This document shows, one piece after another, positions 1-38,737 of a DNA stretch of 38,737 nt (within the stretch, counting starts at the first letter, position 1; every line of letters begins with the position of its first letter). A program made the position numbers and the translations under genes. This DNA comes from a virus. Location: positions 1 to 38,737 of the IMG/VR virus record IMGVR_UViG_3300035666_000067; one strand, given 5' to 3'. Under the pieces are notes generated by a model. The model searched no databases, was not told the origin of the DNA, and saw only the letters and a list, made by a program, of their open reading frames with translations.

Positions 1-99
1 GCCATCGAGGCGCCGGATTACTTCGACCAGCGCGAGCTCCCGCTCGAACCGGGCCCGGGCACCCTGGCCGAGGACCAGGACGACGGGTGGCCGACGTGA
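1..99 (+). CDS. Hypothetical protein, C-terminal fragment
   Basis: Frame 1 is open from the window edge to a TGA at 97-99 and encodes the last 32 residues of an acidic, proline-rich protein ending DDGWPT. The start lies outside the window, so no function can be assigned. The next gene starts inside its stop codon (GTGA at 96-99), the coupling used throughout the downstream chain, which supports this as a real reading frame. Confidence 0.6.
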   Translation, partial: AIEAPDYFDQRELPLEPGPGTLAEDQDDGWPT

Positions 100-410
100 G
101 GCCGCGCCGCATGGGGCCCACCCAGGTTCGGGTCCGCGTCGTGTTCCATGCCCGCAAGGGCTGGTGGTTCTGGCAAATCGAGCGCATGCGCGGCGTGCCC
201 AGGACCGACCCGGTGCTGGCCTGGAGCGACGGCTGGCCGACCAGGAAGGCGTGCTTGCGCCACCTGAACCTGGTCACCGGCCTGGGCGGGCACGTCCTGG
301 ACAGCCCGCCGCGCCCTGGCAACGCCGGGCTCCGCTGGCGGGCCGTGTTGCCGGCGACCGCTGGCGCGCCCGAGAGCCCGCCGGAATTGGTCCGGGTAGG
401 CAGCGCGTGA
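96..410 (+). CDS. Hypothetical pre-terminase protein
   Basis: A 104-residue protein with a basic, tryptophan-rich N-terminal half (KGWWFWQIERMR) followed by WSDGWPTRKACLRHL. I do not recognise a family. The start chosen is GTG 96, which overlaps the upstream stop as GTGA. GTG 87 and ATG 111 are in-frame alternatives. Its own TGA overlaps the GTG start of the nuclease gene. It is the second gene of a translationally coupled chain leading to the terminase, so it is probably a small accessory or DNA-handling protein, but this is inference from position only. Confidence 0.6.
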   Translation: MRPRRMGPTQVRVRVVFHARKGWWFWQIERMRGVPRTDPVLAWSDGWPTRKACLRHLNLVTGLGGHVLDSPPRPGNAGLRWRAVLPATAGAPESPPELVRVGSA

Positions 411-811
411 GCCGCCGCTCCGGCAGCGAGCTCGAGGACCTGTTCGCGTTCCAGGTGCGCGCCTACCGGCTGCCGCCGGTGACCCGGGAATGGCGGTTCG
501 CCCAGGCGCTCGGCCGCCAATGGCGCATCGACTTCGCCTGGCCGGAGCTCCTCGTCGGGGTCGAAATCGAAGGCTTCGTCGTGTCGAAGTCTGGCGCGAC
601 CGGGGGCCGGCACGCGACCATCCAGGGCATCCGCGGCGACCTGGAGAAATACAACGCCGCGGCGGAGCTCGGCATCACCCTGCTCCGCTACGAGTCTACG
701 GCGATCCGCAAGGGCATCGCCATCAACCAGGTGCAGCGGGTACTGCACCGAAGGAGGAACCATGGCAGCGAAACGAATCAGTCAGCGGCAGGCGCGGAGT
801 CCGCATCATGA
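407..811 (+). CDS. PD-(D/E)XK-type endonuclease (DUF559/VSR-like)
   Basis: A 134-residue protein resembling small phage endonuclease-domain proteins. Visible features, numbered from GTG 407, are an early acidic helix (SELEDLF, residues 7-13), the core strand WRIDFAWPE (39-47, D42), VGVEIEGF (50-57, E53 and E55), a GGRH turn (66-69), the helix DLEKYNAAAELG (78-89) and a final TLLRYES strand. This matches the D...ExE/K...EKxNAA pattern of the fold. The second acidic motif reads E-x-E rather than the textbook E-x-K. Start GTG 407 overlaps the upstream stop as GTGA. It probably nicks or cuts DNA, possibly assisting packaging or recombination given its place before TerL; the substrate is unknown. 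Confidence 0.75.
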   Translation: MSRRSGSELEDLFAFQVRAYRLPPVTREWRFAQALGRQWRIDFAWPELLVGVEIEGFVVSKSGATGGRHATIQGIRGDLEKYNAAAELGITLLRYESTAIRKGIAINQVQRVLHRRRNHGSETNQSAAGAESAS

Positions 812-821
812 GCCCCGATGA
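762..821 (+). CDS. Candidate 19-residue basic micropeptide
   Basis: ATG 762 is preceded at ideal spacing by AAGGAGG (751-757), one of the best ribosome binding sites in this end of the window. It opens a 19-residue basic frame (starting MAAKRISQRQ) ending at TGA 819-821. It lies in a different frame inside the 3' end of the nuclease gene and overlaps the start of the following gene. The site may instead boost re-initiation at ATG 808. The strong site is seen directly; translation of the peptide is a guess. Confidence 0.3.
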   Translation: MAAKRISQRQARSPHHEPR

Positions 822-1119
822 GGCGGTGGCCCGCGACCTGGGCCTAGTGCCGGCGTGCGAACTCGCCTACCCGAAGGCCTGGCGCGACGGCGACGACATC
901 GTGGCCCTGGACGGCGACCTCCGGGAGTACCTGCTCCAGGACGCGCTCTGCACGCGCATCATCCGGCACTACCGGCTTAACGTGCAGCCAGGCGGCGCGC
1001 CGGGCCGGTGGATCGTCTCGTCACGCAACCACGACTCCATGGGCGGGATGCTCGAGGCCCGCGTGCTCGCGGTCGCCACCCGCGAAGCGATGGACCAGCG
1101 GCACGGAGAACCGACATGA
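808..1119 (+). CDS. Hypothetical protein
   Basis: A 103-residue acidic protein beginning MSPDEAVARDLGL, with no recognised domain, no membrane segment and mixed alpha/beta composition. ATG 808 overlaps the preceding TGA (ATGA 808-811), and its own stop overlaps the next start as ATGA. An upstream in-frame extension to 490 exists but runs antiparallel to the well-supported nuclease frame and is rejected. Membership of the coupled chain and high third-position GC support it as a gene; the function is unknown. Confidence 0.7.
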   Translation: MSPDEAVARDLGLVPACELAYPKAWRDGDDIVALDGDLREYLLQDALCTRIIRHYRLNVQPGGAPGRWIVSSRNHDSMGGMLEARVLAVATREAMDQRHGEPT

Positions 1120-1346
1120 CCAGGAAGCACGACGACTCGCAGACGCAATGCCAGGTGATCCTGGGCTACCTGCGCCGCGGCCATCACCTGACCGCGCTGA
1201 CGGCGATGAACGCCTGGGGCATCTTCCGACTCGCGGCGCGCGTGCATGAGCTCCGCCAGGCCGGCCACCCGATCCGCATGACGATGGTGCGGAACCCGGC
1301 GGGCACGAAGTCCTACGCCTCCTACTGGCTGCCTGGCCGTGGTTGA
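1116..1346 (+). CDS. Helix-turn-helix protein (HTH_39-like)
   Basis: A 76-residue protein. After SQTQCQVILGYLRRGHHLTALTA comes a helix, turn and recognition helix (ALTAMNAWGIFRLAARVHEL), then a short beta wing with IRMTMVRN and KSYASYWL. This arrangement is typical of small phage winged-helix proteins in which the segment H/L-T-x-x-x-A is followed by a locus that specifies nucleotide or DNA contacts. ATG 1116 overlaps the previous TGA. Because it lies just upstream of the terminase gene it could be a regulator or a DNA-recognition partner in packaging; the sequence does not decide between these. Confidence 0.7.
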   Translation: MTRKHDDSQTQCQVILGYLRRGHHLTALTAMNAWGIFRLAARVHELRQAGHPIRMTMVRNPAGTKSYASYWLPGRG

Positions 1347-1530
1347 GTGGGAGGAGCGCCAGCGGTACTACCAGCGGAGCCGGTGCGGCCGGTTCAGCGT
1401 GGCCGCGTATCGCAGCCCGGTGCGCCCGTCGTTCATCCTGTGGCGCCTGGACGGCGAGAAGCGGATCATCCTGGGGCGCTATGATCGCGCGGAGAAAGCG
1501 CGGGCCGCGGCCGAGGACCATGCCAAGTGA
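1339..1530 (+). CDS. Hypothetical basic protein
   Basis: A 63-residue, Arg- and Tyr-rich protein starting at GTG 1339 (MVEWEERQRYY), 8 bp inside the HTH gene. The middle reads as short beta strands (FSVAAYRS, FILWRLDGEKRIILGRY) followed by a terminal helix (RAEKARAAAEDHAK). No family was recognised. Its TGA overlaps the next GTG. The fold and charge would fit nucleic-acid binding, but nothing more specific can be claimed. Confidence 0.6.
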   Translation: MVEWEERQRYYQRSRCGRFSVAAYRSPVRPSFILWRLDGEKRIILGRYDRAEKARAAAEDHAK

Positions 1531-2009
1531 CGGACCCGAAGGACGGCGAGCTCCTGCCGCGCACCCCGCCGGAGCTCGAGGAGCACGCGGAAACCACGGA
1601 GGACTACGAGTCCGGGAAACGGCCCTACCTCCGGCTCGACACCCTCCGCATGGTGCGGAAGGAAATGGCCCGCGTGTACCGCAGCGTGGCGCGCAATGGC
1701 ATGCGGCCCGAGGAGGGCACGCGGCGCATCTACATGCTCGAGCGCATCCAGAAGAACATCGAGGCCGAGCTCACGCTCGGGCGGACACCGACCGATGACG
1801 GAACAGCCAAGGCCAGCGAGGATGACGCTCGCGGGGTATCCCGCGCTCGCGAGCTCATTGCGCGCATTGCCGACGGAGGATTTTCGGACGGTGGTGCGGT
1901 GGCTGGCGCGGACCGACCTGTATTTCCTGCTTCGGTACCTGCTGGACCGGAAGGACCTGGAGAGCCCGTGGCTCCTGGCCCGGTGCCAGGAAGTCCAGGA
2001 GAACCCTGA
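1527..2009 (+). CDS. Hypothetical protein, possible small terminase-like role
   Basis: The frame starts at GTG 1527 (GTGA overlap with the preceding gene) and stays open to 2009, 160 codons. The first 90 or so residues look genuine: acidic N-terminus, then helices rich in Arg/Glu (TLRMVRKEMARVYRSVARNG, RRIYMLERIQKNIEAEL). Beyond about 1820 the third codon positions become A/T-rich and the translation turns Pro/Gly-rich, while the TerL frame starting at 1795 has strong coding character. The real product may therefore carry a meaningless tail, or a base change may have removed its stop. Its place directly before TerL and its helical nature suggest a small-terminase role, without sequence proof. 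Confidence 0.55.
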   Translation: MTDPKDGELLPRTPPELEEHAETTEDYESGKRPYLRLDTLRMVRKEMARVYRSVARNGMRPEEGTRRIYMLERIQKNIEAELTLGRTPTDDGTAKASEDDARGVSRARELIARIADGGFSDGGAVAGADRPVFPASVPAGPEGPGEPVAPGPVPGSPGEP

Positions 2010-3375
2010 CGGATACCTGGATCTGTGGGCCCGCGGCCACTACAAGTCCACCATCATCACCTTCGGCAAGACGCTCCAGGACATCCTGGCGAGCCACGGC
2101 GAGGACCCGCTGCCGCAGTTCGGCGGGCTCGAGCTCACGTTCGGGATATTCAGCCACACGCGCCCCATCGCCAAGGCGTTCCTGCGCCAAATCAAGCTCG
2201 AGCTCGAGGGCAACCGGCTCCTGCGCGACCTGTTCCCAGACGTGTTGTTCGAGAACCCCGAGCGCCAGGCGCCGACCTGGTCGGAGGACGCGGGCCTGGT
2301 CGTGCGCCGGCGCTCCAACCCCAAGGAGGCGACCGTCGAAGCCTGGGGCATGGTGGACGGCCAGCCGACCGGCAAGCACTTCAACGTGCTGCTGTGGGAC
2401 GACGTGGTGACCCTGGCGTCCGTCACGTCCCCGGAGATGATCCGCAAGACGACGGAGGCCTGGGAGCTCTCGCTCAACCTGGGCGACCGCCGGCCCCGGA
2501 AGCGGATGATCGGCACCCGGTATCACTTCGCGGACACCTACCGGGAAGTGATGAAGCGCCAGGCCGCGGTGCCGCGCTTGCACCCGGCAACGGCCGACGG
2601 CACCCTCACCGGGCCGCCCGTGTTCCTCACCGCCGAGGAGCTCGCGCAGAAGCTCCGCGACATGGGCCCCTACGCCGGTAGCTCGCAGATGCTCCTGAAC
2701 CCCATCGCCGACTCGAAGCAGTCGTTCAAGCGCGAGTGGCTTGAGCGCCGCTACACCGATGCGTCCAACTGGCGCGCGATGAACCGGGCCCTGCTCTGCG
2801 ACCCGGCCAACGACAAGAAGAAAACCAGCGACTACACCGCCATGTGCGTCGTCGGCAAGGCGCCCGACGGCAACCTGTACCTGCTCGATGCCCTGCGCGA
2901 CCGCCTGGGCCTGACGGAGCGCGCCGACGCGTTCATGGACATGCACCGGCGCTGGAAGCCGATGGTGGCCGGCTACGAGCAGTACGGCGTGCAGGCCGAC
3001 ATCGACCACATCCGCTACATCCAGGAGCGCAAGAACTACCGCTTCGACATCGTGGAGCTCGGCGGCAAGCTGTCGAAGGTGGACCGGGTCAACCGGCTCA
3101 TCCCGGTGGCGTCCTCCGGCCGGCTGTACCTGCCCGAAACGATGTACCGGACCCAGGCCGACGGCGTCGTGGTGGAGCTCGTTCAGGTGCTCATCGAGGA
3201 GGAGCTCCTGCCCTGGCCGGTGCCGGTACATGACGACCTGGCGGACGCCCTGTCCCGGGTGTTCGACGTGGACGACTGGCTGCCCTGGCCGCTCAACCCC
3301 GAGGCCGAGGGCCCGCCACCCCAGGCCGGCACCCGCTACAATCGGGCCCGGCGCACTTCCTGGATGGCTGGATGA
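1795..3375 (+). CDS. terL: Terminase large subunit (packaging ATPase-nuclease)
   Basis: A 526-residue protein in the normal TerL size range; it drives DNA into the prohead and cuts it. The N-terminal ATPase has a Walker A-like RGHYKST (residues 80-86, K84) and Walker B LLWDD (199-203). The C-terminal RNase H-like nuclease has D336 in LLCDPAND, D346 in SDYTAM, E395 in GYEQYG and D480/D481/D484 in HDDLADAL. Start ATG 1795 was chosen because the conserved part begins near residue 19; the longer in-frame extension to 1696 overlaps the well-coded part of the upstream gene. The stop overlaps the portal start (ATGATGA). The Walker A is a variant lacking the classic GxxxxGK spacing, as in many phage terminases. 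Confidence 0.95.
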   Translation: MTEQPRPARMTLAGYPALASSLRALPTEDFRTVVRWLARTDLYFLLRYLLDRKDLESPWLLARCQEVQENPDGYLDLWARGHYKSTIITFGKTLQDILASHGEDPLPQFGGLELTFGIFSHTRPIAKAFLRQIKLELEGNRLLRDLFPDVLFENPERQAPTWSEDAGLVVRRRSNPKEATVEAWGMVDGQPTGKHFNVLLWDDVVTLASVTSPEMIRKTTEAWELSLNLGDRRPRKRMIGTRYHFADTYREVMKRQAAVPRLHPATADGTLTGPPVFLTAEELAQKLRDMGPYAGSSQMLLNPIADSKQSFKREWLERRYTDASNWRAMNRALLCDPANDKKKTSDYTAMCVVGKAPDGNLYLLDALRDRLGLTERADAFMDMHRRWKPMVAGYEQYGVQADIDHIRYIQERKNYRFDIVELGGKLSKVDRVNRLIPVASSGRLYLPETMYRTQADGVVVELVQVLIEEELLPWPVPVHDDLADALSRVFDVDDWLPWPLNPEAEGPPPQAGTRYNRARRTSWMAG

Positions 3376-5390
3376 TGAAACCCATGACCGGCGACGATGC
3401 GGCCCCGCTGCTGGACGCGGAAACCCGCGCGTCCATCACCCCGGACCAGGCCAAGCCAACGGACGATGAGCAGCTGTGGCGCGGGCAGGTGATGGCCGAC
3501 TTCCGGGCCCGCCTGGCCCGGTCCAAGGCGCACCAGGGCGACTGGCGCCAGGAGGCCGCCGCGCTCTACGACCTCAAGGCCGGCCGGCAATGGGACCCGA
3601 TGGACCGCAAGCAGCTGGAGGACGAGCTCCGGCCGGTCGTCACGTTCAACGTGGCCGGCAAGTTCCTGGACGCCGTCGAAGGCCTGCAAATCAACAACCG
3701 CCAGGAAGTCCGCTACTACCCGCGCGAGCTCGGCGACGCGCAGGCCAACGAGCTCCTCACCGGCGCGGTCGCCTGGGCGCGCGACCTGTGCGACCTTGAG
3801 GACGAGGAGTCCGACGCATTCGGCGACGCCATCCTCACGGGCATGGGCTGGATCGAGTGCTACCTGGACAAGAACAACGAGCCGCCCGGGATGCCGTGCG
3901 GTGAGCGCCGCGACCCGCTCGAAATGTATTGGGACCCGGGCGCCCGCAAGAAGAACCTGAGCGACGGCCAGTACGTCATCCGCATCCGGTACATGACTCG
4001 CGACGAGTACGCGGCGGAGTTCGGTGAGGCCATGCCGCTCGCCACCTTCGACGCGGCCGACATCGGCAACGACGAGGACCCGCTTCAGCAGCTTGCCGAG
4101 CGCCCGGAGGACTACGGCACCGGCTCGCGCTCGCCAGGCCTGACGGTCCGCCAGGGCCGCACGCCGGTCGCGCACTACGAATTCTGGCGCCTCGAGAAGC
4201 GCATGCGGGTCGAAATCCAGGGCGCCCCGCCGGAGTACCAGCTGCCGCCCATGTCCGAGCTCAGGGAAGCCGACTGGGCCAACATCGAGCCGCTCCTGCA
4301 AGGCCTGGCCCCGATGGGCGTCACCTACCGGGCCGCGCGCCTGGACCGCCGCGTCTACTACCGGGCGTTCATCGCCCCCGACGGGCTGCGCGAGCTTGAG
4401 GAATCGCCGTACCAGCGCGGCTTCACCTTCCACGCCATCACCGGCAAGCGCGACCGCAACAGCAACCTGTGGTACGGCATCGGCCGCGCCATCGTGGACC
4501 CGCAGAAGTGGGTCAACAAGTTCTTCAGTTCGCTGCTCTACCAGGTGATGACGAACGCCAAGGGCGGCCTCCTGGCCGAGGAGGGCGCGTTCGCCGACCC
4601 GCGCAAGGCGGAGTCCGAATGGGCGAAGCCAAACAGCATCGTCTACGTCCGACCGGGCACCCTGGTGCAGGGCAAAATCCAGCAGAAGGACCCGGCCCGG
4701 TACCCGGAGGGCATGGACCGGCTCATGCAGTTCGCGCTCTCGGCGCTGCCGGAAACCAGCGGCCTCAACATGGAGCTCCTGGGCCTGGCGGACCGCGTGC
4801 AGGCGGGCGTCGTGGAGGCGCAGCGGAAGCAGTCGGCCATGGCGATCATCGCGTGGGCGTTCGATGCGATGCGCCGCTACTACCGGACCATGGGCCGGCA
4901 GATGGCGACCTACCTGATTGACTACGTCCCGGAGCAAACCCTGGTCCGGGTGAACGGCGAGCAGGGCGCGCAGTACGTCCCGCTGCTCAAGGACAAGCTC
5001 ACGCTCACCTTCGACGTGATCGTGGACGAGGCGCCGACCAGCACCAACATGAAGGAGCGCGTGTGGGCGCTCCTCGAGAACCTTATCCCGGGCCTGCTTC
5101 AGGCGGGCATCGCGGTGCCGCCGGACGTGCTCGATTACGCGCCGATCCCGACCGACCTCCAGCAGAAGTGGAAGCAGCTGATTACCGGCGACGAGCAGGC
5201 CCAGCAGAAGCGCCAGGAGCAGGAGCAGATGCAGCGCGAGCAATTCCTGGCGGAAATCCGTAACATCGTGGCCCAGGCCACGCAGCGCGAGGCGGACGCC
5301 GCGCTCAAGCAGGCACAGACGACCAAGACCGCCGCCGAGGCCGGCGCCACCATGGCGGGCCAGGACGGGGGCAACCGGGGGATGATGTGA
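3372..5390 (+). CDS. Portal protein, P22 type
   Basis: A 672-residue protein forming the dodecameric DNA gate at one capsid vertex. P22-portal family features are visible: an N-terminal helix with WRQEAAALYDLKAGRQWD, then LRPVVTFNVAGKFLDAVEGLQINNRQEVRYYP (about residues 86-117), the wing region with GMGWIECYLDKNNEP and DPLEMYWDPGA, and the stem part with VNKFFSSLLYQVMTNAKGGLLAEEGA. A long Gln/Glu-rich coiled coil lies at about 595-650 (QQKWKQLITGDEQAQQKRQEQ). Start ATG 3372 overlaps the TerL stop; ATG 3375 is an equally possible start. The C-terminal coiled coil would match the barrel of P22-type portals. Packaging partner: TerL upstream. Confidence 0.95.
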   Translation: MMKPMTGDDAAPLLDAETRASITPDQAKPTDDEQLWRGQVMADFRARLARSKAHQGDWRQEAAALYDLKAGRQWDPMDRKQLEDELRPVVTFNVAGKFLDAVEGLQINNRQEVRYYPRELGDAQANELLTGAVAWARDLCDLEDEESDAFGDAILTGMGWIECYLDKNNEPPGMPCGERRDPLEMYWDPGARKKNLSDGQYVIRIRYMTRDEYAAEFGEAMPLATFDAADIGNDEDPLQQLAERPEDYGTGSRSPGLTVRQGRTPVAHYEFWRLEKRMRVEIQGAPPEYQLPPMSELREADWANIEPLLQGLAPMGVTYRAARLDRRVYYRAFIAPDGLRELEESPYQRGFTFHAITGKRDRNSNLWYGIGRAIVDPQKWVNKFFSSLLYQVMTNAKGGLLAEEGAFADPRKAESEWAKPNSIVYVRPGTLVQGKIQQKDPARYPEGMDRLMQFALSALPETSGLNMELLGLADRVQAGVVEAQRKQSAMAIIAWAFDAMRRYYRTMGRQMATYLIDYVPEQTLVRVNGEQGAQYVPLLKDKLTLTFDVIVDEAPTSTNMKERVWALLENLIPGLLQAGIAVPPDVLDYAPIPTDLQQKWKQLITGDEQAQQKRQEQEQMQREQFLAEIRNIVAQATQREADAALKQAQTTKTAAEAGATMAGQDGGNRGMM

Positions 5391-6382
5391 TGACCGACCC
5401 GAACGACGAGTTTTTCGGTGACCTGGACCGCACGGACCAGGAGCCATTCAGCGGCGGCGACCAGCCGACCGCGCCGACCCCCGAACCCGCGCCGGCACCG
5501 GCCGCCCCTCCTGCCGCTGTCACGGGCGGGGCGCCGGACCCAGGCGGGCCCCCCGCTGGAGGCAGCGCGCCGGCCGCGGCCCCCGGCACCCCGCCGGAGG
5601 GTACCGGCCAGGCGCCAGCTGCCTCGGCCGCCGCACCGCCGACGGTCCCCGTGGCCGCCCTCGTCGCGGAGCGCAAGCAGTTCCAGGCCGAGCTCGCGGC
5701 GCGCGACCAGCGCCTCGCCGACCTTGAGGCCCGGCTCGCGGCGGTCGGCCCGGCACCGGCGCCCGCCGGCCAGGAGCCGCCGGCCCGGCCCGACTTCATC
5801 GAGGACCCCCAGGGCTACGTCGATGGCAGCATCAAGCCGGTCCTGGAGAAGCTCGAGAAGCTCGAGAAGGCGAGCACGACGACGGCCGAGCAGCTGGAGC
5901 AGGAGCGCGCCCTCACCCAGTTCGTGACTCAGGTGCAGACGGCCGAGCAGCAGTTCGCCGCGACGGCGCCCGACTACCACGACGCGCTTAACCACGTCCG
6001 CCAGGTGCGGCTGGACCAGCTGCGGCTGGTGGCCCCGCCCGACACGCCGGACGACGCGCTTATCCAAGTGGTCGCGCGCGAGGAGCTCCAGTTCGCCCAG
6101 GCGAACCTAGCCGCCGGTCGCAACCCGGCCGAGCAGGCCTACAAGTTCGCGCGCACGGTCGGCTACCAGCCGCGGCAGCAGCCGCAGCCCGGCCAGGATG
6201 CGGCGGCGGCACCCGTCATCCCGCAGTTTCCGGCCCAGGCCGGCCCGAATGCTGCGGCGGCGTCCCGCACCCTGGGCGCCGGCGGCGGAGCTCCGGCCAA
6301 CGCCGATCCGACCAACGACGGCCTGGGCGACGGGCTCGATGTCCTTGACGTGGCCTTGCGCGAACGATTCGGGCGGGCGTAG
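5387..6382 (+). CDS. Scaffolding protein
   Basis: A 331-residue acidic protein with low-complexity Pro/Ala-rich N-terminal third (residues about 25-95), a coiled-coil centre (LVAERKQFQAELAARDQRL; KPVLEKLEKLEKAS) and a helical part with YHDALNHVRQVRLDQL followed by a Gln/Pro/Ala-rich C-terminus. This composition, length and position between portal and major capsid genes are typical of podovirus scaffolds that template prohead assembly and then leave. Start GTG 5387 forms GTGATG with an immediately following ATG and overlaps the portal stop. No protease signature is seen. Assignment is by context and composition. Confidence 0.85.
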   Translation: MMTDPNDEFFGDLDRTDQEPFSGGDQPTAPTPEPAPAPAAPPAAVTGGAPDPGGPPAGGSAPAAAPGTPPEGTGQAPAASAAAPPTVPVAALVAERKQFQAELAARDQRLADLEARLAAVGPAPAPAGQEPPARPDFIEDPQGYVDGSIKPVLEKLEKLEKASTTTAEQLEQERALTQFVTQVQTAEQQFAATAPDYHDALNHVRQVRLDQLRLVAPPDTPDDALIQVVAREELQFAQANLAAGRNPAEQAYKFARTVGYQPRQQPQPGQDAAAAPVIPQFPAQAGPNAAAASRTLGAGGGAPANADPTNDGLGDGLDVLDVALRERFGRA

Positions 6383-6475
6383 GATCGCCCGCAACGGCTC
6401 GCTGGCCCGACTGTCAGCGTTTCGGGGAGCACCCACCCGACACCCAGGGGCAGGTTTCGCGGCACCGATCAAAGC

Positions 6476-6531
6476 CCGCGCTACGCGGCGCCACCGGCGA
6501 GACTGGCGGCAGCAATCGCGCCCTCGGGCGC
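6476..6531 (+). promoter_or_regulatory. Structured leader of the capsid gene
   Basis: The 185-bp gap 6383-6567 is the longest non-coding stretch of the late region. It holds two perfect inverted repeats: CCGCG-cta-CGCGG (6476-6488) and GCGCC-ctcg-GGCGC (within 6518-6531, which extends to a full 6-bp palindrome arm GCGCCC/GGGCGC). The capsid ribosome site TGGAGG follows at about 6554-6559. They may stabilise or punctuate the capsid transcript. No T-run follows, so a terminator is unlikely. Confidence 0.4.
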
Positions 6532-6567
6532 ACGACCTAACCGCGTCATTTTCTGGAGGCATCCGCC

Positions 6568-7620
6568 ATGGCGGGCACCGATTTCCCAGTCAATCATCCG
6601 TTGGCCGTCAAGCATTGGTCCAACGACCTCATGAAGGAGGCGCTCAAGCGCACCGTCGCCCTGCCGTTCATCGGCAAGGACGCCAACTCCATCGTGCAGC
6701 TAAAGACCGAGCTCAACAAGGCCGCGGGCGACCGCGTCCGGTTCGGCATCCGCCAGCAGCTGACCGGCGCCGGCATCCAGGGCGATGGCACCCTTGAGGG
6801 CAACGAGGAGGCGCTGGAGACGTTCAGCCAGGACGTGTTCATCGACCAGCTGCGCCACGCGGTCCGGTCGGCCGGCAAGATGTCGGAGCAGCGCGTCCCC
6901 TGGCCGATGCGTGCCGAGGCGCGCGACGCGCTCGCCGACTGGTGGGCCGACCGCTTCGATGCCTGGTTCTTCAACCAGCTGTGCGGCAACACCGCCGCCA
7001 CCGACACGCGCTACACCGGCCTCCAGTCGCCGGTCGCGCCGGACGCCGACCACATCGTCTACACCGGCGGCAGCACCGTCGAGACGAGCTACAGCGCGAC
7101 GACCGTGCAGCGCATGTCGCTGACGATGATCGACTACGCGGTGGAGCGCGCCAAGATGGCGAAGAACACCATGCGCCAGGTGCGCGACGGTGCCTATTCG
7201 CTGCTGGTGATGTTCCTGCACCCGTTCCAGGTGACGGACCTCCGCGTCAACACCGCCACCGGGCAATGGGCCGACATCCAGAAGGCCGCGATGAACGGCG
7301 GCAACGTGACCAAGAACCCCATCTTCACGGGCGCCCTGGGCATGTACAACGGCGTGGTGCTGCACGAATCCACGCGCATTCCCACCGCCCCGACCAACGG
7401 CAACGTCCGCCGCGCCGTGCTGCTCGGCGCCCAGGCCGGCGTCATGGCATTCGGCCGCGGCTACGGGAAGAACACCTACTCCTGGGAGGAGGAGATGTTC
7501 GACTACGGCAACCAGCTGGGCGTGGCCGCCGGCTCCATCGCTGGCATGACCAAGACCCGGTTCAACGGGTCGGACTTCGCCAGCATCGTCGTCCCCACCT
7601 ACGCCGTGGCGTCCACCTAA
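6568..7620 (+). CDS. Major capsid protein (DUF4043/N4-gp56 type)
   Basis: A 350-residue HK97-fold shell protein. Diagnostic N-terminal half: HPLAVKHWSNDLMKEALKRT (residues 10-29), the strand VQLKTELNKAAGDRVRFGIR and the highly typical LTGAGIQGDGTLEGNEE (about 66-82), followed by DQLRHAVRSAGKMSEQRVPWPMRAEARDAL. The C-terminal half has the domain with LLVMFLHPFQVTDLR, GALGMYNGVVLHESTRIP and RAVLLGAQAGVMAFG. Length fits the family. It starts at ATG 6568 with a good TGGAGG site and has its own leader, consistent with the need for high expression. Scaffold lies upstream and two decoration genes downstream. Confidence 0.93.
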   Translation: MAGTDFPVNHPLAVKHWSNDLMKEALKRTVALPFIGKDANSIVQLKTELNKAAGDRVRFGIRQQLTGAGIQGDGTLEGNEEALETFSQDVFIDQLRHAVRSAGKMSEQRVPWPMRAEARDALADWWADRFDAWFFNQLCGNTAATDTRYTGLQSPVAPDADHIVYTGGSTVETSYSATTVQRMSLTMIDYAVERAKMAKNTMRQVRDGAYSLLVMFLHPFQVTDLRVNTATGQWADIQKAAMNGGNVTKNPIFTGALGMYNGVVLHESTRIPTAPTNGNVRRAVLLGAQAGVMAFGRGYGKNTYSWEEEMFDYGNQLGVAAGSIAGMTKTRFNGSDFASIVVPTYAVAST

Positions 7621-7657
7621 AGCCACGCGGTAGCGCACGGCCAGGAGGGCCGCAGAC

Positions 7658-8077
7658 ATGGCAACCATTCGAGTCAAGGGCAACCTGACGCAGCCGAAGG
7701 CGGTGCATGCCGGCACCAACACGGCGCTGTTCCGGCTGTCCACGTCGGTCACGCTGTCCGCCGGGGACAAGTACCTCATCGGCAAGCTCCCGCACCGGGC
7801 GGTGCCCATCGAGGCCGTCTGGTACCCGGGCGCCGCCCAGCCGGCGGGCTTCGTGGCGAAGTTCGGCACCAGCGCGAGCGAGGAGCTTTTCCTGGGCTCC
7901 GCCACCTACTCGGTGGCGACCCGGAGCACCCGCAACATGGGGCCGCGCTTCCGCGTCAGCCTGTCCGACGAGCAGACCATCCGTTTCGAGAACGTCGTGG
8001 CGGTGCCAACGGCGGGCGTGACGGTCGGTCACATCGGCGACCTCGTAGTCCAGTACGTCCTGGACGACCAGCTGTAA
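7658..8077 (+). CDS. Capsid decoration/cement protein, copy 1
   Basis: A 139-residue, beta-rich protein directly after the capsid gene with an AGGAGGG ribosome site (7644-7650). Features are KAVHAGTNTALFRLSTSVTLSAGDKYLIGKLPHRAVP-type strands, FGTSASEELFLGSA, and a final strand LVVQYVLDD. The next gene is a clear paralog. Size and position match the cement proteins of about 110-140 aa that clamp capsomers in epsilon15/BPP-1-like phages; I infer the role from that. No signal peptide or membrane segment. Confidence 0.8.
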   Translation: MATIRVKGNLTQPKAVHAGTNTALFRLSTSVTLSAGDKYLIGKLPHRAVPIEAVWYPGAAQPAGFVAKFGTSASEELFLGSATYSVATRSTRNMGPRFRVSLSDEQTIRFENVVAVPTAGVTVGHIGDLVVQYVLDDQL

Positions 8078-8089
8078 GCGGAGGCGGCC

Positions 8090-8527
8090 ATGCCATCCTT
8101 CATGACGCGAGAAGCCCTGGGCCAGCAGGCCAAGGCCGTCCACGCTGGCCTCAACACGGCTCTGTTCAAGATGTCGCTCTCGGTCACGCCGGCGGCGCTG
8201 GACACCATCGAAATCGGCCGCCTGCCCTACGGCGCGGTCCCGCTCAAGGTCATCGCGTACCGGGACCAGGCCGATGCGACCCAGGGCGCGTTCAGTCTCG
8301 GCACCAGCGCCAGCTTCGCGCTAATTGCCGCGTCGGTGGCGTTCGCCACGGCTGATCGGGCCACGGCGCTGACGCCGAACCCGCAGGCCCAGCGTCTCAG
8401 CGCCAGCGCCAGCGACCCGCAGCGGGGCATCCCGCTCGTCGTCACGGCGCTGTCCGGGCTGTCCGTGGGCAATCAGTTCCACCTGGCTGTCCAGTACGTC
8501 ATGGACGACGCTCGCCCGCGGGGCTAA
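8090..8527 (+). CDS. Capsid decoration/cement protein, copy 2
   Basis: A 145-residue paralog of the preceding product. Shared blocks in the same order are KAVHAG(T/L)NTALF, the S-L/T-SVT strand, (I/L)G(K/R)LP..AVP(I/L), GTSAS and the C-terminal (V/A)VQYV(L/M)DD. The middle and C-terminal tail (DARPRG) differ. ATG 8090 is preceded by GGAGG at 8079-8083, just after the stop of copy 1. The pair looks like a gene duplication followed by divergence, possibly for two classes of capsid site or as inner and outer layers; which one is used where cannot be read from the sequence. Confidence 0.8.
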   Translation: MPSFMTREALGQQAKAVHAGLNTALFKMSLSVTPAALDTIEIGRLPYGAVPLKVIAYRDQADATQGAFSLGTSASFALIAASVAFATADRATALTPNPQAQRLSASASDPQRGIPLVVTALSGLSVGNQFHLAVQYVMDDARPRG

Positions 8528-8532
8528 CATCG

Positions 8533-8578
8533 CCCCCCAGCGCGGACCGGCCAACCACAAGGCCGGCCGCGCCGGGGG
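8533..8578 (+). terminator. Very strong hairpin that includes the downstream ribosome site
   Basis: An almost perfect stem: left arm CCCCC-a-GCGCGG-a-CCGGCC (8534-8552), loop AACCACAA (8553-8560), right arm GGCCGGCCGCGC-c-GGGGG (8561-8578), giving 17 pairs with one bulge and one mismatch. There is no T-run. The GGGGG of the right arm is the only plausible ribosome site for the TPR-glycosyltransferase at ATG 8584, so the stem would hide it. It may be a transcript-end/processing hairpin after the capsid genes or a brake on the accessory cassette. Confidence 0.6.
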
Positions 8579-8583
8579 AACCG

Positions 8584-10014
8584 ATGCACCAACTAGGCCT
8601 CAACGCCGTGCTCGAGCGCCTCGAGCAGGCGCTCCACACCGACGACCTCAACACCGCGTCCGCCCTGCTGTGGCCGGCGCTTGACCAGGCCCCCGAGCTC
8701 GGGGTGCTGTGGTTCCACGCCGGCAACCTGTGGATGAAGCTGGGCCAGTCCGCGCCGGCGGTGCTGGCGTTCCGCCGCGCCTACGAGCTCGAGGGCAACC
8801 CGCGCATCCTGACCAACCTGGGGTGCGCCTACCGGAAGCTCAACGACCGGGAGCGCGGCGAGGCGGTGCTGCGGCGGGCGGTGGCGATCCTGCCGGACGA
8901 CCCCAGCAGCCTCATCAACCTGGGCGCCGCGCACGTCAACGAAGGCGACCCGTACCCCGGCATGGCGCCGCTCGAGCACGCGCTGGCCCTGGGCCGCGAG
9001 GACGCCGCCTGGAACCTGGCGCTGCTGTACCTGGAGGCCGGCCGCTTCGGCGAGGGCTTCGACCTGTACGCGACCGGCGTGGGCCGCGAGCGCAACCTGC
9101 GGCGCTACTCCGACGGCAACACCCCGGAGCCGGTCATGCTGACGCCGGAGCTCCCGCGGGCCGGCAAGACCCTGGTGCTGTGGGCGGAGCAGGGCATCGG
9201 CGACGAGCTCATGTTTTCCACGCTCCTGCCCGAGGCGCGCCGCGACTTCGGCCGCGTGATCGCCGAATGCCACCCGCGCCTCATCAACATCCTGCGCCAA
9301 GCGTTCCCCGGCATCGAGTTCCACCCGACCCGGAAAGACGACTGGATAACCTGGCCCATCAAGGGCGGGGTCGTCGCCGACTACAAGGCGCCGCTGGGCG
9401 ACCTGGCCCGGCTGTACCGCCGGACGCGCGAGTCCTTCCGGCCGGGCTTCCCCTGGTACGCGCAGGCCTACGACGCGGCCGAGGCCGCCGCCTACCGCAG
9501 CCGGCTGCTGGCGCTCGCCCAGGGCCGCCCCATCGTCGGCCTGGCGATCCGCGGCGGCGTGATGACCACCGCTCGCACCGAGCGGACCCTGCGGCCCCAG
9601 GACATCGAGCCGCTGTTTAGGGACACCAACGCGCTGTTCGTGGGCCTGGACTACGAGGACATGGCCGGCTTTGAGGCCGCGATCCTGGACCGCTACGGGC
9701 CAGGCCGCTACGTCAACCTCCCGGCCATCACCATCGCCTACGACTACGCGCACACCGCAGCCCTGGTCGCGGCGCTCGAGCTCGTCGTGACGGTGTGCCA
9801 GTCGGTCGCGCACCTGGCCGCCGGCATGGGCCAGCCCACCCGGGTGCTGACGCCGGCAAAGGTCGCCTGGCGCTACGGCCTCGAGGAGGAGGCCTGGTAT
9901 TGGTACGACCACGGCGGCGCGCTCCTGTACCGCCAGACGCGGCCCGGCGGCGACTGGGGTCCGGCCATCGCCCGCGTCGTCCAGGACATCAACCACATGG
10001 AGCGCAGGACATGA
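8584..10014 (+). CDS. TPR protein with GT9/heptosyltransferase-like domain
   Basis: A 476-residue two-part protein. Residues about 1-175 are TPR repeats (WFHAGNLWMKLGQSAPAVLAF; ILTNLGCAYRKLNDRERGEAVL; SLINLGAAHVNEGDPYPGMAPL; AAWNLALLYLEAGRFGEGFDLY). From about 190 comes KTLVLWAEQGIGDELMFSTL, a hallmark of bacterial TPR-linked glycosyltransferases of the heptosyltransferase type, then IIAECHPRL-like and GLAIRGG strands and a C-terminal QSVAHLAAGMGQPTRVL (about 405-421) that would form the donor site. It would transfer a sugar to a protein or glycan; acceptor unknown. First gene of a four-gene cassette between capsid and adaptor genes; coupled to the methyltransferase by ATGATGA. Confidence 0.82.
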   Translation: MHQLGLNAVLERLEQALHTDDLNTASALLWPALDQAPELGVLWFHAGNLWMKLGQSAPAVLAFRRAYELEGNPRILTNLGCAYRKLNDRERGEAVLRRAVAILPDDPSSLINLGAAHVNEGDPYPGMAPLEHALALGREDAAWNLALLYLEAGRFGEGFDLYATGVGRERNLRRYSDGNTPEPVMLTPELPRAGKTLVLWAEQGIGDELMFSTLLPEARRDFGRVIAECHPRLINILRQAFPGIEFHPTRKDDWITWPIKGGVVADYKAPLGDLARLYRRTRESFRPGFPWYAQAYDAAEAAAYRSRLLALAQGRPIVGLAIRGGVMTTARTERTLRPQDIEPLFRDTNALFVGLDYEDMAGFEAAILDRYGPGRYVNLPAITIAYDYAHTAALVAALELVVTVCQSVAHLAAGMGQPTRVLTPAKVAWRYGLEEEAWYWYDHGGALLYRQTRPGGDWGPAIARVVQDINHMERRT

Positions 10015-10586
10015 TGACCCCGCACCCCTTCGACCAGGTGCGCCGCTGGCACGTCCTGGCCGGGATCGTGATGCGCTTCGGCTTGCGCCGGTTCGTGGAA
10101 GTGGGCTGCAAGAACGGGCAGACCACGGCTTTCCTGCTGGCCGCGGAGCCCGAGCTCACCGCCATCACCATCGACCCGTGGCAGTCATTCCCGGAGCACG
10201 CCGGCCGCGTCGGCGGGGAAACCTACGAGGCCTGGGAATTCGACGCCATCGAGCGCGAGTACCAGCAGCACATGGCGCCATTCGGCGACCGGGTGACCCA
10301 CTACCGCCAGACGAGCCAGGCCGCGGCCCAGGAAGTGCCGAACGAGAGCCGGGACCTGGTATTCATCGACGCCGCGCACGACTACGAGAACGTGAAGCAC
10401 GACATCAAGCTCTGGCTGCCGACGCTCCGGCGCGGCGGCGTCCTGGCCGGCCACGACTACCAGCACAGGTTCCCCGGCGTGATGCAGGCGGTGGCGGAAT
10501 CTTTCTGCCTGTTCGATGTCGGCGTCTCGGCCGACTCCGTCTGGTGGGTCCAGGTGGACCGCGGGGAGGCGCGCCGTGCCGCGTAA
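10011..10586 (+). CDS. Class I SAM-dependent methyltransferase (Methyltransf_24-like)
   Basis: A 191-residue Rossmann methyltransferase. Motif I is RFVEVGCKNGQTTAFLL (residues 27-43, G32 and G36), the acidic end of the second strand is AITIDPW, and DLVFIDAAHDYENVKHDI (about 113-130) with RRGGVLAGHDY follows as in Methyltransf_24 proteins that act on sugars or other small groups. Start ATG 10011 overlaps the previous stop; ATG 10014 also possible. A longer in-frame extension to 9795 would overlap the glycosyltransferase and is rejected. In this setting it may methylate a sugar added by the neighbouring transferases; this is inference. Confidence 0.83.
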   Translation: MMTPHPFDQVRRWHVLAGIVMRFGLRRFVEVGCKNGQTTAFLLAAEPELTAITIDPWQSFPEHAGRVGGETYEAWEFDAIEREYQQHMAPFGDRVTHYRQTSQAAAQEVPNESRDLVFIDAAHDYENVKHDIKLWLPTLRRGGVLAGHDYQHRFPGVMQAVAESFCLFDVGVSADSVWWVQVDRGEARRAA

Positions 10587-11301
10587 CTACTGCTGGTTCA
10601 TCACCGGCCAGGGCGAGCACCGGCGCATGCTCGAGGCCAGCATCGAGTCCGTCCGCCGCCACGACCCGCGGGCCGCGCTCCACGTCATCGACGCCGACTC
10701 CGCCCTGGCGCCGGCCGGCCCGATGATGCTGGCGAACATCGACGCCATCTGGACGGTCCTGGCAAACCTGCCCCGCGGCGACGAGCTCATCGCGCTGGAC
10801 TGCGACACCATCGTCCAGGCTCCGCTGCCGCTACTCCACCTGGGCGAGGCCCAGGCCGACCTAGCCGTCACGTTCCGGGACCACGTCGCCCGCGGCCCCG
10901 ACGGCGAGAAGCAGGTGGGCATCGCCGGCGAGCAGCCGTACAACTTCGGCGTGCTCGGCTTCCGCGCCTCGCCCGGCGGCCTCGAGGCCTGCCTGTGGCT
11001 GCGCGAGCGCGTGCGCCGCATGGGACCGCAGCTGCGGGCCTGGTACGGCAACCAGGTGGCCCTGGCCGAGCTCCTGGGCCCGTGCCCGAAGGACGACCAG
11101 CCCGACCTCCTGCTGGCCGACATCCCCTGGGCCGACGACCTGACGGGCACCGGCATCACCGTCGCCCGCTGGCCGTGCCAGGAGTGGAATTTCACCCCGG
11201 AGCCTGGCGAGTCCTACGCCCACGCCCGGGTGCTGCACTTCAAGGGCCACAGCCGCGACCTGTTCGGCCCGACCGCCAAGGAGCTCGGCCTGCCGTGGTG
11301 A
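10576..11301 (+). CDS. GT-A fold glycosyltransferase (DxD)
   Basis: A 241-residue protein starting at GTG 10576 (VPRNYCWFITGQGEHRRML), 11 bp inside the methyltransferase and preceded by GGGGAGG (10562-10568). Its DxD metal/nucleotide-sugar motif is LIALDCDTIVQAPL (D75, D77), followed by YNFGVLGFRASPGGLEACL, the common GT8-like segment that positions the acceptor, and a C-terminal LHFKGHSRDLFGP with a His-containing motif seen in GT8-type enzymes. The longer frame from 10516 is rejected because it only adds a shadow of the methyltransferase. Donor and acceptor sugars unknown. Confidence 0.8.
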   Translation: MPRNYCWFITGQGEHRRMLEASIESVRRHDPRAALHVIDADSALAPAGPMMLANIDAIWTVLANLPRGDELIALDCDTIVQAPLPLLHLGEAQADLAVTFRDHVARGPDGEKQVGIAGEQPYNFGVLGFRASPGGLEACLWLRERVRRMGPQLRAWYGNQVALAELLGPCPKDDQPDLLLADIPWADDLTGTGITVARWPCQEWNFTPEPGESYAHARVLHFKGHSRDLFGPTAKELGLPW

Positions 11302-12158
11302 TCCCCGTCTACATCGGCTACGACCGGGCCGAGCCGGTCGCGTTCCACGTCCTCGCCTCGAGCCTCATCCGGCACGCGAGCAGCCCCCTGAGCATCACGG
11401 CGGTTGGCTCGTCGGTCCTGCCGCGGGACATCTACCGGCGGCCCCGCGGCCCGCACGACTCCACGGAGTTCTCCAACGCCCGGTTCGCCGTGCCGCTGCT
11501 GGCCGGGTACCAGGGCTGGGCCGTGTTCATGGACTGCGACATGCTGGCCGTCGGCGACCTAACCGAGCTCTGGCAGCAGCGGGACCCGTCCAAGGCGGTG
11601 ATGGTCGTCCGGCACAACCACGTCCCAGAACACCGCCGGAAGTTCCTGGGCCAGGAGCAGGCCCGCTACAGCCGGAAGAATTGGAGCAGCCTCATGCTGC
11701 TCAACTGCGCGCACCCGGCCTCCCGGACCCTGACGGCCGAGTACCTGGCCGACGCGCCGGGCCTGGACCTCCATCAATTTGCCTGGTGCCGGGACGAGGA
11801 AATCGGCTTCATCCACGGCGGCTGGAACGTCCTGCTCACCGACGGCCGCCTCGAGCACCCGGAGCCGGCCGCGGCGCCGAAGCTCCTGCACATGACCCAG
11901 GGCGGCCCCTGGCACGGCGAGGCAACCCTCACCGGGATGGGCGAGGCCTGGCTCGGCGAGCTCCGCGCGCTTCTGGACGGCGGCAACCCGCGCGGGCTGG
12001 TAACCTCCAACGTGGCGCCGGATGTGGCGCTGCTGACTGTTCTCTACCGGAAAGGGGGTGATTCGCGTGAAGGGCAAGAAGGGCAAGGGCGGCGGCAAGA
12101 AGAAATACTGACCGCCGAGGGGCGGGCGCCGGAGGACGGCGCCCTGCCCATTGGGTGA
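11298..12158 (+). CDS. GT-A glycosyltransferase of a common phage type
   Basis: A 286-residue protein beginning IPVYIGYDRAEPVAFHVLASSLIRH, the typical start of phage and bacterial transferases of the IFIGYDPREAVAYHVL kind. Other family blocks: FSNARFAVPLLAGYQGWAVFMDCDML (DxD D79/D81), KNWSSLMLLNCAHP, FAWCRDEEIGFI and LLHMTQGGPWH (catalytic-region His). Start GTG 11298 overlaps the preceding stop (GTGA); GTG 11295 is an alternative. The last 35 or so residues (from about 12050) are poor in hydrophobics and overlap both a Lys-rich micro-ORF and a hairpin, so the domain proper ends earlier. Cassette partner of the three upstream genes. Confidence 0.85.
   Translation: MIPVYIGYDRAEPVAFHVLASSLIRHASSPLSITAVGSSVLPRDIYRRPRGPHDSTEFSNARFAVPLLAGYQGWAVFMDCDMLAVGDLTELWQQRDPSKAVMVVRHNHVPEHRRKFLGQEQARYSRKNWSSLMLLNCAHPASRTLTAEYLADAPGLDLHQFAWCRDEEIGFIHGGWNVLLTDGRLEHPEPAAAPKLLHMTQGGPWHGEATLTGMGEAWLGELRALLDGGNPRGLVTSNVAPDVALLTVLYRKGGDSREGQEGQGRRQEEILTAEGRAPEDGALPIG
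12058..12111 (+). CDS. Candidate Lys/Gly-rich micropeptide
   Basis: In a different frame inside the 3' end of the glycosyltransferase, GTG 12058 or GTG 12067 opens a peptide of 17 or 14 residues reading VKGKKGKGGGKKKY before TGA 12109-12111. AAAGGGGG (12051-12058) sits 8-9 bp before GTG 12067. Nine of the last fourteen residues are Lys or Gly repeats, and every codon is the GC-rich or preferred one. Similar tiny Lys-rich ORFs are often annotated in phage morphogenesis clusters. It may be real and nucleic-acid binding, but size prevents proof. Confidence 0.4.
   Translation: MIRVKGKKGKGGGKKKY
12120..12149 (+). terminator. GC-rich hairpin after the glycosyltransferase cassette
   Basis: Inverted repeat GGGCGGGCGCC (12120-12130), loop GGAGGAC, and GGCGCCCTGCCC (12138-12149), pairing over 11 bp with one bulged base. 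It begins 8 bp after the micropeptide stop and lies inside the last codons of the glycosyltransferase frame. There is no T-run, so a factor-independent terminator is uncertain. Together with the hairpin at 8533-8578 it brackets the cassette. Confidence 0.4.
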
Positions 12159-12259
12159 TCCCGTGAGCCGTCGCCGCGTCAACCCGAGCCGTCTACAATC
12201 CCCCCCGGAGCCGCGGTGCCCGATGTGCGGGCGCCCCACGGCCCCGGAGGGCGAGCACC

Positions 12260-12892
12260 ATGGCGGGATTCCAGACGGTCATCGGCCAAGTCCTGACGGA
12301 CATCAACCGGGGCAGCGAGCACAGCGCCCGCGTCCGCCTCGCGCTCGTTGAGGCCATCGAGCACTACCAGGCCGTCCGCTTCGGCTGGAACCAGAAGCGC
12401 GCCACCGCGGCCCTGACGAGCGGCGTGGAGTACCTGGCGCTGCCGTCCGACTGGATCGAGAACGACGCGCTTCGCATGGCCGTCAGCAGCAACGAAGTCC
12501 ACCCCCTGCGGGAAGTGACCTTCGACTACATCGACGAGCGCAGCATCGACCCCACCCACCGCGGCCGACCGGCCTATTACGCGGTCCAGAATCGCAGCCT
12601 GCGGTTCTACCCGATCCCGGAAACCTCCTACAACTTGCAGATGAGCTACCACTACGCGCTGGGCGAGATTTCCCTGAGCGCGAGCGACAGCGCCAGCAAC
12701 GCCTGGACCAATGAAGGCCTGGTCCTGATCCGCACGCGGGCCACCGCCGACGTGCTCGAGACGTACATCGGCGGGCAGGAGTCCTTCCAGCACGCGGCCA
12801 TCCTTCGCCAGCGCGAGCTCGATACGCTCGAGCGGCTTAAGGCTCGCGCCAACCGCGAGCAGTCCGGCGCCGGCCTTAAGCCGTACATCTAG
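12260..12892 (+). CDS. Head-tail adaptor (SU10 adaptor/gp4-like)
   Basis: A 210-residue protein that would form the ring below the portal. It starts FQTVIGQVLTDINRGSEHSARVRLALVEAIEHYQAVRFGWNQ, typical of phage adaptors with a helical N-terminus, followed by a beta insert (YLALPSDWIENDALRM; REVTFDYIDERSIDPTHRGRPAYYAVQNRSLRFYPIP) and two C-terminal helices (RTRATADVLETYIGG; AILRQRELDTLERLKARANRE). GGAGGGCGAGC lies before ATG 12260. Its partners are the portal and the tail-hub protein. Confidence 0.87.
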   Translation: MAGFQTVIGQVLTDINRGSEHSARVRLALVEAIEHYQAVRFGWNQKRATAALTSGVEYLALPSDWIENDALRMAVSSNEVHPLREVTFDYIDERSIDPTHRGRPAYYAVQNRSLRFYPIPETSYNLQMSYHYALGEISLSASDSASNAWTNEGLVLIRTRATADVLETYIGGQESFQHAAILRQRELDTLERLKARANREQSGAGLKPYI

Positions 12893-12895
12893 ACC

Positions 12896-14299
12896 ATGGC
12901 CGACTACGACCTGGTCGATACCGGCGACACGTTCCGCCCCTGGAACCTGCCGTTCCAGCAGTTCCCGGAGGAGCGCATCGGCATCGTCGCCAACAGCGAC
13001 GTGAGCGGCGAGCTCGAGGCCTGCCGGCGGTACGCCGACGCGCACGGCATCCCGCGGGCCAACATCGTCAGCATCGCCGCCACCGACAAAATCGAGATTG
13101 CCACCGGCCTCCCGAACGATGCCGCCATCTATGAGCGTTTTGTCGCCCCGGTGCGCGAGCACGCGAACGAGCAGCGGCTCCTGGCGCACCTAGCCGGCCC
13201 GACCATCCCCCAGTCCATCCAGATTCCGAGCTCGCCCACCAACTACGTCCGCACCGACGAAATCCTGCGGAACGTTCGCCTGTGGAAGCAGCAAAGCGAC
13301 CTCGAGCTCCTGCCGCTGAATGCCCCGCAAACCTACATGGGCAAGGTGAACCTGGACCTCAACAACCTGAACCCCGCGGAACCCAGCGACCTGCGCGACG
13401 CCTACTGGCCGCCGATGGCGGCGAAGTCCGGGCCCGGCGCGTGGACGCCGTGGGAATTCATGCGCCCCGAATACACGGCCATGTGGGGCCGGCCCGGGGG
13501 CGCGCTCGCCATCGGCAAAATCGGCTGGTGGCAATGGAACACCTACCGCCCGTTCAACAGCCTGGAGTTCGTGGACACGCTCAACGAACGCTACCTGGCG
13601 GCGCGGTCGCGGTCGCGGGCGGAGGCGCTGGCGCTGCCGCACATCGTCAGCATCAGGCCCGTCACCCAGAACCTTCACAACAGCTGGGCCTACTGGCAGG
13701 CCTGGCTCCGCAACAACCTCGGGATGTCCGTGAAGTGGGACGTGGTCGCCGGCGACGTCACCGAAGCCGTGGAGGGATACCTTGATCCCGCGTACCGGAC
13801 GGCCGCGCTGGACTCCGCCCTGGTGCGCGAGCCGGCCTACTTCGTCGTCGGGGTGATGAACAACTACAGCGTCTATCCGCCCTGGAATGACCCGTACATC
13901 GCCCAGCGGTTCGCGGCCCAGCTGGGTGGCGGACTCATCGCCTCGCTGTCCTTCCCGTACCTCGAGGGCGGCTGGATGATCGGCGGCGACGGCAACCTCG
14001 GGCTCTGCACGCAGACGACCACCTATCACATCACCACGACGACCGCGACCTTCTACCCGAGCATCTACACCGCGCTCCTGCGCGGCATGTCCTGGCTCGA
14101 GGCCAACGCCTACGCGCGCGAGGCGCTGGGCGCCGGCGACCCGCTGTTCCGGCCCTACCCCGGCGGGCTCAACTACAGCACCGGCGCCTGGGATGCGTCG
14201 CTCGAGCTCACCTGGCCGGTGGACTGGGAGAACCCGTCGCCATCGCCAGGCTCGGCATCCTGGGAAGCCACCGCCGGCGCCGCGTCGGTGTGGTCGTAG
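12896..14299 (+). CDS. TIGR03790-like protein in the tail locus
   Basis: A 467-residue protein. Its start, RIGIVANSDVSGELEACRRYADAHGIPRANIVSI (split at about residues 27-60), and DAAIYERFVAPVREH match the N-terminal pattern of bacterial TIGR03790 family proteins, where (V)LV.N..S..S.EI..YYA..RGIP..NI is typical. The C-terminal part, TALLRGMSWLEANAYAREALGAGDPLFRPYPGGLNY, matches the family ending (LRGYTWAEA...GDPLYRP). Between them lie IGKIGWWQWNTYRPF and YFVVGVMNNYSVYPPW. The family is uncharacterised; its GDP ending and layout recall gingipain-like folds, which is a guess. I see no signal peptide. Its place between adaptor and fibres suggests a virion tail component, perhaps one that contacts or modifies the cell surface. 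Confidence 0.6.
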   Translation: MADYDLVDTGDTFRPWNLPFQQFPEERIGIVANSDVSGELEACRRYADAHGIPRANIVSIAATDKIEIATGLPNDAAIYERFVAPVREHANEQRLLAHLAGPTIPQSIQIPSSPTNYVRTDEILRNVRLWKQQSDLELLPLNAPQTYMGKVNLDLNNLNPAEPSDLRDAYWPPMAAKSGPGAWTPWEFMRPEYTAMWGRPGGALAIGKIGWWQWNTYRPFNSLEFVDTLNERYLAARSRSRAEALALPHIVSIRPVTQNLHNSWAYWQAWLRNNLGMSVKWDVVAGDVTEAVEGYLDPAYRTAALDSALVREPAYFVVGVMNNYSVYPPWNDPYIAQRFAAQLGGGLIASLSFPYLEGGWMIGGDGNLGLCTQTTTYHITTTTATFYPSIYTALLRGMSWLEANAYAREALGAGDPLFRPYPGGLNYSTGAWDASLELTWPVDWENPSPSPGSASWEATAGAASVWS

Positions 14300-14323
14300 T
14301 AGGCTACGCAGCGGAGGCCGACC

Positions 14324-15136
14324 ATGCCGCTTGAGACAACCGCCACCTACATCAACAGCCTCAACGTGGCGTGGCCCGTCGGCACGGACCCGTTGAGCGT
14401 TGCTGACCAGCACATCCAGCTAATCAAGGCCGCCATCCGCCGCACGTTCCCGAACCTCGATTCCGCGGTGGAGGCCTCGCACCTGCAAATCAACTACCTG
14501 GTGGGAGTCAACCAGGCGGTGCAGACGCAGTTCACCAACCTGCGGGACGGCACCGCGACCGCCCGCAATGCCAACACCGCCAATACCGCCCTGTCAGCCA
14601 ACTTCGCCAACGGCGCACGGTTCGCTCGGTCCGCCGCGGTGCTGGTGCAGCCCACGACCGCCTACGGCATCAAGCAGGCCGACGAGTCCTTCGCGTTCCC
14701 CGGCGACCAGGTGGACGTGGCCGTCGTCACCGTCAGCCAGTCGGGCCTCTACACGTTCCGCGGACTCATCGTCGCGGACCTGGGTGCGATGACCGCCAAC
14801 GCCATCGTGCTGTTCGACCTGGACGGCTTCGCCACGTCTGACAGCGGGCGCTGGGCCGTCGGCGACCAGCCGGCATTCAACAGCAACCCCGTCAATGCAT
14901 CCGCTTCCCTGCGCGCGCGCCTGCCGCTGCGCGTGGCGTCTGGCCCCGTGGTCGCAGCCGCCGAGTACGGCCCGCAGACGGCGCTGATTCCGGTGCATGG
15001 CCGCCTGTCCCTGGACGGCTCCGCCAGCCGGAACATCACGCTCCGTCTGACGACGTTCTCCGGCCTCTCGCAATCCATCAAGCGCGGCAGCTACGCCGGC
15101 GTGCGCCGCCTCGGCAACGCCGTGGAGCAAATCTAA
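14324..15136 (+). CDS. Tail fibre/appendage protein, copy 1
   Basis: A 270-residue protein with a conserved virion-attachment start: ETTATYINSL, then VADQHIQLIKAAIRRTFPN (residues about 26-44), as in many podovirus tail fibres. A short Asn/Ala-rich spacer with QFTNLRDGTATARNANTANTALSANFANG (about 73-101) may form a trimeric coiled neck, and a beta-rich C-terminal domain (about 110-270) would be the receptor-facing part. GCGGAGG stands before ATG 14324. The next gene is its paralog, sharing the N-terminal half more than the C-terminal half. Confidence 0.8.
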   Translation: MPLETTATYINSLNVAWPVGTDPLSVADQHIQLIKAAIRRTFPNLDSAVEASHLQINYLVGVNQAVQTQFTNLRDGTATARNANTANTALSANFANGARFARSAAVLVQPTTAYGIKQADESFAFPGDQVDVAVVTVSQSGLYTFRGLIVADLGAMTANAIVLFDLDGFATSDSGRWAVGDQPAFNSNPVNASASLRARLPLRVASGPVVAAAEYGPQTALIPVHGRLSLDGSASRNITLRLTTFSGLSQSIKRGSYAGVRRLGNAVEQI

Positions 15137-16002
15137 TGCCCTTGGAAACCGCCACCTACATCAACAGCCTGGTCGTCACCAACCCGGACGGGGCGGCCGA
15201 TGCGCGCTCCACCCTGGACGACCACATCCGCCTTATCAAGGCCGCGCTTCGCCGGACGTTCCCGAACGTGACTGGCGAAGTGAGCGCGAGCAACAACGTG
15301 TTTGCGCTGCTCGCGACGACCAACCAGAACATCCAGGACCAGTTCACCAACCTGCGCGATGGCACAACCACGGCGCGCTTCGCGCTCTTGGCAAACTTCG
15401 CCGGCTTCGCCACGGAGGCCAACAGCGCGGGCTTCGCCACCGTCGCGCTCGAGGCCCCCACGCAGTTTCCCGTCTACTACTCCACGCTCACGGCCGAGGC
15501 GACCAGCCTAAGCGCCAGCGTCAATACCAGCCCGGACAACTTCGTCGCGCCGCGCGTGAGCCTGAGCCGCAGCGGCCTGTTCGCCATTCGGGGCGCCATC
15601 CGCTGCCAGGTAGTGCAGGGCGTCAGCAGCGCGTCCGTGCGGCTCGCCATCGGCCTCTCGGCCACCGGCGCCGGCAGCGGCACGTTCCTCCGCTACACCG
15701 ACGGGTCCCCGTCGGGCCTGCTTGCCAGCATCACCTACAGCACCGCCGCGCTGGCCGCGTTCGTGTTCAAGGGCACGACCTCGCCGTCCGTTACCCCGGG
15801 CTTCGTCGGGCCGGCTGCCGGCACCTATGAGCTCATGGTCCACCTGGACGGAATCCTCAACGTCACCGCGTCGGCCCTGGCGGTGCTTTCGACCGTCGTA
15901 GACTGGCTCCCGCCCGCCGGCGGCGCGCAGACTCTCCTGGTCCAGAAGGGCAGCACGCTCATCGCCGAGCGGATCGGCGACTCCATCGCCGGAGGCCTGT
16001 GA
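15136..16002 (+). CDS. Tail fibre/appendage protein, copy 2
   Basis: A 288-residue paralog of the upstream fibre protein. It starts MPLETATYINSL, with DDHIRLIKAALRRTFPN and QFTNLRDGTTTARF, then Ala/Phe/Asn repeats (ANFAGFATEANSAGFATVALEA) and a beta-rich C-terminal domain unlike that of copy 1 except for the repeated pattern SLSRSGLFAIRG against VSQSGLYTFRG. The ATG overlaps the upstream TAA (TAATG at 15134-15138). Two fibres with the same attachment end but different tips would broaden or switch the receptor range; this is inference. Confidence 0.8.
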   Translation: MPLETATYINSLVVTNPDGAADARSTLDDHIRLIKAALRRTFPNVTGEVSASNNVFALLATTNQNIQDQFTNLRDGTTTARFALLANFAGFATEANSAGFATVALEAPTQFPVYYSTLTAEATSLSASVNTSPDNFVAPRVSLSRSGLFAIRGAIRCQVVQGVSSASVRLAIGLSATGAGSGTFLRYTDGSPSGLLASITYSTAALAAFVFKGTTSPSVTPGFVGPAAGTYELMVHLDGILNVTASALAVLSTVVDWLPPAGGAQTLLVQKGSTLIAERIGDSIAGGL

Positions 16003-16005
16003 CCC

Positions 16006-17556
16006 ATGGCAATCGCTCGCGTCGCCGGTGAAGTAGCGGGCGGCCTGCGGCCCGACGTGCCGGGCCTCATCCTGCCGGAGGGCATTTGGACCGACGCGCG
16101 TAACGTCCGCTTCCGGGACGGCAGCGTGGAGAAAGTGCGCGGCTACGAGCGGGCGCTCGGCAGCCTCTCGGCCACAAGCATCTACGGCACCAACATCAAC
16201 GACGGCGCCACGGCTTACTGGCTCTATGCCGGGCAGACTGTGGTGTACGCCACCGACGGCACGACCCACGCCAACGTCACCAACCTAAGCGGCACGCCGA
16301 ACGCCAGCCTGGAACTGGGGTTTACCGGCGGCAACTTCCACGGTTTCGCCATCCTGAATGACGGCGTAGGCGTGCCCCAGGTGTGGGACCCTGGGCTTGC
16401 CAACCGCTGCGTCAGCCTGACCGCGTGGCCGGCCAACGTCACCGCCCAGGTGCTCCGCCCGTTCCGTGACCAGCTGATTGCGCTTCGCATCACGGACACC
16501 GGCGACTACAACCCGCGCGAGCTCCGCTGGAGCACGCTGGCCGGCCCGGGCGCGCTGCCCGACGACTGGGACTACACCGACCCGTCGAACCAGGCGGGCC
16601 GCACGGAGCTCGGCGACACCGATGACAACCTGGTGGACTGCCTGGGCCTCCGCAACAGCCTCATCGTCTACAAGCAGTTCAACACCTACATCGCCGACCT
16701 GGTCGATGACGATGCCGTGTTCTCGTTCCGGCGCCTGTTCTCCCAGTCTGGCCTGCTCTCGGAGAATTGCGCGGTAGCATTCGGCGCGCGGCATTTCGTG
16801 GTCACCGACTGCGACATCATCGTCCACGACGGCAACAGTCCGGTCAGCATCGCGGACCAGCGCATGCGCCGCTGGTTCTTCACCCGCCTCAACGCCAACG
16901 CTTACCGCCGCACGTTCGTCATGGCCGACTACCGCAACCGGGAAATCTACGTCTGTTTCCCCGAGAGCGGCCAGGTGTGGCCCACCATGGCAATCGTCTG
17001 GAATTGGTCCGACGATTCCTGGCACATCCGCGAGCTCGGCCGCGCCATGGCATTCGGCACCAACGGCATCGTGCCTGGAACCAGCGCGCTCATTGACGCC
17101 GACACCCGGACCTACGACGACGCGGGCGAGCCGTTCGATGACGAGTCCTACAACCCGTCGGCGCTGCGCGCCATGCTGTTCGCTGCCGAGCGTTTCGATG
17201 CGTACCAGCTGGACACCGGCGAAACCTACGCCGGTGACACGATGACGTGCTACGCGGAGCGCACCGGGATCGGGCTGTCCAACATCGACCTAGTCCGCAT
17301 CAAGCGCATCAAGCGCATCATGCCCCGCGTCCTCGGCACGACCGGCGACACGATCCGCTTCTACGTCGGCGTGCGCTCCGCCATCGACGGCACGGTCAGC
17401 TATCTGGGGCCGTACCTGTTCACCATCGGCCAGGACCACAAGATCGACCTCCGCATTAGCGGGCGGATCATCGACTTGAAAGCCGAATACCTGGGCACCA
17501 GCACTTTCCGCCTGTTCGGCTGGGACATTGAGTACGAGCCGGACGGCTACCGATGA
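16006..17556 (+). CDS. Tail hub/packaged-DNA stabilisation protein (P22 gp10-like)
   Basis: A 516-residue beta-rich protein. The start VAGEVAGGLRPDVPGLILPEGIWTDARNVRFRDGSVEKVRGYERAL is typical of phage tail-nozzle proteins that follow the adaptor. Repeated blades (WLYAGQTVVYAT; FHGFAILNDGVGVPQVW; LRPFRDQLIALRI; LGLRNSLIVYKQFNTYIADL; FGARHFVVTDCDIIVHDG; WNWSDDSWHIRELG) suggest a beta-propeller. The C-terminal strand ends LFGWDIEYEPDGYR, again common in this family. It closes the tail channel after packaging and receives the fibres. Partners: adaptor and small tail protein. Confidence 0.85.
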   Translation: MAIARVAGEVAGGLRPDVPGLILPEGIWTDARNVRFRDGSVEKVRGYERALGSLSATSIYGTNINDGATAYWLYAGQTVVYATDGTTHANVTNLSGTPNASLELGFTGGNFHGFAILNDGVGVPQVWDPGLANRCVSLTAWPANVTAQVLRPFRDQLIALRITDTGDYNPRELRWSTLAGPGALPDDWDYTDPSNQAGRTELGDTDDNLVDCLGLRNSLIVYKQFNTYIADLVDDDAVFSFRRLFSQSGLLSENCAVAFGARHFVVTDCDIIVHDGNSPVSIADQRMRRWFFTRLNANAYRRTFVMADYRNREIYVCFPESGQVWPTMAIVWNWSDDSWHIRELGRAMAFGTNGIVPGTSALIDADTRTYDDAGEPFDDESYNPSALRAMLFAAERFDAYQLDTGETYAGDTMTCYAERTGIGLSNIDLVRIKRIKRIMPRVLGTTGDTIRFYVGVRSAIDGTVSYLGPYLFTIGQDHKIDLRISGRIIDLKAEYLGTSTFRLFGWDIEYEPDGYR

Positions 17557-17810
17557 CCGCGCCGCGCTACGAGCCAGCCCCGACGCCGCTGGAGCCCACG
17601 CCGACCGCGCTGTCAGAGTACCTAGCGCGCGAGCTCCGCCGCCTAGGCAACCTGCTCCGCATCGTCGTGCTTCGCCAAACCAACGGGACGATCCGGCTGC
17701 CATCCCTGGCCGCCGATCCGGCCACCGCGGCCAACGGCGACTGCTACTACAACACCACGACCGACAAGGCGCGCGTGTACGAGGGCGGCCATTGGAAGAA
17801 TCTGGCTTGA
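17553..17810 (+). CDS. Small tail-associated protein
   Basis: An 85-residue protein: Pro-rich N-terminus (YEPAPTPLEPTPT), a helix LARELRRLGNLLRIVVL and a C-terminal module GDCYYNTTTDKARVYEGGHWKNL. The last motif (G-D-x-Y-Y-N-T-T-T-x-K-x-R-x-Y-x-x-G-x-W) is widespread in short phage tail and fibre-linked proteins and forms a small beta hairpin. ATG 17553 overlaps the tail-hub stop by 4 bp, so translation is coupled. Probably a minor tail component; no enzymatic features. Confidence 0.7.
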   Translation: MTAPRYEPAPTPLEPTPTALSEYLARELRRLGNLLRIVVLRQTNGTIRLPSLAADPATAANGDCYYNTTTDKARVYEGGHWKNLA

Positions 17811-18373
17811 TTCACCTGGTTCCGCCCGGCGCGATCCTTGAGGAGCTCTGGCCGCATGTTGCGCCGCTGCTGGCGCGGGCGCTGCGCCAGCACGATTTCC
17901 TGGACACCGACGGCCTGCGGCTCCTGCTCAAGGCCCAGCGCGCGGACCTCGCCATCGTGGCCGCCGACGGCGAGCTCGCGGGCGCCCTGGTCATGGAAGT
18001 GGTCCAGTACCCCGGCGTGCGTGTAGGCAACATCCTGGCCCTGGCCGGGCGCGATGGCTTCTACCGGGATCACCTGGACGATGCGGTCGCCTGGGCAAAA
18101 GCATGGTGCCGGGAGCGCGCCTGCCCTATCATCGGCTTCGCCGGCGGGCGGCCAGGTTGGCTTCGCTACGTCGGCAAGCGGGGATGGGTGACCCGCCGGT
18201 TTCTGACGGCTTGGACCTCGAGCCACGCCGATGCCATTCAAAACTCTGCGCGAGTACATGGACCGGAACATGCGGACGCCGCCTGGCGGGAACACGCAGA
18301 ATCCGGCCCTTCAGATGGCGCTGACCAGCCGGGCGACGATGGGCGCCCCGAGCTACGCCGCGCGGCCGGGTAG
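17807..18373 (+). CDS. GNAT-like acetyltransferase-fold protein, TTG start
   Basis: The coupled start is TTG 17807 (TTGA overlapping the previous stop), giving 188 residues starting IHLVPPGAILEELWPHV. The core resembles small GNAT-type phage proteins: ADLAIVAADGELAGALVMEVVQYPG, VGNILALAGRDGF, AVAWAKAWCRERACPIIGFAGGRPGWLRYVGKRGW (about residues 90-130). The acetyl-CoA loop is not clear, so activity is open. The last 45 or so residues overlap the next gene by 143 bp and have noisy codon use; the domain proper ends near 18240. Because it lies in the tail region it may modify a host protein or be a structural relic. Confidence 0.6.
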   Translation: MIHLVPPGAILEELWPHVAPLLARALRQHDFLDTDGLRLLLKAQRADLAIVAADGELAGALVMEVVQYPGVRVGNILALAGRDGFYRDHLDDAVAWAKAWCRERACPIIGFAGGRPGWLRYVGKRGWVTRRFLTAWTSSHADAIQNSARVHGPEHADAAWREHAESGPSDGADQPGDDGRPELRRAAG

Positions 18374-18725
18374 CGCGCCCCTCCCTGCCAACTTCCTCGG
18401 CGCGATGCCGGCCGGCTTCGGCGGCCTGGTCCAGCAGTCGGTGGACCAGCAGCAGCCGTTCTCCGGCGGCGACCTCATGGCCCTCATGCAGGGCCAGCTG
18501 GCGAGCCCGGGCTACGGGCTCTACGGCCCCACCCGCTTCCCCGGCGGCGCCGCACCGACGCCGCCAACTGCGCCCCCCGCGGTCGGCGGCGGGGGCGGCC
18601 TCCTGTCCATGCTGCCTGGGCTTTTTAACCGCGTGTACGGTCGCGCCCGCGCGATGCAGTCGCCGGCGTACCAGCAGTCGCCGGCGTACCAGAATCATCT
18701 CATGGGGCCGGGGCTCTTCCTGTGA
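18231..18725 (+). CDS. Gly/Pro/Met-rich presumed internal virion protein
   Basis: A 164-residue protein starting MPFKTLREYMDRNMRTPP, rich in Gly, Pro, Ala and Met, with a hydrophobic GGGGGLLSMLPGLFNRVYGRA (about 120-140) and a tandem QSPAYQ repeat near the end. No known domain. It starts within the GNAT-like gene (143-bp overlap) and is coupled to the following gene by GTGA. Composition and place before the giant protein fit small podovirus ejection proteins that line the capsid or form a channel; inference only. Confidence 0.6.
   Translation: MPFKTLREYMDRNMRTPPGGNTQNPALQMALTSRATMGAPSYAARPGSAPLPANFLGAMPAGFGGLVQQSVDQQQPFSGGDLMALMQGQLASPGYGLYGPTRFPGGAAPTPPTAPPAVGGGGGLLSMLPGLFNRVYGRARAMQSPAYQQSPAYQNHLMGPGLFL
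18657..18692 (+). repeat. 18-bp perfect tandem duplication
   Basis: CAGTCGCCGGCGTACCAG occurs twice in direct succession (18657-18674 and 18675-18692). It is in frame and duplicates QSPAYQ in the virion protein, so the copy number can change without breaking the gene. Confidence 0.9.
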
Positions 18726-19813
18726 GCAAAGGCGGCGGCGGCGGCGGCACGACCACCACGTCCCCGTGGGGGCCGGCCCAGCCGTACATCAAGGAAGGCC
18801 TGCGAGGCCTCCAGGCGGCGTACCGGAACCCGGCGCAGTTCTTCCCCGGCCAGACGTTCGTGGGCCCGACGCCGTCGGAGCTCGCGGCCTGGGGCAACCG
18901 GCTGTCCTACTCGGACCAGGTGTACGGCGGCTCGCAGGCGCCGAAGTTTGGTGAGGCAACGGGCGCTCTGTCCGGCGCGCTCACCGGCAACACCGCGCTC
19001 GGTTCCCTGGCCGGCAACCTGGCCCCGTTCGCCGGCAACGCGCTCATGGGCGGCTGGTCCGGCTTCGGCCAGGCCGGCGGCCTTGATGCCCGCGGCGCCA
19101 TCGGCAACATGCTGTCCGGGCAGCCGGACTACTCCGGCCTCCAGGGCGCCATCGACGCGGCCAATGCGCCGATCCTGCGGCAGCTGAACCAGGACATTCT
19201 CCCGGGCCTTGAGCGGCGCGCGTCGTTCCTCCAGAACCCCACCGGCAGCATCAAGGCGCTCAACCGCGTCATGCCGGAAATCGGCGAGCGGATGAGCCAG
19301 AACGCGCAGGCGCTCTACCAGGGCGAGCGCAACCGGGCGCTGGGCGAGCGGGCCCAGGCGGCCAACTTGGTCAGCCAGGGCGGGCTGTCCATGAATCAGG
19401 GGCTCATCGGGCTGGGCGGGCTGGCCGGCAACCTCGGCGCCGGGGCCAGCGGCGACGCGCTCCGCGGCCTGGCGCTGTTCCCCGGCATGGTCCAGGCGGG
19501 CGAGGGGCCCGGCAACCTGGCCCAGCAGTTCGCCGGCTGGGGCCGCGGCTTCCAGGAGCAGGCGCTCGCCGACCAGATGGCGCGCTTCAACTTCTACCAG
19601 AACCAGCCGATGGACTGGGCCAGCCGCTACCTGGCGATGGGCCAGGGCGCCGGCGGCCTCGGCGGGACGCAGGCGCAGAAGAACCCCGACGGCTCGCCGA
19701 TTGCCGGGGCCCTGGGCGGCGCCATCACCGGCGCGCAGCTGGGCACGATGATCCCCGGCATTGGCCCCGCCGTCGGCGCCATCGGCGGCGGCCTCCTCGG
19801 CCTGTTCGGGTGA
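18722..19813 (+). CDS. Gly-rich presumed internal virion/ejection protein
   Basis: A 363-residue protein beginning SKGGGGGGTTTTSPWGPAQPYIKEGLRGLQAAYRNPAQFFPGQ, a form widespread as the start of phage internal virion proteins. The centre is helical and Gly/Ala/Asn-rich with ILRQLNQDILPGLERRASF and MPEIGERMSQNAQALYQGERN. The C-terminus AGALGGAITGAQLGTMIPGIGPAVGAIGGGLLGLFG (split at about 330-363) is a glycine-zipper-like hydrophobic segment that could insert into membranes during ejection. GTG 18722 overlaps the preceding stop as GTGA. Confidence 0.7.
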   Translation: MSKGGGGGGTTTTSPWGPAQPYIKEGLRGLQAAYRNPAQFFPGQTFVGPTPSELAAWGNRLSYSDQVYGGSQAPKFGEATGALSGALTGNTALGSLAGNLAPFAGNALMGGWSGFGQAGGLDARGAIGNMLSGQPDYSGLQGAIDAANAPILRQLNQDILPGLERRASFLQNPTGSIKALNRVMPEIGERMSQNAQALYQGERNRALGERAQAANLVSQGGLSMNQGLIGLGGLAGNLGAGASGDALRGLALFPGMVQAGEGPGNLAQQFAGWGRGFQEQALADQMARFNFYQNQPMDWASRYLAMGQGAGGLGGTQAQKNPDGSPIAGALGGAITGAQLGTMIPGIGPAVGAIGGGLLGLFG

Positions 19814-19817
19814 CCTC

Positions 19818-20633
19818 ATGACCGCACTTCCCGTCGAATCGCCCATTGCCCTCCCCGGCCTCGGCCGTTTGCAGATTCCGGGCGGGCTACCGCCGGGCGT
19901 GCAGGCGCCGGGCGGCCTCCTGTCGCGCATGAACGCCGGCGCCTACGGCATGCTCGGCCGCCTCGGCAGTTCCATGTTCGGCGTGCCGGCCGGCCTTGAG
20001 GGCATGCCCCCCGAGCTCATCCGCCAGCAGCAGCAGCAGGCGCTCCTCCAGCTGGGCCTCGGCATGCTGGCCGGCAAGGAGCGCGGCATGGGCTTCGGCC
20101 AGTCCACCTTGGCCGGCCTGAGCAACGCGCAGTCCGGCTTTCAGGACATCCTCCAGCAGTCCTACCGCAACACGCTCCTCAACCGCGAGGCGGCCCGCGC
20201 CGACACGCGCGACCAGCGCGACGAGGACCGCTGGCGCGCGGATCGCGATTACCAGATGCAGCGCGACCGGCAGTCCGACGAACGCTGGCGCGCCGAGCAA
20301 GACCTCCGCATGCGCGCCACGGAAGCCGACATCCGCGGACAGGGCGTGCTCGCGAACCAGCGGGCCCAGGAGGCCGCCGCAGCCGAGCAGGCGCGGGCCC
20401 GCGTCCAGGAGCTCACGAAGAAGCCCACGCTCACCGAAGCCGAGCGCCTCGAGCTTGAAGTCCTGACCGGCGGCGCCCCGTCGAACCTCATCCGCGCGCA
20501 GACGGGCCTGGGCATGTTCGGCGGCATGGGCATGTTCCCGCCGGGCCTCGGCATGCCCGCGGCCGATCCTCTCTCCGCGCTCCCGGACCCGCCGGGCTTT
20601 GGCGCGCAAGGCGGCGCTACCGGGAGCTACTAA
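19818..20633 (+). CDS. Helical presumed internal virion protein
   Basis: A 271-residue protein. Residues about 1-110 are Gly/Met/Gln-rich (ELIRQQQQQALLQLGLGMLAGKERGMGFGQSTLAGLSNAQ). Residues about 125-215 form a long, highly charged coiled coil (ADTRDQRDEDRWRADRDYQMQRDRQSDERW and on). A flexible Gly/Met/Pro tail follows. ATG 19818 was chosen; the upstream extension only reads the 3' end of the previous gene. It ends directly at the GTG of the giant gene, so the two are likely co-translated and co-packaged. Confidence 0.65.
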   Translation: MTALPVESPIALPGLGRLQIPGGLPPGVQAPGGLLSRMNAGAYGMLGRLGSSMFGVPAGLEGMPPELIRQQQQQALLQLGLGMLAGKERGMGFGQSTLAGLSNAQSGFQDILQQSYRNTLLNREAARADTRDQRDEDRWRADRDYQMQRDRQSDERWRAEQDLRMRATEADIRGQGVLANQRAQEAAAAEQARARVQELTKKPTLTEAERLELEVLTGGAPSNLIRAQTGLGMFGGMGMFPPGLGMPAADPLSALPDPPGFGAQGGATGSY

Positions 20634-23600
20634 GTGGCCGCACCTTCGTTTGACGAATGGGCGGCCTACGCGAAGTCCGCGGTGCCCGATGCCACGGATG
20701 ACCGCATCCGGGCCGAATACCAGCGCCGCTACAACGCCACGCCGGTCCGCACCCAGGGCCCCGACCGCGACACCTGGCGGTCGTGGGCGCGCCAGAATGC
20801 GCCGGACGTTACCGACGACGCCATCGACGCGGAGTACGACCGCCGCTACGGCGCGCCCGCGCTGACTAGCCTCTCGCGCACGGTCAAGCGCGGCGCCGGC
20901 GGCCTCACGTCTTGGCTCGGCGACATGGGCAACGTCCTGCCGTCGCTGTTCGGCAGCCAGCCGGCCGCCGCGGCGGTCGCCGGCCTGAGCGAGGCAGGCG
21001 AGGGCTACGCGCGCCGGAACGCGATGTCGGCCGAGATGGCGAACGCGCCGTGGTACTCGCCAGAGAAGGTGCTAAACCAGACGCTTGAGGCGGGCATCGG
21101 CATGCTCCCGCAGCTGGCGTCCGGCTCGGCCCCGGTCGGCGCGACCATCGGCGCCACTCAGGAGGCCATGCCGTTCTACCGGGAGCTCCGCGAGTCGGGC
21201 GTCCCGGCCGGCGAGGCGGCGGCGCGGGCCGGCCTGTTCGGCGGCTACGTCGGGCTCACCGGCTTCCTGCCCCTCAACCGCATCTTCGGCCGGGCCCCTG
21301 GCCGCCTGGTCACCGGCGCGCTCGAGGCGACCACGGAGATTTCGGAGGGCGGCGTCCAGGCGGCGCTCACCCCCGGCAAGGGGCTGGCCGACATCGGCCC
21401 GGCGCTGCTGGCCGAGGCGGAGGGAGTCGGCGCCCCAGCGTTTCTCCTCGGCTCGCTGCTGGGCGCCACCGGCCGCGCCGGACCCCGGGGACCCGGGACC
21501 AGCGAGGACCGCGAGGAGCTCCTACGGCGCGCCAGGGAGGCCCAGGGCGAAGCCGCGGCGGCAGCCGCCCAGCCCCAGGCCCCGGCCGACATCGCTGGCG
21601 TGGGCGCTCCTGTGCAGCCGGACGGCACGATCCCGGGCCAGGCCGACCCCCGCAGCGGAGTCATCTTCCGCGGGCCGCCGCCGCCGCCGGAGCCGGCCGG
21701 CGTCACCGGCGTCCTCCAGGCCACTCCGCCCGGGACCGCGCCGCAGCGCCAGCCGGCGCCGGCCGTCCGCATCGACCCGGAGAGCGGGGTCCGGTACCCG
21801 CCGGGCTTCGACGGCGTCCTGGTCACCAACCCGAACGCGCCAGGCCTGGCCGGCGCCCCGCCGGCGGCGCCCGAGGCCGTGCCGCCCCCGCCGACGCGCC
21901 GGCCCGACGAGACGGACCCCGTCTGGCAGGCGCGCCTCAAGGCCTACGCGAAGCGGTACATCGACACCCAGCCGGCGCCGGACCCGGCGACCCTGCCGCG
22001 CCAGTCGGCCGCCTACTTCGACGCGCCGGAGGGCGCCTGGCGCGAGCCGCTGGACGCCCTGGTCACGACCAAGGGCCCGGAGGACAAGGGCGCCACGAAG
22101 GCGCTCACGCGCTTCCGCGCCGCGGCCCAGGGCATCCTGCCGAAGCGCGCCCCGGTGGACGTGGAGTTCACGGAGGACCGCAAGCTGCGGGTGCTGGACG
22201 GCAACGGCACCGTCAACGCGCTGCGGACGGTCGGCCTGGAGGACGGCGTCCCGGTGCGCGTGGCTCGCGTCGCGGTGCCTGGCGAGTTCGCGGCCGACGA
22301 GCGCCGGCTCACCGACGAGCAGCGCGCTGGCGTCGTGCGCGAGTTCCGCCGCGCCGAGCAGGACCTCCCCGTCTACGAGCAGTTCCTCAACGAGCTCACC
22401 GGCAGCCTGTTCGGCGACAACGGCCGCGTGCAAATGGGGCCCATCAAGGGCATCGGCCGCACGACGCAGAAGGTGGCGCTGGACTACAAGGGCGACGCCA
22501 GCCGGATGAAGGACGTGTTGCGCTCGACGGTCCTGGTGGAATCGCCCCAGGAGCTCGAGGCGCTGGTCGCCGGCCTGGCGCAGCAGGGCCAGGTGACGGT
22601 CCTGCCTGGCGAGCGCAACACCCTCGCGGCGAACCAGCCGGGCGAGGACGGCTACATGGACTACAAGGTGAACGTCCAGCTTCCGTCGGGCGGCACCTAC
22701 GAAATCCAGGCGATGCCCCGGGCCGCCTACGACATCAAGAACGGGATCGGCCACGACCTCCTTGAGGCGCGGCGGAAGATTGAAGCGCGGGCGGTGCGTG
22801 AGGGGCGGCTGCCGACGGAGGCGGAGGCGGCGGAAATCCGCACGCTTATGGAGCAGTCTCGGGCCGCGTATGCGCCGGGCTACAGCCGGTTCTTCGGCGC
22901 CAGCGGCACGCCGGACCGCGTCACGCTCGAAGCCGCCACCGGTCGGAACGAGCCGTCCGACTCAGCGACGACCGCGGCGACGCCATCCGGCGACACCCAG
23001 GCCCGTTCGCCCTCCCAGTCCCAGGGCCGCCAGTCGGGCCCCGGCCGGACCGAATTGCCGATTCGCTTTTCCACGGGGTCGATTGTACGCCATCAACAGG
23101 TGACTACGCCAGCGGGCCGTACCCTGCGGGTGGAGCCCCAGGTAGTCGAAGCGGATCAACTGATTACGTCAGATGCCGCCGAGTACCCGGCCGCCATGCA
23201 GCCGCGGGACCGCAGCCGCCAGGCCAGCCGGGCCCAGGTGGAGGGCATCGCCAGCAAGCTCCAGCCGGAGCTCCTGGGCCTGACCCCGTCGGCCGCCGAC
23301 GGCGCTCCGATCGTGGCCCCCACCGGCGTCGTGGAGTCCGGCAACGGCCGCGTGATGGCGCTGCGCCGGGCCATGGCCGCCTATCCCGAGCGGTACCAGG
23401 CCTACCGGGACTGGCTGGCGGGCCAGGGCTTCGACGTGGCCGGCATGCGGGCGCCGGTCCTGGTCCGGGTGCGGGCCGAGGACCTCCCGGAGTCCGAGCT
23501 CCAGCAGTTCGCGGTCGAAGCCAACCAGCGCACCAACCTGGGCATGTCGGCCACGGAGCAGGCCGCCGTGGACGCCCGCCTCCTCAACGAGCAGCTGCTC

Positions 23601-26600
23601 GGCGTGCTCGAGGACGGCGAGCTCACGGCCGCCGCCAACGCGCCGTTCGTGCGCGGCTTCTTGGGCCGGCTGCCCGCCTCCGAGCAGGCCAACCTCATCG
23701 GCGCGGACGGCCGCATCGCCGCCGAGGGCATCCGCCGGATGAAGGCCGCCATCATCGCCCGCGCCTACGGCGGCAGCGAGGAGGCCCAGGCCACCATCAA
23801 CCGCATGCTCGAGTCCACGGACGACGACGTGCGGAGCATCACCAACGCGCTCACGCGGGTCGCGCCGCTGTACGCCCGCCTCCGCCAGGCCATCGACGAC
23901 GGCGTGGTCCCGGCGCAGTTCGACATCGCCAGCGCCATCGCCACCGCCACGGAGAACGTGTCGAAGGTGCGCCAGGCCCGGCAGTCGCCGGCCGAGTTCC
24001 TGGCCCAGCAGGACATGTTCGCGGCCGACCAGGCGCCCATGGTCGTCTACCGGCTCATGCACTCGCCCGACCTCAAGCGGGCCGCGTCGGCCGAGCGCAT
24101 CGTGGAGGCGCTGACCCACTACGCCACCCAGGCGCTCGAGCAGCGCAGCGACCAAGGTGCCTTGTTCGGCGGCGACGAAGTGGCGCCGGCCGACATCCTG
24201 GCGCAGACGGTGGACATCTTCCACGGCGGCCACCGCTTCGGCGAGGACGCTCAGGCAGCGCGGCCGGCCGGCGCCGGCATGAGCGAGCGGGCGCTGCGGG
24301 ACATGGTCGGGACCATCACCGGCGGCTGGACCAACGGCCCCCGAATCGTCATCGCCAGCAACGCCGGCGCCCTCCCGACCCGCGTGCTGCGAAGCCTGGG
24401 CCCCGACATCGAGGGCGCCTACGAGCCCAGCACCGGCACCGTCTACATGGTCGCCAGCAACATCGGCGGCCCGTGGCGCGCCCAGGAAGTCCTGGCCCAC
24501 GAAGCCATCGGCCACTACGGCATGGAGCGGCTGTTCGGCGCCCGCTGGCCGGCGCTGCTGGCGGACGTGGCCCGGCTCGCCGAGCGGGACCCCATCGTCC
24601 GGCGCCTGTGGCGCAGCGTCGAAGCCGAATACTCGATGGACGGCCAGCCGCCGTCGCCGCGGGTCATGGCGGCCGAGACGATTGCCCGCCTGGCCGAGCT
24701 CTCGCCGAAGCACCCGCTGACCGCCAAGGTGCTGACCTGGTTCCGCGAGGCGCTGCGGCGCCTGGGCTTCCGCATCAACCTCTCGCGCACGGACCTGGTC
24801 GGCTACCTGCACCAGGCCGCCCGCGGCCTGAGCGGCGAGGCCTCGGCGACGACGAGCTCCGGCGAGTTCGTCTCCTTCGCCGCCCGCCCGCCAGACGACG
24901 TGAGCTTCTACGGGATGGACAGCGCCGGCCTGGAGCGCGAGCTCGAGCTCGCCCGCGCCGAGCGCGACGCCGCCAAGGCTGCCGGTGACCAGCGCGGGGC
25001 TCGCGCCTGGCAGGACCGGGCCCGCGCCATCGCCAACTTCCGCGGCAAACTGCGGTCCGCAGCTGACCGTCGCAGCGAGCAGCGCGAGCGCGATGTCCAG
25101 CGCCGGGCCGAGGCGGAAGCCGCCGCCGCCGCCCAGCGCGCCCAGCTGGACAACCTGGGCCGCCCGCTGCCGCCGGCGATGCAGGGGGTGGACCTGTTCG
25201 CCCAGGGCGCCGGCGCGCAGACGGGCCCGACCATCGAGCAGCAGGCCCAGGCCACGGAGGCGGCCGGCTTCAACCTCGAGCCGATGGAGGGCCCGCCGCG
25301 GCAGTCGCAGCGCGACCTGTTCGCCGCCCGCCGGCGCGTGGCCGCCGGCGACATCGGCGCGCCCGGCGCCACCATGGACCTGTTCGCCGCGCCGACCCTG
25401 CCAGCGCCCGCCATCCGGTCGCTGTTCGTGGACCAGGCCGCCGGCAAGTCCACGCTCCGGCCGACCGGCGTTTTCCGGCACGGCCTCGAGACGGTGAAGG
25501 ATTCCCTGGACGCGGCGCGCTTGGTCGCCTCGCTCCGCAAGAGCGCGGTCGAACAGATGCTTGCCGTGGTGGTCGATTCGACCAAGCGGCCCATCGCCGT
25601 GCTCCGCAACAGCATCGGGGCCATCGACCAGGCGGGCGTCTACTTCGCGGAAATGGCGAAGTCTCTGGCGCTCATCCCGGGCGCCGCGGGCTTCCACATG
25701 GTCCACAACCACCCGAGCGGCGACGCGAAGCCGAGCGACGCGGACCGCCTCGTCACGCGCCGCATGAACAACGTGTTCGCCGGCACTTCGACGCCGCTGC
25801 TGGGCTCGTCGGTCGTCACGCCCAAGGACATCGGCGTCATCGCGGTCGGCCAATCCTCGTCGCGCTATGCCGACCTGGAGGCCTACGTCGAACCAGACGC
25901 CATGACGCCGCAGCGGCGCAAGCGCGAGACGCCGCTGCTGGAGCGCACGCAGCAGCGGCTCAATTCCAAGCCGCGATGGTCGGTCATCAGCCCGGACAGC
26001 GCGAAGTGGCTGGCCGACATGTGGAAAGACGCCGTGAGCCAGGACGAGGTCGGGCTCATGCTGTTCGACAATCGCCACCGGCTGCTGGCGGTTACCGCGA
26101 TCCCGCGACGCCATGCCGCGTCGGTCAAGAACCCGATCCCTGACAGCGGCGCCGCCGTGGTCATGCGCGCGGTGGCCGAGCGCAACGCCGCCGCCGTCAT
26201 CCCGTTCGGCACCAACGAGGACGCCGTCACGAACGTCGCGGGTTTCCTGTCCGCGGCCGACGTGCGGGCCATCGACGGCCTGGTCACCGACGGCCCGAGC
26301 GGCACGACGACCTCGCTCATGACGACGACGCGCTGGCCGCCGGAGGCCTACGCCGCCCGCGCCTGGCACGGCAGCCCCTACCGCTTCACGAAGTTCGACC
26401 TGACAAAGATCGGCAGCGGCGAGGGCAACCAGGCCTACGGCTGGGGCCTGTATTTCTCGCGGGTGCGCGGGGTCGCGGAGAGCTACCGGGACAGTCTCTC
26501 CAAGATGATCGCCGGCCATTTCGTGAAGGACGGCAAGCGGGTCACGAAGCGCGATATTTGGAAGATGCAGTCCACCGCGCCGAACGAGCTCCGCGACTTC

Positions 26601-29600
26601 CTGGGGCGGCCCGAAATCGCCAAGGCGCTCGAGAACGGCAACCGCGACAAGTTCCTCGCCCTGGTCGATGCGGAAGCCACCGGCCAGCAGAAGCAGGCCA
26701 GTCGGTTCCGCGAGCGCGCCGAGGATTCGCGCAACCGGCCGCCGCTGGCTGCGACCTACACGCCCGAGGACTACGACCGCATGGCCGCGTGGGCCCAGGC
26801 CCGCGCCGATGCCGCGCTCCAGTTCAAGGCGCAGCTGCAATACAGGGTCGCCGAGTCCTCGGGCGCGCTGTACGAAGTGGACATCCCGGACAGCGCCATC
26901 GAGGCGATGCTGGACTGGGAGGCGCCGCTGGCCCAGCAAACCGACGCCGTCAAGAACGTCGCCCGCGAGCTCCTGAAAAGCACGGGGTACCTGCGGCCCG
27001 ACGAGAACGGCCCGCGCCAGCTGCTTGCGGCCTGGCGCTCCTACGCGATGGAGCGGGGCGGGATGGCCGACGGGGACCGCGGCTCCACGCTCTACCTGGC
27101 GCTCATGCGGCAGATGGCGCCGGCCGAACCGCCGTCGCCGGACGGGGTGCCCCGCGGATGGGGCGCCGCCTACCGCGGCGACGAGGGCGCGCCAGTCGCC
27201 AGCAAGCACCTGGCCTCGCTCGGCATCCCCGGCATTCGCTACCGCGGCGGCAGTTCGGGCGCTGGCAACGTCGTCGTGTTCGATGAGGCGCTGGTCACCA
27301 TCCGCGCCATCAACGGCGAGCCGCCGGTCACCGGCCCCGACCGCGAGGAGCTCCTCGCCAGCGTGAGCCCGCCGGCCGCGGCCCGCCGCCGCTCCGTCAC
27401 GTCCACACCCGCGTTCCGCGAATGGTTCGGGACCAGCAAGGTAGTCGATGCCGACGGTGAGCCGGCCGTCGTGTATCACGGCACGGCGCGCCCGGACCGC
27501 GTCGGCACCCGGTTCCGCAAGGACCGCGCCACCGCCGGCCCGATGTCCTACTTCACCGACGAGCCGACCGTCGCCAGCAACTACGCCATTGGCAAGGAGG
27601 ACACCAGCCTCGCCGACACGGCCAACTACGGCGAATGGTTCAAGGTGAAGCTCAAGGGCACGCGCACGCCGCGGCCTCTGCCGGCGCTGTGGTGGGACCT
27701 CACGCCGGAGCAGCGCGCCACCGTCATCGACCGCATGCCGCGGATCGGGTACCAGGACCCCGACAACGGCACCGGCCCCATCGTCCTGCACGACGATGAC
27801 AACGGCATCGCCTCGCGCGACCACTACGAATGGACCCTCCGCGAAAAGCGCGGCAACGCGCTCGATGCGCTGGTGGACGTGTGGCTCGACTCCGGCGCGA
27901 TGTTCGGCGAGGAGGAGAAGTTCCTGGACGTGCTCAAGGCGGCCGGCATCGACACCGGCCGCGTCAACTACGAGCACCCGAACGCCAGCTATTCCGCCGT
28001 CTACCCCGTGTTCCTGCGGATCACCAAGCCCTTCGACACCCGGGACGATGCGGCGCGCCCGGAGATTCGCCGGGCGCTTGAGGATGCCGCCCGCCGCAAG
28101 CGGGCGCCGCGCGATGCTGGGATGTACCCCTGGGACAAGCGCAACGTGGGGCCGGCCGAATGGCTCGATAAGCTCAATGCCGACATGCGCGACGGCACGA
28201 CCTATGCCTGGACGGTCGTGCCGGACTGGGTCACCGACACGCTCAAGCGCCTGGGCTTCGACGGCATCAAGGACACCGGCGGCAAGAACGGCGGGCCCGG
28301 TCACGTCGTCTGGATTCCCTTCGAGGAGAACCAGGTAAAGAGCGCGACCGGCAACCGCGGCACGTTCCGCAGCGACTCCAACGACATCCTGGCGTCCCGC
28401 CCGCGTCAGACGCCGCGGCCAATCACCGGCCCCGACGGCAGGCCGCTGGTCATGTACCACGGCAGCCCGCAGGAGTTTGAGTCCTTCAAGGCTGGCCGGG
28501 TCGATAGCATTTTCTTCACCCCGGACCGCGAGTACGCGCGCAGCTACGGTCGCAACGTGAAGCGCGTGACGCTCGCCGCGCGCAAGCTCGCCGACCTCAC
28601 CGACCCTGGCAGCGAGGCCTACGCCCTGGCGGTGCAGACGTTCAACAACAACGGCGGATGGCCGGCCGCGAACGCCGACTACTGGGAGGACGCCCGCGAC
28701 GCCGGCCGGACCAACCCGACTTTCGACCCAGCCCAGGACCTCACGTTCGAGCTCTACGACTTGCCGGACACCGGCGTCGCGGAGGCGCTGGCCGCGGCCG
28801 GCTACGACGTGACGAAGCTCCAGGAGCGCGACGGCATCGACTCCTACGCGGTGACCGACCCCGAGCTCATCACCGTGGACGGCGAGCCGCTGGCGTCCCG
28901 GATGAACCGGGAGGCGGCCGGCCCGACGGTGCAGCAGCAGCCTCTCCCGATGGGCGGCGGCGGCGACGGCCCCGGCTACCAGGGCCAGCGGCCCGAGCGC
29001 GTCCAGGCCGGCGGCGGCGACTACTCGCTGCGGCAGTACGGCTCCCTCACCGACCAGGAAGTCCGCACCCTGGCCGGCGTCATCGAGAGCATGGACGCGC
29101 CCATCGAGGCGCAGCGCCGGGGCGAGCGCGGCTGGGACGTGACGGAGCAGGCGGCGCTCAACATGGTCCGCAACCAGCTGGGCATCACGCTCGAGAGCTT
29201 GGTCGCGCGGGCGCCAGGCTCCACCGCGAACGCCGAGCAGCTGGAGGCGTATGGAATCATCGTCGCAAACGCGACGCGCCAGGTGCAGGAGCTCGCCACG
29301 CGCGCCGCCTTGACCAACAGCAACGAGGACCTCCTCGCGCTTCAGGCCGCGAAGGAGAAGCTGGGCATGCTGGTCGCGCCGGCGATGGGCTTCCGCACGG
29401 AGGCCGGCCGGGCGCTCAACATCCTCAAGAAGATTTCGGCCAGCAACCAGACGGCCGAGGGGCTGCTGGCGGAAATGGGCGACGGCTCCACCCAGGCGCT
29501 TCGCGACTTCGCCAAGCGCGTCGCCAACGCCGACAACCTGGACCAGGTGATCGGGGTCACGCGCGCCGCCTACGCGCCGACGTGGTGGGACAAGTTCTAC

Positions 29601-31238
29601 GAATACTGGATCAACGGCCTCCTCTCCGGGCCGACCACGCACGCGGTCAACGTCGTCAGCAACGGCATGTATCGCGTGCTCGAGGAGTCCGCGGCCCTGG
29701 TCGGCGCGGCCACGTCGCGCGATTACTCCACGCGCCAGGTGGCGGCACGCCTAGCCGCCATCCCCCACGGGGTCATGCTCGGCCTCAAGAACGCCGGCCG
29801 CGCGTTCGTCACGGAGGAGGGCCAGCTGGACCCGGCCGACAAGATCGAGGCCGCGCGCCAGCGCGCCATCGGCGGCCTGGCCGGCAAGGTGATCCGCGTG
29901 CCGGGCCGGTTGCTCCGGTCGGAGGACGAGTTCTTCAAGGCCATCGCCTACAACGCGGAGCTCGCGGACATCGCCATGGGCGAGGCGCTGCGCGAGGCGC
30001 CCGGCGATCCGATGCCGGCTTTCCACCGGATCATGGGCGACATCATGAACCGGCCCGAGGCGGTGAAGCGGGCGCGGGACGCGGCGCGGCGCGCCACCTT
30101 CACGCAGCCCCTCGGCAACCTGGGCCAGCTGGGCACGTTCTACCTCAACAAGTCCAAGGTCGGCCGGCTCATCGTGCCCTTCGTGCGGACCCCGGCGAAC
30201 ATCCTCAAGGCCGCCATCGACTACACGCCGGCCGGCATCGCCCGCGAGGAGACGCGGAACATGCTGCGCGCTGGTGGCCGGGACGCCGCCATCGCCCGGG
30301 GCCGCATGCTCATCGGTTCGACGGTGATGGTGGCGACCGTGTCCCTGGCCGCCCAGGGCATCCTCTCGGGCGCAGGCCCAGACGACCCGGAGGAGCGGCA
30401 GCTGCTCGAGCGCACCGGCTGGCAGCCGTACAGCGTGAAGGTCGGCGGCAGCTGGGTCCGCTACAACCGCTTCGAGCCCTTGGGCATGCTCATGGGTGTG
30501 GCCGCCGACATGTACGAGCTCGGCCGCTACGTCACCGCCGGCGAGCTCGAGCGCATCCCGGCGCTGCTGATTTCGTCCCTGGCCCTCAACCTGGGCGACA
30601 AGACGTTCCTGCGCGGCGTCACCGACTTCGCCGAGGCCTACACCAACCCGGAGCGCAAGGCCGCGTCCTGGGCGCAGAACATGGCGGCCAGCGTCATCCC
30701 GGTCGCCGCCGGCCAGGTGGCCCGCGCCAGCGACCCGTACCTGCGCGAGGCCCGCACGCTCACCGACAAGGTCCGCGAGCGCATCCCCGTCGCCCGCGAG
30801 CAGCTGGCCCGCCGCGTGGACATCGCCGGCCAGCCGATGACGCAGAAGCAGGTTGGCCTGGGCATCCCCATTCAGGCGAGCGCGCAGCAGGACGACCCGC
30901 TGGCCGAGGCCATGCTCCGGCTGCACTTGCCGAAGCGGAAGCCGGACCGGCGCATCTACGGCGCCGAGCTCACCGACGGCGAGTACGAGAGCCTGGCGAC
31001 CTTCATGGGCCAGGCCCGGTGGAACGTGCTGACGCCGATGGTGTCCAGCCCGCAGTTCAAGGCGCTCATGGCGGGGAACCCGGAGGCGGCGCGTGCGATC
31101 CTAAACCGCCAGTTCGACATGGTCAGCGACCAGGCCCGCAAGGCCTGGCTCATCCGTAACCCGACGGTCCTGAGCAAGGGGCTCACGGAGCGTTCCCGCC
31201 CCCGCGCCATCGGGGTCGATTACCTGCCACAGCGGTGA
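20634..31238 (+). CDS. Giant polyvalent ejection-type protein with ART, RelA/SpoT, JAB and protease modules
   Basis: A 3534-residue protein in one uninterrupted frame, GTG 20634 directly after the previous TAA. Parts in order: two 30-residue repeats (6-35, 45-74); Gly/Ala hydrophobic stretch (about 95-290); Pro-rich linker; LDGNGTVNAL, ParB/sulfiredoxin-like (521 on); RelA/SpoT-like domain (about 600-720); DdrB-type ParB with VESGNGR (900-906); metallopeptidase HEAIGH (1289-1294); coiled coil (about 1425-1510); RadC-type JAB with HNHPSGDAKPSDAD (1691-1704) plus a degenerate relative (about 1773-1890); three ADP-ribosyltransferase-like domains with (W/Y)HG(S/T) at 1912, 2282 and 2609; LPD38-like C-terminal region (about 2980-3290) with a membrane-like helix near 3226-3245. 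Large polyvalent proteins are known from phages and conjugative elements, where they are thought to enter the cell with the DNA. No N4-type RNA polymerase motifs were seen. Confidence 0.85.
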   Translation: MAAPSFDEWAAYAKSAVPDATDDRIRAEYQRRYNATPVRTQGPDRDTWRSWARQNAPDVTDDAIDAEYDRRYGAPALTSLSRTVKRGAGGLTSWLGDMGNVLPSLFGSQPAAAAVAGLSEAGEGYARRNAMSAEMANAPWYSPEKVLNQTLEAGIGMLPQLASGSAPVGATIGATQEAMPFYRELRESGVPAGEAAARAGLFGGYVGLTGFLPLNRIFGRAPGRLVTGALEATTEISEGGVQAALTPGKGLADIGPALLAEAEGVGAPAFLLGSLLGATGRAGPRGPGTSEDREELLRRAREAQGEAAAAAAQPQAPADIAGVGAPVQPDGTIPGQADPRSGVIFRGPPPPPEPAGVTGVLQATPPGTAPQRQPAPAVRIDPESGVRYPPGFDGVLVTNPNAPGLAGAPPAAPEAVPPPPTRRPDETDPVWQARLKAYAKRYIDTQPAPDPATLPRQSAAYFDAPEGAWREPLDALVTTKGPEDKGATKALTRFRAAAQGILPKRAPVDVEFTEDRKLRVLDGNGTVNALRTVGLEDGVPVRVARVAVPGEFAADERRLTDEQRAGVVREFRRAEQDLPVYEQFLNELTGSLFGDNGRVQMGPIKGIGRTTQKVALDYKGDASRMKDVLRSTVLVESPQELEALVAGLAQQGQVTVLPGERNTLAANQPGEDGYMDYKVNVQLPSGGTYEIQAMPRAAYDIKNGIGHDLLEARRKIEARAVREGRLPTEAEAAEIRTLMEQSRAAYAPGYSRFFGASGTPDRVTLEAATGRNEPSDSATTAATPSGDTQARSPSQSQGRQSGPGRTELPIRFSTGSIVRHQQVTTPAGRTLRVEPQVVEADQLITSDAAEYPAAMQPRDRSRQASRAQVEGIASKLQPELLGLTPSAADGAPIVAPTGVVESGNGRVMALRRAMAAYPERYQAYRDWLAGQGFDVAGMRAPVLVRVRAEDLPESELQQFAVEANQRTNLGMSATEQAAVDARLLNEQLLGVLEDGELTAAANAPFVRGFLGRLPASEQANLIGADGRIAAEGIRRMKAAIIARAYGGSEEAQATINRMLESTDDDVRSITNALTRVAPLYARLRQAIDDGVVPAQFDIASAIATATENVSKVRQARQSPAEFLAQQDMFAADQAPMVVYRLMHSPDLKRAASAERIVEALTHYATQALEQRSDQGALFGGDEVAPADILAQTVDIFHGGHRFGEDAQAARPAGAGMSERALRDMVGTITGGWTNGPRIVIASNAGALPTRVLRSLGPDIEGAYEPSTGTVYMVASNIGGPWRAQEVLAHEAIGHYGMERLFGARWPALLADVARLAERDPIVRRLWRSVEAEYSMDGQPPSPRVMAAETIARLAELSPKHPLTAKVLTWFREALRRLGFRINLSRTDLVGYLHQAARGLSGEASATTSSGEFVSFAARPPDDVSFYGMDSAGLERELELARAERDAAKAAGDQRGARAWQDRARAIANFRGKLRSAADRRSEQRERDVQRRAEAEAAAAAQRAQLDNLGRPLPPAMQGVDLFAQGAGAQTGPTIEQQAQATEAAGFNLEPMEGPPRQSQRDLFAARRRVAAGDIGAPGATMDLFAAPTLPAPAIRSLFVDQAAGKSTLRPTGVFRHGLETVKDSLDAARLVASLRKSAVEQMLAVVVDSTKRPIAVLRNSIGAIDQAGVYFAEMAKSLALIPGAAGFHMVHNHPSGDAKPSDADRLVTRRMNNVFAGTSTPLLGSSVVTPKDIGVIAVGQSSSRYADLEAYVEPDAMTPQRRKRETPLLERTQQRLNSKPRWSVISPDSAKWLADMWKDAVSQDEVGLMLFDNRHRLLAVTAIPRRHAASVKNPIPDSGAAVVMRAVAERNAAAVIPFGTNEDAVTNVAGFLSAADVRAIDGLVTDGPSGTTTSLMTTTRWPPEAYAARAWHGSPYRFTKFDLTKIGSGEGNQAYGWGLYFSRVRGVAESYRDSLSKMIAGHFVKDGKRVTKRDIWKMQSTAPNELRDFLGRPEIAKALENGNRDKFLALVDAEATGQQKQASRFRERAEDSRNRPPLAATYTPEDYDRMAAWAQARADAALQFKAQLQYRVAESSGALYEVDIPDSAIEAMLDWEAPLAQQTDAVKNVARELLKSTGYLRPDENGPRQLLAAWRSYAMERGGMADGDRGSTLYLALMRQMAPAEPPSPDGVPRGWGAAYRGDEGAPVASKHLASLGIPGIRYRGGSSGAGNVVVFDEALVTIRAINGEPPVTGPDREELLASVSPPAAARRRSVTSTPAFREWFGTSKVVDADGEPAVVYHGTARPDRVGTRFRKDRATAGPMSYFTDEPTVASNYAIGKEDTSLADTANYGEWFKVKLKGTRTPRPLPALWWDLTPEQRATVIDRMPRIGYQDPDNGTGPIVLHDDDNGIASRDHYEWTLREKRGNALDALVDVWLDSGAMFGEEEKFLDVLKAAGIDTGRVNYEHPNASYSAVYPVFLRITKPFDTRDDAARPEIRRALEDAARRKRAPRDAGMYPWDKRNVGPAEWLDKLNADMRDGTTYAWTVVPDWVTDTLKRLGFDGIKDTGGKNGGPGHVVWIPFEENQVKSATGNRGTFRSDSNDILASRPRQTPRPITGPDGRPLVMYHGSPQEFESFKAGRVDSIFFTPDREYARSYGRNVKRVTLAARKLADLTDPGSEAYALAVQTFNNNGGWPAANADYWEDARDAGRTNPTFDPAQDLTFELYDLPDTGVAEALAAAGYDVTKLQERDGIDSYAVTDPELITVDGEPLASRMNREAAGPTVQQQPLPMGGGGDGPGYQGQRPERVQAGGGDYSLRQYGSLTDQEVRTLAGVIESMDAPIEAQRRGERGWDVTEQAALNMVRNQLGITLESLVARAPGSTANAEQLEAYGIIVANATRQVQELATRAALTNSNEDLLALQAAKEKLGMLVAPAMGFRTEAGRALNILKKISASNQTAEGLLAEMGDGSTQALRDFAKRVANADNLDQVIGVTRAAYAPTWWDKFYEYWINGLLSGPTTHAVNVVSNGMYRVLEESAALVGAATSRDYSTRQVAARLAAIPHGVMLGLKNAGRAFVTEEGQLDPADKIEAARQRAIGGLAGKVIRVPGRLLRSEDEFFKAIAYNAELADIAMGEALREAPGDPMPAFHRIMGDIMNRPEAVKRARDAARRATFTQPLGNLGQLGTFYLNKSKVGRLIVPFVRTPANILKAAIDYTPAGIAREETRNMLRAGGRDAAIARGRMLIGSTVMVATVSLAAQGILSGAGPDDPEERQLLERTGWQPYSVKVGGSWVRYNRFEPLGMLMGVAADMYELGRYVTAGELERIPALLISSLALNLGDKTFLRGVTDFAEAYTNPERKAASWAQNMAASVIPVAAGQVARASDPYLREARTLTDKVRERIPVAREQLARRVDIAGQPMTQKQVGLGIPIQASAQQDDPLAEAMLRLHLPKRKPDRRIYGAELTDGEYESLATFMGQARWNVLTPMVSSPQFKALMAGNPEAARAILNRQFDMVSDQARKAWLIRNPTVLSKGLTERSRPRAIGVDYLPQR

Positions 31239-31504
31239 GGACGATGGACGCCACCGAGAAAATGGTCATCGAGCTTGAGCGCCGGCTGGCGTTCACCGAC
31301 GTGAAGCTGGCGCGCCTGGAGGCCCAGCTGGAGCTTGTGGGGCCGCAGCTGGCCGGGCTCACCGCGGCGGTGACCACGCTCAACAAGACCGCATCCGAGG
31401 GCCGCGGCATCGTCATCGCGCTCTCGCTGGTGGCTTCGGCGGCGGGGGCGCTATTCTTCGCCGTCGGCAAGCAGGTGCTCACAATCATACTGGGGACGAA
31501 GTGA
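31235..31504 (+). CDS. Coiled-coil membrane protein, possible holin partner
   Basis: An 89-residue protein: N-terminal coiled coil (EKMVIELERRLAFTDVKLARLEAQLELV), then one transmembrane helix (IVIALSLVASAAGALFFAVG, about 60-79) and a short basic tail. The start is GTG 31235 (GTGA overlap with the giant gene) or ATG 31244. Single-span proteins with an N-terminal coil are frequent in phage lysis cassettes as holin, antiholin or pore partners. Here it precedes the more typical holin candidate and the spanins. Exact role unresolved. Confidence 0.65.
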   Translation: MRTMDATEKMVIELERRLAFTDVKLARLEAQLELVGPQLAGLTAAVTTLNKTASEGRGIVIALSLVASAAGALFFAVGKQVLTIILGTK

Positions 31505-31758
31505 TGCCAGTAATTCGTCAGCAATTCGGCGTGCCCTCGCGCACCATCACCGCCGCCACCCTGGCCGGCATGTTCGCCACGTTCCTCACGGAGCTCATCC
31601 TCCAGGCCGGCGTGGAGCTTCGGCCGACCCTGGCCCAGGCGTTCTCCGTGTTCCTTTCGGGCCTGGCCGGCTACCTGGTCAACGAGCCGAATTGGGTCCG
31701 GGTGCCGCTGTCGGAGCGGGACCCGCCTAGCGATGAGCACGAACAGGGCGGCCCGTGA
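31501..31758 (+). CDS. Holin candidate
   Basis: An 85-residue protein with two hydrophobic helices (TITAATLAGMFATFLTELIL, about 16-35; AQAFSVFLSGLAGYLV, about 46-61) separated by a short loop, and a charged C-terminal tail (SERDPPSDEHEQGG). This is the layout of a two-span holin that opens the inner membrane to the endolysin. It is flanked by the coiled-coil membrane protein and the spanin genes; GTG 31501 followed by ATG 31504 overlaps the previous stop. Assigned by topology and context. Confidence 0.65.
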   Translation: MMPVIRQQFGVPSRTITAATLAGMFATFLTELILQAGVELRPTLAQAFSVFLSGLAGYLVNEPNWVRVPLSERDPPSDEHEQGGP

Positions 31759-32246
31759 TCGAAGCAGCCGCGGTCCGGGCCCTGCTGGCCCGAATCCCTG
31801 CGGCGGCCTGGCTCGCTGTGATCGGTGCCACGGCTGCTTTCGGTGCCTGGCAGTACGTTCGCTCGTTGCAGGCCGAGCTCGCCAGCCGGGACCAGCGCCT
31901 CGAGCAGATGGCCGGGGCCCTGCGGATCATTCAGGACGCGGCGGTGGCCGCGGAGGGTGTGCTCGATGATCGCGACGCGGAGCTTGCGCGCCTGCGCCGT
32001 GCTGGCGCTGGGACTGTGCGCCGGGTGCTCTACTGCCCCGACCCTGACGTGCCCGCCGCTGCCGCCGGCGGAGCTCCTGCGGCCGGTGACGCCGGACGGC
32101 CGGGAGCGGCTGGACCGGACATTCGGGACATCGGCCCCCTCATCTACGGCCTCGCCGACGACTACGACCGGCTCGCCGTGAACCACAACGCCCTCATCGA
32201 CTACACCCGCCGGATGGACCAGGCATGCCGAAAGCCAAGCCGCTGA
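31755..32246 (+). CDS. Rz-like inner-membrane spanin
   Basis: A 163-residue protein with an N-terminal membrane anchor (AWLAVIGATAAFGAWQYV, about 18-35) followed by a long coil (RSLQAELASRDQRLEQMAGALRIIQDAA, continuing to DDRDAELARLRRAG) and an Ala/Gly/Pro-rich periplasmic stretch. This is the i-spanin plan. GTG 31755 overlaps the holin stop. Decisive support is the nested, out-of-frame Rz1 lipoprotein. The C-terminal YDRLAVNHNALIDYTRRMDQAC may contact the o-spanin. Together they disrupt the outer membrane in the last step of lysis of a Gram-negative cell. Confidence 0.85.
   Translation: MIEAAAVRALLARIPAAAWLAVIGATAAFGAWQYVRSLQAELASRDQRLEQMAGALRIIQDAAVAAEGVLDDRDAELARLRRAGAGTVRRVLYCPDPDVPAAAAGGAPAAGDAGRPGAAGPDIRDIGPLIYGLADDYDRLAVNHNALIDYTRRMDQACRKPSR
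31966..32181 (+). CDS. Rz1-like outer-membrane spanin lipoprotein, nested
   Basis: A 71-residue frame fully inside the Rz gene, starting at ATG 31966 after GGAGGG (31952-31957). It has a lipoprotein signal: basic start (MIATRSLRA), hydrophobic core AVLALGLCAG and C21 as the lipidated cysteine (LCAGC; the -3 position is Cys, slightly unusual). The mature part is Pro-rich (CPPLPPAELLRPVTPDG), as is standard for Rz1. A longer in-frame ORF from 31825 exists but would bury the signal peptide. Confidence 0.85.
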   Translation: MIATRSLRACAVLALGLCAGCSTAPTLTCPPLPPAELLRPVTPDGRERLDRTFGTSAPSSTASPTTTTGSP

Positions 32247-32617
32247 CGCTCCGCTACTTCACCCGGGCGGAGTTCCGCTGTAAGCATTGCGCCATCGAGC
32301 GGATGGACGACGAGTTCCTCCGGCTCCTGGACGAGCTCCGCCACCGCTGCGGCTTCCCGCTGCCGGTCACGTCCGGCTACCGCTGCCCGGTCCACAACCA
32401 GCGCGTGAGCTCCACCGGCCCCGACGGCCCGCACACCTGGGGCCGCGCCGCGGACCTCGGGGTGTCACGGCACCGCGCCTACGACGTGCTCCGGCACGCC
32501 CTGGCCCTGGGCTTCACCGGCATCGGCGTCCAGCAGAAAGGCCCCACCCGGTTCATCCACCTGGACACGCTCACGGAGCAGGAGGCGGCCCCGCGGCCGA
32601 CGGTATGGAGCTACTGA
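32225..32617 (+). CDS. Endolysin, M15-type peptidase
   Basis: A 130-residue single-domain zinc peptidase of the M15 (Peptidase_M15_3) type that cuts the peptide part of peptidoglycan. The start LRYFTRAEFRCKHC, with DDEFLRLLDELRHRCGFPLPVTSGYRCPVHN, is typical. Zinc ligands fit H70 and D77 (GPHTWGRAADLG) and H112 (RFIHLD). Cysteines 19, 22, 42 and 54 are present. No signal peptide, so export needs the holin. ATG 32225 overlaps the end of Rz by 22 bp. The endolysin follows the spanins here; in most phages it precedes them. Confidence 0.9.
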   Translation: MPKAKPLTLRYFTRAEFRCKHCAIERMDDEFLRLLDELRHRCGFPLPVTSGYRCPVHNQRVSSTGPDGPHTWGRAADLGVSRHRAYDVLRHALALGFTGIGVQQKGPTRFIHLDTLTEQEAAPRPTVWSY

Positions 32618-33003
32618 CCGACCTCCGGCAGTACGCCGGCAACGTCGCGGCATGGTGGCGCGGCTGGCGGCGCTTCGGCGAGATTGGCCCCTGGAAACCG
32701 AAGTACGGGCCCCGGAAGCTGCGCTGGCTGGCGCTCTACCTGTTCAACATCGGGGCGAACGTCGTGCTGCTTGCCGGCCCGGTGCAGCCGATCAGCCGGA
32801 CCGCCCACGATCACCGGGACGGCGCGGTGTGGGACGCGATCCTGGACGTGATCGAGCGGCGCGACCCGGGCCACGGGGCGGCTGCCATGGGCCCGCTGTG
32901 GGGCACCCGGGAGCCGCCCCTATGGGTCAGGATTGCGGTGCCGGTGACGTGGGCGCTGCTGGCCCTGGGGCTGGCCCTGCTGGTGCGCGCCACCCGGGGG
33001 TAG
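32605..33003 (+). CDS. Two-helix membrane protein of the lysis region
   Basis: A 132-residue protein with two hydrophobic helices (LALYLFNIGANVVLLAGPV, about 43-61; IAVPVTWALLALGLALLV, about 110-127) and an aromatic/basic N-terminus (WWRGWRRFGEIGPWKPKYGPRKLRW). ATG 32605 overlaps the endolysin by 13 bp. I do not recognise a family; a lysis regulator or a superinfection-type membrane factor is possible. Last gene of the plus-strand block; its 3' 77 bp overlap the convergent DUF3268 gene. Confidence 0.65.
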   Translation: MELLTDLRQYAGNVAAWWRGWRRFGEIGPWKPKYGPRKLRWLALYLFNIGANVVLLAGPVQPISRTAHDHRDGAVWDAILDVIERRDPGHGAAAMGPLWGTREPPLWVRIAVPVTWALLALGLALLVRATRG

Positions 33004-33400
33004 ATGTTCCACGGGGAACATGCGGCGCGAGCTCGGACCAAAGCGCGTCGATGGCGACCAGGGCGCGCTCGAGCTCAGGCGCCTCGAACCAGCTGAAATG
33101 GCAGTCCCGGAACGGCACCCCGAGCCGCCGGGCGAGCGCCTTGTAGGCCCCTTTCCGCGGCAGGTAGCCGTGTTTCCAGAGCCCGTCGAACCGCGCGTGG
33201 CAGGCCCGGCGCAGGTCCCGCGTCCGGCCGTCGCCCAGGGTGCCCATGGGGCGGTCCGTGCCCTTGTGGCAGCCCACCCAGGCCTGACAGTAGGTGCACC
33301 GCCAGAAGTGCGCCGCGGCCAGCCGGGGCAGGTGCGGGTACACCTGGGCGCCGGTCGCGAGCTCCGCGGGGTCGCCGCAGTAGGGGCAGGTGGGCGCCAT
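32927..33400 (-). CDS. DUF3268-type zinc-finger protein
   Basis: A 157-residue protein. It starts APTCPYCGDPAELATGAQVYPHLPRLAAAHFWRCTYCQAWVGCHKGTDRPMGTLGD, the clear pattern of DUF3268: CxxC, (F)WxCxxCxAxVGCH and PxGTLA/GD, followed by RRACHARFDGLWK and WFEAPELERALVAI. Four cysteines (C5, C8, C35, C38) would bind zinc. Function in the family is unknown. ATG 33400 overlaps the upstream stop (ATGA). The last 35 residues are Pro/Ala-rich and encode, in antisense, the parS-like palindrome and the end of the convergent plus-strand gene, so the stable domain ends earlier. Confidence 0.85.
   Translation of the reverse strand: MAPTCPYCGDPAELATGAQVYPHLPRLAAAHFWRCTYCQAWVGCHKGTDRPMGTLGDGRTRDLRRACHARFDGLWKHGYLPRKGAYKALARRLGVPFRDCHFSWFEAPELERALVAIDALWSELAPHVPRGTSTPGWRAPAGPAPGPAAPTSPAPQS
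33004..33021. other. parS-like palindrome
   Basis: Perfect inverted repeat ATGTTCC-acgg-GGAACAT, starting at the base after the last plus-strand stop (TAG 33001-33003). The 16 bases at 33005-33020, TGTTCCACGGGGAACA, differ at one position from TGTTCCACGTGGAACA, a standard form of the bacterial ParB-binding site parS. No T-run follows. It lies in the codons for the C-terminal tail of the DUF3268 protein. Confidence 0.5.
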
Positions 33401-33624
33401 CAGTCGTCCCCCAGGAGCCGGCGGGCCCGGACCCGCAGCAGGTAGGCGACCGTGGCCCGGCCGACGCCGAGCTCGGCGGCCAGGTCCTTGAGCCGGGTCC
33501 CAGCCCGGTGCCGGCGGGCCAGGTCCGTCACCTGCTCGTCCGTGTAGCGGTAGGAGGGGTTGCGGGACCCCAGCTTGGCGGCGCGCATCTTCGCCCGCGC
33601 CTCCGGCGTGGGTTCCCGCTTCAC
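33400..33624 (-). CDS. HTH DNA-binding protein
   Basis: A 74-residue protein. After a basic start (KREPTPEARAKMRAAKLGSRNPSYRY, similar to the NUMOD3-like basic end of homing-type nucleases) comes a three-helix HTH: TDEQVTDLARRHRAG, LKDLAAELGVG, ATVAYLLRVRARRLL. The HTH resembles resolvase-type Hin HTH domains. Start GTG 33624 overlaps the upstream TGA (GTGA); a longer in-frame ORF to 33729 is a shadow of the neighbouring gene. It probably regulates or marks phage DNA; no target is visible. Confidence 0.7.
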   Translation of the reverse strand: MKREPTPEARAKMRAAKLGSRNPSYRYTDEQVTDLARRHRAGTRLKDLAAELGVGRATVAYLLRVRARRLLGDD

Positions 33625-34280
33625 GGGTACAGCCGGCAGCGCGTCATGCCGCCGCCCGGGGCCGAGTACCAGCCCACCAGCGGGTCGGGGTGCTCCGTCG
33701 GCTCCGTCAGGCGCGTGGAGCCGCACCACAGGCCCGCTTGGGGCCGGCCCATGACGTAGGCCGCCCGCATGGTCGCCCAGTCCAGCGGCGCCGCTCTGGA
33801 CGGTCGGACGTGGACCAGCGCCTCAAACGCTTCCTCGCCGAGGGTCCTGGCCCGGCCGATGGTGCCGGCCTGGGGCCAGCAGAGCTCCACGTCCACCGCC
33901 AGCGCCCGCGGTCGTGGCTGGGCGTTGGTTTCCCACAGGTCCATGAACACCCCGGGGTCGTACTGCATGCCGGCCAGGAACCGCTCGAGCCGGCCGGTGA
34001 CGGTGAACCGCTGGCCGGTGCCGCGGTCCTGGAGGCAGACGACCCGCCGGGCGCTGTCGGCGCTGACCAAGAACCTCCAGTCGTCCTCAATGCCGGCCCA
34101 GGCCGGCAGCAGGTTGAGCGCCTTGAACGTCTCGACGGCGGCGATGGCCTGCCAGTACGGCGAGGGGCCCGGCTGCGCGGCCGGCGCCGTCTGGCCGGGC
34201 GCCCGCAGCGAGTAGAGCAGCGCAATGATGGCGAGGGTGATGGCGAACGCGAGCACGCGGAACGGTCGGGAAACCTTCAT
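33621..34280 (-). CDS. Exported or membrane-anchored protein of unknown function
   Basis: A 219-residue protein with a basic start and one hydrophobic segment (VLAFAITLAIIALLYSL, about 9-25), then a soluble domain of about 190 residues beginning GQTAPAAQPGPSPYW. Internal features are EDDWRFLVSADSARRVVCLQD, GQRFTVTGRLERFLAGM and WETNAQPRPRALAVDVELCW. Three or four cysteines could form disulfides in the periplasm. No family recognised. ATG 34280 has a strong AGGAGG site. An N-in, C-out protein in the early/recombination block suggests host-envelope action such as superinfection exclusion; inference. Confidence 0.7.
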   Translation of the reverse strand: MKVSRPFRVLAFAITLAIIALLYSLRAPGQTAPAAQPGPSPYWQAIAAVETFKALNLLPAWAGIEDDWRFLVSADSARRVVCLQDRGTGQRFTVTGRLERFLAGMQYDPGVFMDLWETNAQPRPRALAVDVELCWPQAGTIGRARTLGEEAFEALVHVRPSRAAPLDWATMRAAYVMGRPQAGLWCGSTRLTEPTEHPDPLVGWYSAPGGGMTRCRLYP

Positions 34281-34379
34281 GGTCGTCCTCCTGGTTGGAT
34301 GGATGCCCTGCCGACGGTGCGCCCCGGGCCAGGGCGGCCTCCTCAGTCACCTAGCCGCGTCGGCGCGCGGCGCCCGGCC
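34281..34379. other. Intergenic region in the minus-strand operon
   Basis: About 100 bp between bet and the exported-protein gene, the largest gap on the minus strand. On the minus strand it begins just after the bet TAG with GGGCCGGGCGCCGCGCGCC, containing GGCGC-cgc-GCGCC, and ends in AGGAGGACGACC as the ribosome site of the exported-protein gene. I see no convincing promoter or T-run terminator. Confidence 0.35.
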
Positions 34380-35123
34380 CTATGCTGCGGCCGGCGGGGA
34401 CTCGTCGCCAAGCCCGGCGTCGTTCAGCCAGGCCGCCGTGTCGGGGTCGGCGGGCGCCGGCGCCGGCTCCTGGGCGGGCGCCTCGGCTGCCTCGGCCTTG
34501 GCCCGCCGGGCGGCGAGGGCCGCCTTGGCCTCCTCCGTCCGCGAGCGCGGGGCCTGAGCCGGCTCGGCCACCGCCACGACCTCGCCCTCAAGGATGCGCG
34601 CCCCCTCGTCCGGGTCGTAGACGCCGGCGAAGCCGAACGCCACGCGCGCCGCCTGGATCATCGCCTTGTGCCGGAGCATCCGGCGCGGCCATTGCTTCCA
34701 GGGATCGGTCCCGCGCTTGCACTCCGAGAGCCACTCCCGCACCCGCGTCGCGTGCGCCCGGTCCTTCCGGTAGATGACGCACTCGCACCAGGCGCCGTCC
34801 TCGGCCTCGAGGAATTCCAGGCCGTCGAAAGCGGGGTGCTCGTTGATGATCCGCGACCAGCCGTCCACGGACAGGATCGGCACGATGCCGCCGCCCTTGT
34901 CGGGGAAGGCGTAGAGCTCGCGGGTGAACGGGTTGAGCCCGTACTGGTTCGCGGTGACGCACAGCGCGAGCAGCTGCTCGTCGGTCACCTTGGCGGCCTT
35001 GAAAGCCACCGTCTTGAGCGACTCGATGAACACCTGGGACCGCTGCGCGCCCATGCGGTTAGCGAGCGCATCCAGCGGCGACACGCGCTGCTGGCCCTGC
35101 GGGCGGATAGAAACTTCACTCAT
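34380..35123 (-). CDS. bet: Bet/RecT-type single-strand annealing protein
   Basis: A 247-residue recombination protein that anneals complementary single strands during phage recombination. Conserved blocks of the lambda-Bet type: IESLKTVAFKAAKVTDEQLLALCVTANQYGLNPFTRELYAFPDKGGGIVPILSVDGWSRIINEHPAFDG (about residues 34-102) and WKQWPRRMLRHKAMIQAARVAFGFAGVYDPDEG (about 144-176). The C-terminus is Ala/Pro/Glu-rich and ends in a short acidic tail, where such proteins often carry an SSB-like or regulatory end. ATG 35123 is preceded by AAAGGTGG; GTG 35132 is an alternative. It overlaps the exonuclease gene by 8 bp; the pair acts together. Confidence 0.92.
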   Translation of the reverse strand: MSEVSIRPQGQQRVSPLDALANRMGAQRSQVFIESLKTVAFKAAKVTDEQLLALCVTANQYGLNPFTRELYAFPDKGGGIVPILSVDGWSRIINEHPAFDGLEFLEAEDGAWCECVIYRKDRAHATRVREWLSECKRGTDPWKQWPRRMLRHKAMIQAARVAFGFAGVYDPDEGARILEGEVVAVAEPAQAPRSRTEEAKAALAARRAKAEAAEAPAQEPAPAPADPDTAAWLNDAGLGDESPPAAA

Positions 35124-36003
35124 CGCTGCCACCTTTCTTGTTGACGAAACGGATGTCCATTGCGGTGCTGGGCTCCACGACGTAGCCCTTGCGCTTCACC
35201 AGCTTGCGCCGCAGGACCTTCCCGTCGGGGAATTCCAGCGTGGCGGCTTCGCCCATGAAGTGCAGCAGGTGGGCCAGCGCGCCGTCGGCCACCTGGTCGT
35301 ATGCCTTGGCCCGCTCGCGGGCCTCGTCGTAGACCTGACGCCAGGAGCCGAGCTCGGGCGGCGCCTCAAGCGCGCGGCCGTCGGTGCCGGGGTAGGCCCG
35401 GCGCAGCGCCGCCAGCGTGCGCCGCGACTGCCAGTCCGGGTCCGGCGGCGTGCCGTCCAGGACCCGCTGCCAGAAGGCGGCTTCCGCCTCGGCAATCTGC
35501 TGTTGGAGCTCCGCGTCCGCCGCAATGGTGTAGACGCGGAAATCGCTGTTGCCGATGAGCACGGCCAGGTCCGCCACCGGCAGCCCGGTCACGGCCATGT
35601 TGTGCTGCACCTGAATCAGGTAGGGCAGCGGCACCTGGTCGGTGCCAGGCTCGCCCCACTCCGGGCCGCCCATGCGGGCAATCTTCCCCTCGTACAGCCG
35701 GCCGCAGGCGGTGATGCCGTCCGGCGTACAGAGCATCCAGGGGCGGTCCGGCTCCGGGTGCCGCAGCGTCTCGTTCTTCGCCGTCACGGCGCGGCCAGTC
35801 TCGCGGGCGTACTCGTCGCGCACGACCGGCTCGAGCAGCTGGCCCCAGCGGAGCCAGGGCGCATCGCTCTCCTCCGCCAGCGGCGCCCGCTTGACGTGGT
35901 AGAGCTCAAAGGCGGTCATCCAGGGCGAGAGCCCCAGGGCCGCCGCCGCCTCGCTGCCACCGATGCCCCGGTGGCGCAGTTCGCGCTGTTCAATGCTTAG
36001 CAT
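35116..36003 (-). CDS. YqaJ-type phage exonuclease
   Basis: A 295-residue nuclease of the YqaJ viral recombinase family, the exonuclease partner of Bet. Visible motifs: RHRGIGGSEAAAALGLSPW (about 10-28), RWGQLLEPVVRDEYARETG, MLCTPDGI (catalytic Asp), RLYEGKIARM (E-x-K) and YLIQVQHNMAVTGLPVADLAVLIG (Q-x-x-H-N helix). A coiled region follows (AELQQQIAEAEAAFWQRVL). ATG 36003 (MLSIEQ) follows AAGGAGGAGGAC, the strongest ribosome site in the minus-strand block; the longer frame to 36045 is unlikely. It overlaps the upstream gene by 14 bp. Confidence 0.93.
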   Translation of the reverse strand: MLSIEQRELRHRGIGGSEAAAALGLSPWMTAFELYHVKRAPLAEESDAPWLRWGQLLEPVVRDEYARETGRAVTAKNETLRHPEPDRPWMLCTPDGITACGRLYEGKIARMGGPEWGEPGTDQVPLPYLIQVQHNMAVTGLPVADLAVLIGNSDFRVYTIAADAELQQQIAEAEAAFWQRVLDGTPPDPDWQSRRTLAALRRAYPGTDGRALEAPPELGSWRQVYDEARERAKAYDQVADGALAHLLHFMGEAATLEFPDGKVLRRKLVKRKGYVVEPSTAMDIRFVNKKGGSDE

Positions 36004-36229
36004 CGCTGTCCTCCTCCTTGGCCGCCTGGCGACGGCCCTCCTCATACGCCGCCTGGACGACGGTGAGCGCCTCGTCCAGCGGACCGTTGGTAATGCCCGC
36101 CATCATGCCGCCGGCGGTGAGCACGCCGAGCGTGTCCTCCACCTCGTTGCTGTCCTCGTCAGCAGCGCGCCGGCCGACGACCTCGGAAATGATGCGTTCG
36201 ATGGTGGCCCGCCGGATGTTAGTGGGCAC
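35990..36229 (-). CDS. Small acidic hypothetical protein
   Basis: A 79-residue protein. It starts MPTNIRRATIERIISEVVGR, is acidic in the middle (DEDSNEVEDTLGVL), and has a helix with LDEALTVVQAAYEEGRRQAAKEE near the end. Partner of the exonuclease by overlap (14 bp) and by its ATG within the 3' end of the upstream gene. No recognised domain; small acidic proteins in such blocks often modulate nucleases, but no direct evidence is available. Confidence 0.65.
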   Translation of the reverse strand: MPTNIRRATIERIISEVVGRRAADEDSNEVEDTLGVLTAGGMMAGITNGPLDEALTVVQAAYEEGRRQAAKEEDSDAKH

Positions 36230-36524
36230 GTTCGCCCCCCTCCATTTCCCGCAGGCTCGCTTCGGCGACGGCCTGGCCGACCGCCATTTCGCGGAGCGCC
36301 GCGTCGGCGTCGGACCCGTTGAACGCCAGCATGGCGCCCAGCATGTGCGCGACGGCCAGGATGTCCTGCTCCACCGTCAGCGGCGAACGCTCGAGGCGGC
36401 CCGCCAGCGCGGTGATGAGCCGGAAGAACGTTTCCCGGTCCTGCTCGGTGTAGCCGACGACGCAGGACCCCGCCGCCTCGAGCCGCTGGCGGATCGCCGC
36501 CTGCATGTTCTCCTCGCTGGTCAT
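36219..36524 (-). CDS. Helical hypothetical protein
   Basis: A 101-residue, mainly helical protein (NMQAAIRQRLEAAGS; DRETFFRLITALAGRLER; TVEQDILAVAHMLGAML; DAALREMAVGQAVAEASLREME). No motif or family recognised. It starts at ATG 36524, within the 3' end of the gene upstream (4-bp overlap), and overlaps the next gene by 11 bp, so it is part of one coupled operon. Confidence 0.65.
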   Translation of the reverse strand: MTSEENMQAAIRQRLEAAGSCVVGYTEQDRETFFRLITALAGRLERSPLTVEQDILAVAHMLGAMLAFNGSDADAALREMAVGQAVAEASLREMEGGERAH

Positions 36525-36799
36525 GCCTGGCCCTCCTTCTGGCGGATGCTGGTGGCGCTGGCGATGTCGTAGGCCTCGCCGACGATGTGGACCAGGAGCT
36601 CGCGGGTGACGCCGCTGGCCTCGGCCACGGTCACGGTCGCGGTCAGCAGCCCCGTGAGCATCACCTTGGCCCGGATCGTCGGCGAGGCCTGCTCGAGCAT
36701 CGCCTCGATGGTCCGGGCGCCGTGCCCGATGAGGCTCATGGCGAGCGCCTTGGAAGCGCGGGCGCCCTGCTGGTCGGTGAGTTCGGTGGCGCTACTCAT
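36521..36799 (-). CDS. Helical hypothetical protein
   Basis: A 92-residue protein starting at ATG 36799 (MSSATELTDQQGARASKALAMSL). It consists of helices with hydrophobic faces (TIRAKVMLTGLLTATVTVAEASG; ELLVHIVGEAYDIASA). The frame reaches further upstream to 36913, but the extra part is basic/Pro-rich shadow of the neighbour. It overlaps the upstream gene by 8 bp. No known family. Confidence 0.6.
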   Translation of the reverse strand: MSSATELTDQQGARASKALAMSLIGHGARTIEAMLEQASPTIRAKVMLTGLLTATVTVAEASGVTRELLVHIVGEAYDIASATSIRQKEGQA

Positions 36800-37016
36800 C
36801 GGTGGGCACCTGGTAGGCGCCGGCCGCCGCGTCCTCGATGGCGACGCCGGCCGAGAGCGCGCCGACCAGGGCGTCCTGGCTGGCGAGGGTGGCGCGGATC
36901 GTGTCCGCGGCAACGTGGGCGAGGGCCGCGGCCTTGGACTTGGCGCGGATGAGGCGGTCCTCCTGCGGCCCGGTGACGCGGCCGACGGTGACCAGGTAGA
37001 TGCGGTTCGATGCCAT
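36792..37016 (-). CDS. Small hypothetical protein
   Basis: A 74-residue protein starting MASNRIYLVTVGRVTGPQEDRLIRAKSKAAALAHVA. The pattern 'N-R-I-Y-L-V-T ... R-L-I-R-A-x-S-K-A-A-A-x-x-H-V-A' is found in small proteins of many phage early regions, whose job is unknown. ATG 37016 follows CAGGAGA at good spacing. No catalytic residues are evident. Confidence 0.65.
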   Translation of the reverse strand: MASNRIYLVTVGRVTGPQEDRLIRAKSKAAALAHVAADTIRATLASQDALVGALSAGVAIEDAAAGAYQVPTDE

Positions 37017-37045
37017 GCTGTCAGTCTCCTGCTGGGGTTGTGGTG

Positions 37046-37396
37046 TCAGTCGCGGCGGACATCCCTAGCCCGCGCCAGGTCGTCCGCGATTCGGTGCTCG
37101 TCGTCGCCGCTGCGCGGGACGGGGTCGTCGTACTGCTCGGCCTGGGCGTCGGCCCGGTCGGCGAGCGCGGCCTGGGCTTCGCGGTACACCTGGGACCAGA
37201 AGGCGTGGTCGCGCATGAGCGCGTCCGGCTCCGGGAACATGATGACCGCCACGGTGTAGCCGGCGTCGGCAACCAGGCTGGCGGAGCGCAGTTCCAGGGC
37301 GCGGCCGTAGCAGTCGCCGGCGGCCTCGTACTGCACCGGCAGGGCCAGCCCGCCGATGCTGACCGTGGCGATGCCGCGGAAGGTGATGGCGCTCAT
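37046..37396 (-). CDS. Hypothetical protein
   Basis: A 116-residue protein starting MSAITFRGIATVSIGGLALPVQYEAAGD. N-terminal beta strands are followed by a helix (FWSQVYREAQAALADRADAQAEQY) and an acidic/basic tail. No known domain. ATG 37396 overlaps the upstream stop (ATGA), at a site that is part of a 34-bp direct repeat. Confidence 0.6.
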   Translation of the reverse strand: MSAITFRGIATVSIGGLALPVQYEAAGDCYGRALELRSASLVADAGYTVAVIMFPEPDALMRDHAFWSQVYREAQAALADRADAQAEQYDDPVPRSGDDEHRIADDLARARDVRRD

Positions 37397-37422
37397 GACC
37401 GGCCCTCCGCCTTGGCGATGGC
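37389..37422. repeat. 34-bp direct repeat, copy 1
   Basis: The 34 bases from 37389 (GCGCTCATGACCGGCCC...) are identical to 37586-37619. On the minus strand the copy holds the last codons of the 37393 gene plus the start codon of the 37046 gene (AIAKAEGRS, stop/start overlap, then SA). Confidence 0.9.
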
Positions 37423-37593
37423 TGCGCTAAGAATCTGCGCCGCGCGGCAAGCCGCGTTGAAGCCCTGCTCGGAACCGTAGTACGCGGTTCGCACGCACGG
37501 ATCGCCACGCCCGCCTTCGATTCCCTCACCGGCGGCTGTTGACAACCCCCGCGCCTGCGCGAGCGTTAGCGTGATGGTTACGGTTGCGCTCAT
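37393..37593 (-). CDS. Small hypothetical protein sharing its ends with its neighbour
   Basis: A 66-residue protein starting at ATG 37593 (MSATVTITLTLAQARGLS). Its last residues (AAIAKAEGRS) are identical to those of the next upstream gene product, because both ends lie in the 34-bp direct repeat. Its start also resembles the start of the downstream product (MSA). The frame extends to 37797 but the extension is an antisense-type shadow. The function is unknown. Confidence 0.55.
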   Translation of the reverse strand: MSATVTITLTLAQARGLSTAAGEGIEGGRGDPCVRTAYYGSEQGFNAACRAAQILSAAIAKAEGRS

Positions 37594-37619
37594 GACCGGC
37601 CCTCCGCCTTGGCGATGGC
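37586..37619. repeat. 34-bp direct repeat, copy 2
   Basis: Identical to 37389-37422, 197 bp apart. It covers the 3' end of the 37590 gene and the start of the 37393 gene. One unit (about 197 bp) thus equals one complete gene, as expected from gene gain or loss by recombination between the copies. Confidence 0.9.
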
Positions 37620-37901
37620 GGCGCGGGCGTCCACGAACGCGGCCCGGTAGCGCGCTTCGGCCAGCGCCCACGAATGGGAACGGTCGCACGGATGCGACTG
37701 GTACGCCTGCGTGGCATCGACCACCTCGCGCAGCGCGGCGAGCAGGTCGGGCGCGGCGGCGGCCAGGCGCAGACTCGCCGCGAGCTCGTCGCCGCACACG
37801 GTCCGGTTATTGCCACCGCTGGCGATGCTGTTGCCGTAGCCGTTGCGGAGCACCTTGCCGTCCGTGGTCCAGGGCGTCCGGGTGATGTTGGCGTTGCTCA
37901 T
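37590..37901 (-). CDS. Hypothetical protein
   Basis: A 103-residue protein starting MSNANITRTPWTTDGKVLRNGYGNSIAS. A central helix LRLAAAAPDLLAALREVVDATQAYQ is typical of many small phage early proteins ('AAAPDLLAALREVV'), followed by a helix ALAEARYRAAFVDARAAIAKAEGRS. Function unknown. It starts inside the end of the 37898 gene (4-bp overlap). Confidence 0.7.
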   Translation of the reverse strand: MSNANITRTPWTTDGKVLRNGYGNSIASGGNNRTVCGDELAASLRLAAAAPDLLAALREVVDATQAYQSHPCDRSHSWALAEARYRAAFVDARAAIAKAEGRS

Positions 37902-38323
37902 GCCGCGACCTCCACCTGCTTGAGCACCGTCCGCACGACGCTCTGCTCCCAGGCGCCCAAGGTGACGCTCCCGTCGGCCGCCGGCAGGCAGTTCGCGATG
38001 GTCCGCAGCGCCACCGCCGCCGCTTTCAAGGCGCCCATGCTGTCCTTGCCGGGCTCCACGTCGCCGACGGGCAGGCTGGGCGCGTTCACCAGGTCGGCCG
38101 CCTCGAGGCGCGCCGCCCGCGTGATGAGCTCGTTGCGGTAGTAGTTCGGCACCAGGGCCAGCAGCCGCTCCGTCGGGTTCTCGTCCCCGGCGTACATCGT
38201 CGTGATGGCGACCAGCGCCAGGACATCGGCCAGCGGGACCACAACCACCTGGGTCGTGGGCACGCCGTCCTTCATGCCGCGGACGATGGTGCGGCGGTAG
38301 ATGCTGCTCTCAAACGTGAACAT
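37898..38323 (-). CDS. Hypothetical protein
   Basis: A 141-residue protein beginning MFTFESSIYRRTIVRGMKDGVPTTQ, with VVVVPLADVLALVAITTMYAG in the middle and a helical C-terminal half (NELITRAARLEAADLV; MGALKAAAVALRTIANCL). No known domain or membrane anchor; the hydrophobic stretch is short and polar at its ends. Its stop overlaps the following ATG. Confidence 0.65.
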   Translation of the reverse strand: MFTFESSIYRRTIVRGMKDGVPTTQVVVVPLADVLALVAITTMYAGDENPTERLLALVPNYYRNELITRAARLEAADLVNAPSLPVGDVEPGKDSMGALKAAAVALRTIANCLPAADGSVTLGAWEQSVVRTVLKQVEVAA

Positions 38324-38326
38324 GGC

Positions 38327-38584
38327 TTAGACCTCCTGCTCGGCGGCGTCCAGGATTGCCTTGGCCGCCTTGGTGATTCCAAACGTGCGACCAGCCCGCC
38401 GGAACGTCCGCAGCTGGCGCTTGCGCGCCGGGCCCAGGACTTCGACGGTGCGGTCGGCCAGGGGAACGTCCAGGACCCGGACGCCACCCTCCGTGATGGC
38501 GACGATGTGCCGGAGCTTGGTGCCCACCTGGCCCTCGAGCCCGTGGGCCCAGCGCTCCTCGTCGTGGAAGCGGACGATGTTCAT
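38327..38584 (-). CDS. Hypothetical protein
   Basis: An 85-residue protein starting MNIVRFHDEERWAHGLEGQVG. A beta part (HIVAITEGGVRVLDVPLADRTVEVLG) is followed by a basic helix (ARKRQLRTFRRAGR) and ITKAAKAILDAAEQE. The basic region could bind nucleic acid. No family recognised. Only 3 bp separate it from the gene upstream. Confidence 0.6.
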   Translation of the reverse strand: MNIVRFHDEERWAHGLEGQVGTKLRHIVAITEGGVRVLDVPLADRTVEVLGPARKRQLRTFRRAGRTFGITKAAKAILDAAEQEV

Positions 38585-38587
38585 GCG

Positions 38588-38737
38588 TCAGACCTCCGTG
38601 ATGATGGCGACCCGGCGCGACTTGCTGCCGGCGTCCCGGTGAATGGCGACGTGGTTGCCGCCCCGGTAGATGAACCAGCCAGGCAGCGCCTTGAGCGCGA
38701 AGGAGTAGGCCGCTTCCAGGCTCTCCACGCCGGCGGT
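38588..38737 (-). CDS. Hypothetical protein, C-terminal fragment
   Basis: The minus-strand frame is open from the window edge to TGA at 38590-38588, giving the last 49 residues (TAGVESLEAAYSFALKALPG, then WFIYRGGNHVAIH, then RRVAIITEV). The start lies outside the window. It continues the minus-strand operon; no function can be assigned. Confidence 0.6.
   Translation of the reverse strand, partial: TAGVESLEAAYSFALKALPGWFIYRGGNHVAIHRDAGSKSRRVAIITEV

Follow-up and report, generated by a model that had tools for sequence, protein, structure and literature searches.

At a probability of roughly 0.7, judged from its sequence and genomic setting, we consider the giant gene at positions 20634 to 31238 (+ strand) of the window to encode an oversized podovirus ejection protein of the gp16 or internal virion protein D type, which would carry swappable enzyme cargo and would be packaged and ejected. 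The window is the whole stretch of DNA that was analysed, a 38,737-base IMG/VR virus record with a GC content of about 71%. The gene opens with GTG and runs for 3534 aa without an internal stop.

At this GC content, an open frame alone is weak evidence of a gene, because chance frames are long: a 2157-aa frame, for example, lies antisense to the giant gene (23169-29642, − strand). That frame is spurious, an artefact of GC-rich third codon positions, and not a gene. The 10.6-kb ORF, by contrast, is real. In 20 mononucleotide shuffles of the window the longest ORF reached at most 617 codons, versus the 3534 observed; the GC content by codon position (0.71/0.52/0.94) is as in a coding frame; and homologues were found along the frame, at 31–56% identity. 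Another contig (L002) carries a 100% identical copy, and three further relatives encode homologous giant proteins, hereafter L003 (2376 aa), L004, and L007 (1623 aa). The GTG at 20634 aligns with the ATG start of L003, which supports the start; the TAA of the upstream gene directly precedes it, and a GGGAG lies a few bases 5′. The sequence-only reading of this DNA had proposed a single 3534-residue frame, and its coordinates proved exact. A PADLOC search returned no match.

The C-terminal anchor and its place in the genome

The last ~740 aa of the protein (aa 2793-3534, 29010..31235, + strand), here termed the anchor, have their homologue in the C-terminal region of internal virion protein D. 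With tblastn, the anchor matched autographivirus internal virion proteins down to 2e-40; phmmer recovered Desulfovibrio phage ProddE (1e-55), Pelagibacter phage HTVC011P (2e-38), and Synechococcus phage Syn5 (gp45; 1e-32); and hhalign matched HTVC011P and Prochlorococcus phage P-SSP7 gp16, each at a probability of 99.9. Homologues also occur in Roseobacter phages, and phrog_6651, annotated "internal virion protein," matches the anchor at 2e-43. This homology is confined to the anchor: what is shared with the internal virion protein D of ProddE, HTVC011P, Syn5, and P-SSP7 is a C-terminal region of ~500–700 aa and a comparable gene position. Those proteins are 1,121–1,415 aa long, and the two that were scanned contain no Pfam cargo domain, unlike the 3534-aa window protein.

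No Pfam family matched the last ~740 aa, and a PDB profile search with the anchor likewise returned no match. Its structure model is poor (pLDDT 49.5), and the matches of that model in a viral structure library, with a query TM of 0.31 or less, were not counted as evidence of fold. A hydrophobic segment is present at aa 3226-3244. The earlier suggestion of an LPD38-like C-terminus was rejected: PF18857 matched neither the window nor its relatives, and true LPD38 loci could not be aligned with the anchor (hhalign probability 0.1, versus 99.6–99.9 for positive controls).

The likeness to T7 gp16, the inner-membrane protein of the ejectosome, is one of late-operon position and presumed ejection. 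Homology between T7 gp16 and the anchor was undetectable by hhalign (probability < 1 with five gp16s and up to 26 anchors), and no lytic transglycosylase domain was found in the window protein; the term "gp16-like" therefore derives from gene position and from proteins that were themselves assigned "by synteny and size." Proteins of the gp16 type are known to be very divergent, ranging from 609 to 1,337 aa (Swanson et al., PMC8954989).

The giant gene is the last of a TerL–portal–capsid–adaptor–tail block, which is syntenic in the L003 and L004 records, and is followed by a spanin-like gene (31755-32246, a weak match) and an endolysin gene (32225-32617). It is thus encoded among late, virion structural genes, as polyvalent proteins are. 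Its position among presumed ejection proteins, as proposed from the sequence alone, agrees both with its place as the last structural gene and with the homology of the anchor to internal virion protein D. Homologues of internal virion protein D follow gp14/gp15-type genes and precede a tail-fibre gene; in the window, the neighbours are conserved and are not recognisable as gp14/gp15. The 363-aa upstream neighbour (18722..19813, + strand) has counterparts at the corresponding position in the L003 and L004 records (49% and 43% identity, respectively) and is a probable ejection or structural partner. A virion structural protein (16006..17556, + strand; phrog_3287, 3.9e-114) is also conserved in both records. 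Two adjoining genes at 14324-16002 have in common an N-terminal tail-protein module of ~70 aa, which occurs twice in the L004 record too; they are probably duplicated tail-fibre or receptor-binding genes. Near the right end of the window lies a RecE-like recombination exonuclease gene (35116-36045, − strand; phrog_434, 9e-70). Four phages, the isolates RHph_Y1_10, Mae-JY35, and KLEP18-1 and the metagenomic ctDrO704, have a portal of the same family and no anchor, and encode unrelated proteins of 632–876 aa at the ejection position; the giant form therefore appears to replace, or to add to, an ordinary ejection protein.

Enzyme modules of the window protein

The chain combines at least two disparate activities, as is characteristic of polyvalent proteins: ddrB-ParB, RadC, and ADP-ribosyltransferase (ART) domains are recognised by Pfam, and synthetase and peptidase domains by further comparison. 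Its earlier designation as a polyvalent protein is consistent with this set.

A RelA/SpoT-type (p)ppNpp synthetase domain occupies aa ~575-760 (22356..22913, + strand). Its nearest solved relative, by profile and by fold, is Tas1 (PDB 6ox6), the type VI effector (p)ppApp synthetase of Pseudomonas aeruginosa. The profile search with aa 575-760 recovered Tas1 at 5e-7, with RelA proteins next, and a fold search with the AlphaFold model (pLDDT ~80 at the synthetase) ranked 6ox6 first, at a probability of 1.00, ahead of small alarmone synthetases and Rel/RelA. Residues K605, R609, K613, D627, Y674, E690, and Q692 are present, and the alignment with L003 keeps the donor Lys/Arg together with D627 (metal Asp), Y674 (acceptor Tyr), and E690, these roles being assigned by comparison with FaRel2 (PMC11782079). 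Both the fold and the donor and acceptor residues are those of RelA/SpoT-type (p)ppNpp synthetases, in agreement with the RelA/SpoT-like module named in the sequence-only reading. Identity with Tas1 is ~25%, and delivery, if any, would be by the virion and not by a secretion system. A plasmid search with this module gave one match, which was without annotation.

Upstream of it, a possible ParB/Srx-like unit (aa ~470-545, 22041..22268, + strand) was recognised by eye from a DGNGT at 522-526. This stretch is conserved with L003 and falls within a low-confidence part of the structure model; its motif lacks the Arg. The assignment of this stretch as a ParB/Srx-like module, made on the motif, is weak.

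The identification of a DdrB-type ParB domain was upheld by Pfam (aa 828-947, 2.5e-31), with SGNGR at aa 902-906. Together with a DdrB-homologous extension that reaches aa ~1204, it spans 23085..24245 (+ strand), and this part is 32% identical to phage P1 DdrB over 374 aa. It is followed by a metallopeptidase of the polyvalent type (aa ~1218-1400, 24285..24833, + strand). A peptidase module had been predicted here with an HExxH motif; the module is present, but the motif is HEAIGH (1289-1294), which corresponds to the HEXXXH form reported by Iyer et al. (PMC5512222); together with the downstream E1348 it has the pattern of zincin MPTases. The three motif residues (H1289, E1290, and H1294) are conserved in 20 of 22 rows of the alignment, and E1348 in 19 of 20. 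The structure model exceeds a pLDDT of 90 at the peptidase, and comparison of the region with PDB zincins gave no significant match. A query comprising the DdrB and peptidase parts matched 59 phage loci, mostly within the peptidase.

The predicted JAB module corresponds to a RadC/JAB domain at aa 1626-1729 (25509..25820, + strand; Pfam 7e-16) with a complete JAMM motif of the form HxHx7SxxD (HNHPSGDAKPSDAD at 1691). A degenerate second JAB-like stretch without the HxH was noted by eye 3′ of RadC (25926-26275, aa ~1765-1880), and a comparable stretch was seen, again by eye, in L004. The three ART-like modules proposed previously are likewise recovered: ART-PolyVal matches at 2.6e-34, in four stretches, and three units can be delimited, all on the + strand. 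Unit 1 (26358..27308) has, by motif, the full H-Y-D set (H1912, Y1940, and D2217 in an FDE) and a homologue in L004. In unit 2 (27465..28358) the third residue appears by eye to be Glu (H-Y-E), and in unit 3 (28434..28883), the best Pfam stretch, the strand-2 Tyr is, by eye, replaced by Phe (H-F-D). Comparison of the ART units with PDB gave nothing useful.

Exchange of cargo between a constant cap and anchor

The N-terminal cap (aa 1-290, 20634..21503, + strand) consists of two ~38-aa repeats (FDEW..A......I..EY.RRYG) followed by a hydrophobic, Ala- and Gly-rich stretch. It is common to L003 and L004, by alignment, and to L007 (hhalign probability 99.3); it was sought, and not found, in other anchor proteins. 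The window, L003, and L004 records belong to one lineage, with common TerL, portal, capsid, adaptor, and structural genes, and their giant proteins have the order cap, cargo, anchor. The link of L007 to this lineage consists only of the cap and the anchor; the other genes of its record gave no match. In all three relatives, cap and anchor are kept and the middle differs from that of the window. Whereas the window protein carries synthetase, DdrB, peptidase, RadC, and three ARTs, L003 has the synthetase, DdrB, and peptidase only; L004 has a GP88-like segment, RadC, and an ART; and L007 has a peptidase (HEAVGH) and an ART. The cysteine-rich GP88-like segment of L004 (aa ~600-700, L004:1800-2100) is a weak Pfam match (0.0017) and is absent from the window. 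The 36.4-kb contig that holds L004 and L107 (IMGVR_UViG_3300043177_000240) looks permuted: the giant gene crosses its ends, leaving the N-terminal cap at the opposite end, and the start of L004 is found again within a proline-rich repeat, ~124 bases short of the other end of the contig.

The anchor also terminates proteins of 2,100–4,900 aa with other polyvalent cargo, in other phages and in prophages. This cargo comprises LPD1, MuF-C, and LPD5 in L009; inorganic pyrophosphatase, LPD5, and LPD1 in L011 and L013; LPD1 and an ART in L012; a helicase in L008; and LPD14 in L014, a shorter anchor protein from a Victivallaceae MAG. Within the phylum of that MAG, anchor matches were found in 10 of 289 genomes, in frames of up to 4910 aa; two of these matches are weak (1e-5 and 7e-5). 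The five anchor proteins scanned carry methylase–helicase or LPD1/3/5 cargo. Three proteins of 4,003–4,910 aa (L110, L111, and L112) resemble DarB, with helicase domains (and, in L111 and L112, also a methylase), and have the same anchor end. It is possible, at slightly less than even odds in our estimation, that the C-terminal ~740 aa constitute a portable ejection tail, a delivery domain common to ordinary internal virion protein D and giant polyvalent proteins, on which several unrelated phage lineages hang interchangeable cargo, here including a Tas1-like alarmone synthetase delivered by the virion.

Proposed delivery to the host and relation to known polyvalent proteins

In the mechanism that we propose, the anchor, probably together with the cap, would be built into the virion and would exit at the cell surface. 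The intervening ~2,500 aa would be cargo, entering the host with the genome or just ahead of it; the peptidase would perhaps cut the cargo modules apart; and these, if enzymatically active, may begin immediately to modify nucleotides and proteins of the host. For P-SSP7, cryo-ET data fit a release of its core proteins into the envelope (PMC5345008). For T7 gp16, the N-terminus is left in the periplasm and the C-terminus in the cytoplasm (PMC8954989). If this topology is valid here, the N-terminal ATP- or NAD-dependent cargo would be misplaced on the periplasmic side of the membrane unless the chain crosses or is cut; the whole chain may cross, the peptidase may free the cargo, or the topology may be unlike that of T7.

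Other roles can be imagined for such a protein. It is conceivable, though unlikely, that it is a late product that is not packaged, its enzymes acting in the producing cell at the lysis phase with the anchor as an inner-membrane tether. Both the hydrophobic segment of the anchor and the adjacency of the lysis genes would suit this role; however, the anchor is homologous to annotated internal virion proteins, the gene lies within the structural block, and P1 DdrB, the homologue of the DdrB part, is packaged into the head (PMC5512222). P1 DdrB is also cleaved before packaging (PMC5512222), which, with the link of RadC to DNA repair, could indicate that the cargo (DdrB-ParB, RadC, and a maturation peptidase) serves mainly phage DNA or virion assembly, host takeover being incidental. 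We regard this as less likely still: no role in assembly is known for either the ADP-ribosyltransferase or the alarmone-synthetase modules, and cargo is freely exchanged among relatives while cap and anchor remain constant. Least probable, to the point of being remote, is a mosaic relic whose cap, peptidase, and anchor alone are of importance, several cargo domains being in decay. The missing Tyr of ART unit 3, the missing Arg of the ParB/Srx-like motif, and the degenerate JAB-like stretch seen after RadC would be expected of such decay, but the frame remains open over 3534 codons, and the catalytic residues of the synthetase, peptidase, RadC, and ART unit 1 are kept at 31–38% identity.

A comparable protein is the virion RNA polymerase of phage N4, a giant single chain of ~3,500 aa that a podovirus packages and ejects. 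It carries an MPTase domain (PMC5512222); the modules of the window protein differ, and no polymerase domain was found in it. Polyvalent proteins are a known class for which late-gene location and injection have been described and predicted, respectively (Iyer et al., 2017; PMC5512222), and members such as P1 DdrB and DarB resemble the window protein as multi-enzyme chains, the class including DdrB-ParB, ART-PolyVal, HEXXXH peptidase, and RelA/SpoT domains. In that account, conjugative elements are the sole source given for RadC in polyvalent proteins, and RelA/SpoT acquisitions are described in (pro)phages of spirochaetes and epsilonproteobacteria; the window protein differs in uniting RadC and RelA/SpoT in one phage protein. 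It differs also in its ejection-protein tail, as neither gp16 nor internal virion protein is mentioned there (PMC5512222). The class and its likely injection are thus already known. In a literature search that reached few subscription journals, no work connected polyvalent proteins with internal virion proteins, or with ejection and podoviruses, and none described the link to an ejection-protein tail.

The shared tail of internal virion protein D type suggests how multi-enzyme polyvalent proteins reach the host. Such a delivery tail offers a concrete, testable route, as well as a handle for finding these proteins independently of their cargo. A further implication is that ejection proteins, commonly viewed as conduit parts of 600–1,340 aa, may bear thousands of residues of host-directed enzymes.
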